The position numbers and the translations under genes are program-made. The notes beneath the pieces are model-generated. The model was not told the DNA's origin. It searched no databases and was given only the letters and a program-made list of their open reading frames with translations. This document shows positions 1 through 64,000 of a stretch of DNA of 64,000 nt, piece after piece (the first letter of the stretch is position 1; every line of letters begins with the position of its first letter). Source of the stretch: Eretmocerus hayati (Eukaryota > Arthropoda > Insecta > Hymenoptera > Aphelinidae); contig CM056744.1 of assembly GCA_029851415.1 (NCBI GenBank), positions 13,957,268 through 14,021,267 on the forward strand, in the 5' to 3' direction.

Positions 1-625
1 AGTTTTTCACGATTTTTCCAGACTTTACTTTTCGCTACAACCATTCAAAAATAGTACATTCCGATACAAGAATGTAAAAACTTCTCATTTCCACGTCCGA
101 GGATTGGAATCTCCGCACTGTTCGTCGACTTCCACTCGAAGTTCATTGAGAAGTCTAGTTTGTTACGCGGGAGTAGAACCTATTTTTTGCATCCTTGAGA
201 TGGATCCGACCCTCGCTGATCGAGGCTCGGGTCGAAAAACTTTTACTCGAACGCGAAAGAAAGTTTTTCATCCTTGTACCGAAATGTACTATCTACTATC
301 ATATTCTGACCCTTTTTCCGTGATTATTCTACGAGATCTACGATTTCGGGTGCGTTCTTAACCACCGAAGCCACAAAATCTTCACTTTTGTGAATTGAAA
401 TTGTTGACAGCTGAGATTCGCATACAGGCCTTCTCTCTTGACTCAAAGGCTAGGACCTCATAGCTGACGACACGGCGATGGCTCCCTTTAGAATTTTTTA
501 CAAATTTTGTATTACCCTGTATGTTGCAAAATCCTTGATGCGAAACCACCTGATCAGAATGATCACGCTCGACTTATGTTTCATCTGTGAAAAGGCTGAA
601 ATACTGAATCAATGTTTCATCTTAC

Positions 626-1250
626 CTTGTCAAAATAAAGAAACCACATGTATGTTTCATGGTGATGGTGAATATGCTGCTGACACCCGACAATGCTACA
701 AAAGTCGCGAATAGAGCAGCGCTAAAGTGCAAGGAGGTGATATAATAGTGATCCCGCTGCTCGAAAAATATGTAGTCTCCGTACACGATGATTAGATGTG
801 TCCCTGAATTGTTCGATGATAAGAATAATCCATTGCCCAACATGTCACTAAGTGGCAACCCGATTGACGACAACCAAAAAAGCAGCAGATACGCTGGAAA
901 ATGAAGAAACATTGATTTTGTTAATGTAAACCTTGCGAATACATCTTGATTAACAGTTCAATTTCTGTTCACAGAAATCTTTTCCATTTTCCCTCTGCAA
1001 CAACGCCAAATTCTGATGATGCTATCATGAAGGTAGCTCCTTCATTATCATAAGAAGAAGTACTTTGCTATTATAACTTCGTGCGAAATAATTCTGACAG
1101 TATTCCGCGATTCTCGATTTTCTTCAGTAATTCAAATTCTAGAATGAGAATAATGAGGAATTGAAAGGTCGGCGAATTTTGATAGACTGAAGATATTCAG
1201 GGCTCATCGGGCTAGAGATCGAGGGTGCAAAATGCGGAGGAAGTGAAAAA
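626..1250 (-). pseudogene. Odorant receptor OR-B, 3' exon region
   Basis: Reading the minus strand, a large exon ends at a donor (acaag|gtaag, 621-625). It encodes a membrane segment followed by VYGDYIFFEQRDHYYITS and a further helix ending in HTCGFFILT, which match the middle of insect 7tm_6 odorant receptors. The same region in OR-A (38,506-38,875) aligns closely. Here the 5' part of the exon has an in-frame stop soon after the acceptor (near 960-970). The locus is also split from its first exons by the 19.5-kb nested insertions. Together these make it a pseudogene. Later exons would lie beyond the left edge of the window. Confidence 0.7.
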
Positions 1251-3334
1251 CCAGTCTGTAATAATGCAATTTTCATTAGTGACAGTCCTTGCGTGAGTAA
1301 TTCCACGTCAATTCAGCAAGGTTTGCTCCGACCATTTTTTTTATCCCTCCATAGGTTTTTTCCCGTTTCATAGTGTTGATAGAAGATAGTTCCAACAGTC
1401 TATAGGGCCAAAAAAATTTTCTTGCATGACCTACGTCTATGGAGTGGTTTTGTCATAAATCAAAGATTTAAAACATTGTCTCAGTAATTTGCATATAACT
1501 TTTGACTATCCTCACCAATCGCGATTCGGCATACGGCATCCGGAAGAAGGGTCGAGAACCTATCGATTTATCACCTGCAGAGCCTTCTAAAAGTCGTTCT
1601 GGTCCTTGCCAGACTCAAAATAATCTTGGATTCACGGTGTAGCTCACATATTCTTTGACTCCCCATCCCCCCCCCCCCCCCCCCCCAAGGAAAAATTTTA
1701 AAAAATTTTTTTCGATTGATATTGTTCTAAACTACAAGCAAAAAAAAATTGGAGTATTTCTTCTGAGATATGGCTTCTCTGGAATTTTCTTTGTGTGTGA
1801 AAATGTCAAAAAAGTAGAAAATGATTTTTCATGAAGACGGGACTCCTTGCAGAGCTCTGAATTTATTTTCATCGTGTTTGCCATGTCATTGCACATTGGA
1901 GATGTATTTTTTAAGAATTATTTGAGTCATTAAAAGTCGTCAAAACCTTGAAAAAGTATTACCAAGGCACTTCTATGGATAGAAAATAGCATCCCCAGTA
2001 TACCCACTAGATTGTGGTGATCTGAAACTATTTTGAAACGATAGCCCCTGGAATTTCCTTCAGCATAACTCATTGTAGAAGTCTGTTTGATGCACTAGGA
2101 GTGGATTTGTAACCACTCGAATCAAAACAAGAATGTCAAGAATCAAATCTGTGAGCCCTACGTGGCCTTCTCATAACTTCGAAGACTCTTTAGCAGTTGC
2201 GTACCATATCATTCGACGGAATCGACTTTGGCAATAGGTTTTTTGGAAGGAAATTGACTCAGCTTTCGATTCGGAATGGTATTGAGAGCATAGAGCTGGA
2301 CCCATGGGCAGATGATTCGCGTTTAACAAACGATATTTAGTTAACAGTTCTGTTTCTCTTCCATAATGGTGGATCTCCTGCCCATGGGTCCAGCTCTATG
2401 CTCTCAATACCATTCCGAATCGAAAGCTGAGTCAATTTCCTTCCAAAAAACCTATTGCCAAAATTGATTCCGTCAAATGATGTGGTACGCAACTGCCAAA
2501 GAGTCCTTGAAATTATGAGAAGGCTACGCAGGGCTCACAGATTTCATTCTTGACATTCTTGTTTTGATTCGAGTGGCTACAAATCCACTCCTAGTGCATC
2601 AAACACACTTCTACAATGAGTCATTTTGAAGGAAATTTCAAGGGCTATCGTTTCAAGATAGTTTCAGGTCATCAAAATCTAGTGGGTGTGCTGCGGAGGC
2701 TTCTGTTCATAAAAGTGCCTAGGAAATACTTTTTCAAGGTTTGACTCTTAATGACTCAAATGATTTTTAAAATAGTATATTTCGCACCGAGTTCATTAGG
2801 TTGTAGCTCGCTTCTACACGAAATGGCCTAAGCCATACCTGCCCATTAGGAGCAGAAGACAAGGCCAATATATTTGAAAGAAAGGAAGAAAGCTCGTTTC
2901 TGAGCGATCGGATTTCGGTCCGAGGCGGAGGCGAGGGTTGAAATAATTACTCGGAAGCGGGGAACCTCATGTGCGAGGCGCGAAAGTTATCTTTCGCAAT
3001 TTTTTATAACATCGGAAAATTGCGAAAAATACATTCTCGATGTAGTACAATGACTTGGCAAACAGGATGAAAATGAATTCAGAGCTCTGCAAGGAGTCCC
3101 GTCTTCATGAAAAATCGTTTTCTACTTTTTTTGACATTCTCACACAAAAAAATTCCAGAGGAGCCATATTCCAGAAAAAATATTCCAATTGTTTTACGGG
3201 TAGGTTAGAACAATATCAATTGAAAAAGAAATAAAAAAAATTTTTTTTTTGGGGGGGGGTCAAAAAAGATATGGGCTACACCGTGAATCAAGGTTATTTT
3301 GAGTCTGGCAAGGGCCAGAACTACTTTTAGAAGG

Positions 3335-3418
3335 TATATGTAATTAATTTTGACACTCGATCGATATGATCGGATATATCATATCTATATTATATCTTCA
3401 TAATTTACTTTTAGAAGG
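3335..3418. other. 84-bp AT-rich insertion in the palindrome arm
   Basis: The left arm lacks this segment. In the right arm it is bounded by two copies of tacttttagaagg, ending at 3,334 and 3,418, consistent with a small insertion flanked by a duplication of about 13 bp. Its interior contains overlapping gatcgatatgatcgg/atatcata palindromes. Confidence 0.5.
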
Positions 3419-3480
3419 CTTTGCAGGTAATAAATCGATAGGTTTTTGACCCTTCTTTCGGATGCCGTAAGCCAAAACGC

Positions 3481-3489
3481 GATTGGTGA
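3481..3489 (+). repeat. 9-bp target-site duplication, left copy
   Basis: The sequence gattggtga abuts the left end of the 17-kb element and recurs at 20,538-20,546. The related uninterrupted site in the other palindrome arm, at about 1,515-1,525 on the minus strand, has this 9-mer only once and continues directly from the left-flank to the right-flank sequence. Confidence 0.9.
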
Positions 3490-4451
3490 ACCCCTGTGAA
3501 CCTGGCCCGCCAAATTGGACCAAAATATGCTTGTGGTAGGCCGGAATTTGCTGAATTTGCTTGTCCAAGTCTCGAATTTTGGTCCGGCTGCGTTTTTGAG
3601 TTATGAGCCCTCAAAGTAGCCCAATTCCACCCCCACTCCTCCTTCCGTGCATTTACAGAAGTGCCCAGATCTCCGCGAATTTAGCTGCTGGAGGGACGCA
3701 CGCGGGCTCAAATTGAAGCTTGAATTTTGGGCCATCGCAAGCAAATATAGAAAAATCGAAGTAATTACGTTGAAGTACCAAAAAACTGCTCGCAGTGTCC
3801 CCGTGTATAAGCATACGGGCGGGTGGTCGGCGGAGAGGGGACAGTCGAGGGAGAAGAGGAGAAGCCCCGCGCAGACGCATCATCGTTCGAAAAAACTTGT
3901 CTGCTGCCAGTGGTGGTACTAGTTTTAAAAAAAATGGCCGCAAATGACATCTAGTGAGAAAGGCTGGTGGTGGGGGTGACATCTGGTAACATCCACAAGG
4001 GAGAGGGGAGCCAGCGGCGCGATGTCATTTTGCCCGTGCGCAGCTAACTTCACGCAATAACAAGCGCCGAGACGTCTGCTTTGGCTTGGCGTATGCTTGT
4101 ATTGCTGCTGCAAAACTTCCATCATGTCAAATAATTCGTCTCCAAACACTCGGGCTTGCATTTTCAGAAATCTCCAACAAAATTGCGTTGATTTTTACGT
4201 TGACATTGCGTTGACATTTTTAGAGCTCTTGCAGAATAATTATTTGTATAAAACATGAAAAATCTTGAACAGAAACGTATGGGAATCACACAGTTCCACT
4301 TATAAGTAGTTAATGCACTACAATTTGGTAAAATCCATCAAGAACTTTCTGAGTAAGTCTTTAATCATGATAGCTTTTCAAAAATCAAATGATATATTAC
4401 AAATAGATCCCAAGCCACTCTCTTAACAAATGCAATTCATCTTATTGATGA

Positions 4452-4844
4452 TTACACTGAATCAGGCATTATCCAAGCATATGATTTAATATAAAAGGTG
4501 ATATTCTGAACTAAGTGTTTGAAACAGAATCGCATGTTCATTGTATTATCTAGAATATCGAGCATTTTTTTCATATCCTTAACTCTTTCTGACAGTTTAT
4601 ACATGTTTTCAATTGATTTTGATAGTTCTTCACACCTTGCCATGAGTTGGTACACTGACTTGATGTTGTGATCAGGGGCTTCACAAGTCTTGCACACTGC
4701 GTCACAATCAGTAATAGATTTCCAAGCATCAAACAGTCAGAGCAGATGCACTACGCAGTATGGCAGCAAGATTTTCACTGGTAGAGTCGACTGATGTAGC
4801 TATTTTTCTTGCTTCATTCTCAAGTTTATTCAAAGTAGGATGGT
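4452..4844 (-). pseudogene. Captured BORCS6-like exon (left-arm copy)
   Basis: Mirror copy of 19,183-19,575 with the same acceptor, the same frameshift and the same end. The shared frameshift shows that it arose before the arms were duplicated or was spread between them by gene conversion. Confidence 0.48.
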
Positions 4845-7251
4845 CTAAAATAGGCAAATAAGAATTTCACGGGTTTTTCTTGAGAAATTTGATAGAAGTT
4901 TGTTTCATAATATTTTTGAACTTATGAGGTTTAATGATCATAGATTTGGATGGATGTACCTAGGTTTGTAATTTCGTTGACACTCTATGAAGAACACAAG
5001 TCATATTAGATCACAAACCCATGCTTGCAGCGGTTCAGCGCTGATGGCACCTATGGATCTTTACATTGCAGCTTATGCTATTTCAATTTCACCCCTTGAC
5101 GTTCGTGATACGAAGAACTTTTATAAAATCTTGTTTGCACTGAAGTGTCTTGGGTAAAACCTAAGTAGACAATCTGCGGTAAAAAGATGAGGGGGGTGTT
5201 CAATATAGTATTTAATGGAAAAAATATATTCAGGCGAGTATATGATTCACACAAACCACTATTCAAAATATACAATTTATTATTCCAAAGCACGTGAATT
5301 TGACGATAGACTAGCATTTTTACATTCAAAGTTGAGAACTTGCTCAGAATTTCGTATTGGGTTCAATATATCAGTTTGGGTATTATCACAATCTGAATCA
5401 CCAGTGTATATTGTTGTGCAAAAGCATGTAGGCTTACAATTACAAATGTCATTGACAGAGAAATATTCATCACATATGTTCAATTCTAAAAGAAGATGAT
5501 ATCACAACATTGTTCAATAATTAAATTTTTGGAAGAGTATTCAGTCTTACATTGTAAGTTAAAATATCTCATCAGCTCATCTATGATCCACTGTTCTTCA
5601 TTGGTTTTCTGGTTAATACGCGAAGAATTCTAATTATAATTAATGCACGAAATTGCGATATTCCAACACCCAACTGAGCATTTGTTCAGTTAACACACGC
5701 TATTACAAGTCTCGCAATCCACTCCACGGCCACTATAACGAGAACAATTTGTCAACTACGATCACATGCCCATGCGATTGCTCCATAATCTTTATACAAA
5801 TGGATTCAACAAAACGAAGACATCCATCAATGTATTGCAACACTATACCAATCTGCACGCAGTCTCATACGCTATTCTAGAGCACAAGCATCTATGACCA
5901 CTACAGCCAAAATTGCTATTATAATACACCACTTCTTGCATTTTTGGTGATTTGAGGTACACTCGTTTTTTGGGTCAGTTCACTACTTATCTTTGGCTGG
6001 GAGCACTGTACTCTTGTACAGTTCGGGAAAGTGATATAAAGATACAAAACAAGCCTGACAGGTGTATAAGAATCAAAAAGATATATGATTCCAAGTATTT
6101 TGGTGATTTTTGGGAGAGGTCTCGAGCTTGCCCAGCTTATTGCACCAGGAATCACCTAAAGTTTTATAATTATATCACATCATTGTATCTCTTCATCAGT
6201 TTGAAGATTTCTGTAAGATGAACATTCTAGGTGTATGAGGATCAAAAAAATATATGATTCTAAGTATTTTGGTGATTTTTGGGGAGAGGTCTCTGGATCA
6301 TGCGAAAGTGATTAAATTACTCGTAATTTTGTAATGATAAAAGAGTGAGGAAGAGAGACAAACGTAGAGAGCTTCACTACTGATGAACATATATACGAAG
6401 ATAGAGACAGTGATACATTCAGGCCTGGATACATTATTCTGAGTTCAATACTATCTTCATGACGATCGAGCGTCATAAAATACCAATATCAGTATCAATT
6501 TAATGATTAGTCTTAGCATTATAAATAGAGATTACTCAAATCGACACGAGCACTGGAGAACAGTATTCCCGCGCGTAAATATTGGGAACACTTTTTTGCA
6601 AATGTGCATAATAAATACTTAAGATAAGGATGCTCCTAAGATTATATAGTTACACTTAAATCAATAATAATCTGATGCATCTAGTCTATAGGAATAAATC
6701 GTTTTCAAAAAAATCTACCTACACAAGAAACTATTATTATTACATTTTTCTCTCTTATCGAAGCTATATGCACATACTTTGGTTTCTCTGGCCGCATTAC
6801 TTAACGGTATATGTACAATAACGAAGTTATACTTCGCCTAACGACAATTACAACTTGTTCTGAGATTGTTCATTGATGAGTTCCTCAATACTCTTCGAAA
6901 TAGTCGAGGATACATTAGATGTCGTCAAAATCAATTGAGCTTAGAGAATTTGCCTCGTTCATTCGCTGAAAACTGTCTGGATCCATCATTCATCTTACAA
7001 GGTCGTTCTTGCATTATATCTCGTAGCCTCACAAGAATTTATATTTCATTGCTCTCATTTTATCATGACTCCTGAATCATGTAAGAATAACCAGACCTGG
7101 GATAACGTTTGTGCATGAGACTCTAGCAATTCTAGAGTTGTGCGATGGCACAACCCAAAAGAATCTGAGTTATTGAACCAATCGTCACTTCCAAAACAAC
7201 GAAATTCACGTGGATGGTGATATCCAAACCAGTAGCATTGAAGCCCTCGCT

Positions 7252-7515
7252 TCACTCGGAAAGTTTATTGCTGTCCGTAAAGTTGACGATGACACCGTTA
7301 CCAGCATCGACCCAATCCTCGGAAAAAAGTTTTTCACGTAAAACTCCGGGATTTTTCGATCGTTGACCATCGCTATCGGTAAGATCTTCAATCATGCCGA
7401 TTCGTCTAGCATCTTCGACCGAATCAGGAAGTACTTTGCGCAGAGTTTCGGGGAAGGTGAGCGCTAGTAAACCCGCGCAGATGCAGACTGAGCTTATCAA
7501 GAATCGCGGCAGATG
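7252..7515 (-). pseudogene. Captured SLC22-type transporter last exon (left-arm copy)
   Basis: Mirror copy of 16,512-16,775 with the same acceptor site, same reading frame and same stop. It is intact as an exon but has no promoter or upstream exons, so no transporter can be made from it alone. Confidence 0.68.
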
Positions 7516-8852
7516 CTGAAATTTAAACACGCGTTATATAATTTTATTGTGCTTGTTTTGGAGTTTCCAATTTTCTGATTTCTAATTATTTCTGATTCTC
7601 AGAATGAGAGAATGGGAAGGTTACCTCGTTAATTTGAGACTTCACCTTTAGGTGACGGAAAAGCTTTCGACACGAGGGAAAATCAATGACTACCTTTATT
7701 TGCAAACTGACAAAAAATTTTGGGATTACAAATTTGGAATATTTTGATTTTCACCATTTAATACCAACATAAAAATTAAAAAAAAAAATAAAAATAAGAG
7801 GAATAAATCCAAGTTTCTTTGACTGTAATGTTTGTTTGATATGTCGAGCCTTCTTAAATGAATGAGCATGAATTTGCATTATTGCACTGCCGTATCATCG
7901 TTATAATCTAATTGCATGAAGATGATCCTCGTAATAATTGTGACAAGAGTTTCAACCGCAATTCTAAAGTCCGGCCTAGACAATAATTGGGGGTTCTCGC
8001 CGTTCATAATCACTATTTTGGAAAAATACAGTTCATCTAGTTCATTTTTCCGTATCGCGAACCCTCTAACGAATCGTATTGATGAAGTTCATCTTAAGTC
8101 ATTAGCTTTCTACTACTTGCTGGAAATTTTGATGCCAAACCGTCGAATATTATGGGACAAGATCCATTCTTCCGATCAAATATCCCAAATTTCGCGTGAA
8201 TTTGCCTCAAAACATGAAAATATCTATTTCTCCGGAAAGTTCCAGAGAAAATTGTGGTCTGGTCAAAAACATCTAAGGAAGTGAAAACAACATCAGAGTG
8301 GTCGATTATAGAAATATCTTAAAAAATTTAGTATATCAAAGCTCAAAAGTACGCGATGGATAAACGCTCCAAGACACCGTAACTTGAAAGAACGATAAGA
8401 CAGGTTCTTTGCGTCGCGCAGCAATTTCGAGAAATGCATTTTGGAGAGAAGAGGGTCATCAGAACTCAGAACTGCGGGAAAACTGAACCTTTTTGGGCGC
8501 ATTTTTCTCAAAAACAAAGGTTCAGTGAAAAACATTGTCCCAGGTTGAACACTCTAATAAGCTCTAACAATGAAAAATTGAAGCCACTAATTTTTAGGAA
8601 TTTCTTGGTCATCTCTGGGTTTTACCAACTTCTATGAAGAAGATTATGATCGACTCCTGCAGCCTATTATTGAGAGAATCTTATCAAAACCTTCGATTGC
8701 ACGACTAGTAATTTTCGATCATTACATCTGATGTAAAATCTACAGCAGTTCAAATTTGAACATTTTTCGCACGAGTAATAGCGTGTTTTTGGATTTTCCC
8801 AATTTTCCACTGACTTCACTGGTCTATCCTTGTCATCTACCTGAAAGTTATG

Positions 8853-9351
8853 CTATGGTTTTCCAGAAAGAATCGCTATTTCGTGAGATTTGAGCAGATT
8901 TGAATAAGATGCATAGGTTTGGCAATCCGTTCGGTGGGTGCGTAATTGTTCGAATATGAAACTCATCTCCGATGGCGCTCTCTGAGTGGTTGCGTTACTG
9001 AGAATGTGGAAGCAGTATACGCAGAATTCAGACATATCTTCAGAACTATTGATGATGAGGTTGGCATAGGCGACCCTTGCGGCATTAGGGTTGAACTTTG
9101 TATTGAACGGTAAGCGCTTAGCTTCCTTGTCCATGTGCTCAATAGCAAGGATCCCACAGTTGAAGCTATCGGATTGATACTTCCGGCGATCTTTTCGTAA
9201 CCGGAATTTCCAACTGTGTATCTTTGTTAAAGAGTTCTCAACTCCGTACGCCCCGCACGAGGTGATGAAACGCTGGAAATGAAACTGTACAAAGTTCATG
9301 GTCAGTCGCATTGTTCTCTCATCTCCCTTGAACGAATCCATGAGCGAGTAC
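8853..9351 (-). pseudogene. Truncated Ulp1 protease copy in the left arm of the 17-kb element
   Basis: This is the mirror copy of 14,675-15,173. It encodes the last 162 residues of the fusion protein after the methionine of LMDSF, with one amino-acid difference (G for R, from base 9,254). It retains the aspartate-containing edge, the glutamine and the NCG cysteine but lacks the catalytic histidine and everything upstream. The sequence before the arm edge does not continue the gene. It is therefore a by-product of arm duplication and unlikely to make a working protease. Confidence 0.85.
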
Positions 9352-11081
9352 GAGAGTAGACTTCATTCTAGGTTACTTCTGATCCGAACTGTGACGGTTT
9401 TCAGAACTCCAATAATCTAGAATAACGTCCAAAAACGAATTCCAATGGTCTTGACAATTCTTTTCAGAAGTTCTTTGAATCATCTCTATCCATTGATTTC
9501 CGTCAGACTTGCGCATTGGCCGGATTTTTATAAAATTTTATATCAAGGTTCAGATAGATTATGCAAGAATCTATCGAGCCGCGCGACAAAATTAGAAAAA
9601 GATATTTTGGAAAAAGCTACAAGATGAGCTAAAGTAGAGCCATCTTCGATTAAGGAGATCAGAGCAGTCACGAAGTGATCAAAATAGATTTTTTTTCGAG
9701 GTGTACACAACATTTTGACCGGTATTGTAGATACTACATTCCTCCTCTCATATAACAACCATGATGTATTGTGGCCAGTGGTAATCGTATCCCAAATAGT
9801 AGTGACAGGACATGATGACTTTTACACTCTATAAATCGTCCGACGCTGGCGTCGTCGGCGGCAGCCGCCAGGTGAGACGATGGAGGACCTGCTGCGCCCG
9901 AGCAAATCGGTTGCGTTCCGCCGCGCCGCGATAATCCGTCGCCGGGGCACGCTTTCAATCTAAAGGGTCATAAAGCAATTACTGCTGGGGAAACTTGGGG
10001 AAACTCTGGAAAAACCATACGCCAACGCTCGAATTACTTTTCGACACAGCACAATGCTTATGTTACGTTGTATTTTCTACCCCCACGATCGGCAAGGGCT
10101 TTTTGCGGCTTGTCGAAAATTTTGCGACTCATTTCGTAGTGAGTCTTCGCCTTGAGAGCATCTTTCTGAAAGAGTGTTTCATGTGATTCTGTGTTTCCAT
10201 TTTCTACTTGCCAAAGCCAATTTTTGGCGAGATTTTCGTGGATCGTTGGATTGTTGGCTTCCGCATAGTGACTGCAATCCACTGCTGATTACATCGCCCC
10301 GTAAGTAAGAAAAATTGAGGTTTTCTATCATTGAAATTCAAAAAGAGCCCAGAAAACAGAAAACCCAAAATTGAAAAGTAAAAATATTTTATCCGTAGAG
10401 AACACAACTTTTTACATAACAGTGTATACTTTCAAATCTTTCCAAAAAATATCTTTCTGAGATAAAAAATTAAAGATGATTTACACGGAATCCTCCGTAT
10501 AAAATCGAGGTTCTATGAAAACCAGAATTTCAAAGTGGTTTTTGATAGGTTTTTTGCTCACTTTTCAGATGCGCTGAAGCGCGTCCCTCTAGATAACGTT
10601 ATTTTGGAGCTATAACGATTTGAATGTGAGAAAATTTAACGGAAAGTTTGCTAAAAAAAAATTGAAAACATAATTTTGATTTGTGTACTAAGGTCCGAAA
10701 AAAATTCGGAAATTTTTTTATCGTGTCTTTGAGAAAGTAAATAATTCCAGAATTCTATCATTTTTCGTATTGTAGTGCAATGAACTTCGATGTGAGTGTG
10801 GAGCTTTTGATCCATGTTGTGCTTTTTGATATTTTAAAAAGAAAGTATCCAAAATGATCGAAAGATTTAGGAATTTGGCTCTAATCTGATATCGATCAGT
10901 CACCCGAGTACAGGCCGATAATGTCAATTTTTCGACTCACCGCGATCTATTTCGTTACCCCGGAAAATTATCATTCTCAGCATCCACCCATACTCGTGAC
11001 CCACATTTTTCCCCTCCCTAAGGCAAATTGCTCATTTCTATCCTTAGATTTTTCGCCGGATACACCTACTCTGAACAAGGT
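9352..11081. other. Single-copy 5' flank of the transposase gene
   Basis: This is the unpaired part of the element upstream of the transposase ATG. It is AT-rich except for a GC-rich island at about 9,838-9,955 that contains a good donor site (gccag|gtgaga at 9,872) just after a TATA-like ctataaat (9,829). A possible acceptor (ctatccttag) ends at 11,047. These could be the promoter and first intron of the transposase gene, but the TATA-to-donor distance leaves only a very short first exon, so the model is weak. Otherwise no gene is seen. Confidence 0.3.
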
Positions 11082-14000
11082 ATGTCGCGACAGTACCGGG
11101 TACAATGGGAGAAACATCCAAAACTCACCGAGTGGTTGACAAGAGACCCTCATGACAATAAACGCCCCTTTTGCAAGCTGTGCAAAATCTTTTTTGGGCC
11201 GATGTTATCAACATTGAAGGAACATGCTAAAAAACATCCGCGGCGAATTGTGGCTTATCCAGATCCGACAAGACGATCAGTGCCACATAACGAAGCAGAT
11301 TTATCGGGAGATATTTTGGGATGTTTTGCCCCTGAAGCTGCTGAAAAAACCGCGTGCTTGGACGACACCCAGCCCATTGAACATCCGAATCTTGAACATA
11401 ATGAAATGTCATTACTTCCTGACTCACTTAATGATACATCATACAACTGCAACGACGAGCCCGGATTAGAGATTGTTAGTCTTGATGAATCGCCAGTAAC
11501 ATTTGACAAATCACTGGATTACGTTCTTCTCGATCAAGCATGTACCTTAGACCAACCATTTGGGTTTAATTTAACGCCTTACCTGAAAAAAAATAGACTG
11601 AGTGCGTCTGAAGAGGAAGAATTTGCCAAATGGATGGTGTACACGAACAACGAAAAAACTCGTGTCACATGTACCTTTTGTCGATGTGATCTTCAAGCGG
11701 TGTACAAAACTTTGTCGTATCACGATACATCGAAAAAACACAGGATCAACACGGGAGAGCTAGACCCTTGCGATGAAATGGACTACCAGAAGGTCATGAC
11801 AGAAATAAAATTCGTAGGATTAATAGTTGGCCAGAATTTATCATTCTTGCTACTCGAAAAACTGGTTCCATTCGTAAAACATACACTATTCGATTCGGCT
11901 GTGATGCAGAGGGTGTTTTTGGATCGGCACAAAGCGACGAAGATAGCCGTAAATGTGATAGCGCCTTGCCATGTAGAGAACATTGCAGATATACTTCGAG
12001 TAACACCCTTCGCACTCGAGATTGACGACCACACAGATAGCTCAAATACTAAATCAGTGTGTTTATTAGTAAGATTTGCTGATCCAGTGACTGGTGAAAT
12101 CAGAGAAGTTTTATTTGATATAATCAAACTGTTTGATTCCGATGAAAATCAAAAGGCTGACACAGATACGTTTCTTCGCAAAATCTTGGAGCCCTTCGAA
12201 AAGCATGGAATACCTCTCAAGAATATGATTTGTTTTGGCTGTGATAACTGTAATCTTATGGTAGGAATTAGAAAATCAATAAGTCAAGGGCTAATGAAAA
12301 GGATTCCAGGAATCCGAATAGTACCACGCGCTTGCCATCTCGAACATTTGTGTGCCCGAGACGCTTTGAGAACTATGCCACATATGTTCCAGATCCTCCC
12401 AAATCTCATTTATAATTATATGCACGGCAGTGACAATAGGTCGGACCGGTGGGAAGTGCTACAAATAAAATCACAACTCGATCCCCTTGCAATTTTGGTC
12501 AATTATGATATCCGCTGGCTGACGTATTTTCTATCTATATTCAGGATTTATTCCAGATACAACTCCCTAAAAGTATATTTTGGAAATGAGATAACGAACA
12601 AAAGTCATTCAGGTTCAGATGAATGCGTGTTATACGAGTTTTTCTCTGATCCCATCAATAAAGTTTACCTTCACTTCCTGGTTGAGGTATTTTCACGAGT
12701 ATATCTCGTCAACAAGCATTTGCAAGCTGTAAAACCACTCATACCCGAGAAGAATCATATTATCAGGAATTTGTACTCAAGTTTGTTGAGCATTTATATC
12801 AAGAAAGAGAGTATTGAAAATTGTGATTTATCTCAGCTCGATCCAACAGATGAGAGTAATTTGAAACCAGCTGACAAAATTTTCATCAATCAAGAGCTGA
12901 AAGATGAAATCGATGAGCTTTTACAAGGTGAAAGAAAGGAATCCTTTTACTCACAATGTCAAATATTTTTGATAGCACTATGTGAATCTTTCAAGAAACG
13001 ATTTCACCTCAGTAATGATGATTCGTTTGTGAATTTGCAATGCCTCCTCCCACAGAACGCGCTCGACGAGGAATTTCACCATGGGCAATCTCCTAATCTC
13101 AATCAACTTGTTCAGCAACTGCCATTGCTCATCCGACAAAATGACAACACTCATGTTCATGACATCAATGAGGAGTGGGCAGCTCTTTTCTCATATGAGT
13201 TTCCTGAAAATATTTCTCAAGAAAGTGATCCATCCACTTTCTGGAAGAAAATCGTGGATTTCAAAGATGCGTTCGGCTGCCCCAAATTCAAGAATGTGGG
13301 ACAGTTTGCTTTACACGCGTTGAGCACACCAAACTCTAATGCTGGGCCAGAAAGGGTATGGAGCAAATTGAGGCTAGAGAAACCCAAATCAAAAGCTAAG
13401 CAGAGATTCAAAGTGACACGTGGAGTCATGCTTAGTGCTGATTACATAATATATGTGGGTGGACTTCTGGAATTTCAGCCAACTCAAGAGATGTTCCGGC
13501 GCATGGCCATCAATCTCAATGACGATATCGTTGACGAACGATTTATTGATGATCACAGTCAATACAAAAATACTAACATTGGAGAAGAATACTTGGATGA
13601 GTGCAGAAAAGAGGAAAAATTTAGGCAATCGTTGAACGAGAGGATGAAAAATCTCGATAATCTGCTGAAGATTGATGACGGTGCTTCCAACTCATTAAGT
13701 TGCGGTGCACTTGGGGTCAAGGAAGAAGAAATGTTAAACCTGATTGAACCCAGTCTTGGGGAGGGTTTCCAAGAAATCATTCCAGGTAGCCCAAGATCTG
13801 ATGTTCTAATGAATGGCATTGAGAGTCTCGAATCGCACTCAGATTTGGATGTCATTCCTCCAGCGACGCAAGGAGACATAGTCAACCGTGAAGAAATAAG
13901 TCACCCTTGCCGATTGACTGATTTTTATCGTGAATTCGCGAACTCGTTGATGATTGAGAGAGTGGATGATTCATCAGAATCGATACGCCGAATTCCAGAC

Positions 14001-15173
14001 GAAGGATTGAATCAAACTCTTGGGAACGCCACTGTCGACACGCAACCGCATGGGTTTTGCGAAGAAATGGACATCAGCTCACCGGTAACAGAACAAGTCA
14101 TCATTATTCCACACGCAGCAGCCAGCCATACTCCCAGTGTGTCGCATTCAATGAATCAATGCGAGAATCGACCGCGTGAAAAAACATCATCTTCCTCGTA
14201 TCGTAGCAGGTGTCACCCTTACAATGCAAGGCGACGTCGCGATTTGCGAACAGTTCAACCACAAACTTTAGATAATGGTTTATTCAATAACTACGAATTC
14301 TATTTCACGAAGTTACCATACGTAGATCCCGTTACTAGAAAGTTGGCTCAGAGGACGTATGCTGTAGCAAGTATATGGCGAAATAATGGATTCGTTCAGG
14401 AAATACTTAACCTGATGTCAGACGATTTCCAGACCTTATGCTCAGGGGAGTGGCTCAACGGAGATGTCATTGATGCAATCGCCTCTATACTTGAAAGGGG
14501 GTGGAAGGAGGCTGTATTCATGAAAACAACAGATACCCATGCCTTCTTCAATGACAAGGACCCGCCCAGGGGGTGGTTCGATATGAAGTTACCAGAAAAA
14601 GGGAAAATTTTGATGCCATTCTTCTATGGGGGGAACCATTGGCTCTTGCTCATTATTAATTTGGATGAGCATGAGTACTCGCTCATGGATTCGTTCAAGG
14701 GAGATGAGAGAACAATGCGACTGACCATGAACTTTGTACAGTTTCATTTTCAGCGTTTCATCACCTCGTGCAGGGCGTACGGAGTTGAGAACTCTTTAAC
14801 AAAGATACACAGTTGGAAATTCCGGTTACGAAAAGATCGCCGGAAGTATCAATCCGATAGCTTCAACTGTGGGATCCTTGCTATTGAGCACATGGACAAG
14901 GAAGCTAAGCGCTTACCGTTCAATACAAAGTTCAACCCTAATGCCGCAAGGGTCGCCTATGCCAACCTCATCATCAATAGTTCTGAAGATATGTCTGAAT
15001 TCTGCGTATACTGCTTCCACATTCTCAGTAACGCAACCACTCAGAGAGCGCCATCGGAGATGAGTTTCATATTCGAACAATTACGCACCCACCGAACGGA
15101 TTGCCAAACCTATGCATCTTATTCAAATCTGCTCAAATCTCACGAAATAGCGATTCTTTCTGGAAAACCATAG
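11082..15173 (+). CDS. hAT-like transposase fused to a Ulp1/C48 cysteine protease (1,363 aa)
   Basis: Start chosen at the ATG at 11,082; the reading frame is open a little upstream but without another ATG. Residues 9-52 form a BED-like zinc finger (C31, C34, H48, H52, preceded by W9 and W18); a second lies at 197-220 (C197, C200, H214, H220). The hAT-like RNase H core follows: acidic cluster D315/D316/D319, second aspartate D388 in GCDNCN, the CH motif at 418-419, the RW motif at 478-479, and the terminal motif with E757 in PNSNAGPERVWS, which matches the hAT dimerisation/catalytic segment. After an acidic, Ser-rich linker, residues about 1,090-1,290 form a Ulp1-like protease with H1186 (GGNHWLLL), D1203 (LMDSF), Q1257 and C1263 (NCG), the full C48 set. 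The transposase would cut and join element ends in the nucleus; the protease is inferred to cleave SUMO or a similar modifier. The last 499 bp lie in the right arm and are duplicated in the left arm. No internal stop is seen, so the gene may be active. Confidence 0.85.
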   Translation: MSRQYRVQWEKHPKLTEWLTRDPHDNKRPFCKLCKIFFGPMLSTLKEHAKKHPRRIVAYPDPTRRSVPHNEADLSGDILGCFAPEAAEKTACLDDTQPIEHPNLEHNEMSLLPDSLNDTSYNCNDEPGLEIVSLDESPVTFDKSLDYVLLDQACTLDQPFGFNLTPYLKKNRLSASEEEEFAKWMVYTNNEKTRVTCTFCRCDLQAVYKTLSYHDTSKKHRINTGELDPCDEMDYQKVMTEIKFVGLIVGQNLSFLLLEKLVPFVKHTLFDSAVMQRVFLDRHKATKIAVNVIAPCHVENIADILRVTPFALEIDDHTDSSNTKSVCLLVRFADPVTGEIREVLFDIIKLFDSDENQKADTDTFLRKILEPFEKHGIPLKNMICFGCDNCNLMVGIRKSISQGLMKRIPGIRIVPRACHLEHLCARDALRTMPHMFQILPNLIYNYMHGSDNRSDRWEVLQIKSQLDPLAILVNYDIRWLTYFLSIFRIYSRYNSLKVYFGNEITNKSHSGSDECVLYEFFSDPINKVYLHFLVEVFSRVYLVNKHLQAVKPLIPEKNHIIRNLYSSLLSIYIKKESIENCDLSQLDPTDESNLKPADKIFINQELKDEIDELLQGERKESFYSQCQIFLIALCESFKKRFHLSNDDSFVNLQCLLPQNALDEEFHHGQSPNLNQLVQQLPLLIRQNDNTHVHDINEEWAALFSYEFPENISQESDPSTFWKKIVDFKDAFGCPKFKNVGQFALHALSTPNSNAGPERVWSKLRLEKPKSKAKQRFKVTRGVMLSADYIIYVGGLLEFQPTQEMFRRMAINLNDDIVDERFIDDHSQYKNTNIGEEYLDECRKEEKFRQSLNERMKNLDNLLKIDDGASNSLSCGALGVKEEEMLNLIEPSLGEGFQEIIPGSPRSDVLMNGIESLESHSDLDVIPPATQGDIVNREEISHPCRLTDFYREFANSLMIERVDDSSESIRRIPDEGLNQTLGNATVDTQPHGFCEEMDISSPVTEQVIIIPHAAASHTPSVSHSMNQCENRPREKTSSSSYRSRCHPYNARRRRDLRTVQPQTLDNGLFNNYEFYFTKLPYVDPVTRKLAQRTYAVASIWRNNGFVQEILNLMSDDFQTLCSGEWLNGDVIDAIASILERGWKEAVFMKTTDTHAFFNDKDPPRGWFDMKLPEKGKILMPFFYGGNHWLLLIINLDEHEYSLMDSFKGDERTMRLTMNFVQFHFQRFITSCRAYGVENSLTKIHSWKFRLRKDRRKYQSDSFNCGILAIEHMDKEAKRLPFNTKFNPNAARVAYANLIINSSEDMSEFCVYCFHILSNATTQRAPSEMSFIFEQLRTHRTDCQTYASYSNLLKSHEIAILSGKP

Positions 15174-16511
15174 CATAACTTTCAGGTAGATGACAAGGAT
15201 AGACCAGTGAAGTCAGTGGAAAATTGGGAAAATCCAAAAACACGCTATTACTCGTGCGAAAAATGTTCAAATTTGAACTGCTGTAGATTTTACATCAGAT
15301 GTAATGATCGAAAATTACTAGTCGTGCAATCGAAGGTTTTGATAAGATTCTCTCAATAATAGGCTGCAGGAGTCGATCATAATCTTCTTCATAGAAGTTG
15401 GTAAAACCCAGAGATGACCAAGAAATTCCTAAAAATTAGTGGCTTCAATTTTTCATTGTTAGAGCTTATTAGAGTGTTCAACCTGGGACAATGTTTTTCA
15501 CTGAACCTTTGTTTTTGAGAAAAATGCGCCCAAAAAGGTTCAGTTTTCCCGCAGTTCTGAGTTCTGATGACCCTCTTCTCTCCAAAATGCATTTCTCGAA
15601 ATTGCTGCGCGACGCAAAGAACCTGTCTTATCGTTCTTTCAAGTTACGGTGTCTTGGAGCGTTTATCCATCGCGTACTTTTGAGCTTTGATATACTAAAT
15701 TTTTTAAGATATTTCTATAATCGACCACTCTGATGTTGTTTTCACTTCCTTAGATGTTTTTGACCAGACCACAATTTTCTCTGGAACTTTCCGGAGAAAT
15801 AGATATTTTCATGTTTTGAGGCAAATTCACGCGAAATTTGGGATATTTGATCGGAAGAATGGATCTTGTCCCATAATATTCGACGGTTTGGCATCAAAAT
15901 TTCCAGCAAGTAGTAGAAAGCTAATGACTTAAGATGAACTTCATCAATACGATTCGTTAGAGGGTTCGCGATACGGAAAAATGAACTAGATGAACTGTAT
16001 TTTTCCAAAATAGTGATTATGAACGGCGAGAACCCCCAATTATTGTCTAGGCCGGACTTTAGAATTGCGGTTGAAACTCTTGTCACAATTATTACGAGGA
16101 TCATCTTCATGCAATTAGATTATAACGATGATACGGCAGTGCAATAATGCAAATTCATGCTCATTCATTTAAGAAGGCTCGACATATCAAACAAACATTA
16201 CAGTCAAAGAAACTTGGATTTATTCCTCTTATTTTTATTTTTTTTTTTTAATTTTTATGTTGGTATTAAATGGTGAAAATCAAAATATTCCAAATTTGTA
16301 ATCCCAAAATTTTTTGTCAGTTTGCAAATAAAGGTAGTCATTGATTTTCCCTCGTGTCGAAAGCTTTTCCGTCACCTAAAGGTGAAGTCTCAAATTAACG
16401 AGGTAACCTTCCCATTCTCTCATTCTGAGAATCAGAAATAATTAGAAATCAGAAAATTGGAAACTCCAAAACAAGCACAATAAAATTATATAACGCGTGT
16501 TTAAATTTCAG

Positions 16512-16775
16512 CATCTGCCGCGATTCTTGATAAGCTCAGTCTGCATCTGCGCGGGTTTACTAGCGCTCACCTTCCCCGAAACTCTGCGCAAAGTACTTCC
16601 TGATTCGGTCGAAGATGCTAGACGAATCGGCATGATTGAAGATCTTACCGATAGCGATGGTCAACGATCGAAAAATCCCGGAGTTTTACGTGAAAAACTT
16701 TTTTCCGAGGATTGGGTCGATGCTGGTAACGGTGTCATCGTCAACTTTACGGACAGCAATAAACTTTCCGAGTGA
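16512..16775 (+). pseudogene. Captured last exon of an SLC22-type organic cation transporter-like gene (right arm)
   Basis: A 3' splice site (tttaaatttcag) at 16,500-16,511 is followed by an open frame of 87 codons ending at a stop. Its first 35 residues contain a hydrophobic helix ending GLLALTFPETLRK and then LPDSVEDARR, the last membrane helix and start of the cytosolic tail typical of SLC22/organic cation transporters of the major facilitator superfamily. No other exon of such a gene is seen. The piece sits between transposon sequences in an arm, so it is read as a host exon, with part of its intron, captured by the element. An exact copy lies in the left arm. Confidence 0.7.
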
Positions 16776-18397
16776 AGCGAGGGCTTCAATGCTACTGGTT
16801 TGGATATCACCATCCACGTGAATTTCGTTGTTTTGGAAGTGACGATTGGTTCAATAACTCAGATTCTTTTGGGTTGTGCCATCGCACAACTCTAGAATTG
16901 CTAGAGTCTCATGCACAAACGTTATCCCAGGTCTGGTTATTCTTACATGATTCAGGAGTCATGATAAAATGAGAGCAATGAAATATAAATTCTTGTGAGG
17001 CTACGAGATATAATGCAAGAACGACCTTGTAAGATGAATGATGGATCCAGACAGTTTTCAGCGAATGAACGAGGCAAATTCTCTAAGCTCAATTGATTTT
17101 GACGACATCTAATGTATCCTCGACTATTTCGAAGAGTATTGAGGAACTCATCAATGAACAATCTCAGAACAAGTTGTAATTGTCGTTAGGCGAAGTATAA
17201 CTTCGTTATTGTACATATACCGTTAAGTAATGCGGCCAGAGAAACCAAAGTATGTGCATATAGCTTCGATAAGAGAGAAAAATGTAATAATAATAGTTTC
17301 TTGTGTAGGTAGATTTTTTTGAAAACGATTTATTCCTATAGACTAGATGCATCAGATTATTATTGATTTAAGTGTAACTATATAATCTTAGGAGCATCCT
17401 TATCTTAAGTATTTATTATGCACATTTGCAAAAAAGTGTTCCCAATATTTACGCGCGGGAATACTGTTCTCCAGTGCTCGTGTCGATTTGAGTAATCTCT
17501 ATTTATAATGCTAAGACTAATCATTAAATTGATACTGATATTGGTATTTTATGACGCTCGATCGTCATGAAGATAGTATTGAACTCAGAATAATGTATCC
17601 AGGCCTGAATGTATCACTGTCTCTATCTTCGTATATATGTTCATCAGTAGTGAAGCTCTCTACGTTTGTCTCTCTTCCTCACTCTTTTATCATTACAAAA
17701 TTACGAGTAATTTAATCACTTTCGCATGATCCAGAGACCTCTCCCCAAAAATCACCAAAATACTTAGAATCATATATTTTTTTGATCCTCATACACCTAG
17801 AATGTTCATCTTACAGAAATCTTCAAACTGATGAAGAGATACAATGATGTGATATAATTATAAAACTTTAGGTGATTCCTGGTGCAATAAGCTGGGCAAG
17901 CTCGAGACCTCTCCCAAAAATCACCAAAATACTTGGAATCATATATCTTTTTGATTCTTATACACCTGTCAGGCTTGTTTTGTATCTTTATATCACTTTC
18001 CCGAACTGTACAAGAGTACAGTGCTCCCAGCCAAAGATAAGTAGTGAACTGACCCAAAAAACGAGTGTACCTCAAATCACCAAAAATGCAAGAAGTGGTG
18101 TATTATAATAGCAATTTTGGCTGTAGTGGTCATAGATGCTTGTGCTCTAGAATAGCGTATGAGACTGCGTGCAGATTGGTATAGTGTTGCAATACATTGA
18201 TGGATGTCTTCGTTTTGTTGAATCCATTTGTATAAAGATTATGGAGCAATCGCATGGGCATGTGATCGTAGTTGACAAATTGTTCTCGTTATAGTGGCCG
18301 TGGAGTGGATTGCGAGACTTGTAATAGCGTGTGTTAACTGAACAAATGCTCAGTTGGGTGTTGGAATATCGCAATTTCGTGCATTAATTATAATTAG

Positions 18398-18750
18398 AAT
18401 TCTTCGCGTATTAACCAGAAAACCAATGAAGAACAGTGGATCATAGATGAGCTGATGAGATATTTTAACTTACAATGTAAGACTGAATACTCTTCCAAAA
18501 ATTTAATTATTGAACAATGTTGTGATATCATCTTCTTTTAGAATTGAACATATGTGATGAATATTTCTCTGTCAATGACATTTGTAATTGTAAGCCTACA
18601 TGCTTTTGCACAACAATATACACTGGTGATTCAGATTGTGATAATACCCAAACTGATATATTGAACCCAATACGAAATTCTGAGCAAGTTCTCAACTTTG
18701 AATGTAAAAATGCTAGTCTATCGTCAAATTCACGTGCTTTGGAATAATAA
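18398..18750 (+). pseudogene. Exon-like fragments upstream of the BORCS6-like exon
   Basis: Two stretches look like exons. 18,398-18,476 has an acceptor (ataattag) and a donor (gtaaga) and reads a hydrophilic peptide including NEEQWIIDELMRYF. 18,542-18,750 has an acceptor (cttcttttag) and reads a cysteine-rich peptide ending at a stop. Direct joining of the two creates a stop codon, so the model is either wrong or broken. They may be more of the gene that supplied the BORCS6-like exon 430 bp downstream, or another host gene. The protein family is not recognised. Mirror copies lie at 5,277-5,629. Confidence 0.25.
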
Positions 18751-19182
18751 ATTGTATATTTTGAATAGTGGTTTGTGTGAATCATATACTCGCCTGAATA
18801 TATTTTTTCCATTAAATACTATATTGAACACCCCCCTCATCTTTTTACCGCAGATTGTCTACTTAGGTTTTACCCAAGACACTTCAGTGCAAACAAGATT
18901 TTATAAAAGTTCTTCGTATCACGAACGTCAAGGGGTGAAATTGAAATAGCATAAGCTGCAATGTAAAGATCCATAGGTGCCATCAGCGCTGAACCGCTGC
19001 AAGCATGGGTTTGTGATCTAATATGACTTGTGTTCTTCATAGAGTGTCAACGAAATTACAAACCTAGGTACATCCATCCAAATCTATGATCATTAAACCT
19101 CATAAGTTCAAAAATATTATGAAACAAACTTCTATCAAATTTCTCAAGAAAAACCCGTGAAATTCTTATTTGCCTATTTTAG

Positions 19183-19575
19183 ACCATCCTACTTTGAATA
19201 AACTTGAGAATGAAGCAAGAAAAATAGCTACATCAGTCGACTCTACCAGTGAAAATCTTGCTGCCATACTGCGTAGTGCATCTGCTCTGACTGTTTGATG
19301 CTTGGAAATCTATTACTGATTGTGACGCAGTGTGCAAGACTTGTGAAGCCCCTGATCACAACATCAAGTCAGTGTACCAACTCATGGCAAGGTGTGAAGA
19401 ACTATCAAAATCAATTGAAAACATGTATAAACTGTCAGAAAGAGTTAAGGATATGAAAAAAATGCTCGATATTCTAGATAATACAATGAACATGCGATTC
19501 TGTTTCAAACACTTAGTTCAGAATATCACCTTTTATATTAAATCATATGCTTGGATAATGCCTGATTCAGTGTAA
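19183..19575 (+). pseudogene. Captured BORCS6-like (DUF2365) coiled-coil exon with frameshift (right arm)
   Basis: A splice acceptor (tgcctattttag, ending at 19,182) precedes coding-like sequence. The first part reads HPTLNKLENEARKIA ... SENLAAILRSASALTV. Near 19,294-19,297 the frame shifts by one base, then continues as DAWKSITDCDAVCKTCEA, then IKSVYQLMARCEEL ... MKKMLDIL, and ends at a stop. The helix-rich pattern, with a cysteine/aspartate stretch followed by a YQLMA-CEEL segment, resembles the C-terminal domain of BORCS6, a subunit of the lysosome-positioning BORC complex. The family call is from memory of the pattern and is moderate. The frameshift marks it as non-functional. Confidence 0.5.
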
Positions 19576-20537
19576 TCATCAATAAGATGAATTGCATTTG
19601 TTAAGAGAGTGGCTTGGGATCTATTTGTAATATATCATTTGATTTTTGAAAAGCTATCATGATTAAAGACTTACTCAGAAAGTTCTTGATGGATTTTACC
19701 AAATTGTAGTGCATTAACTACTTATAAGTGGAACTGTGTGATTCCCATACGTTTCTGTTCAAGATTTTTCATGTTTTATACAAATAATTATTCTGCAAGA
19801 GCTCTAAAAATGTCAACGCAATGTCAACGTAAAAATCAACGCAATTTTGTTGGAGATTTCTGAAAATGCAAGCCCGAGTGTTTGGAGACGAATTATTTGA
19901 CATGATGGAAGTTTTGCAGCAGCAATACAAGCATACGCCAAGCCAAAGCAGACGTCTCGGCGCTTGTTATTGCGTGAAGTTAGCTGCGCACGGGCAAAAT
20001 GACATCGCGCCGCTGGCTCCCCTCTCCCTTGTGGATGTTACCAGATGTCACCCCCACCACCAGCCTTTCTCACTAGATGTCATTTGCGGCCATTTTTTTT
20101 AAAACTAGTACCACCACTGGCAGCAGACAAGTTTTTTCGAACGATGATGCGTCTGCGCGGGGCTTCTCCTCTTCTCCCTCGACTGTCCCCTCTCCGCCGA
20201 CCACCCGCCCGTATGCTTATACACGGGGACACTGCGAGCAGTTTTTTGGTACTTCAACGTAATTACTTCGATTTTTCTATATTTGCTTGCGATGGCCCAA
20301 AATTCAAGCTTCAATTTGAGCCCGCGTGCGTCCCTCCAGCAGCTAAATTCGCGGAGATCTGGGCACTTCTGTAAATGCACGGAAGGAGGAGTGGGGGTGG
20401 AATTGGGCTACTTTGAGGGCTCATAACTCAAAAACGCAGCCGGACCAAAATTCGAGACTTGGACAAGCAAATTCAGCAAATTCCGGCCTACCACAAGCAT
20501 ATTTTGGTCCAATTTGGCGGGCCAGGTTCACAGGGGT

Positions 20538-20546
20538 GATTGGTGA
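20538..20546 (+). repeat. 9-bp target-site duplication, right copy
   Basis: Second copy of gattggtga, directly after ...caggggt. The following sequence (ggatagtcaaaagttatatgc) continues the interrupted palindrome arm. Confidence 0.9.
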
Positions 20547-20768
20547 GGATAGTCAAAAGTTATATGCAAATTATCGAGGCAATTTCAAATCTTTGATTTT
20601 GGGCAAAACCACTCATATAGACCTGGGCGATGAAGAAAAATCTTTTTGGCCCTATAGACTATTGGAACTATCTTCTTTCAACACTATGAAACGGGAAAAA
20701 ACCTATAGGAGGGATAGTAAAATGGTCGGAGAAAACCTTGCTGAATTGACATGGAATTACTCGCGTAA
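20547..20768. repeat. Outer end of the older palindrome's right arm
   Basis: This is the reverse complement, with scattered differences, of about 1,288-1,512, including the stretch ggccctatagact and the TIR-like end ggaattactcgcgtaag. It was separated from 3,489 by the 17-kb insertion. Confidence 0.8.
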
Positions 20769-20986
20769 GAATTAAAAAAGAGGTAGCGTTATTGTCTTAG
20801 CCTCTGTGCTCAGAGTTCAATGGTTGCCGAATCTGAACCAGTCAATATGTTGCAAAGACAAAATGAAACCTGATGAGCACTGTTGTTCAATTGGAATAAC
20901 ACGAACTTCTTATGGAAAATCTATTCTTGTCGGATATCAGGTCTCGCTTCTTCGTTATAGATCATGATGTATTCAATGAATAATAC

Positions 20987-23190
20987 CTGCAAATGCGAAG
21001 TTTATAAGATAACCTGCTCTTGAAGATCTTAGGGCGTATTCTGCTTCTGCGTCAGAAATATCTTGCCAAACTCTTCGTGTAGCCAGATATAACATTCTGA
21101 ACTATGATAAAGAAAAGATCATCTTAGGCAACAATTCCATGAAACCGTGAGCCTGTCATCTCATCCTTGTTAAGTATTTGGGACGCGAAGTAAATGTACT
21201 CAACGTGTCCCCCGCTTCCCCCTTAATCCGTTTTGCCAACAAGTTTGGCCTACGTCGATACTCCACAATGTACCTCATAGCTCATTTTGAAATTTGTATC
21301 ATAACCTTCAAAATGAGCTACAGTACAAAAGTAGGTTCAATCTTCTTCACCCCGAGCTTAGCCATTCCAATGCCCCTAAAATAGTATTTCATCAAACTGC
21401 ATGTAGATTTGCGTGTCGATTTGATTTGTTTTAGCGAAGTAGTATGGTACGAGCGGTTTGAGTGCTATGAGTCTTTTGTAACCATCTGCATGCAGTCTCG
21501 TAACCACTTTATCGCCGAAGAACTTATGAATTATATCCAAAGTTGCGATTTTTCGATTGAAGTTCTGATAAAAGAAATAGGATTTTTTGCAAGTTTGCGC
21601 GAGAGTGTACTCAATATGCCTCCATCATGTATGAAAAGTCTGCAGCCTAAGAGAGAGAAATCAACGTGTTTTTATGAAATTTTCTTAGGATCACGATTAT
21701 TTCGCTTCTAGATATCCAAATTCGGATTTTCTTCGCTCATCTTACAGCTTCTCTCACTCACTTTCAGGAAGATTTTGAGCTATTGTGTGAATTTTGAAGA
21801 AGTGAGGGAAAAACCAGGAGAGTGAAATAGGGGCAAGTTGGGTACGACCCCGTGTAGACTCATTCTTAGCTGATGAAATAGCTCTAGATCTGAGTTTCTC
21901 GACTCTGCTCATCAAAGTGAAAGGAGCATCTCGCAAAGCTTGATAATAAGAACTAAATGCACTGAGGTGCGATGAAATTTGTCAAAATTGATACTTCCTC
22001 AAGCTAGGATAGAAAAAATCCGGATTCGTGTAAATGAAAACGAAATCCGCCATTCCAAGATACATAAAGAGATCTTTGAAACGAGTTCTGATGAAGTCCT
22101 TTCCGGTCAATTAAGGACAAGTAGTTCGATTCACAAAGTTGATGAAAAATTTGCTGGGTGTCCTAAAACTTTTGACAGGTAGTGTTATGTCCAAAATGAT
22201 ATGCGCGATGCGCAAACTGGTATGAATGGTATGTCCCCGATACGCTAATTTCAATCGGATTCTTCATAAAACTTGGGGGACACAAAAATTATTTTCTTGC
22301 ACCACCCGGCTCAGGACTGTTCGAAATACCACCCAGTACCGGGTGCTCGAGAATTTCCTTCATTTCAGGCGGTCGCCGAGATATGATCAATTTTCTTGGA
22401 GAAGTGGACCTCAAAAATGACTGTGTCCGAAAAATCGATTGACATCCACTCTTTGCGGGAGCTCTTGATGGGTACCATGACCACTTGTATCGAATGTTGA
22501 TATGACATAATTTTCATAGAAATTATGGCATTAACTGTCGCTACTACGTGTGACCCTATAATTTAGTTGTAACTGTGATACTCCGTATATCATAGAAAAT
22601 TGCATTACAATTGTTAGGACCGTTCAATCGACTTTTTCCGTCACAGAACACTTTTCCATGTGAAATTAGTTGAGAGTGATTTCTGTTGAAGTCGTAGTCG
22701 AAGATCATGGTCAATTTGGTCGGCTCAGAGGGGTAAAATACGGCGTGTTATTCCCCATGCAAATTTTTTCATCTGTATTAGTATTTGGTTTGACATACTT
22801 GCTTAGTATTAGAGTGGGTAATCCAATAACAAGTTGAAAATGTTACAAAACAACCCACCACGCTCAGATTCTCGATCATCTTATCGTAATCCTTGCCCCA
22901 TATCTGGATGAGGAATAGGACCTGAAGGATAAATGACAAACACTGGGTAAAAACCGAGAAAAAACATGCAATTCTCCAACGGAACTCACAAGTGGTGTGA
23001 TGTATGATATGTTCAAGAGCTGAATACTGTAATATATCAAATTTCTTGTAGATTCAGGTTGATAAGGCCACAGTCCTGTCAATCTCAAGAGCAGTTCATT
23101 GTGACGACCATACAAATTCTCGTCAGTATCTATTTCGAAAATATCAAACAGTTTGACCATGAATTGGTCCATGATGTGGGAATATTTCAT
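20987..23190 (-). pseudogene. Odorant receptor OR-B, 5' exons
   Basis: Exon 1 (22,990-23,190) begins MKYSHIMDQFMVKLF and contains RLTGLWPYQPES, an N-terminal signature of hymenopteran odorant receptors; its donor is ctt|gtgagt. Exon 2 (22,799-22,942) reads an FIHQ/LIQIWGKDYDK-like segment, the second membrane region. A probable small exon reads PTKLTMIFDYD (about 22,650-22,725). The next exon (20,987-21,101) has an acceptor catag and reads RMLYLATRRVWQDIS, the intracellular loop before the third helix. Odorant receptors form ligand-gated channels with Orco in sensory neuron dendrites. The downstream exons are displaced to below position 1,250 by the transposons. Confidence 0.7.
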
Positions 23191-24680
23191 CGATATAATA
23201 TTCTTCTGTCGTTTCTGAAATGTTGATTCTCGTGACTGTCAAAATAAACGATGAAGTTATCGTTCAATCAGGAATGAAACTCATTTTCAACGTTGCATAT
23301 CGCAGATTTTGCCACCAAAATCTTTTTCTGGTGAGTTCTCCTTTGTGATTCTTCAGAATACTCCATAAAAACAAAGGAAAATTCGTTTTCCACTAGTGAA
23401 AAATAAACTTTTTCCTCCTTTGGCAAGAAATTGAGATTTCAAATTATTCATTGACGAAGGCATTGAAGTCTTGCTGAATCTTTTAGTTTCGTGAAAGCAT
23501 CGGTTTCAGAAATTCCGTTTGGAGTTGTACTAATCCCTTTTTCTACAATAACAAGCTGAATATTTTATAATTATGGCTCATCCTCATAGTAAACGCTACA
23601 TTCCACCGTGAGTGGAATTTTTGTACTCTAAGCTATTTTCGAGCTTTGAGTTCTTGCTTCATGGAGTTAAATGTCAATTTTTTGGTATAATGCGACTAAA
23701 CCGACATTCTTCTTCCCGGCTCGAATCAGAATACGAGCGTTTAGTCACCCCGATACCGAAAAACAGTATATGCACCTAGTTCCGCGGGCCTTTTGGCGCA
23801 CTGGGAATCAATCCCCTCGTTACTCTCGGGAAAAAATGATACCCATGCCCCAAAACAGCTAAGCTTGCACCGGTGCATAATGTACTATATATGGCGTGAG
23901 AGGATTCCACTGCTCCCCGAAAAATAAGTCATTCACCTTACAAAGGAATTTCGGCGGGACCGGGTCACCAAATCTCACCAAATTTTTTCCATAGTCTCGT
24001 GCCACCAAGAATAGATAGATAGATAGATGGTTCATCGAGACCATGGGGGTATAACTATTTGTGATCCTGATAGAAATTTAACAGAGTTCCATAACACATT
24101 CATGAACTTTCTTACGCAAAGATGTAGCATTGAGATGATATAATTGCAAGTATTATGATGACAATTGATGGAAATATCAAAAATTATGTCGAATTGTATT
24201 CGTCTATTCCAGACTCATTGTTGGAGCGGTTTTTATTTTCTGATATACCAATAAATTTATCTGATTAATTGAATCTTGCTCAGGCCCAAGTGATATATCT
24301 ACCAAAAGAAATGCGTATGAAGCCGCAATCTATGATACAGGGACAGGGTGACTTCATTGTCTCAGCAGCTCATCAAATGTACTTCTGTCAAGGAGTGGAT
24401 TGATTCCAAGTCTGTCCCTCATAGCTTTTTTGCGCCATGCTCCTACCTTGTCTCTCAGAAGTATATCCCTAATTCTGGTCTTCAAACTGGGTAGGAATTT
24501 AAGCCGACAAGGAGTGCCACAAATTTTTTAATTGATTAGGGAGGATGCAATGATGAACAATGAGTACTTTAGAGCGTCGATTCGAGAGATTGCATGCAGG
24601 AGGGGCAGAGGTCTGAATCTGGTTGAGGTGCATACATTTGGAACGTCATTCCGCAGACGGAATGAATTCGATAGATAGAT
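23191..24680. other. OR-B upstream flank and spacer
   Basis: 23,200-23,590 aligns with the OR-A upstream flank (42,390-42,790), including cgatgaagttatcg and gcagattttgc. Beyond that no gene is seen. A short gata repeat occurs at 24,010-24,030. Confidence 0.4.
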
Positions 24681-24684
24681 CAGC

Positions 24685-25548
24685 TGCATGCACAGCTATA
24701 GAAAAATTGCTACGACTTTTTTATTCAATTCAGGTGCCAATTTAGCAGCTGTGAAAGCTCTTGGTGGCTGGCTGTCTGATACTACCCCCCCCCCCTCCCC
24801 CAAGGCTACATAGAATATTCTGACCATAACAGAAACCGGAATTTTGAGGAAATTGTCAGTGCGAATGAATCACTCATTGCTGTTCGATTGTCGAACTCGT
24901 CCCCTCAGCCTCGATTAGTACCTGCAAAAATGTTCAAGTTTAAGACGTCCCTTCGTACAGCAAATGCAAGAAGTTCAACTAAACCTACTATCTCTGAATC
25001 GAATTTGAATCAATCTGGTCGTAAATTGATTTCAGCACATGAAGTGTTATCAAGTACTTCCAAGAGAAGAGTTACTTCCACGGTTACATCTGGTAGTTTG
25101 AGTGTGGTAAATTCACTAGCATCAGATACTTTCAAACAAGGCAGTAGCACCACAAGTGTTACATCCCCATTAGTATCAACCATTGTGACAGCCAATTCTG
25201 AAAATGAGACTACAAGCAAAAGATCAACTCATCCAAATCCTTCGAACATTTTGACTGCAGTTCAAAATGATTCCTTCCGTGGAAGCGAAGAGTTTGTAGA
25301 TCCAGGATATTTTTCAGAAGTCTTTGGAACCATTGAGCGACAGTACGAATGAAACTCCTGAAAATCAGCTGGTTGGTAATCGAAAGAAGAGAAGCGAAAT
25401 TTTATGCTCGAATGATAAGCAACCCAGCAATAGTATTTATGATGAATACTATCAGAGTCTGGATATTGAATCATCTTTTGTATTGTTTCAAAATTGTACA
25501 GTTCATAATTTAACTATCAACAAATATGTAAATCCAAAGGCAGCTTGA
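24685..25548 (+). pseudogene. Crypton-like tyrosine recombinase C-terminal remnant
   Basis: The first frame reads MHSYRKIATTFLFNSGANL then AVKALGGWLSDT, which matches the H-x-x-R box and the following helix of Crypton/DIRS-type tyrosine recombinases. A poly-C run (24,785-24,800) shifts the frame, after which GYIEYSDHNRN supplies the tyrosine region. A Ser/Thr-rich tail follows to 25,352, and a third frame ends with FQNCTVHNLTINKYV at 25,548, like the usual end of these proteins. Such enzymes catalyse site-specific strand exchange. At least two frameshifts and the absence of the N-terminal part show that it is dead. Confidence 0.6.
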
Positions 25549-25983
25549 AAAACTTCTGAAACAAATTCACTGACAGTTTTGAAACAAATTGATCACGCGC
25601 TGTTGAGCACTCAATAAATGTTTGTTAGATTCATTGATTATTCGATCATTACTTTGATTATGACCAAAGTTTATTTTTGACTGGTGTTCTTCAATTGCAA
25701 CCAATGATCATAGATAGTCATGATGCATGGTGCCAATGATCCTGATGTTTGATTGATTTAATTCATAGCATTCTATTTATTCTTACTGCGATTGCTAATC
25801 TATTCTCCCATACAGATGGGCTGACTAAACCTAATTCCTTCTATCATCGTTCGACTTCCCTTTCTTCCAATTCGTAAAAAGAATGACTTCGACTGGATTT
25901 GACTGAAATTTGGATCCAGTAACAATCATTCATATCGGAAAATTTTGTGAACCATTGTTTCTAACATTTATAACTCATATATA

Positions 25984-27019
25984 TAGGGTGTCTGATTAGT
26001 GAGTACTCCTCTTTGTTTTCTCGGGAACGGTTGGGTATCGGGAAACCCCCCGAACACGTGTCCCTTCATTTCGAGGGGGTCACACGACGGTGATCTTGAA
26101 GTTCATATTCAAGGTCATTCGGTAGTCAACTCGATTCTTTGTGATTGAAACACCTACTTCTGATCTTGGATTCTGAAAGACCGTGTAAAGTTATGGAACT
26201 TTTGTCTCAAACATTTTTTGATCCGACTTGACCTTGGCGAGGTGAATTGAGGTTGATACAGGTGGACGGTAACCACCACAGCTCTGAGAGTAACCGTTTC
26301 AAGGGATAGCAATTGTTCATGGTCACAACTAAGATGAGCTAGTGACCTTGGTCCTGGCCTTGGAGGTCATTTCCAAGGTCACCTGGAAGCCAGCTCGATT
26401 TTTCAAAAATAGATACAGCAATACTTTTGACCTCGAATCCCGGAAGAGAATACAAATCATGAGTATCTTGTTTATAACACTTATTGATCTGACTTGACCT
26501 TGGCAAGGTCCGAATGACTTCCATTCACCCAAATTCAAATTTATCAAGAGGTTCCACACTGGATATTTATCATTTTTCACCCTTTTCAGAACTCGATGAC
26601 CTTGAGAATGACCACCAAGGTCAGGACTAAGGTCACTACCTTATTCTAATTGTGATCATAGACAATATCTGACCCAAACATTTTTCAATAAAATCGCTAC
26701 TCTCCGAGCTAAGGTTATTATTGTCTACCCGTATTGACCTCCATTACCACGTTACCAAGGTCAAGTCGGATCGAAAAATGTTTCAGACAACAGTTTTATA
26801 ATTTTCCACGCTTTCTCAGAATCAGATGTCGAGAGTAGATGTTCCCATCAAGAAAGCGACTTGGCCTCCAAATGACCTTGCAAATGACCTCCAAAGTCAA
26901 AACCAAGGTCACCATGGTATGTCCCCTCAAAACGAGGGGACATGTCTTGTGGGGTTATTGGCAATCCCCAACCATTGCTGAATGGACAAGGGGGCTACTT
27001 ACTTTTCGGATACCCTGTA
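25984..27019. mobile_element. 1-kb TIR element packed with AAGGTCA motifs
   Basis: The left end (tagggtgtctgattagtgag) and the right end (reverse complement cagggtatccgaaaagtaag) are imperfect inverted repeats next to TA dinucleotides, suggesting a Tc1/mariner-type non-autonomous element. Subterminal blocks gtcccttcatttcgaggg and its partner near 26,918-26,940 are also inverted. The interior repeats variants of AAGGTCA/TGACCTT more than a dozen times in both orientations. No coding region is seen. Confidence 0.6.
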
Positions 27020-28630
27020 TTCCTGAAGTTCAGAACCACATTGATTGTTTCACACATTTCAATCTCACTTCTTTGCAAAACTATTGATTGTCCTATTTCT
27101 CAGCTTCTGTTCCATACTCTTGTATATTTTTTGGTATAATTGAACTGTGGAGCCATAATTGTTCTTGGGATTGATTTATTCTCATCTCCTCATCTGATGT
27201 AGGAATCAATCAAGTGAAGAATGAGATTTCAGTTCAATTCATGATTCTATAGGAAACGTATATTATAACATCTGTATTATTCATTAAATCCAACTCATCT
27301 TCTGAAACACTGGGGTTATGGATTATGGAATACATAGACTGCGATATGTCAGACACGTCAGTTTCTTTTTTCTAATACCAATCATCGATGAAATGTCATT
27401 TCAGTTGACCATCTCAGTTTATATACTTCGATAATTAATCATTCGACATGAGAGGATTTTCAACATTTTTCCAACGACGATGATGGTGATATGATGAGGA
27501 ATGATATATTCGATTTTTAGATGCAAATCGTGGTTTGTAATATTCTTCCCATTTAGAAGAGCGGACTTGAACCTTAAAACTCATCGCCCTTGCCAGTGAC
27601 AGTCAAAGGAATTTGTTCCAAATGGTTGAATCAATCAGAATGTATCTGTCTCCTCCATAACTCTGTTCCGACTGATACATTTAGTTGATTGAAAATTCGA
27701 TCAGTGAGGCCTGAATTTCGTTTGATCGTCAATGAGTGATGGATCCAGGGAGATTTCAAAATTGAAAATGATGAGATGATTGGACACCCAAAAACAAGAT
27801 CCCTAGACGATGGTTCGTTGCACTCACAAATTTGTCCATCGCCAAGATCTGAATCATCGACGACGAATTCCTTCATATATTTGCTCGGAATTGTTCATGG
27901 GTACATCCGCACTGGTCTTCTTTATCAGGAAGAAGTAAAATTCATCTTTCTTTGACAAAGAATCGTCCTCTCCACTATACCAACCAGCTGTAACCTTACC
28001 TACTGGTGTAATGGCTAAAGTCAAATCTGCTTAGTAGCAGAAAGATATGGCCAGAGAGTAAAAGAAGAAAGAAAAAGAAAGAAGACAAAGAATGGGAACT
28101 TTAAATTATTCAATGGCTGTTGCAGAAGTCTTGCCACCTCTCATAGATCTTCGAGACATTTTTACGTTAGGAATTCTGTTTGACGTTGTATAGAAAATCT
28201 TTCACCCATAATAACGAGCTAAATATTCTATTGTTATTATGACTCAGATTTTCGTGTTATAGCTCTAATCATATATTGACGCTCCCCTTATGCCTATGCA
28301 TCGTCACCCCGGTAAAAAACTCAACATGTGAATCTCCACATGAAGACTAGCACATGTCACCAATATTAATGCATGAAGCTTCGTGTATAAATTTACATGT
28401 TGAGTTCTCCGTCGGGAGCAACGACATGTTGAGATTATGTAGTGGATTTCCTCAGCCCACGGATTATGTAATGGTGTTTCTGATTTGTATTAGGTACAAT
28501 GATATATTCTGCTTCACTATGATACAAAACTGCTGGTGATCGTCTCACTCACAATGACGCTATCCTTCAGTCATGTAGCTCATGGAAACCAAAGCAGTGA
28601 AGTAGCTGGTTGATAATTTGATGAGCTATA
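27020..28630. other. AT-rich stretch without a recognised gene
   Basis: It lies between the AAGGTCA element and the last placed OR-C exon. It should contain the final OR-C exon if the gene is intact, but none could be placed. Short open frames at 27,631 and 28,354 show no motif. Confidence 0.3.
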
Positions 28631-28715
28631 ATCAATTTGATTGAATATTTAGCAAAATTTGGCAAAGAATTGCGTGATTTGAGAGGATCAGGCAAAATTG
28701 TTCACGTACCCTTAC

Positions 28716-29410
28716 AAAAGATTCCAGCGAGAGGATGGAAATCTTGCCAGCCGTCAGATAAGATATTTTTAACGATCTTCGCATCAGGAATAATAAGATT
28801 TTCCGATCTTTTGGACAAGCTTGATACCAATCGCTCAAAAATCTAGAAAAGGAGCACTGCGATCAATCAAATCCCAAACTCCCATATTAAGGGCGTAGGG
28901 CATTCATAATGTTCTTACACAGAATCAAACACGGCTTCGCTTGAGTTGATGACATCTTGCCCCAATAAATTCATTATCAAGAGTACAATATACATGCATG
29001 GAATGAGGGCAGCTGCAAGACATTTCTTCATCAGAGGGGCGGTTCCTCGTAATACCTGAAATTCAAAAGTCTAATCACCCGATTTTACAAAAATCATTTT
29101 GATTATCAGATCTCAGTTACGTAGTAATATGCCATGGATAATACGCTCACTGCAAGTGAAGCCATCGTCAAAATCACGAGATGGAATATTTTTTCTAATA
29201 AGGCACATAATCTAGAATGAAGATTACAGATGCTTTAATATCAATAATTGGATTGAACGATTTCAACATGAAATAATATCATACTCAGTGGTTTGAACAT
29301 GCAGATGAACTACATTTGCTAAATCGTGGTGTCTGACGTGTCCACGGCTAATTTTCTGGTGCTTGCCAGCGAGATTTTCTTCCATTATGACGAGTTTCTC
29401 AATCCTTCGA
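28716..29410 (-). CDS. Odorant receptor OR-C, C-terminal half
   Basis: Four consecutive minus-strand exons have consensus splice sites and matching phases: 29,285-29,410 (RIEKLVIMEENLAGK ... VQTT), 29,121-29,211 (LCALLEKIFHLVILT), 28,919-29,055 (VLRGTAPLMKKC ... NLLGQDVINSSEAVFDSV) and 28,716-28,842 (SDWYQACPKDRKILLFLMRR, then YLTAGKISILSLESF, donor gtaagg). The LGQ-SEAVF and WY...TAGK-SLESF motifs are hallmarks of the C-terminal helices 6 and 7 of hymenopteran odorant receptors. The final short exon and all N-terminal exons were not recognised. The 5' part may have been displaced by the BEL/LINE insertions upstream, so this may be a partial gene or a pseudogene. Confidence 0.7.
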
Positions 29411-31242
29411 CTGAAAGATTTCTATTTTAGCATATTGAGGATTGGATCTTGTGGATCAAACGGATGAACAAGTTTATCATGAGCATTTGTGGTAAAATCC
29501 CAGTTGAAAACCCCTCTGATACTCAATCCACATAATAAAAATCTGATCTGCATTCTATGGATAGATTCACGTGAAATCTCTGACAAGATTCAAATATAAA
29601 GTTCGATATAAATTGCGATATAAATTTTGAATCCACGGGATATATGTCTAAACACCGAGCGAGGCCTCTGCATTTTTTCTCGTTCTTGTAAAATTTGAAC
29701 TAAAACCAAATTATTGCCGACGTGACTGGTGACTCCAGCATGGGTATATTACAATCTAAGGAATTACACTCTATTGGTTCATTCCACTGTGGATTCCCTT
29801 TTGATATCCCCAGTGGCGAATTGATGGATGCAGTTCCTGATTGAGTAAACTCATCGTAAACCTAATAGCCTGTCATGACTTGCATTCCAAACAAGTCATT
29901 CTATTTGAGTGTACAAGTCCGTAGATTAATGGATATGTGGTGGATTAATCGTTCCAGCGTGAGATCATTCTTGCCGTACGCGAAGCTGGAGTAGGCAGCC
30001 ACGTCAGAATATAGCTCAGGCAGATATACCGGTACCGATTCTGTAAATATTTCGTTTCAATATGGTATTGTTGGCAACAGCTTAGGTGCGCGTAGTAATT
30101 TCTGCATGACAGGTGACGTTGGCCCGTGTGTCCAGGAATATCCATTTCTGTGTCTACTATCCATAATGTCAACAACTAGGATTGCTCAAAAAACGTGTCT
30201 CATACCTGTGCAGGCATTGAGTAATAAGTAGTCATATGCCAAAAGGGTGTCAGAGTTCACTATCTAACCAACCCTTGACTCATCGTACGTGACTTGACTC
30301 CAAGCGCTCGTCATCAAGCAGGTTACCACTTATCTACTCCAAATCAGGGGACGAGCATACGCATCGAACCATATCGCTACATTGCAGTTGGCTGATCCCA
30401 ACTTGTCAAGTACGAGTCGTGGAGAATTGTTGCTAGGAGCAGCTGTACATATCTTGTTAGTCGATAATGAGCTCTTCTGATCAACTTGTTGCGACTAAAA
30501 TCAAGCTCGGCTAGATTCTCTTTGAATCCACCGATGGCACCGAGAAAAATGCAAGACGGGAGCTTTGTGCTGGGCTTCTTTTCGCTGAGCTCATGAACGA
30601 GATCTATTCTCCAATGTCAATTGCCATGTTTGGTCACACAATTTAATTTATCTTCCATTTTGATGACCAGCATCCATAGCAAACCGTTGTGCTAAGATTA
30701 TGACCTCGCTTCTTGATGTGAAGTAATAATATGTCGAGTTAAAGCAAAATCGTGGTGACTGGGGCAGACGTGGTTGTTTACGGAATATGTAACCCATCCC
30801 ATAGGTAGAATGGGCCAGGGTGGTGTAGTTTGCCTGCCTCTGAGTGAATTTACTCATAACCTCTCGCCTAGAAATCGAGAAATTCGTAGCCTTGGTGCAA
30901 TTCTGTACCCTCTGTAAACATCGTGAATACCCTTCCTGTATTTGGTAGTATTTTGACCCCATTTAGCGACTAGCGACTTGTTGAGTGTTATTTCACTTGA
31001 GGTTGATCAATGTCACTGCCTGGATTTTTCTTTACTTGTCGAGAATAGATCCTGATGTACTTGACCTCAATGAACAGCCTGTTTTGATATAGGCCCAGCC
31101 ATAGGCTCAAGTGTCAAGCAATAGCACCAACTTCCTTCCTCGTGGAGGAGGAGAGCATGCGAAATTAACCTGGATGTTTCCATTTAACACTCTGTCTACT
31201 CTAGAGTGATAAAACTTTGATTCCTTACTGAGGGTCGATGAG
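29411..31242. other. Upstream of the placed OR-C exons
   Basis: No convincing exon is seen. The 5' exons of OR-C are expected here or beyond the BEL/LINE insertion, but no GLWPY-type first exon was found. Short open frames at 29,945 and 30,648 are unrecognised. Confidence 0.3.
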
Positions 31243-31660
31243 TTGCTCAAGCTCGTGCCAACCGTCGTCACTAGGATACGCCGAGTGAGCGGGAGATTGG
31301 AGATTTTGGATCTCCCTGCCAATCAAAAACATCCAATCATCCTTCCATTCGACCACCCTCTCTCTGGAATAATGAGTCTATGCCATGACTTTGCACGTTG
31401 GGAGTCAAGTCGTTTTTTGTTACACTTCGGCTTGAGTTCTGGATCGTCGGGGGTTGCTAAGCTATCAAACGCGCTATTCACCAATGCAAAATTTGCATCA
31501 AGTACCAAGCGTCACCTGCCTACCAACTTATGGTCCAGCAATAACCTTGCCGTGTTCAGGGATCTCGTCAATTTTCCAGGATTGAAGTTGATTACGCGGG
31601 CTCGTTTTTGCTAGGCTCAACACCTAGGCAAGGTCACAAAGCGTACAAAAACTACAGTAC
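31243..31660 (+). pseudogene. BEL/Pao retrotransposon integrase fragment
   Basis: The first frame reads RRVSGRLEILDLPANQKHP, the R-V-x-GRL...KHP motif just upstream of the BEL/Pao integrase zinc-binding region. After a frameshift near 31,395, another frame gives LRLEFWIVGG, a histidine/cysteine motif (IHQCKICI) and VDYAG, then STPRQGHKAYKNY in the next frame. These match the integrase core with its first catalytic aspartate. Frameshifts and missing flanks show a relic. A LINE begins right after it. Confidence 0.65.
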
Positions 31661-31664
31661 CCGC

Positions 31665-34660
31665 CGAAACGGATGGAACATGGACCCCTCCGCTGAAAAA
31701 GCAATTACTCTGACACCCTTGAACAGCAAGGGAATGGAACTACTGGATTTCTATGAGCAATTTGGACTGAGTGTCAGGAACGGTGCAGTGCTTGGGGATG
31801 AAAAAGAGGGGTTAACTTTCATAGGAGACGGAGGAAACTCTGTCCTCGATTCACTTCTGCAATTGCAGGATACAGTGGATTATCTCAAAGTCGTACCGAG
31901 AATTGAGTCAGACCATCTACCAGTAACATTCAGTTTAAGAGGGGGGAACAGAATTTCAAACGAACAATGAGGAATAGAGCAGGAGTCCAACGTACAGTCC
32001 AAACTGAGGTGGGATGGAAGTTGAAGATCAGAATAGAAAAAATTACTGAGCAAGAAAGAAGGGAGGATCGTTGAGGGTGAAACAGACATAGGGAAAAGAT
32101 GGAAAATTCTCAAAAAAGTGTGGGAAGCAGCAGAGGAGCTAGGAATGGAGGTCAAAGTTGCTCCAAAAAAGTTTCAAAGTGGCGATCCGATACAAAATTC
32201 CAAAGACATGAAGGCACAAAGAAGAATTGTATGGAAATCTCTTCAAACTTGGGATAATGGTAGGCTTAGGGAACACAAAGAAATTCTATGAGAAATGCAA
32301 GAAACTCAGTGATTTTTTGAAAGCCATAGGCATATGCAGAAAACAATAAAAAGAGAGGAGAGGAGAGAATGAGGAAAGAAGCGTGGGTGAATCATTTCAG
32401 GACACTGTTAGGTGGAGGGAGGGAAGACCACAGGAGCAGATACAATGCGCTACCGGGTACAGAAGCAGAAAGGGAAATAGAGGAAACCGATCAGGTAAAT
32501 GAAGAATCAGACAGGAGGATAGACTTCGCAGAAATTAGAGCTTTTTTCAAAATGTGGACTGGAAAAGCAGCGGGCGAGGACGGAATCGCGGTGAAATTTC
32601 TGAAACGACTGACGAAGGCTTGAGTAACTGAACTCACACAAACCATTACAGGAACATTCGAGAGGGGGAAACTTATCAAATGATGGGAGAAAGCTAGAAT
32701 CTGTCCAATCCATAAATCAGGGGATGAAGATGATGAAGCAAATTACGGGGTGTCGTTCTTTTGGATGTGATGTATAAGCTCCTAACGAGCATAATGGCGA
32801 CGAAAATTAAAGAATGGGTAGAACACAACCAAATAATTGAAGAGAGCTAAGTAGGGTTCAGAGGAGAAAGAGGCACTCAAGACCACATTTTCGTTCTAAA
32901 TAGTATCATAGCGAGTGAATTGAAGAATAACGGGGGCAAGATTTACTTAGGTTTGATCGATTTCAGAACTGCTTTCGACACAGTAGATAGGAGAATCATG
33001 GTGGAGAAGCTAACAGAGCTAAGGATACGGGGAAAGATGCTAAAAATGACCTAGAATATCCACAGAGAAACAACTAATGCAGTCATAGCTGGAGAAGGTC
33101 TCTCGGATGAATTGGAAACAAACAGGGGAGTAAGACAAGGCTGTCCACTGAGTCCACCATTATTCAATCTGTACATTGAGGACGTCGAAGAGGTATGGGT
33201 GAAGAAGAACGAAGGGGGTACAGTTGTTTGAGGGGTCGAAATCTTCTGCCTACAGTTCGCAGATGACATAGTGATGATAGCCGATATGAAAGAGGGCTTG
33301 CAAAGTATGTTCAAAGATCTTGCGTCGTACGAGAGAAAAAATCATCTCAAAGTGAACACCAAAAAATAAGAGTAATGGTTTGCGAAAACGGTGAGAGATT
33401 AGGGGAGGGAGAAGAATGGTCCCATGAAGGGGAAAAATTGGGAGTCGTTTGGGAATATGAATACCCGGGTTACTGGCTATCCAATACAAACTCGGGGAGA
33501 GTACACACAGGCAAAATGTCCATGAAAGTGGAAAAGACAAACAATTCAGTATGGGGGGTATGGAAGAGAGCACGGATAGGCAGTCTAGACAAGCGTCTCT
33601 ACCTACTAGATACTATAGTCAAACCAAGCTGTTTATAAGCGTCAGAGGTATGGGGATGGGGAAGTGGAGAGGAGATAGAAAGGATACGAAATGAGTATGT
33701 GAAGATGGCGATGGGTATAAGCAACAACACGCCTAGCTACATCTGGATGATGGAATTAGGGAGGGTCAGCATGGAAATAGAATCGAGAAAAAGGGCGGGA
33801 ACTATCTCGTGAAACTAAAAGAAATGGACAGGGAAAGATGGCCTTACGTATGTTTCAGAGAAGAGTTAAGAGGGATAATCAATAGAAATCCTTCAAAGTG
33901 GGAAAAATCACTAGAGACAGCTATGACAGACGTGGGAAACGGGGAAATCATACAAAAAATGTTCGAGGACAAGAATGAGGGAAAAATTGAGGGCAAGCAA
34001 GAGAGATGGATCAAAACAAGGATCGAACAAGAGTTACAACTAAACTGGAACAAAAAAGATAGCTCGCAATACTGGGACGACTACAAGCATCTGAGAAGAC
34101 AAATGGGGAGAGAAAAATACTGGTAAGATAAGCAAATAAGCAGGGAGGACAGGGAACGATAGGCAAGAATGAAATGCGGGAACAAAGGCAAAACAGGGAA
34201 GAAAGGATTCAAAAATATGGCGTGTAGGCTATGCGAGGAGGGCCAGGAAGATTTGGAACATGTATGGGTTTGCAAAGAGGCCAAAGAAAAGATTAACAGA
34301 AAAATAGTAAGTCAAGTCGAAACGAGGGGGTTAGCTGAGCAGACAGATATCAAAACCAAACTAAGACAGATTTTCAACGCCAAAGTCATACCCGAAATAT
34401 GACAATTCTGCAGGGAATCTGAGCGACTAGCCAAATCAAAAGCAGAAATAACCAATGAATAGTTGAGTCGATTATTTTTCCTTGTTTCTATACGCTTCCG
34501 TTATATCGTATGCCAGAGAATACGAATACAGTAGATCAAAGCCTGCCAATGTCTGTAGGAATGAGGTTCAAATGTGAATAAGAATAAGTTTAATGATAAG
34601 GGGGGCATGTCAAAAGATTGTATCAATCTGTACTTGTAAATAAACTATCTATCTACAAGG
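31665..34660 (+). mobile_element. 5'-truncated, decayed LINE (endonuclease and reverse transcriptase)
   Basis: The first part (31,680-31,970) is the end of an apurinic-type endonuclease with TFIGDGG and IESDHLPVTFS. Reverse transcriptase starts near 32,369 with KAAGEDGIAVKFLK; the catalytic FADDIVMIA box is at 33,250-33,280. A zinc-knuckle, CRLCEEGQEDLEHVWVC, lies at 34,225-34,275. The frame is interrupted by several stops and shifts, so it is inactive. The 3' end is an AT-rich tail, aataaactatctatctac, near 34,640-34,660. The nearest clades are jockey/R1/I-like; the exact clade cannot be set by eye. Confidence 0.7.
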
Positions 34661-37600
34661 ATATCATCATTACTTAAAATGCCACTCCTCTGTGGATGAG
34701 TTCGATGTCGTAGTGATTCATGGCTGGGTTAGTGTAAAGGGTTATTGAATCTAAAAAGACAACTGAAGAAATTATAAATCAGACAGTGGGCCAGAATCAT
34801 ATGATGCTACGTCTTCAGAATATTAGAATATTTTGCATTTGGAGGGTGAATTTGGAATACCTTCGCCGTGAGAAAAGTTATTTGGAGAATATCCCGTTGT
34901 TGCCTATGATTCCTCCGCACCATAGGATGGTGTCTTGCAAATTGTCTTCGCGGTCCTTACAGCCTGATTCTACACTAACAAAACCTCGAGAGTGAATTTT
35001 TTGCTTCAGAATGAATTCGGGGGAGGGGGAAAAAATTGTGCAAGAGAGAATCTTCCGAATGAATGAATGATGATCAAAAAAATCATGACCGAAGAAGGAA
35101 AAAAATTCGAAGGAAAACTGTTTCGCTGTCAAATATTCTTCTGCGCGAATCTTTCAGCATCGTGAGACTTTGCCTTGCTGATTGTCTGCACTTCTGTTTT
35201 TCTATGCTTTCGAGAAGATCATTCTCGGACACCAACCTGCCGCTCGGTTGGCCTCCCATTTTCACCGGGGGCAAAGAGAAGTTGGTGCGGATCGCGGGTA
35301 CTGCTGATATGAGGGTATACGGTTTTTCTTCTCAAATCTGTGTGAGGTCGTTTTGAGCGCATTTTGAAACATGACGGACCCATAATCCATGGAATTTAGA
35401 ATATTCTACGTGAAAATTGTGTCCCGTGCATTTTTTGATATTCCCGCTACCCTCAACACGTAAAAATTTGCTCTCACTTCATCACTCGTGACTCAGGTGT
35501 GAAAATTGTAGAGCGAGGTAGGGAAGGACAATTTTGAAGGTCTTTGCAAGAGCTACTTTATCCCTTGAGCGTTTTTGCGCTATCGTGATTTTCCGCTGAA
35601 TAGTCGATGATTGACTTAAATGAAAAATTTTTCACTTTTCGAAGCCAATTAAAACCATGAATTTTGGGTTAAGAAAGTTCTCGGAGGATATGAGCGAATA
35701 GCTTCTTCTCTCATCTTCTAAATGCTCTCAAGAAAATTGCCGTAGACCTAAGGACGTTGGAGTAGTCGCTGTTTCAGTGAAAGAATCCGTCTTCCATTTA
35801 TTTTGGCGGGCACTGTACATACCTTCTTTGTCTGTATATGTACTTGTGGCAAGCACCTTGAAGTCATCTTGGACTACGCGCCTTCTGGCTTCAGAGGTGT
35901 TTCCATCAGGATGATTTCACGTAAAGATCATTGCTCGGATGCTCATTTAGATGAACCCCAAATCCCTATGGTGCTGCTCGTGAGTTGGACGAGCTCTTCT
36001 CCGGACCCTCTCAGCACTCAACGAGATAGTCACGTTTCTGGCTAAACGTTAGACTAGTTGACATTCCATTACTTCAGCCTCGCCTCACTTTGGAGGTATT
36101 TGAGAAGCCGCAATTAAATCAGTCAAGAATCATCGTGACCAAATTGTAGGAGAAAACACAGGAAACTGTCAACGCTACAATACCAGGTGGTAGCAGTTTT
36201 TTTATTTTCGCCTCATTAACTCACTGGCTGATGAATTCCTTTATGTCAAGCCCCCACAACTGCACATTAGCTGATCCAATCGGTTTCGTACATTGTTCCA
36301 TAATCAGATCTAACGAAGAAACGCATACCACCACGTGAGCGTTGGCTTCTGGGGCAGCATCCTCAACAAGACTTTTGGAAATGCTGATCAACTGAATACC
36401 TCCAGACGCTGTAGAAACGGCGGAAGTGGGCGTTATCATCATCGAATCTCAAAGTAGACTATCCAGTCTTAATCAAGTATGAGCAAACTCCAGCTGGTTG
36501 TTGACCTTCGGCTCAGATGGTCCGAGTGCGTTCTGGTCGAGATAAGCGCGCCATAGTTATTACTCTTTGTAGTGCGACCGCTGAATTACAACGACCAATC
36601 CACAAACTTGTCAGAATGTATGTTCCCGAAGTAGAGAAAATAATGTGTTGTGAGAACCCATAGAATCTAGAGTTCATTCATTGACTCCCCAGATTCAAAC
36701 ATCTGTAAAGTCGAACCCGTAGCTTTCCATTTTCGATGAAGTTCTCGATTTTTATCTCAATTCATTTTGCCTCATCAATATTTTGATGTAATGAATAATC
36801 TTCTGATTTTTTCCACCAAAACGAGTTCCAATCGGGACTCCGATGATGTTATTCCATTTCTCAAATTGGGAGTTTAAGATGAAATCCCTTTTCATCTTGT
36901 TCTCTTCTTCACCGAAGGCAGTGGGTGGAATAATCGAGTTCATAGTTTATGAGGATGATCATATCAATCATATATTGAATCGATATATTTGCATGAGTAT
37001 GATCTATCACTTTTTTTAATACCCTCTGGTTAGAACCATTCGAGTTTTATTGGCACGGCTCTGTACATGGTACGTTCCCTCTCTCTACAGCCACGTCCCG
37101 TCAAGAATCTACCGTCATCACTTCTCTCCTTGTATTGACCGTCAACCGCAGCCATGCTCACACTTAGTGCTGTGTCGCATCAACATTATTTGCCAAAGTT
37201 TCGATTATACGTACCAAGTTGAGTTGTGCACACAGGTGTTATTATTTCGCAAGCCCTCCACCACAACCGACATCAAATTTTTTATGCATCAAAGAAATGC
37301 ATATCAGGATTGCGATATGAAGTAAACATTTCACGGAAATGGGAGTTTTTCTTCCATTCTTAAACGCTTTTATTGCACTTCGACTCGGTATAGGGCTTTG
37401 TAACTATATCTGGTGGTGCATCAATTTTTTGCTTCCGGTCCACCGCCAACAGCCAATCATGTTCATGAGCGGCACTTCAAATCAGCCAATCACAGTTATG
37501 AACATGTAAGTTCTGGGGAAATCTCAGGAACTACCTTGGTCTTGTCAGCAGTCGCAAGTGACTTTATCGACGCAATTGTCAGATCTATAAGGTTATATTT

Positions 37601-38099
37601 ACATGCTGTTACGTCAGTCAGTATCTGATGACTCTGATCGACTGAAGCTTATCAATGGGCGCTCATATTACGCTTCACTGAGCTCATACTTGGCTCGTAT
37701 ATAATATACTGTCTCCCGAATTTTCGTACTCGATCACATCACATATCTGTGAACACGTGTTCGTGTAGGTTTGGGTGGGTTCGGGGCTCGGGCGCATGAG
37801 CCAGCGTAAGCTAGGGAGGATATGAGGAGATCGATATCGATGCAACTGGAGTGAGCAGCTCTTATCACCCGTCTCGTTGGCGCCGAAATTCGAATACGAG
37901 ATACGACACCCATAGATCGTTCTCCTCCAAGCACCGCGTTCTCTAACAAACTTCGCACTTTTTTTCCAGATGATACTTGCCGTTCTACCAAATTTTATCT
38001 CCTTAATATCATGCCAAGGTTGACAAAGTTCCTTGATATAGTTCATAAAAGCGTTTTCTTTTACTCTTACTCATTCCCATCTTTCCGGAAAATTGAATA
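34661..38099. other. Intergenic region without a recognised gene
   Basis: Mixed AT-rich DNA. Open frames of 60-120 codons on both strands (for example 36,221-36,442 and 37,684-38,046, minus) lack known motifs and splice support. No tRNA or repeat is clearly seen. Confidence 0.3.
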
Positions 38100-38505
38100 T
38101 GGCGACAGATCGGGGCCTCACCTAAAGAAAATTCTTTCTACTCCTTACACATGTCTAATATAGTTGTATTCTGACCCTCATTTCGAAATTATTTTTCGGC
38201 ATCCACAGTGTCAGGTGTATTCCAAACCACCGAAGCTATTAAATCTACGATCATATAGATTCTAACTTGGAGCCACCTGAGATTCGAAGTCTGGCCTTCT
38301 TCGTTGAAGGCCAGGACCTCATCGCTAACGCCGCAGTATAGCTTCGTTTGAATGTCATCACAAATGTTGTGTCACCCTGTATATTTTTGCGAACAATCAC
38401 GATAAACGAATTAAAATATGCAAAACCACTAAATGAGAAAGATCACGCTTGACTCATGTTCCACCTGTAAAAAGGCTCTAATACTGAATGAATATTTTGT
38501 TCTAC
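38100..38505. other. Downstream flank conserved between OR-A and OR-B
   Basis: It aligns with about 200-620. It includes a hairpin (ctggccttcttcgttgaag... at 38,292-38,312) also found, diverged, near 425-450, and the continuation of the intron after the ...FFILT exon. In neither copy could the next exon be joined without a stop. Confidence 0.4.
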
Positions 38506-41500
38506 CTCGTCAAGATGAAGAAACCACGTGTATTTTGCATAGTGATGATAAATATGCTGCTAACCCCAGACAATGGTACAAAAATCGCAAGAGCAGCAGC
38601 GCTGAAGTGGAATGAGGTGATGTAATAGTGGTCGTGCTGCTCGAAGAATATGTAGTCTCCGTACACGATGATTACATGTGTCCTTGAACCATTCGATGAT
38701 GGTAAGAATCCATCCATCAGCAAGGCACTGACTGGCAACACGTTCGATAAGAGCCAAAAAAGCATCAGATAACCTGAAGAATAAAGCACCATCGATTTCG
38801 TTGAAGTAAACTTTGCGGATACATGGTATTCAGAAAATCGATTCCGAATCATGGAAATCTTATCCATTTCTGTTCCTGCAACAATGCAGAATTGTGATAA
38901 TACTATCATGAAGATGGCTCTTTTTGCGCAGCTTCTACGGAGAAATCCGCATTATAATAAAAAGTACTTGAAGTTTGTTGATGTATCTTCGTGCAGAACA
39001 ATCTTGACAAAATCCCACGATTCTCGTTCTTCTTTCGTTAAGCATTCTAGAATATGGGTCATGAAAGAATTAACAGGCCTCGTGAATTTTGAGAGACTGT
39101 CAAAATATTCAAGAAATATCAGACTGAAGATCGAAATGGCATAACGTGGAAGGAACGAGAATCCAGTCAATAAAAATCTTAGCTTCACAAGTGGCAAAAA
39201 CTGGGCCCAAACTTCAACGGTAATCGAATGTAAACCAGTGAATATACTGAAAAAACAACATGAAACTTGATGTCCAATGTTGTTCAATTCTGATACCGTC
39301 AACTGAGGCATATTTGAACAGCAGGGGTAACTTTGGAATACTTGATGATTGAGCTCCAAAAAGCGCACTTCGAGGTTCAGAAGTCTTTGCCGCATGACAC
39401 ATGAAAGCCTCAATGACACCGAAGGCATAGTAAATCGGATTTCCGATGTTTAGGAATGAATTCAAAGTTGTACAGCAAAACAATGTTGAAAGTTCTCACT
39501 TTCACTTTTACTGTTACAAAGCTACCCAAATGGGGGTATTATATATATAACTTTAGAACACTGTTTCGGACACCCATACCTCCGACCACGGATGTCCAAA
39601 TGGACTTCAAAACCCGTCAATTGAAAGCTGGAACTGCAAATTTCCGATTGACCACGGATACATTGCACATTTACAGTAAAACTCGAACCTCTTCTGAACG
39701 GCACCTATTTCCCGTCTATTGAAAAAAATTTTTTGGTGAATTCTAGTCGGGGGAGTGCCGAAAAGTGTTTCCAGTAACAGAGTTATGACAAAACAACCAT
39801 TGCGTAAGGGTTTCGGCTATGTCCACATAGATGGACATCAGGCCAACGGGGAATGAAAATATCAATAATTGATTTTAAAGATCACCGGTTTCTGACTCGA
39901 ATTTGTGTACGTTGACTTTTTCTGATCCAGGAAAATGAATATCTCAGAATTTCTATACCAAGAGTATGATTGCTATAACACAGACAAAAATCAAATTTCT
40001 TAAGAAAGCTAGTTGTCATTCTCAATACTTGGGAATGAGATATGAGAGTCAGTCTAACAATTCGTCATACATTTTTGAGGCAAGAGGTATTGTCCACCAC
40101 TTGTTCACACTCGTGTTTTTCATAACACAAGTATACCGCGTGAGCCTGGCGTACACGTGTGTGGACAGAGTTTACACACACGGCAACTCTATATGCCTTT
40201 ACTTTTCGCGGTCGGTCTTATGGCTATAGTTTCTTTTGCCTCAGAAATACATGATGACCTTCCAATTCGATTTGAAAACCTCATCCCCAACTACTGAGAA
40301 TAATTTTCGGCTTCTTTCGAAAAACAGATTTTTCGATCTGATTGATTTGCACGTGAGAGCAATTATAAATCAGGTTTTTGGTGTAGAAACAATCTGGTAT
40401 TTATCAATTCGAACCAAAGAAAGGGATCGCACCAGAATTTTTGAGGAATCTTCAAAACTCAGCCCACAGAGCTGACTCAAACATGTATCCACGTGTGTGT
40501 ACACAGATAAGAAGAGGTTAAAGTTACGGAGGAAGTCCAATCAAAAGTGTTCAAAAGTGTTTCAGAGTTACCCCATTTGACGGTACCATGAACTTCTTAG
40601 AAAATTCATATTTTGTTGAAATTCAAGTCTCGCTAATTCTCACTTAAAGGACACGTTATATTGAATGAATGATACCTGAAAATGCGAAGGTTATGAGATA
40701 ACCTGCCATCGAAGATCTTAGGACGTATTTTGTTTCTTCGTCATCAGAAATATCCTGCCAAACTCTTCGTGTGGCCAGATGCAACATTCTTAACTATGAT
40801 AAGAGAATGATTATCTTAGGCAAATTCCTGTGGAATCATGAACCAGCTCCCTCATCGCCGTTATTTGGGATTTAGAGACAGTGTACTCAAAGTGCCCCCC
40901 CCCCCTCTCAAGCCGTTTTGCTAACAGCTTTGGTCTACGCTAATATTTTTCAACGTGCCTGAGCTAATTTCAAAGTTTGCCTCAAAACCTTCAGAATAGG
41001 TTATGATACAAAAATGAGCTCAACTTCCACCAACCAGAGCTAAGCCATTCCAATTTCCCGGAACTGGTATTTTATGATACTGTACGTAAATTTGAGTAGT
41101 TTTGCTCGAAGCGGATATGGCACGAGCGGATTGAGTTCTATAAGCGTTTCGTGATAAAACTAACCATGTACACGCAGTCTTATAACCCCTCCATAGAGGG
41201 TGGACCTAGAAATGATGTCCAAAGTTGCAATTCTTAGGTTCAAGTGCCATGGAAAATGGAAGGTTTCTTATCCATGATGGCTTTATCACTCGTCATATAA
41301 TTTCAATCAATAAATTTCTTGAAAACGGCTGATCAACGAGTCAATTTTGACTCGTTGAAAGGTTTTTTCTTGGCTTCGCGGAAGGCTGGCCCTAAGGCCT
41401 AACATGCCTTCATCATGTTTTGAAAGTCTGCAGCCCAAGAAAGGAGTGAATCTTATGTTCTCATATAAATTTCGTAAAAACACAATATTCTCGCGATTAG

Positions 41501-42386
41501 ACATTCAAATTTGATATTTTTCGGCTTATTTAATATCTTCCACCCCACTTTTTCCGGGAAGATTTCGATCTATTGCGTGAATCCTCAAGAGTCGAGAGCA
41601 AAGTCAGAAAAGACGAATAGGAGCACTTCGGGTACTCCCATGTCTCACGACTATTCTCCGATTTCGCCGATAAAACTGCGCCATATCCGACGTTAAAGTA
41701 CGTGAAAACCCCTTCAAAATGAGCCATGAAAGCGTCCTCTATGGTCAAATAAAGCCGAGTAGTTCAACTCACAAAATTGAAGAAAAAGTTTTTGGGTGTG
41801 CTCAAACTTTTGACCTGTAGTGTACATCTTATCGTAGAAAATCGACTTCTTCCGTCATAGAACACTGTTCCATTGTGAAATTAGTTGAAAGTGATTTGTG
41901 TTGAGGTCGTATTCGAAGACCATGGTCAACTTATTTGGCTCAGAGGAATAAAATATGGCGTACCCTTCTCCATGCACAATTTTTCGTCTCTTTTAGTACT
42001 TGAATTTACATACTTGCGTAGTACTGGAGTGGGTGATCCAATAACAAACTGAAAATGATATAAAACAACCCAAGACGCTTAGATTCTCCATCATTTTATC
42101 GTAATCTTTGCCCCATATTTGAATGAGGAATAGAACCTGGTGGATGAATGACAACTGTAGGATAAAGATTGAGAAAATTATGTGATTGTCTGGCAGTACT
42201 CACAATTGGTGTGATATAAGAAATCGTCAAGAGTTGAATACTGTAATAAATCACATTCCTCGTAGATTTAGGTTGATAAGGCCACAGTCCTGTCAATCTC
42301 AAGAACAGTTCATTGTGACGACCATACGAATTCTCGTCAGTATCTATTCCGAAAATATCAAACAGTTTAACCATGAATTGGTCCAT
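38506..42386 (-). CDS. Odorant receptor OR-A (7tm_6), partial model
   Basis: The minus-strand exons I can place are: exon 1, 42,204-42,386 (61 codons, MDQFMVKLFDIFG, RLTGLWPYQPKS, donor att|gtgagt); exon 2, 42,014-42,154 (47 codons, ending WITHSSTTQ, donor caa|gtatgt); a likely small exon near 41,850-41,935 (PNKLTMVFEYD); 40,676-40,793 (LATRRVWQDIS); and 38,506-38,875 (TEMDKISMIRNRF, YGDYIFFEQHDHYY, then a helix ending RGFFILT). Phases between the last two match exactly (G plus GA). It is co-linear with OR-B, introns and upstream flank included, so the two are products of a segmental duplication. No stop is seen in the placed exons, but the C-terminal exons were not found, so function is uncertain. 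Confidence 0.65.
38952..39428 (-). other. Open frame in a large OR-A intron
   Basis: A 158-codon minus-strand open frame lies between OR-A exons. The segment aligns with OR-B DNA on both sides of the nested insertion (about 1,000-1,250 and 20,790-20,890), but there the frame is broken. No domain is recognised; it is probably intronic and incidental. Confidence 0.2.
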
Positions 42387-43199
42387 GGTGTGGGAATTTT
42401 TTTAATTGATATGATGTTCTTCTGCCGTTTCTGAGATTTGGATCCTCGTGACTGTTAAAATAAACGATGAAGTTATCGCTCAATCAGGAATAAAACTCAT
42501 TCTCAATGTTGCATGTCGCAGATTTTGCTATCAAACGAATCCCTAATGAGTTCTTCTTTGCGTTCCTCCAAAATACTCAATAGTAACAATGGTACACTCA
42601 TTCTTTACCAGAAGAAGATATCCCGTCTACTCCATTGGCGAGAAATTAAAGCTTTGAGTCATTCATCGACTATCCTATTGAAGCTTTGCATAGTCTTCTA
42701 AATTACTAAGACATTTGAATGTCAGCGATTCCGTTTGAAGTTGTAAGGATTCTTTTTCTCTATGATAACAAGCTGAATATTTCATTATCATGACTCGTAA
42801 ATTCTCGAACCTACTGTGAGTGAGATTACCGCGCCCTAAACTAATTCAAACTTACATAACTTCGAATGCTTACTTTATGGCTTTGGATATCAACTCATAA
42901 CATGAGTGTTTTTTACTTCTTTCCAAAATGGAAACAACTTCACTTGATCAAAATAAATTTGTTTGATTTGGCCATTTAATTTTGTTTGAGAATAATTTAG
43001 ACGAGGAGCCGATTGCTCATCTCCTGATATCGCACTGAAAATGTGGACCCGAATTCTTCCGTGAGAACTGAGACATTTGATGATTCCTGTCAACACTATT
43101 TCAGGGGAAGTTGGATAGTGTATCAAGAGGAGATTCACAATAAAGATCTACAGATTTTTTGACGCGAAGGGAGAATGAGAATAGGTATATTAGTTCTTA

Positions 43200-43600
43200 T
43201 GTACCGGATACCCGCCTTTCGGCTTAACCCCGGTTGCCCCTATGAGCGCGGGGCAAGGATACGCCTTACCACCGCGTCCGTTTGGAGGATGGCCACCACC
43301 GAACTCGAAAAGTGATCCAGCACTCACCCCTCTCCCCCTCCCCGACTACCAAATTCCGGGCTCGGCCCCCACACAAAGCCAAAATCCAGCCCTCGGTGGG
43401 GGGTTTGGGACTCTTCTAGGCTTCCTTGGAGCCCAGGGGGGCCCTCAGGTTGCTGAATGAGTCGTTCAGGCTCGTATTGTTATCGTCCAGAGACGATTCC
43501 AATGCTAGTCCCTAGCCCTAGACTCACCCAGGCCCGAGCACCGGATGGAGATGTGCGGTCTCCACGCTCCGGCGGGCGCTGACTGACAAGGGGACGACGG
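43200..43600. other. GC-rich block before a dispersed 110-bp module
   Basis: This GC-rich segment stands out from the AT-rich surroundings. It reads a 72-codon proline/glycine-rich frame on the plus strand and a similar frame on the minus strand. It may be the 5' region of a retrotransposon, but no domain is recognised. It runs directly into the module at 43,600. Confidence 0.3.
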
Positions 43601-43708
43601 CCCATTTGACGGAGTTACTCTGGATTCTTCATATTCTAGGTAATACAAAACTGTAAAAGAATTTCGGACAAGATTGGTGATCCAAAGGTCTGGTCCTCCC
43701 GTTGTGAG
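43600..43708 (-). repeat. 110-bp dispersed module, copy 1
   Basis: Starts gcccatttgacggagttact and ends in ctcccgttgtgagt. Closely similar copies lie at 59,873-59,982 and 60,119-60,230. On the minus strand all three keep an open frame of about 35 codons reading GGPxLxxTN ... TPSNG. Confidence 0.65.
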
Positions 43709-43758
43709 TCCGAGAGCTCGTCAGATTCCAGGGCTGAGACACTGAGGTGCCTCAACGG

Positions 43759-44463
43759 AGTTACGTGAAGTTGGCCCGCCACTTTGAGATGAATATATCA
43801 AAAAATCAAGCAAAAAATCTCGAATTCAATGGTGCAACTCTTTTTATTTGAACAATTTGACCATTTGAGCAATGAATGTTCAAAATGCTGAGACATCACC
43901 CCCCACCAAAACACAATAAATGCTCATAACTCCACGAATATATGCAGTGGGAAAACTTACGCAGACTCAAATTGAAGCTCTTAATTTGACCATATCGATT
44001 CAATCATCAGAACTTATCACTATTCACACTAAATTGTTTAAACAGGCTGGAAGGAGTCCCCATGTATAAGGTATAGGCAGGTGCCGACTGGTGGGGACCA
44101 TGCGGAATATGTGTGCTCCTCCTTCGCTGCCTCTCCTCTGCTGGCCTACACCTCATACATGGCGACTTCTCCCAGTCTGTTTAAACAATTTAGCGTGAAT
44201 AGTGATAAGTTCTGATGATTGAATCGATATGGTCAAATTAAGAGCTTCAAATTGACTCCCCCCGGGTTTTCCTACTGCATATATTTGCGGGGTAATGAGC
44301 GTTTATTGTGATTTGGTGGGGGGTGATATTTTAGCACTTTGAAAATTCATTGCTCAAATGGTCAAATTATTCAAATTAAAAGAGTTGCACCATTAGATTC
44401 AGGATTTTTTGCTTGATTTTTTGATATATCCATCTCAAAGTAGCGGGCCAACTTCACGTAACT
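43759..44463. mobile_element. 705-bp non-autonomous relative of the 17-kb element
   Basis: It is a foldback whose arms (about 43,759-44,075 and 44,145-44,463) are inverted repeats. It is flanked by the 9-bp duplication cctcaacgg (43,750-43,758 and 44,464-44,472). The terminal sequence agttacgtgaagttggcccg resembles the 17-kb element end, sharing gtgaa..tggcccgcca. Further in, both elements share ctcataact, ctcaaattgaagct and gtccccRtgtataag in the same order and orientation. It has no gene and presumably moves by using the fusion transposase or a relative. Confidence 0.75.
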
Positions 44464-45254
44464 CCTCAACGGCCCTTGCAGGTGACGCGAGAGGGGGGAG
44501 GCAAAGAGAGATTTCCCCAGTTAAATCATGCTACCCATAAACACCGACTATATGCCATTCGCTGGCAATTATTGGTATATGCCAACTTAATCTCTGATGG
44601 CTACCTCTATCCAATACAATTATAATATTCGTGCCAGAATTGTTGGGAATGGTAGGGTGTTGACGAATCTTGGAGGAATTTTCTAAATGAAAGAGTGCTG
44701 TTTTTTGTTTGATCTCTGACCACTCTCCGAATCTACGCAATCACAATGACGACATTCAGAACAACTTCTAAAAATTCTTTCCAAATGGTCAATTTCATCA
44801 GAATAAAAGCCACCGTGGCTTTTCCAAGCATTGGAGTCGAGATCAAGTTCTCGACTCCAATGCATGAGATCGAGGTCTGAATTTTACCAGGTGCCAATAT
44901 GAATTTTTAAAAGGTAGGTTTCGATTACTTCAGGAATAGGTTGAAAATGCGTGATTAATAAAATTAACATCTAACCAAATATTACCAATACTTATTTGAC
45001 ATATCCACTTTTCATTTGTAAATTTCCTCCTGATAGTTACAAGACTTGTATCGACGAATCATTACAGAATCACTAACAACTCAGGCTATGAAGAACGAAC
45101 ATAGATGTAGCATTTGTATCAGGTCTATAGAAGCGAGTCTGAATTCGTGATATAGACCACCCACGGCATTATTGTGGAACATGTTTTGGAGTCTTCTGGG
45201 AGAATACTCCAGCTAATCAAAATCGCCACTTGAACCGTTTTTGAAAAAAGTCGG

Positions 45255-46005
45255 GAATAACTTTTTTTCTGTCAGATTTCACTTTTCTACCCGCGATAAC
45301 TCAATGAAAACGCATTTTATTGGAACACACGTGAGGCAACTTTTGGTGGATCTTAAAAAGATCAACAAGAAAGTCTCCGCCTATTTTCTCTCAGAAAGAC
45401 TCCAACTTCGGTAGTTAACATATTCTCGTCCGAGAATTATATTCTTCGCGACCTCGGTCCCATAAATCCAAAGGAATACATTTTATCGAAAAATGTGTGA
45501 AGTAACATTTCGTAGATCTTCGAAAAATGAACAAAAGAAATCTACACATTTTTCCATTCAAAGCCTCCTGTTTCCGTGAATGGCATATTCTCGGCCAAGA
45601 TATATACTTTGTCTCCATTTCCGTCGATTTCGACTGTTATAAAAAAAAAGATGGGCCTTGGACGAGAGTACATCAATTACGGGAACAGGAGACCTCAAAT
45701 GAGAAATTGTGCGTGGACCTTTTTCGTTCATTTTTCGAAGGTCTACAAAACGCTACGTTACACATTTTCCGATAAAATGTATCCCTTTGGATTTATAGGG
45801 CCAATAACGTGAAAAATATGGATCTTGGACGGAAATACGTTCACTACGGAAACTGGAGGCCTTATGTGAAAAAATGTGTAAGACCTTTCTCGTTCATCTT
45901 TTCAAGATCTACAAACAATTGCTGAATATATTTTTTGATACAATGCGTTCCCGTCGAGTTATCGAGGGTAGAAAAATGGAAATCGTCAGAAAAACACCTA
46001 TTCCC
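45255..46005. repeat. Foldback element with repeated modules in each arm
   Basis: The segment 45,255-45,610 is the reverse complement, with differences, of 45,650-46,005. Within each arm a unit of about 170 bp occurs twice, recognisable by ...gatcttcgaaaaatgaac... after cattttat(c/t)g. Short open frames on either strand are by-products of this symmetry. Ends and target duplication are unclear. Confidence 0.6.
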
Positions 46006-47090
46006 AGCTTTTTCCAATAACGGCCGCCGTGGCTTCGGTAGAAAACTTCGTATCAAGGCGTAGGAATAGAATTGGGGGGGGGGGGGATCGCGTGAAAATA
46101 CTAAAAACTGTGACAAGGGCTTTTATTGCTTCCAACGGAGAAATTAGAAAATATATCGAACGCCATCTTTGAGCCGTTCTCGATGCGCGTTTGATTATAT
46201 AGATAATAATTGTGGTAACATTTTATGACATTGATGCTTTCATGTAGGTAGAATAAACGGCATCTAGTAGGAATAGTAGGATCCTGCTCATCTCACCTTT
46301 AACCCGCTCACTCCGAACCTCGCTTCTTAGTGTTAAAGACAGAAATTGTTTAATACTATAGAAAAGCCAACAACTAGGAGCAGCATGACAAAGTATGTCC
46401 GAAAGAATTCTGGTTGCTCCAATTTTTTTCGAAAGTATGAGTCTCCAATGATTTCTTAGTCGAAGGTTCCTGAGTTCACATGGGAGTCGTCTGATTTTTT
46501 TCAAAATTATGATCATGCGCTCAAAAAAGGTCATCTTGCATATTCAAAATCGATCAATAATCCACTTTTGATGACTTCCAATTGTAAGGTAAAATAAATA
46601 TCAGCACTCTGTTATTCATGGATATCACCCTTGAGCGTAGCGTAACATGAGCACTGCAATCGATTGAAGTACATGAATCGATCACACCTCTATAGCACAC
46701 GAAGTAATTTCTCACCACTTTGATGCAATTGTGAGAACAGTTGGTCGATAATGTCATTACAATACGAGAAGTGACTCGTTCCTTATCAATATGAAGTAAT
46801 CTTCAGTCCATAACTATTATGCTAATTTCTTATGTGTCTTTGTGTCCTGAAAAAATTGAGCCCGAATAACTAGGAGTTGTATGATGATATCAATCAAAAC
46901 TGCAGAATTCAGGATGTGATTGAATATTAGACTGACCCAAGCCATCGCATCAATTTCTCGATCAAAATACGGTAAATTCCTTCCCTGTCACACAGCGACC
47001 ATCGAGTCGTATCCTAGTTGGAGTAATCATATTCATGTATATCCAAGTTCCTCATAAATATTGTTTGATTAAATCCAAGTGATGATATAA
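46006..47090. other. Region upstream of IR-1
   Basis: Contains a poly-G run (46,074-46,086) and AT-rich DNA. It would include the IR-1 promoter, but no specific element is recognised. Confidence 0.3.
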
Positions 47091-50000
47091 ATGACGAAGA
47101 ATACAGGAATTTCCAAGAATCTTCTAGATGCATTCGTATCAATCAACAACATGATTTTCGTTCGGCTTTTCCATCATATCATGATTCTTGGACTGATATT
47201 TGTTCAGTCAGGATACTCAGTTGGGATGAATCTACAAATTCATAGCAGTGTATCGCGTGTCGATCCAATAATAGTGAGTTCAATTATTTACAGGAGCTGA
47301 TTCAGTACCTTGAAATGTAAATAAACTTTTCCGCAGGAGGGTATATTTACCCAATGTTTCACCAAGCCAATGGGGAATTTCATTTTCATAGACCAGACAC
47401 AGAGATCAAATCAACCTAAATTCCACCCTGAGTCAATAACCTCAGTTCCCTTTACTATACTCAAAAGTACTTACAATTTTAAGAACCACGAAGGTATCAC
47501 GATCAATCACGGATTGAATGGTACAGTTTTTCGAACCAGGGATAATCCTGCGAACAGCATAACAATCTTCACCTCGTCAGAGATCGTTTTGTTCAAAGTA
47601 CTGAAAAATTTGAAAGATTCTAGATGTTGGAATCATGAATCTTTATTCTTGGTGATAAGTCAGGACAATAGCCATGGATGTCGAAGAGCAAAGAAAATTT
47701 TACGACTTATGTGGAGTTTCAGTTTGTTTTCTTCAATTTTTGTTTGTGGTGATGCGACGAATTTTTCTAATATCTACGCTTTCAATCCGTATGGGAGTTT
47801 TGCTCCCAAAGTGTGGACCCAAATCCAAGTTGAAGATATTAAGGATGAGTCCTGGACTATGTATCACATGACACCTACAAGTATTCCCCATGAATTTCGT
47901 GAGTACATCTTCAAAGATAACAATTCTACGTCCAGGAATTTTAGGATATATACAAGATTAAGGTAGAAATAATGGGTCTTAACAGTGAAAGTAATTAGAC
48001 GAAGTTTCCACATCATCATTGTATGCGTATCGGAGTTGATACAAGTGAATAATTAGAATTCGACGCCTCCTATCAAGAAGAGGTTAACTCAAAAGTCAAT
48101 TCTAGAAGATGCTATCTGCCATGTTAATAGTATACGAGATAGCATCTTCTAGAATTGACTTTTGAAACAGCATGTTCTTGACAGGAGGCGTCGAATTATG
48201 CAATCTCAATCCTTTTGCCTATACAGATCTATCTTGTCGTACGAAAAAAGAGTTTCATCCTGATCCAAAGTGTCCAAGTTATTCGGGGTTACATTATGAA
48301 ATGTAGTTCCAGGAAATACTCTGAGGGGAGTAACTTCATCTTTTCAGGGTCACCGAGTCCGAATTCGAGATCAAGTCAGGTTCTTATCGAATTGTCCAAA
48401 CCTGATTAGCAGGCCACATCAGCCTTCAATTTTTGAGGTCGGCTGAATTCAAGTTTGAGATCTCTTGGACTTCATCGAGTTGATTCCGACATAACCTCAA
48501 AGAACCATGATTTGATAGAAATCTTTGAAGCTGATTATCACACCAATCTGGTTCTTTTTTTGTACAGTAAATTCAAATCCAGAGTCTATATAAGTTCAGT
48601 GAGCCAGCTCTTTGATATAATCTTGAAATGATAAGGACGAAGATGGAAACTCCTACGAATCACCGGAGTTCGAAATCGCATATTCCAAGTTAAGAACCAT
48701 TTATTGAGGGTTAAGGTGATTTCCATAAAATTTTGAATTCAAAACTTTCTGTTGCATCAAGTATCGAGAGATTATGTGAAACAAGTGACTCAATAGCTTG
48801 CAACATTTTCATTCGATCGCGATTCTTAGAGTCTGATGAAAATCTTGATTCCTGAGTTTTCCACCAAATCAAATGTCTTAAGGTTATATGAGATCAGTAG
48901 TGCTAAGAACCAATGAGCTTCAGACTTGAGCTGAGCGACCGAAAAAATGCAGAGAAATCTGCAGCAGATCTTCCGATTGTAATTATTACATGAAATCGTG
49001 GTTGTTTTAGGTCAGGTCAAAATCCTGGCGTGCTAAAACGGAACGGACCTTGAATTCAGACTCAGTGACTACGTGAATAAGACGACAACGGAGTGAGAAC
49101 ACCAGGTCAAGAAAACCTTTTTTGTTGTTTGACTGTGAAGTACTATTCTCATATTGCTCAACTCACAGCAACTTTAACCCCTGGAAAAAAATTTTCATGA
49201 TAGATGATTTCAAAGATTCTATTAAATTTGTTCTTCGAATTGAGCTTTCATCACTTTACTGTGTAACGATTGCTCTTGTTAACATCGAGAGGAGTTTTTC
49301 ATCCATATACGTGGCTATAAATATAGCAAAAACGATTTTTAAGACCAATTCATCAAATAGATATGTTTCACACTGATGAAGTCAATAAATTATATTTGAC
49401 TACAATTTAGGTACTTCACTATGTGAGACTGTTTTCTTCACCAAGTCAAGAAATCTAGGTGGCTATCCTCTCAAGGCCGTTCTAACAAGTGATTCGATCA
49501 ATCATCGATACTATTGGACTAGGAATGGCTGGGACCGATTTGAAGGAACAGAATTTAAAACTCTCAGCACGGTTCTGGACCACATGAATGTAACCCTCAT
49601 TGTCAAGCGATATGAAACGATAGTTTATATGAGCAGATACCATGAACCTCTTGGTCCATTCAAAGATATGATAAATGGTACTGCTGACATGTGGATGAAC
49701 TCACTCATGCTTCGTGGGATATGGAAATTGCAAACGTATCCTTTTGATACGAAAAAAATTAGAATTTTGAGTAACAGAGGCTTAGCAAAATTGAATTTTT
49801 CGGCAATTTTAGATCCTGAACCATGGTCTCTTCTAATTTTTATCTGGTTGGTTGGTGCAACAAGCTTGAAATTTTTCTTCACATTATCCAAGAGTGATGC
49901 TATCTTTCAATCATTTGGGATGTTTCTTGCAAATTCCTCAACGATTCTCAAGGAACCATCGAAGGCATCCCAGAGAATAATTCTATTCATCCTACTGACA

Positions 50001-50576
50001 TCTTTCTTCCTCATCAGCTGCTTCATTCACAGCCGATTAAGTGCTATTAGAATAGTTCCAGTTATGATGAAACCGATTGAGAACGTCAGAGATTTGATAG
50101 AATCTGAACTTCCTATTCACGGACCAGCTACTCTCAGAGATATTATCCCCGAGAAACCATTACTGGAACGGTTTCATGCCATTGCGCATATAGATCAGTG
50201 CTTCAAAAAACTCATGAATGGTGAATTCTTGGCTTGTGCATTTGAACAGGGAACTTTCAAGAGCCAGCACAATTCAGCATACAAACTACATGTGTCAATG
50301 TGTAATCTTCTGGAAAGATGGAATACATTCCTAATGAAGGATGATTCCCCTCTTATTTCCGAAATCAGTCGAAAATTGAGAAGATTGAGCGAAGGAGGCA
50401 TCATCAAATTGTTTGATCAACGTGAAACTCTTCATATTCTGAAATGGAAACAATATCACAAAGAGGAAGATGTATCTATAGGATTTATCTTGGGCAAACA
50501 AATTTTAGCGTTAGGATGGATTAGCGGAATAATTATATTAATCGCTGAGCTAATTACTCACAAAATAAGTATGTAA
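47091..50576 (+). CDS. Divergent ionotropic receptor IR-1 (636 aa, three exons)
   Basis: The exons are 47,091-47,273 (donor ata|gtgagt), 47,337-47,898 (acceptor ttccgcag, donor ttc|gtgagt) and 49,411-50,576 (acceptor tacaatttag). Phases fit (0, then 1), giving 636 codons without a stop. The N-terminus contains a signal-peptide-like stretch, MIFVRLFHHIMILGLIFV, so the true start could be the second ATG at 47,148. The extracellular ligand-binding lobes are followed by membrane helices at about 387-405, 437-455 and 611-631. The second lobe segment includes LRRLSEGGIIKLF, as in insect IRs, which derive from ionotropic glutamate receptors and act as chemosensory cation channels. It is 34% longer in genomic span than its neighbour because intron 2 (1.5 kb) contains a hairpin element. 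The divergent IR subfamily is species-specific, so the ligand cannot be inferred. Confidence 0.82.
48056..48198. repeat. Hairpin element in IR-1 intron 2
   Basis: A 143-bp near-perfect palindrome: aattcgacgcctcctatcaa at the left pairs with the right end, and the inner arms share gtcaattctagaagatgct. This is typical of a small foldback or MITE. It is located in the intron and does not disturb the exons. Confidence 0.7.
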
Positions 50577-51065
50577 ACTGAACTTAGTCCAGAAAATGCC
50601 TGGGGTCGTTCAGAATTCATGGTTGACACGGAATCAGAATTGATAATCCGAGTCCACAAAAAAAATTATTCTGGGGACCAATTATGCTTCATCGAGAGTG
50701 TGTTTTGCATAAAGTTCATTTCTACATGTGAAGATAATTGTTTTTTGTTCTTGACACCATTAACCTCTAGAGGACTCAAATATCAGAAGTGATGGATGGA
50801 TTTCGATCGATTAGCCTAATTTTCAACGTGTACCAGTAATTCTATCGATTTCTGGGGCTAATTTGCGATATTATTCCCCGCCTTTTTTTTCAACGAGCAT
50901 GCAAACATTACGTGTTTTTCGAAGAATATGTTCGATAAGATCTTGTTCCGCCAATACGACAAACTCAAACTGAGACTAAAGGAGAAGCAATGTCTGGAAT
51001 TTTTTCCAAAGGACGAGGGAATATCAGTCCTACGAGCTGCGAGTGATGACGAGTAGTAATTTAGA
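50577..51065. other. Intergenic spacer between IR-1 and IR-2
   Basis: AT-rich, with no gene. It would have to hold the IR-1 3' end signals and the IR-2 promoter; nothing specific is recognised apart from AT-rich tracts. Confidence 0.3.
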
Positions 51066-53461
51066 ATGAAGCGCGTCTTGGACTTTTTATCACTCATGTG
51101 CTTATGGGAAATGCATGTACTGGAAACTGTCCAATATATGCAGGGTCTGGACTCGACAAATTCAACGGAACATATCAACACAAACTCGTTCATGGTATAG
51201 TATGACTCAAAAGTCAGCTGGAGCTCATATTATTCGTACTATTGAAATAGATTCTGGCATTTTTCTCACAGGATGAATTTCTAGAACGGTGCTTTTCGAA
51301 CCAAATAGATAGCATCGTATTCATAGATCAATCGAAAAATGTGAACTTTGTACATCCATATTTGCAAATTCTTACACACGCAACCTCAATTTTATTTTCA
51401 TCCAATGCAACATTCGATAAGTATGGAGGCATAAAAAAAAGTTACGGTTTGAATGGCGTTGATTTTAGAGAAAGAGATCGGCCTAAATCTGCTTTTATTT
51501 TATTCATTCCACATGTGAATGTATTGCTCAATATTTTGATGAAATTAAAAGAATCTGTGTGGTGGAATTCCGAGGCTCGCTTTTTAATAGTCAACAACGA
51601 TATGGATAGTAGTTGCAGAAATGTTGAAGAAATTTTTGAGATTACCTACTCTTTCAATGTAATATCTTGTGTCTATTTATGTCTAAATTTGAGGGATCGC
51701 CTCACTTTGTACACTTTCAATCCTTTCGCGAATATGGCTACCAATCTTTGGAGGAAAGTTTCTCCAGACGATGCTCATGAAAGATCATGGACCTTATTGG
51801 AGGTTGAAAATCTTTCAAATAATGAGGGTAAATCATTAATGACAGGTGAGTTTGAAATACTTCTTCTATCGATATCCACTAAATTAATTTGCTTCGGAAA
51901 GTCATTATTCTCAGTGACAGGTCCAGGTTTTGAATTAAACGTGTCACTGACTTTCACATTTGGAAACAATTTTCTCATCACAAACTTGAGAACTACTGAT
52001 TCTCTCTCATCAATTTGAATCATCATACTCAATATGATAAAACTGTATTTTTATATATTCATCATATATAGTATCATTTCTGTACCTCACAATCGCGTTA
52101 AACCTAATCCAAGGTTATCAGAAATTGGATCTTGAGGGTTTGGCATGTTTTATCCAATGGCAAGTGATGAAACCTCAACTGATCATTGTGATTATCAAAA
52201 TTTTTGAGTCTTACATTACACCATGAATGTTTCAGTGATAACCTGCTATGTTATTGTAAGAATCTGAATCTGATAATTCATAATTGCAGATGACGGGCTA
52301 TGCGATCACATTTATTTTGATAAACTGAAAAGTTTCAGTGGAAACAATTTCAAAATAGTCTTATCAAAAGATGAGATAGTTGATCGCTATCATACTGAGA
52401 GGGAAGGATGGAGAAGATTCAGTGGAACAGCTTTTAGGATAATGAGCGCTGCATTGGAACATCTCAATATAACTGTAACGGTCAAGATGTACGATTCGAT
52501 AAACTGGATCGATGAATTTAGCACTCCGTTAGGGCCCCTCAAGGATATTCTAGATGGTGAAACTGACATATGGATGAACTTTTTTATGTTAAGAGAATAT
52601 TGGAAACTGCAAGCTTATCCTTTTGGTACCGAAACTGTTCAAGCTGTTTCAATCAAGAAATTCAAGAAGACTAAACTGTCTGTGATCCTGGATGCACAAT
52701 CCTGGATGATTTTGTTCATAACTTGGAGCTTGTGTACTTTGATGTTGAGAAACGTCTTCCATAAATCGTTAATACAAGCCATTATGGGATCCCTCAGACT
52801 GTTTCTCGGCACATCAGCTCCATCACTGAGCCCTTCAAAAGTTTCTCAAAAAGTCTTGATTTCCACAATTTCAATAACAACATTACTCATAAGCTGTTTC
52901 ATTCAATGTCGGTTGAGTTCGTTGGAAACTGTTCCTGTAACATCTGATGGAATCAAATCCATTGGCGATTTGATCACTTCCAAGTATCCAATTTATGGAA
53001 TGGCTTCACTGAGGGATGCTATAAATAGTCACGGATTACGTGATAAATACAATATTCCAAAGTATTTGAATGAATGCGCTGATCGATTGCTGCAAGGAGA
53101 TCGTGTAGTTTGCTTGTACGATAAGACAGATTTTAAATACCATGAAATCCATCAATCATCTGTACAGATATCAGTCCATGATTTACTGGAAAGAAGTAAT
53201 ACATTCATGTTCAGAGAAGACCTTCCACTCCGACGAAGAATTGATTACCTCTTGATGAGGTTAGCACAAGGAGGTTTCATTGAATTTTATAATGAGTGTG
53301 AGAAACCGTATCTGGCGTATGCTTCAGAAAATAATAGAATACGAGATCGTCAAGCATCGGTGAATTTGGGCTTTCATGTTTTGCTCTGGGGTTGCTCGCT
53401 TGGATTCCTTGCCTACGTATTTGAAAAGATAATTTATGAGATCAAACTGAATTACTGGTAG
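51066..53461 (+). CDS. Divergent ionotropic receptor IR-2 (624 aa, three exons)
   Basis: The exons are 51,066-51,194 (43 codons, start MKRVLDFLSLMCLW, a signal-peptide-like N-terminus, donor atg|gtatag), 51,272-51,845 (acceptor ttctcacag, donor acag|gtgagt) and 52,290-53,461 (acceptor aattgcag). Phases 0 and 1 are identical to IR-1, and the total is 625 codons including stop, with no interruption. Membrane helices lie at about 373-389, 422-441 and 597-615. The last ligand-lobe segment has LMRLAQGGFIEFY. Intron positions and sequence show that it is a tandem duplicate of IR-1, 489 bp downstream of that gene's stop. It is expected to be a chemosensory receptor subunit in the dendritic membrane. 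Confidence 0.82.
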
Positions 53462-53579
53462 TACTGATCAACCTCTCGATAATCTTGTATTGTTGTGTTC
53501 CCTTTAACGGTAATGTAAGCACGCGATTCTGCAGAATATGAGTAGAAATAAAAGAATTTTTCCCTTTCATACCGCACAA

Positions 53580-54552
53580 TAAGGTGAGTGTACCCAACAT
53601 GCCCCCTGTACCCAAAATGCCCCCATATATCGATTTCAGGAATAGGTACTCGTTGATCTTCCGCAAATTTGTTTTAAATCTGTTAGCTTAGAATATGAGC
53701 AAGATAATGATCTGGACCGACCCGGATGATTTCTGCGTGGCCCAATTGATTTGTAGTGAGTTTTCCATTCTTTCTTTTGGACAGCTAAAAAATCGACAAC
53801 GAAATTCAGTTTAGTAAAACCAGTGACAAAAGTTTCTGGTCCAGCCAACCTCAACACAATTTAGCGCATTCGGCTCGTTCTTCCAAAACCTTTAGATTCC
53901 TCCACTCGAACTTGCAAGAATCGGATTTGGAGTGACTTCATAAGCAAATTTCTGTGATCATCTGCGAAACATGGAAGCTAACATTGATGTGTATCCAACA
54001 TTTCCCCATGCGGTTATCTTGAAAAGGCGTGCAATACCACGTTAGAGCGTGCTCATCGCGTCAAAATAGGTCTAATATAGTGTTTTGAGCTGGTAAAGAA
54101 TTCCAAATGTGGTTTCCAGCAATAGAAATAGATATGGATGATTCCATGCTTCCGTACCAATGATTCAGATCGATTTTCTTTGGAAAAATTGGTATAGCTC
54201 GGCTTCAGTTGATCAAAATTAGACGTTCTTCAGTCTGTTCCAAAGGTTTTGGAAAAAACCTTAAAATAAGCTGAGAGTAATTGAAAGATATTGTAGACCA
54301 GAGTTGTTAAGGAAATAGCTTAATGGGGTATGTTGGGTACGTACACCCTTTTGCAAATTCGCAGAAAATAACTTTCAGGAAAATTTGTATTGACTTGGTT
54401 CTGTTCAGTTGAGATTAGACTACCTGATTTATAAATCAGAGTTCTTGGGACATGCTTGAATATGCGACGAAGTGCGTAGGAAAATATTAAAGCGGGCCAA
54501 AACTATTGGCAAAATGCTTTGAGGCGAGCGTATTGGGTACACTCACCTTCCT
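53580..54552. mobile_element. TIR element with ends aaggtgagtgtaccca
   Basis: The left end aaggtgagtgtacccaa (from 53,582) is the inverse of tgggtacactcacctt at 54,536-54,551. Inner variants of gggta-tgttgggta occur at 53,585-53,630 and 54,325-54,350. No coding region and no clear target duplication are seen. Confidence 0.5.
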
Positions 54553-55779
54553 TCGAATTCTTGATCATGAAACACCTCTTTATGTGCATTGATCAAATGG
54601 TCGTGTATTACCGAGGATAAAATTGGACCTAATAAGTCTTTCTTACTGAGTCACACAAGCTTACAGTAAGAGATGAGTATTATTACCATATTTTGTCTGT
54701 TTTGAGATAGGCCTCATAGCTTTTCAGGCATGGATGAAAGGGTCTATCTTAGGGGATTGACTACAAAAAGATGATCGAAATATATTTGGTATTTTACCTA
54801 TTTGGAATCGACGGTGTGCTATATTTGAGAAAGATGTTTTATCTCATCTTGTGCTTCATAAGGGTGTCTTATCTTGAAGGGTGTCTCCATAATGGATGGA
54901 ACACCGGCGTCATAAGGACCCGAAGGTTCACAGGAGGTGAAATTAGAATTGCAGATTTTGTTGAAGACGTGTCCTCTTTATCTACATTTTTGTCACATTT
55001 TTATAAGGTTGCGCGACCATCAATATTACGAATGTATATAGGCCATTTCAAAACATCTCGCCGAACGCTTGCACCAGGAGGGTCTGGGGAGGAATCCGAA
55101 AGAATTTTTTTCTATTAGGGCTATGTTGATATAATACAAAAAATATTCCTTTTCTGATCTTTTGAAGGCTCCCGTGGGCCCTATGGCCCATGAAAGGTCT
55201 ATTTTAGGACCCTCTTTAGCCTACCTCCAGAGAATCATAGCTCCCACTAGACTCAACTTTTTTGGGCGTACTTGTGCGTGTTTTCTCTATTGACACTATT
55301 CTTCTCAAGAATGGAATCGTCCGAGGCCGATAACCGAGCCTAGCAACTTCTAGGAGCTATTCCCTGAGAGCGAATTTTAGCGATTTTGGGCCTGCTTCAA
55401 AGTAATCTAGACTCTCTTAGACATTGTGATAATCGACTTTTTCCAGTGGTTCTTTTGAAGGTCTTGGGGAAACCTACAATTTGATCATTACTTAGTAAGA
55501 GTCGAGTATCGGAACTTTTCCTAGGAGTTACAGTCGGTACAAGTTGAGCACTTTCGTAAAATCCCGAATTTTGAGTTGAATTGGAAAGAACCGTTTTTTT
55601 TTCATCGACCCGAATCAGTGCAAATATGTATTTTGATACAAATACTACGAATTAGAACGGTGTTCTGGTTGGGATATTCAATTCTCAATTCTATTCAGTC
55701 AATTCAAGACACCTCATTCTGACTTTTTGCTCAAAATGACCTCACAGGTATGGCTGGCATATGCTTCCATTTGAACTAG

Positions 55780-56410
55780 CACCAATCTGTGTGGAATTGC
55801 TCTCTAATATACCTCCAAAAAATTTTAAAGATGAAAGAGCCCGATTACTCAGCCGCAATGTTCATTGAAAATCAGCGCAGTCCCACGAGTCGGGATGATG
55901 CTAGAGAATTGAAGATCCTCAGAGTCCTACTCAAGTCAACCGAGGACTCATTTCAAATCCAGTGCGCCAGACTCTGGAACTCTCTCCCGCTACTTATACG
56001 CCATCTGCCGTTACTGTCATCATTCAAGTTCTCACTAAAACTCCATTTGCTCAAGCTTGATTCCCAAGATCTCCCAATCATCCCACAAACGTCACAATGA
56101 GCCCCTTTTTATGAAATTCTATGAATTTTCTGATTTATATTCCATGTTTCCTTGAATCATTGTGATCACTGTGTTTTATACTGTGTAATACTGTGTATTA
56201 CTGAAAATGTGTACATGACGTATCATGTCTGTGATAAAATGTAAGACTGAATATGGCCTTGACCAAATTCTTACCGAATAACACAAAGAAATCTTAGTAA
56301 TGTATATACAAATGGGGAGACATTGACTGTCCCCTCCAGCTTTATTTATTTGTAATTTTATTTGTACTTTTGTTATTTTGCCTCTGAGCAAATAAAGGCT
56401 ATCTATCTAT
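55780..56410 (+). mobile_element. 5'-truncated LINE, 3' end
   Basis: The coding tail ends at 56,100 with FQIQCARLWNSLPLLIRHLP, then a short Lys/Leu-rich segment, the usual last residues of jockey/CR1-like LINE proteins. An untranslated stretch ends in aataaaggctatctatctat. It contains only the last part of the element and is dead. Confidence 0.6.
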
Positions 56411-56424
56411 CCAAATATGTATGA

Positions 56425-56935
56425 AACTTCCGGAAGCGAACTTTGAGCTAGATGCAAGCTGGAGGCTCTATTTTACGTGTTGAAAATGTGCGTTATTTCG
56501 TCTATTTTGGCGCAGGCGAGCATGAGGGGTATTCCACTCATTTAAGCTCACAAATGAAATGAGTGACTAAAAAAAGGAAAAAATACGTTTTTTCAACTCA
56601 AAATAGCCACCTGAACACGTTCCCATGGTCAGTTTTGCTCTAAAACGTTGATAGTTGCTTCAGACGAAAAAGCACTTTAGTTACATGTATTCCCATGGCG
56701 TGGCTTCAGACGAGGATTAAGAGCTAAACTGTACATTATAACATGTTAAGATAGCCATGTTGAGTCGGGAAGACGTGTTTGTATCACTATTTTACCCGCT
56801 CACCTCGTTTGTGAACTAGAACTAATGAGATACCCCTCACGCTTGCTTGCGCCTAAATAGATAAAATAATTCTCATTTTAATTCGTAAAATAGAACCCTC
56901 GGCTCCCATCTAGCTTGAGGATCGACTTCAAGACT
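56425..56935. repeat. Small foldback nested in the larger one
   Basis: The arms (about 56,430-56,570 and 56,790-56,935) are imperfect inverted repeats sharing the order gctagatg, ctattttacg, ttggcgcaggcgagc..gaggggtat and gttcacaaa. It follows the LINE tail directly. Confidence 0.5.
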
Positions 56936-58489
56936 TTTTACACATATTCAAGGGTACATTGGAAAGTGGTTCCACACATACTGGTGCACATTAGTTCAGA
57001 TGGAAGCATATGTGAGCCAGACCTGTGAGGTCATTTTTAGCAAAATTCAAAATAGGGTATTTTAAAGTGGCTGAATAAAATCGAGAATTGAATGGCCCAC
57101 CCAGATTATTGTCCTAATTGGTAGTTTTTGTATCGAAAAACATATTCGCACAGGTTTGGGCTCGAAAGAAAAAAACGATTTTTTTAAATTGAGCTCAAAG
57201 TTTGGCATTTGCACAAAACTGCTCAACTTGTGACTGTAACTCCTGTCAACAGTCCAATCGATGACTTTTACGAGGAACCTAATGGTAGGTTTTTTGGAGA
57301 CCTCGACAATCACCACTGATAAAACTCGATTATTACATTCCAAGAGAAGCTAGATCACTTTGAAGTATGCCAAAAAACCGCACAGATCCACTCTCAGCAA
57401 ATAGCTGCTCGAAGTTGCTAGGCTCAATTATTGGCCTTGGGCGATTTATCCCTTGGAAGTACCATTCTCAGTGAAAAAATCGCAATCAAGTACGTCAAAT
57501 AAGTTGAGCCCAGTCAGAGCTATGGTTTTTTGGCAATAGACTAAGAAGGGGCCCAAAGTGGACCTTTCATGGGCCCTAAGGCCCACGAGGATCTTTGAAA
57601 AAGTTCAAAAAAGATTTTTTTGTACTATATCTACATGGTTCCAACGGGAAAAACTTTTTTAGAATTTTTCCCAGACCCCCGTGGTTCAAGCATTGGGTGG
57701 AATGCTCCGAAATGGCTCATATACTATTTCGAGGCCCACTCTCAGTTTCACTCGTTCTCCACTTATCGGAATCATCATCTATTGGATAAGACAAACTCAC
57801 CTCATACCATAGATTTTAGAATCTCCTAATTTCATGACATAGATTCTCGTTTCGTATAATGACTCTGAGCTTTCACCGTCTGTTTCCTAACATTTGTTTA
57901 TATATAATAACCTAAAAACTACTACAAAAAATAACGTCCCTTCGAAATGAGGCCTGCATTGCACTGCTACTCGGCTTAGACATCTCACAGTTATATACAT
58001 GACGCGCTGTGACGCTCATCAGAAATCATTTGGCCCTTGAGTACTAGGCTGTCGGGTTTGTACCAGTTATAGGCAATAAAACTATTCTCTGAAAACGCTT
58101 GTGCTGTTGTTCACTACACCGTGTGTGGGTCGGTATAGAAACCCACGGTTCACAATTAGTGACAGCATGTGTCGTTGTGACCCCTCACAGCAGTCAAGGG
58201 TTACAACGACACAAAACCAGCTGCTTAAAGCTCACTCAGACTGGGGTTTTCACCGCCAAGGGAGTGCAAAACTCCGCCTTGGGAGTAGGCCTCACTGCTA
58301 CGCCCCTAAAGATATTATTATCAGGAAATTCAAAACTTACCAGTGCCCTCACGGGCTAACCAGCGTGGAAGACGCTTCAGCTATCCTCATCGGAGCCCCA
58401 AGTGTGGAAAGTGCACCATGAGGCCCAAAATCGCATGCTCCAGCGAGCGCATCGTGGAAAGTTTGTGACTGGTGGATTCCATCTCTTTG

Positions 58490-59040
58490 GGTTGAGAACC
58501 CGATCCTTGGGACCAGCCTAACATTTCTTACGTGAAATGGGAATCCGTCGATATGAGCAACGATCCCAATGACGGTGGCACGATGAAAAGAGTCACTCTT
58601 GAAAAAGTAACTGAGGAGGTATTCTTTGGGAGTTTGCATTCAGATTTGAGGAAATTAACTGAGCACCAGTACATCACAGAAACACGGAAGAGATTCTCTT
58701 GACCAAAACAAAATCCCCCGTACCATGTAGCACTGATGATTATGGATTTTGCTGAGAATTATGCAATTATGGGCCAAGATACCACGCGAGATTCCTATTT
58801 CAACAATGTACAAGTGACTCCACACCCGGTCATGATGTACTATGAGCGTGAGGGTAGTGATGAATTAGAGGTATTGAGTTTCTGTGTCATAAGTGATCAT
58901 ATGAAATACCATTCTCCAACCGTCTAGTTATTTCAAGAGATAGTGATAGTTGAAGTTGAGAAACTATTCCCGTGGATCTCACAAGTTATCTATCGGACCG
59001 ATGGAGCTCCAAGCCAATATAAAAGCAAATAAATATAATC
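58490..59040 (+). pseudogene. Decayed transposon-type protein with an RNase H-like D-G-A motif
   Basis: One frame, broken by in-frame stops (near 58,700 and 58,926), reads MDFAENYAIMGQD, HPVMMYY, FCVISDHMKYH and finally IYRTDGAPSQYKSK. The order of these motifs resembles a widespread uncharacterised protein of arthropod transposons with an RNase H-like fold, the DGAPSQYK aspartate being a likely metal ligand. The family name cannot be given with confidence. Stops show that it is inactive. Confidence 0.4.
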
Positions 59041-59279
59041 ACTGATCTGTACCGCCGTGAAGAGAATTATCATTCTATGACGAAGATGCTCCATCAATGA
59101 GGAATTAAATCAAATCTTTTAACCATACAGGGATTACTTGGCAATATCTAGTCCCACGAGAAAGAGTTTGGCGTGGAAATGTACTCTCACAACTATTCCG
59201 CCATCATTCATGGCAAATAACCTTTCTCGTGATCGGAGCAGTACAGTAGTAAATAGTGTATTCCCGTACTGAGCGCGGT

Positions 59280-59357
59280 AGCCCATTTTGGGCACTAGGA
59301 CAGTTTGTCTGTCGGGCGAAGCGAGATAGACATATCCTCCAGTGCCCAAAATGGGCA
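59280..59357. repeat. 78-bp hairpin with gcccattttgggcac ends
   Basis: Near-perfect inverted ends, gcccattttgggcact and agtgcccaaaatgggc, surround a loop containing gggcgaagcgagataga. It looks like a miniature foldback or a strong RNA hairpin. Confidence 0.6.
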
Positions 59358-59872
59358 TGCAAGCGAAGTGCGGATATATTTTTCAAGTACAAGAACCCTA
59401 AAATCCCATTTAAACAAGAAATTTTCAGGTTAGAGTGACGAAAAAAAGGTTTTTGAAGAGTGTCACTCCGACTGCTACCCGAACAGTAAATCTTGGCTTA
59501 CCGAAGAATGTTTGAGTGCTTGGATGAAAATATGAGGTGAATCGGGTAATCATCAAGAGTTTTGGATGGAAACATTGTTCTGAGATGTGCGAATTGCAGC
59601 TCGCTAGATCATGAAACCTCTTATCAAAAGTGTATGTTATAACAGAAAAAATGCGCTCAAGTAGGCTCGAAAAGATGCCTTCGCGTCTGAGCTGCAAGTC
59701 ATCCAGAATAGTGAAAAATGAACAAGAAACTCACCAAAAATGAGCCATAGAAAATTTATAGGGCCCGTCCAGGGTCACATAAAAATCTGGAAAGATTTTT
59801 TCCCACCATATCTCTACACTAAACAAAAAAACCAAAGTACTAACCAAACAAACTACCAAAAACTATCAGAAG

Positions 59873-59982
59873 GCCCATTTGACGGAGTTACTCTGGATTC
59901 TTCATATTCTAGGTGACACAAGACTGTAAAAAAATTTTGGAAAGGATTGGTGATCCAAAGGTCAGGTCCTCCCCTCGTAAAT
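59873..59982 (-). repeat. 110-bp dispersed module, copy 2
   Basis: Matches copy 1 closely (gcccatttgacggagttact through ggtcctcccctcgtaa). The minus-strand frame GGPDLWITN ... TPSNG is open. It is followed by a small hairpin, cgattctg...cagaatcg, at 59,990-60,015. Confidence 0.65.
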
Positions 59983-60118
59983 AACGCCGATTCTGTATGG
60001 CTCACAGAATCGGCGTTACTTTTTAGTTTTTTGATATCTCGAAAATTCATTGAGGAATCCGAAAACTAGATCATGTCGATAACTGTACAATATTGATAAG
60101 ACTCCGACGTCCCGTTGA

Positions 60119-60230
60119 GCCCATTTGACGGAGTTTCTCTGAATTTTTCATGAACTGAGTGATAAAAAACTGTGAAAAAAATTTGGACAGGATTCGTGTT
60201 TCGGAGACCTGGTCCTCCCCTTGTAAGTTG
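60119..60230 (-). repeat. 110-bp dispersed module, copy 3
   Basis: A more diverged copy, starting gcccatttgacggagtttct and ending ggtcctccccttgtaag. On the minus strand the frame reads GGPGLRNTN ... TPSNG, again without a stop, and runs on into an ORF to 60,290. Confidence 0.6.
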
Positions 60231-61292
60231 GGCGCATTCTTGCCTTCCGTCGACCATAACAACATAAGAACAAGACTGTATGTTGGACACTTACTTCGAA
60301 GCTCGAGACATGATAGCGCATCCTCGTCCTGATCATCTCGATTATGGGTTGACGATGGAGCGACAGAGTTTGATAAACAAGAGGTCGTCGTTATTGACGG
60401 ACTATCAGCATCCACAATTGTCTTTCAAGTAAATAATTAGGTCGATTCTCGGAAAATCTGATGCGTCAAGAAACTTTTAGATGGTGATCAGGTTCTATAC
60501 TTTATCAAGAATTGGCCTATGACATGGACTCTCATTGGGGTAATGGGTAGTCAATGAGATGATTGAATATTCCATACTACCCGAGATCCACTCTCGATGT
60601 AGGATAATGCTTGGGAAATATAAACTGAAGATCATACGGTAAAATGATAAGATTATACAACGTTTTTTCAATTTTCTCAACGCATGTGAAACATAAAATT
60701 CCATGAACATATATAAACATGGAATCCGTGGATTCCATTTTCATGTATGATTAGATATGAAATCGAGTTGGGGATTTGCCATTTGTATCCTAGGGAGAAG
60801 CGGTATACTAATTTGCATCTGGTGTGACATCACCTGACGATATCCATCGAACATCGGTCAGAGAATTCATTCCCGGGGTCATTTTCCGGTTTTTGACGTT
60901 TGAAGCACTGGAGAGAGGTAATCCTCATTACATACCATTTTACGCAAAAAAATTCACTGCTCTGGAGTTGGAGACCAACCTCTGCAAGGAATTTTCATTA
61001 GTATACGATCAGTATCGTGACGTAGTTATGTTGAAAATTTGACGTAGAACAGGTTCGATTCAATGTATCACAACTTTCTGGACTGAGAAATATTGTTCTA
61101 AGCAATTTTACATCTGATCATATATGTTTCTCTTATACCACACATGTGTGTTCTGAAACGGTCCAATGATGACAGCTGTATCTCTGATGAGGGGGCCCAT
61201 TGACGAAGATAAGTTCGATCAATCATGTTTGATCTGGTACGAGACTGTGAAAGGATTCTGGGATAGATTGGCAAAATAGACCCGGTGATGGT
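60231..61292. other. AT-rich region between the 110-bp modules and the satellite
   Basis: A possible fourth, very diverged 110-bp module lies at 61,195-61,290 (ggcccattgacg ... gactgtgaaaggatt). A 72-codon open frame at 60,824-61,042 is unrecognised. Confidence 0.3.
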
Positions 61293-62075
61293 CTTTTGCC
61301 GTTACTGGAATTTCGTCGTGCTTAAGTCGATCCAATCATTCATCAATCCGATCCTTCCATTCGCTTTAATAATCCCATCCATCCCACCCATTCATCCATC
61401 CATCGGATCCATCCATCCTATCCATAGAATCCATTCCATTCAACCATCGATTACATCCATTTCATTGAACCTATCCATCACATCCATCAATCCTATTCAT
61501 CCATTCATTCATCAATCCTGAGCATTCCATTCATCCATCCATCCACCCAGACCATCTCCTCCATCCATCCATCCATCTCATCCATCCATCCGTGCATCTA
61601 TTCAGCATTCCATCCATACATCACATCCGTTGTTCCCATCCATACATCTATCCATGCTATTCATGCAACCCATCTATGCTATGCATCAATCCATCCCATC
61701 CTATCCATCAATTCGTCCATCCACGCCATCCATTCATGACACTCATCACACCCATGCGATCCATTCCACCCTTACCATCTATCCGTGCCATTCATCCTGT
61801 CCACCCCATCAATCTCATCCATCCACCTATTCATCCATCTTATCTATCGCGTGTATCCATCCCATATATCCCACGCATCACATCCATCGATCACATCAAT
61901 CCCGATCCTCCATCCAATCCATCTATCTCATCCGTCCATCCATCCCATCCATCACATCCATCTCATCCATCCATCCCATCCATCACACCCAGCCATCCGT
62001 CCATTTTATCTATCCAATCCATCCCATCCAAGCATCCTTGCCAATACTGGGATTTCGTCGTGCCAAAGTCCCGGG
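61293..62075. repeat. TCCA/ATCC-type satellite with duplicated border motif
   Basis: About 700 bp of degenerate catccatccatcc sequence (61,375-62,035) lie between two copies of the motif ttgcc..tactgg.atttcgtcgtgc (61,293-61,318 and 62,038-62,063). The long Ile/His/Pro/Ser-rich open frames inside are due to the repeat. Confidence 0.75.
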
Positions 62076-62139
62076 ACTATGCGATGTTTGGTCCCGTGTT
62101 ATCGAACTCACGTGTGCAATGAACGGCTTTCCACACCAC

Positions 62140-63350
62140 CCGAGAGGTACCGTTCTGGGCGCGTTTCTTTTATTTTTTGGTAACGGTTGAGGAGATCGCA
62201 CCCGTCCGTGGCAGGAGCCCTATATACCTCACCCGTGCTCGTGAGGATCACCAGCCTCCAACCTCCTTAGGCTCACCCCCGAGCGGAGAATTCGGCGAGT
62301 TCCAGGTGGGTTCTCCCTTGGCTTTAGGTTGGACTGGAGATCACGAACCTGCGAAGACATGGTGAGAGCCGCCAACCCGAACCAACTGCCCCGAGCCGTC
62401 GCCGTTCGATCGGAGACAAGACAAGCCCTGTAGACGGATTACAACGCGAGCGCAACGCCTGGAACCGACCTTGACTAAATTCCTCACGTTCAGAGGCGAC
62501 CCGTGACCGAAGATCCGACTCGACGGACCGCGCCACCCCTCCGCAGGAACGTGAGGTCCAGCCGCCCCGCCACCAAGAGAGCTTTTTCCCCTGGAGCCGC
62601 CGAAGTCCCCCGGTGGGTTTCCTGACCACGCCACCAGTCCAGCCACGGACTGGACTGATGACGTACCACCGTCGGCCCGCTTCTTTTCTTTTTGATGTGG
62701 GAGGAAAAGATCGCCTGGAGCCATATGAAAAACCTCCCTTGGGACTCACCCAATACGTAGTGTTTTCTCCATACATCCATCCATCCATCGATCCATCCAT
62801 CCATCCATCCATCCGTCTGCATCCGTCCATCCCCCGGTGGGTTTCCTGACCACGCCACCAGTCCAGCCACGGACTGGACTGATGACGTACCACCGTCGGC
62901 CCGCTTCTTTTCTTTTTGATGTGGAAGGAAAAGATCGCCAGGAGCCATATGAAAAACCTTCCTCGGGGCTCACCCGTGTTTGAGTGTTCCTTCTACATCC
63001 ACCCACGAACCAATCCACTCACGCATCCATCAACCATCTCACCCACCCACACAACCAACACTCAACACATCCATTCGTCCCTTTCTCCAGCGTCGAGAGG
63101 AGCGGCCTCACTGGTCGGTCGCTCGGCGCAGACTGACTGCTGGCCGGCTTGCGCTCTCCCTTATATCACCCCCACCTTACCCCCACTCCTCGACCGAAAT
63201 TCACTAAGTTCGAGCGGGAGACTAGCGGGAAAGTCATCGACTGACCGTGTCGAGCGGAGCTGTTCCTGGAACCCTCCTCCTTCTCCTCGGCCGAAAAAAA
63301 GCCAACCTGACCCACAATTGCTCGACATAGACCCAAAATTCAACATCCTC
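62140..63350. other. GC-rich, CpG-containing region
   Basis: Composition differs sharply from the AT-rich surroundings. It contains a TATA-like ctatatacc (62,219), the tandem duplication and a C-rich tail. It could be the 5' region or LTR of a retroelement, or a gene promoter. No protein domain is recognised in any frame. Confidence 0.3.
62607..62975 (+). repeat. Tandem duplication, 145-bp unit with a microsatellite between copies
   Basis: 62,607-62,751 and 62,831-62,975 are nearly identical (offset 224 bp), each starting cccccggtgggtttcctgac and ending near ctcaccc. A catccatcc run lies between them (62,773-62,830). The palindrome tccagccacggactgga lies in each copy. Overlapping minus-strand open frames result from the duplication. 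Confidence 0.75.
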
Positions 63351-64000
63351 TAACTCCCTGTCTTTTCTTTCGACTCAGAGATGAGATGAAAAGCATAGTT
63401 TATAGGTTCCAAAATCCATCCGTGCGGGCTTCGTGCGCTATTTTCGTTTTTAAAATTACCTAAAAAGTCGACTTTTTCATTTTTTTTGATTTTTAATGGA
63501 TGTAAGAACCATTGAAAAATCCCTTTCAAGCACATATTTCGACGTAAAAAAAGCTGAAATTCACCAAAAAAATACTTTCAAATCTGAAAAACGTCAACAC
63601 AACCTCAAAAAAGTAGTTTTTTGGCATGAAAACGTTTTTTCGGGTCTTCAGCCTAATTTTATCTCAAATTCAATATTTTTATCGGATTTCTCGTCAAATT
63701 TTACGTCGAAAACCATGCTCAAAAAGTTGGGACTCAGATGGGATTCGCCGCTATGATTACAACCTTAGAAACAGGGTCATAAAAATAGTGCTGAATTACC
63801 TGGTTTTGGAGGGAGACTTATTCCACTGGACAACAAAACTGTGGGTTAGGGATAGTGCATTGACCAGACATTGACTTTTTCGTGTATTTTTCATCGCTTT
63901 TATTCTACTTCCATGTCTCCCCACTCGACGCTCGGACCACCTATTTCTCATCCTACTCCGCGATTTTCGGCAATTTTCCTAGAAAAATCTTGTACGGTGG
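63351..64000. other. AT-rich window end
   Basis: A- and T-rich sequence with short unsupported frames; nothing is recognised. Confidence 0.3.

Follow-up and report, generated by a model that had tools for sequence, protein, structure and literature searches.

In a 64,000-nucleotide stretch of the genome of Eretmocerus hayati (contig CM056744.1; the window, below), positions 3490-20537 hold a 17,048-bp mirrored unit, hereafter the giant, which is probably a chimera of two transposons made palindromic by one copying event. When the window is compared with itself by BLAST, 3490-9351 and 14675-20537 form the sole near-perfect inverted pair, with 99.949% identity. These arms of 5,862 and 5,863 bp cover 68.8% of the unit, and a base-by-base walk finds that they differ by two mismatches (9254, 9276) and one indel in an A-run (7789). 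The first-pass annotation, which had reported near-identical inverted arms over more than two thirds of this interval, is thus right to the base. ACCCCTGTGAACC is present at both outer ends, and a 22-bp end motif, allowing up to three mismatches, occurs in the window only at these two ends (shuffle mean 0.00). Each arm has two parts, the outer 418 bp belonging to one family, E, and the remainder to another, H. Both arm mismatches lie within the innermost 98 bp; the chance of this is ~3e-4, a post hoc figure that deserves little weight.

The single-copy centre (9352-14674, plus strand; self-BLAST and genome searches) contains a dispersed repeat (10311-10725, plus strand) found elsewhere mostly as inverted pairs, with 77-88% identity among the best 40 of 1185 candidates scored. 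Rfam and tRNA searches of the sequence gave no match, and a viral_contigs scan returned 53 pattern matches, none of them a relative.

The outer shell consists of a 418-bp terminal repeat of E on the left (3490-3907, plus strand) and an identical one on the right (20120-20537, minus strand), as determined by the base walk and by comparison with other E copies. The left repeat is 96-100% identical to 37 other scored places, and homology stops at offset 418, beyond which E copies have interiors different from the giant's; the E interior itself is absent from the giant. Genome-wide, 157 exact 29-bp E ends were found, against none for the reversed control, so other copies sharing these outer ends do exist. 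Counting the giant separately, 18 of 19 tested E copies (16/17 plus 2/2) carry a 9-bp target duplication, and 14 of the 19 sized copies measure 2.6-2.7 kb, with terminal inverted repeats (TIRs) of ~0.65-0.68 kb in three copies of this size (L023, L024, L034). E therefore has two MULE/Foldback features, the 9-bp duplication and long TIRs. A search for MULE transposase (PF10551) gave 150 scored matches from 253 candidates; the E ends used for the distances were the 100 of 157 on C1 and on C2 up to 160.6 Mb, and none of the 89 matches on C1/C2 is closer than 7.7 kb to one of them. A MULE was considered as the source of E's transposase, but the matches and ends listed show no link.

The window also contains a 705-bp palindromic E relative (43759-44463, plus strand) with the 9-bp duplication CCTCAACGG; its homology to the arms extends over their outer ~360 bp (score 34; shuffle maximum 17, 0/1000). 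When 20 E copies were compared, the giant among them, a terminal repeat had its own partner as nearest relative, alone or in a tie, in only 8. Gene conversion, which had been suggested to keep the arms identical, is thus unsupported in ordinary E copies, and it is not needed, as recent copying suffices. At one E copy (L030), mirrored flanks extend only 12 bp.

The giant is flanked by the 9-bp target duplication GATTGGTGA of family E at 3481-3489 and 20538-20546 (base walk and repeat scan). A paralogous empty, or pre-insertion, site lies at 1288-1594 on the minus strand; it matches the left flank at 90% over 83 bp and the right flank at 88% over 236 bp, and its two halves overlap by exactly the 9 bp common to both. 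The mirror symmetry, clean target duplication and pre-insertion site described in the first-pass annotation are all confirmed. The window was also scanned for 9-bp direct repeats adjoining 16-bp inverted ends (at least 13/16 matching), which gave three matches: the giant, the 705-bp relative at 43759-44463, and a third lying within that relative's palindrome. The same scan gave 28 matches with an 8-bp repeat and six with a 10-bp repeat; these are self-complementary words within the giant's arms (for 8 bp, 25 of 28 among the matches listed), except for the 10-bp match at 1860-3079. The duplication and the empty site date and prove the insertion of the outer family E only. Nothing indicates that the 17-kb unit as a whole ever moved, and the view of it as a real mobile unit is not borne out: insertion is proven for the outer family, and no second full copy was found.

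The inner element, H, is of hAT type and spans 16,212 bp (3908-20119, plus strand), with ends CAGTGGTGGTACTAG located by a genome end search. It begins at arm offset 419, and its terminus CAGTGGTGG is present at both ends. Elements of the hAT superfamily have short ends of CAGNG-type consensus, which the H termini (CAGTGG) fit. With up to three mismatches to CAGTGGTGG, 18 H ends in eight pairs were found in the genome and none with the reversed control. In the giant, both ends of H meet E at one and the same base, and H lacks an 8-bp duplication of its own. The giant is not alone in this lack: among the seven other pairs, three have an exact 8-bp duplication, one has 6 bp only, and three have none. 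Judged by these pairs and duplications, H is a family independent of E. The giant and the H elements at C2:156726425 and C1:140993398 share their outer 90-98 bp at 100% identity. Two H copies (C2:147803k, C1:140993k) carry arms of ~0.7-1.1 kb, an observation that speaks against arms arising in a single event, as long H arms might predate it.

The left arm of H (3908-9351, plus strand; 5,444 bp by self-BLAST and base walk) ends inside an inverted copy of the 3′ end of the transposase. The right arm (14675-20119, minus strand; 5,445 bp by frame translation and base walk) is likely the original, or template, because the transposase frame runs from the centre into it. This open frame (11028-15173, plus strand) has 1,381 codons, with the first ATG at codon 19. 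The first-pass annotation had placed a transposase gene in the single-copy centre; the frame is indeed of hAT type, but it reaches 499 nt into the right arm, and this last part is mirrored in the left (8853-9351, minus strand), where it differs by R1249G and one silent change. Codon 1249 reads GGG in the left arm, whereas the right arm and both relatives have AGG (R).

The frame encodes a zinc-finger-like N-terminus (read by eye), a hAT-type transposase and a C-terminal Ulp1/SENP (C48) protease, and it is the only uninterrupted full-length hAT-Ulp1 frame found. Pfam returned four matches at E up to 1, namely C48 and weak Dimer_Tnp_hAT, BIR and Sipho_tail, and none of the P (THAP) transposase kind. 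The hAT C-terminal dimerisation domain (PF05699) scores 13.3 bits in the window protein, below the cut-off of 21.4; in the homologues it scores above the cut-off in P0001 (34.6) and P0002 (31.1) and below it in P0003 (15.0). We take D333, D406, C436 and E775 to be the candidate D-D-CxxH-E residues, the E being preceded by a long insertion; D406, C436 and E775 are invariant across a four-sequence alignment. The predicted structure is poor (pLDDT 50.3). Homologous proteins numbered none among 3,583 candidates with the full frame as query, three among 7,997 with a 701-aa core, and one more among 7,987 with an alignment query. Elsewhere in the genome, the transposase part has only relatives of 73-81%.

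No transposase match was found in three other H copies (L021, L022 and C2:156726300-156740350), and neither H-like nor E-like ends were present in the 20 kb read around each of two broken transposase relatives. At C3:11530000-11549999, ~14 kb of sequence contains an H end, the frame's first 25 codons and fragments of the giant's centre, scattered and in part inverted. The link between H ends and transposase is hence drawn from the giant and from this locus.

The arms also enclose host DNA whose source can be identified within the same genome. A 3′ part of BORCS6 with a stop and a frameshift (4222-4856, minus strand; mirror copy 19171-19805) matches an open BORCS6 frame at C2:181803400-181804900 with 87.7% identity across 643 bp (BORCS6-like match at C2:181803930). 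A second piece (6294-7759, minus strand; mirror copy 16268-17733) derives from an SLC22-type transporter gene, apparently part of the last intron, the last exon and the 3′ flank, and is 97.4% identical over 1,476 bp to C2:38651859-38653333. PDB searches with three minus frames of the left arm returned BORCS6 and otherwise only unrelated weak matches. An intron acceptor before the BORCS6 piece (4844) was ruled out, as the open host frame runs straight through. On these identities, capture predates the arms and the copying of the arms is far younger, because the arms are 99.95% alike while the captured piece is 97.4% identical to its SLC22 source.

We propose that the giant arose as follows. E spread with 9-bp duplications, and its ends stand at this site, with the empty paralogue present. 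An autonomous H, already holding the BORCS6 and SLC22 DNA, would then have inserted at the boundary of offsets 418/419 in one E terminal repeat. While a break or an excision gap was being repaired, DNA synthesis may have changed templates: having copied the left E repeat, the new strand would have passed to its homologue, the right-hand inverted repeat, and run inward through 418 bp of E, the H end and ~5.4 kb of H to about transposase codon 1216, before joining the centre. This mirror copy of the right side would have replaced the E interior, the original left side of H and its 8-bp duplication. H is without a duplication, its junctions with E coincide at both ends and the E interior is gone, so that one half, with the E end, was probably copied onto the other. 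In the outcome, the transposase is open in the right copy and a stray replacement change is present in the left; the giant's frame may still supply H transposase. The order of H insertion and palindrome copying is one that we infer, and the intermediate, an E with a plain H inside, was not found.

That the giant is a single hAT-like element with 5.86-kb TIRs moving as a unit, as first annotated, would agree with the exact palindrome, the duplication and the empty site, and both the hAT-type transposase and the palindrome are real features of the assembly. Yet the outer 418 bp come from a distinct family, whose many copies have different interiors and make 9-bp duplications, the hAT-type ends are at 3908 and 20119, and outside the giant the region 7000-9351 recurs only as the SLC22 source and the rest as pieces. 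We consider this reading highly improbable. A jump of H into the middle of a small E that was already a perfect palindrome, such as the one at 43759-44463, is very unlikely too: the window does contain such a relative and no junction copying would be needed, but an 8-bp hAT duplication is a direct repeat, whereas the 8-mers flanking H in the giant are reverse complements of each other, and the 5.4-kb H arms would be left unexplained.

More room must be given to a composite formed elsewhere that jumped here as a 17-kb E, mobilised in trans by an E transposase acting on the intact 418-bp ends. The intact E ends and the 9-bp duplication around the whole unit suit it; still, we hold it to be unlikely, as the unit is single-copy and formation in situ accounts for the same site in fewer steps. 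Near-perfect palindromes are a known class of assembly artefact, and a hairpin read or collapsed repeats could have produced this one. Such an origin is extremely improbable, since each flank matches its own half of a single empty site, the duplication abuts the E ends precisely, two substitutions and one indel separate the arms, and the published E. hayati assembly, in the part of its description available, was built from PacBio HiFi reads with HiFiasm.

For very long inverted repeats, end trading between families and gene capture, the usual evidence is decayed copies; the present event is young, and its parental components (H ends, E ends and the gene source) can be identified in one genome. 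Copying across a shared repeat would leave a specific signature, a mirrored foreign end with neither the inner element's target duplication nor the outer element's interior. It would offer a testable route for end exchange between superfamilies, a template switch at a shared terminal repeat, and this case from a parasitic wasp genome hints at ways in which two transposons can merge and giant mirrored arms can form. Tentatively, the giant may even be a composite of two systems, an autonomous hAT that symmetrically gained the intact ends of an unrelated superfamily through palindrome-forming repair, its mirrored cargo of transposase and host exons being in principle mobilisable by either transposase and its arms serving as mutual repair templates.

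In the portions seen of the open-access literature on transposons, no hAT element with such arms is described. E shares the 9-bp duplication, long TIRs and many transposase-less copies with long-TIR MULE/Foldback elements such as Muta1, as far as the accessible part of PMC5225508 describes them, but no MULE transposase is linked to E here among the matches listed. An arthropod MULE survey, in its available text, gives a longest TIR of 1,193 bp and a longest complete element of 9,972 bp (PMC13359780). Some plant MULEs have multiple long TIRs, with external and internal pairs and a duplication around the external pair only, as in the giant; according to the sections available, however, both pairs are similar MULE TIRs, whereas the giant's belong to families with 9-bp and 8-bp duplications and its arms make up 69% of the unit (PMC3310237). 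Among animal Pack-TIRs, 208 of 370 are hAT, and the excerpted account proposes gap-filling with template switching for most single-copy cases (PMC8277862). The giant is likewise a DNA transposon carrying host DNA, but each captured piece is present twice, once per mirrored arm, and the transposase frame next to them is open. Another close precedent is Galileo (P superfamily, Drosophila), whose terminal repeats, in the part of PMC4168063 available, are extended by foreign transposon pieces and by internal sequence; the latter includes the 3′ end of the transposase, of which one copy has 69 bp and another >500 bp. The longest Galileo repeats reach 4,246/4,680 bp. The giant's arms also hold internal sequence including the transposase 3′ end. 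Galileo, however, has a P-type transposase, and its longest copy lacks a transposase segment, whereas the giant has an open hAT-Ulp1 frame, 5.86-kb arms, and outer ends that come from a second family, one that makes duplications of a different length. Terminal-repeat extension has been described as unique to Galileo; our reading would carry this trait over to a hAT-type element, with arms longer than in the published cases compared, as far as those accounts extend.

The palindrome, target duplication and pre-insertion site that the first-pass annotation described for the giant 17,048-bp element at 3490-20537 all hold. When the window is aligned to itself with BLAST, the arms (3490-9351 and 14675-20537) are its sole long near-perfect inverted pair (99.949% identity); compared base by base in the assembly sequence, they differ by two mismatches and one A-run indel. 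At its outer ends the element carries ACCCCTGTGAACC on one side and the complement on the other, with GATTGGTGA on both flanks, and at a paralogous empty site (1288-1594, minus strand) both flanks are joined by one GATTGGTGA. The target duplication and empty site show that a member of the outer family, E, inserted here. They do not demonstrate movement of the 17 kb, and the annotation's "real mobile unit" is unproven for the giant.

The surrounding region is rich in hairpin-type repeats, with other self-inverse or inverted repeats (73-87%) at 1909-2772, 45235-46023, 48057-48197 and 55031-57728. Beside the giant element, 22626-23579 and 41840-42796 form an 80% direct duplication within a larger pair of related stretches, and a degenerate CCAT-type tandem array with strong strand skew occupies 61375-62030. 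Two intron-poor frames resemble divergent ionotropic receptors by eye; the one at 49584-50576 matches Pfam Lig_chan below the cut-off (E 0.0052), and that at 52442-53461 has no Pfam match.

Genome-wide searches used an assembly of 692,130,109 bp in 17 pieces (window, C4:13957268-14021267); for this whitefly parasitoid, Eretmocerus hayati, PMC10482854 gives an assembly maximum of 204,958,428 and an N50 of 192,470,813. With the leftmost 1,001 bp of the element as query, at least 43 places matched (best 40 of 390 candidates scored). Among the matches listed are the giant's two arms, four places matching solely beyond ~418, and 37 others with bases 1-418 only (96-100%), 22 of which pair up as 11 inverted pairs. 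Judged by these matches, the outer 418 bp is a family distinct from the inner element, contrary to the annotation's single hAT-like element. The search that it had proposed for further copies with the same ends returned 157 exact occurrences of E's 29-bp end (76 + 81, including the giant's two), against 0 for the reversed control.

An exact 9-bp duplication borders 16 of 17 E copies checked, the exception being L030 (C1:17422188-17424837), which has none and whose flanks mirror each other over 12 bp. The duplication is also present in two further large copies, one with a LINE-like and one with a palindromic insertion. Most copies checked (14/19) measure 2.6-2.7 kb, and no stop-to-stop frame exceeds 150 aa in L023, the one typical copy whose frames were read. 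E's interior is absent from the giant when E copies are compared with it. A 705-bp palindrome at 43759-44463, homologous to the arms' outer ~360 bp, likewise has a 9-bp duplication, and at C2:28854365-28854749 three same-strand E ends follow one another in 178-bp steps as tandem terminal ends. MULE genes are abundant in the genome (at least 150 matches, best 150 of 253 candidates); among the matches listed, 89 fall on C1 and C2, and each is at least 7.7 kb away from every one of the 100 (of 157) E ends compared, which are those on C1 and on C2 up to 160.6 Mb. Many MULE matches (e.g. C1:5472161, C2:61642254) share one score and a 394-aa open frame, which suggests a recently active MULE family.

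On both sides, the end of the inner element H, CAGTGGTGGTACTAG, starts immediately past E offset 418 (counted from the outer left end). Allowing up to 3 mismatches, this end occurs 18 times in the genome (reversed control, 0), as 8 pairs, the giant among them, and 2 singles. The pair at C1:140993398-140997571 spans 4,174 bp and is flanked by an exact 8-bp duplication, GTTCGTAA; the six other non-giant pairs have exact 8 bp in two, 6 bp in one and none in three, so that 3/7 carry an exact 8-bp duplication. The copy at C2:156726425 has only the outer 90-98 bp in common with the giant (100% identity), while those at C1:140993398 and C2:147803k match to offset 2100 at 96-99%, in partly inverted order. 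Because the copies share such different, partly inverted extents, H interiors and arms have been restructured repeatedly. By eye, nested insertions in E and H copies (L056, L057, L073/L074) comprise a two-frame LINE-like element, an inverted-arm element and a Copia-like retrotransposon.

The giant's frame (11028-15173, plus strand; 1,381 codons, first ATG at codon 19) matches Pfam Peptidase_C48 above the cut-off (4.5e-7) and Dimer_Tnp_hAT below it (0.073). A profile of the four-sequence alignment A1, with this region in two sequences, matches SENP/Ulp1 structures (1.7e-10), and the frame contains H1204, D1221 and C1281, which we take to be candidate protease catalytic residues. Its homologue P0002 (Trichogramma kaykai, 1,202 aa) matches PF05699 above the cut-off and C48 just below; the others are P0001, P0003 and, from E. 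hayati, P0004. The predicted structure of the transposase core is a poor model. Assignment of H as a putative hAT-type element rests on its ends, on the 8-bp duplications that some copies have and on the domain matches of the homologues.

At the DNA level, 11100-14600 matches elsewhere only two 73-74% relatives and one 81% fragment (4/4 candidates scored). Since both relatives, though nearly full length, are interrupted (one by six stops, the other by one stop and frame changes), the giant's is the only uninterrupted full-length frame found by this search, which may miss distant copies. No H-like or E-like ends were seen around the relatives in the stretches read, and the other H copies read (L021, L022, C2:156726300-156740350) do not encode the transposase. 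C3:11530000-11549999 contains H's end, pieces of the centre and the first 25 codons, scattered across ~14 kb; the putative link between H ends and transposase rests on this locus and the giant.

Two stretches are captured host DNA. The BORCS6 fragment at 4222-4856 (offset 733-1367, minus strand; Pfam BORCS6, 5.5e-17) is 87.7% identical over 643 bp to an open BORCS6 frame at C2:181803400-181804900 and has one stop and one frameshift. Because L021 and L022 have the same frameshift, and C3:11530000 lacks it and has a stop elsewhere, this capture is old. The SLC22-type fragment at 6294-7759 (offset 2805-4270, minus strand) is 97.4% identical over 1,476 bp to C2:38651859-38653333 and apparently spans the interior of the last intron to beyond the last exon of a transporter gene. 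It has no Pfam match; its name comes from a PDB search in which 18 of 20 rows are SLC22-family transporters, matched weakly over one shared C-terminal stretch (E 0.012-0.55), whereas an unrelated pyrophosphokinase fills the first two rows (E 0.010). Frames neighbouring the source locus resemble the same transporter family by eye.

How, then, did the arms arise? Both H ends meet E at offset 418, the 8-mers flanking H are reverse complements of each other, and no E interior is present. A plain insertion of H into E would give an 8-bp direct repeat and leave the remainder of E on one side; it is improbable that separate deletions would have stopped at one identical base left and right. The mirrored junction is explained if one side was copied onto the other. 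The right side is the likely template, because the transposase frame starts in the centre and continues into the right arm. The left-arm copy carries the replacement R1249G where both relatives have R, and the right arm has one silent change, reading TTT where the left arm and both relatives read TTC. Since the arms are 99.95% alike versus 97.4% to the SLC22 source, copying would be much younger than capture.

Most likely, a nascent strand made during repair first copied the repeat of E, then changed template to its inverted counterpart at the opposite end and continued inward through H as far as about transposase codon 1216, where it would have joined the centre. Repair of an excision gap, a break within the element and a stalled fork would all fit as triggers. 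Precedents are described in three published accounts: Galileo, whose repeats recruited the 3' end of its transposase (PMC4168063); plant MULEs that have an external and an internal TIR pair, the latter without a duplication (PMC3310237); and animal Pack-TIR elements, for which gap-filling with template switching is reported (PMC8277862).
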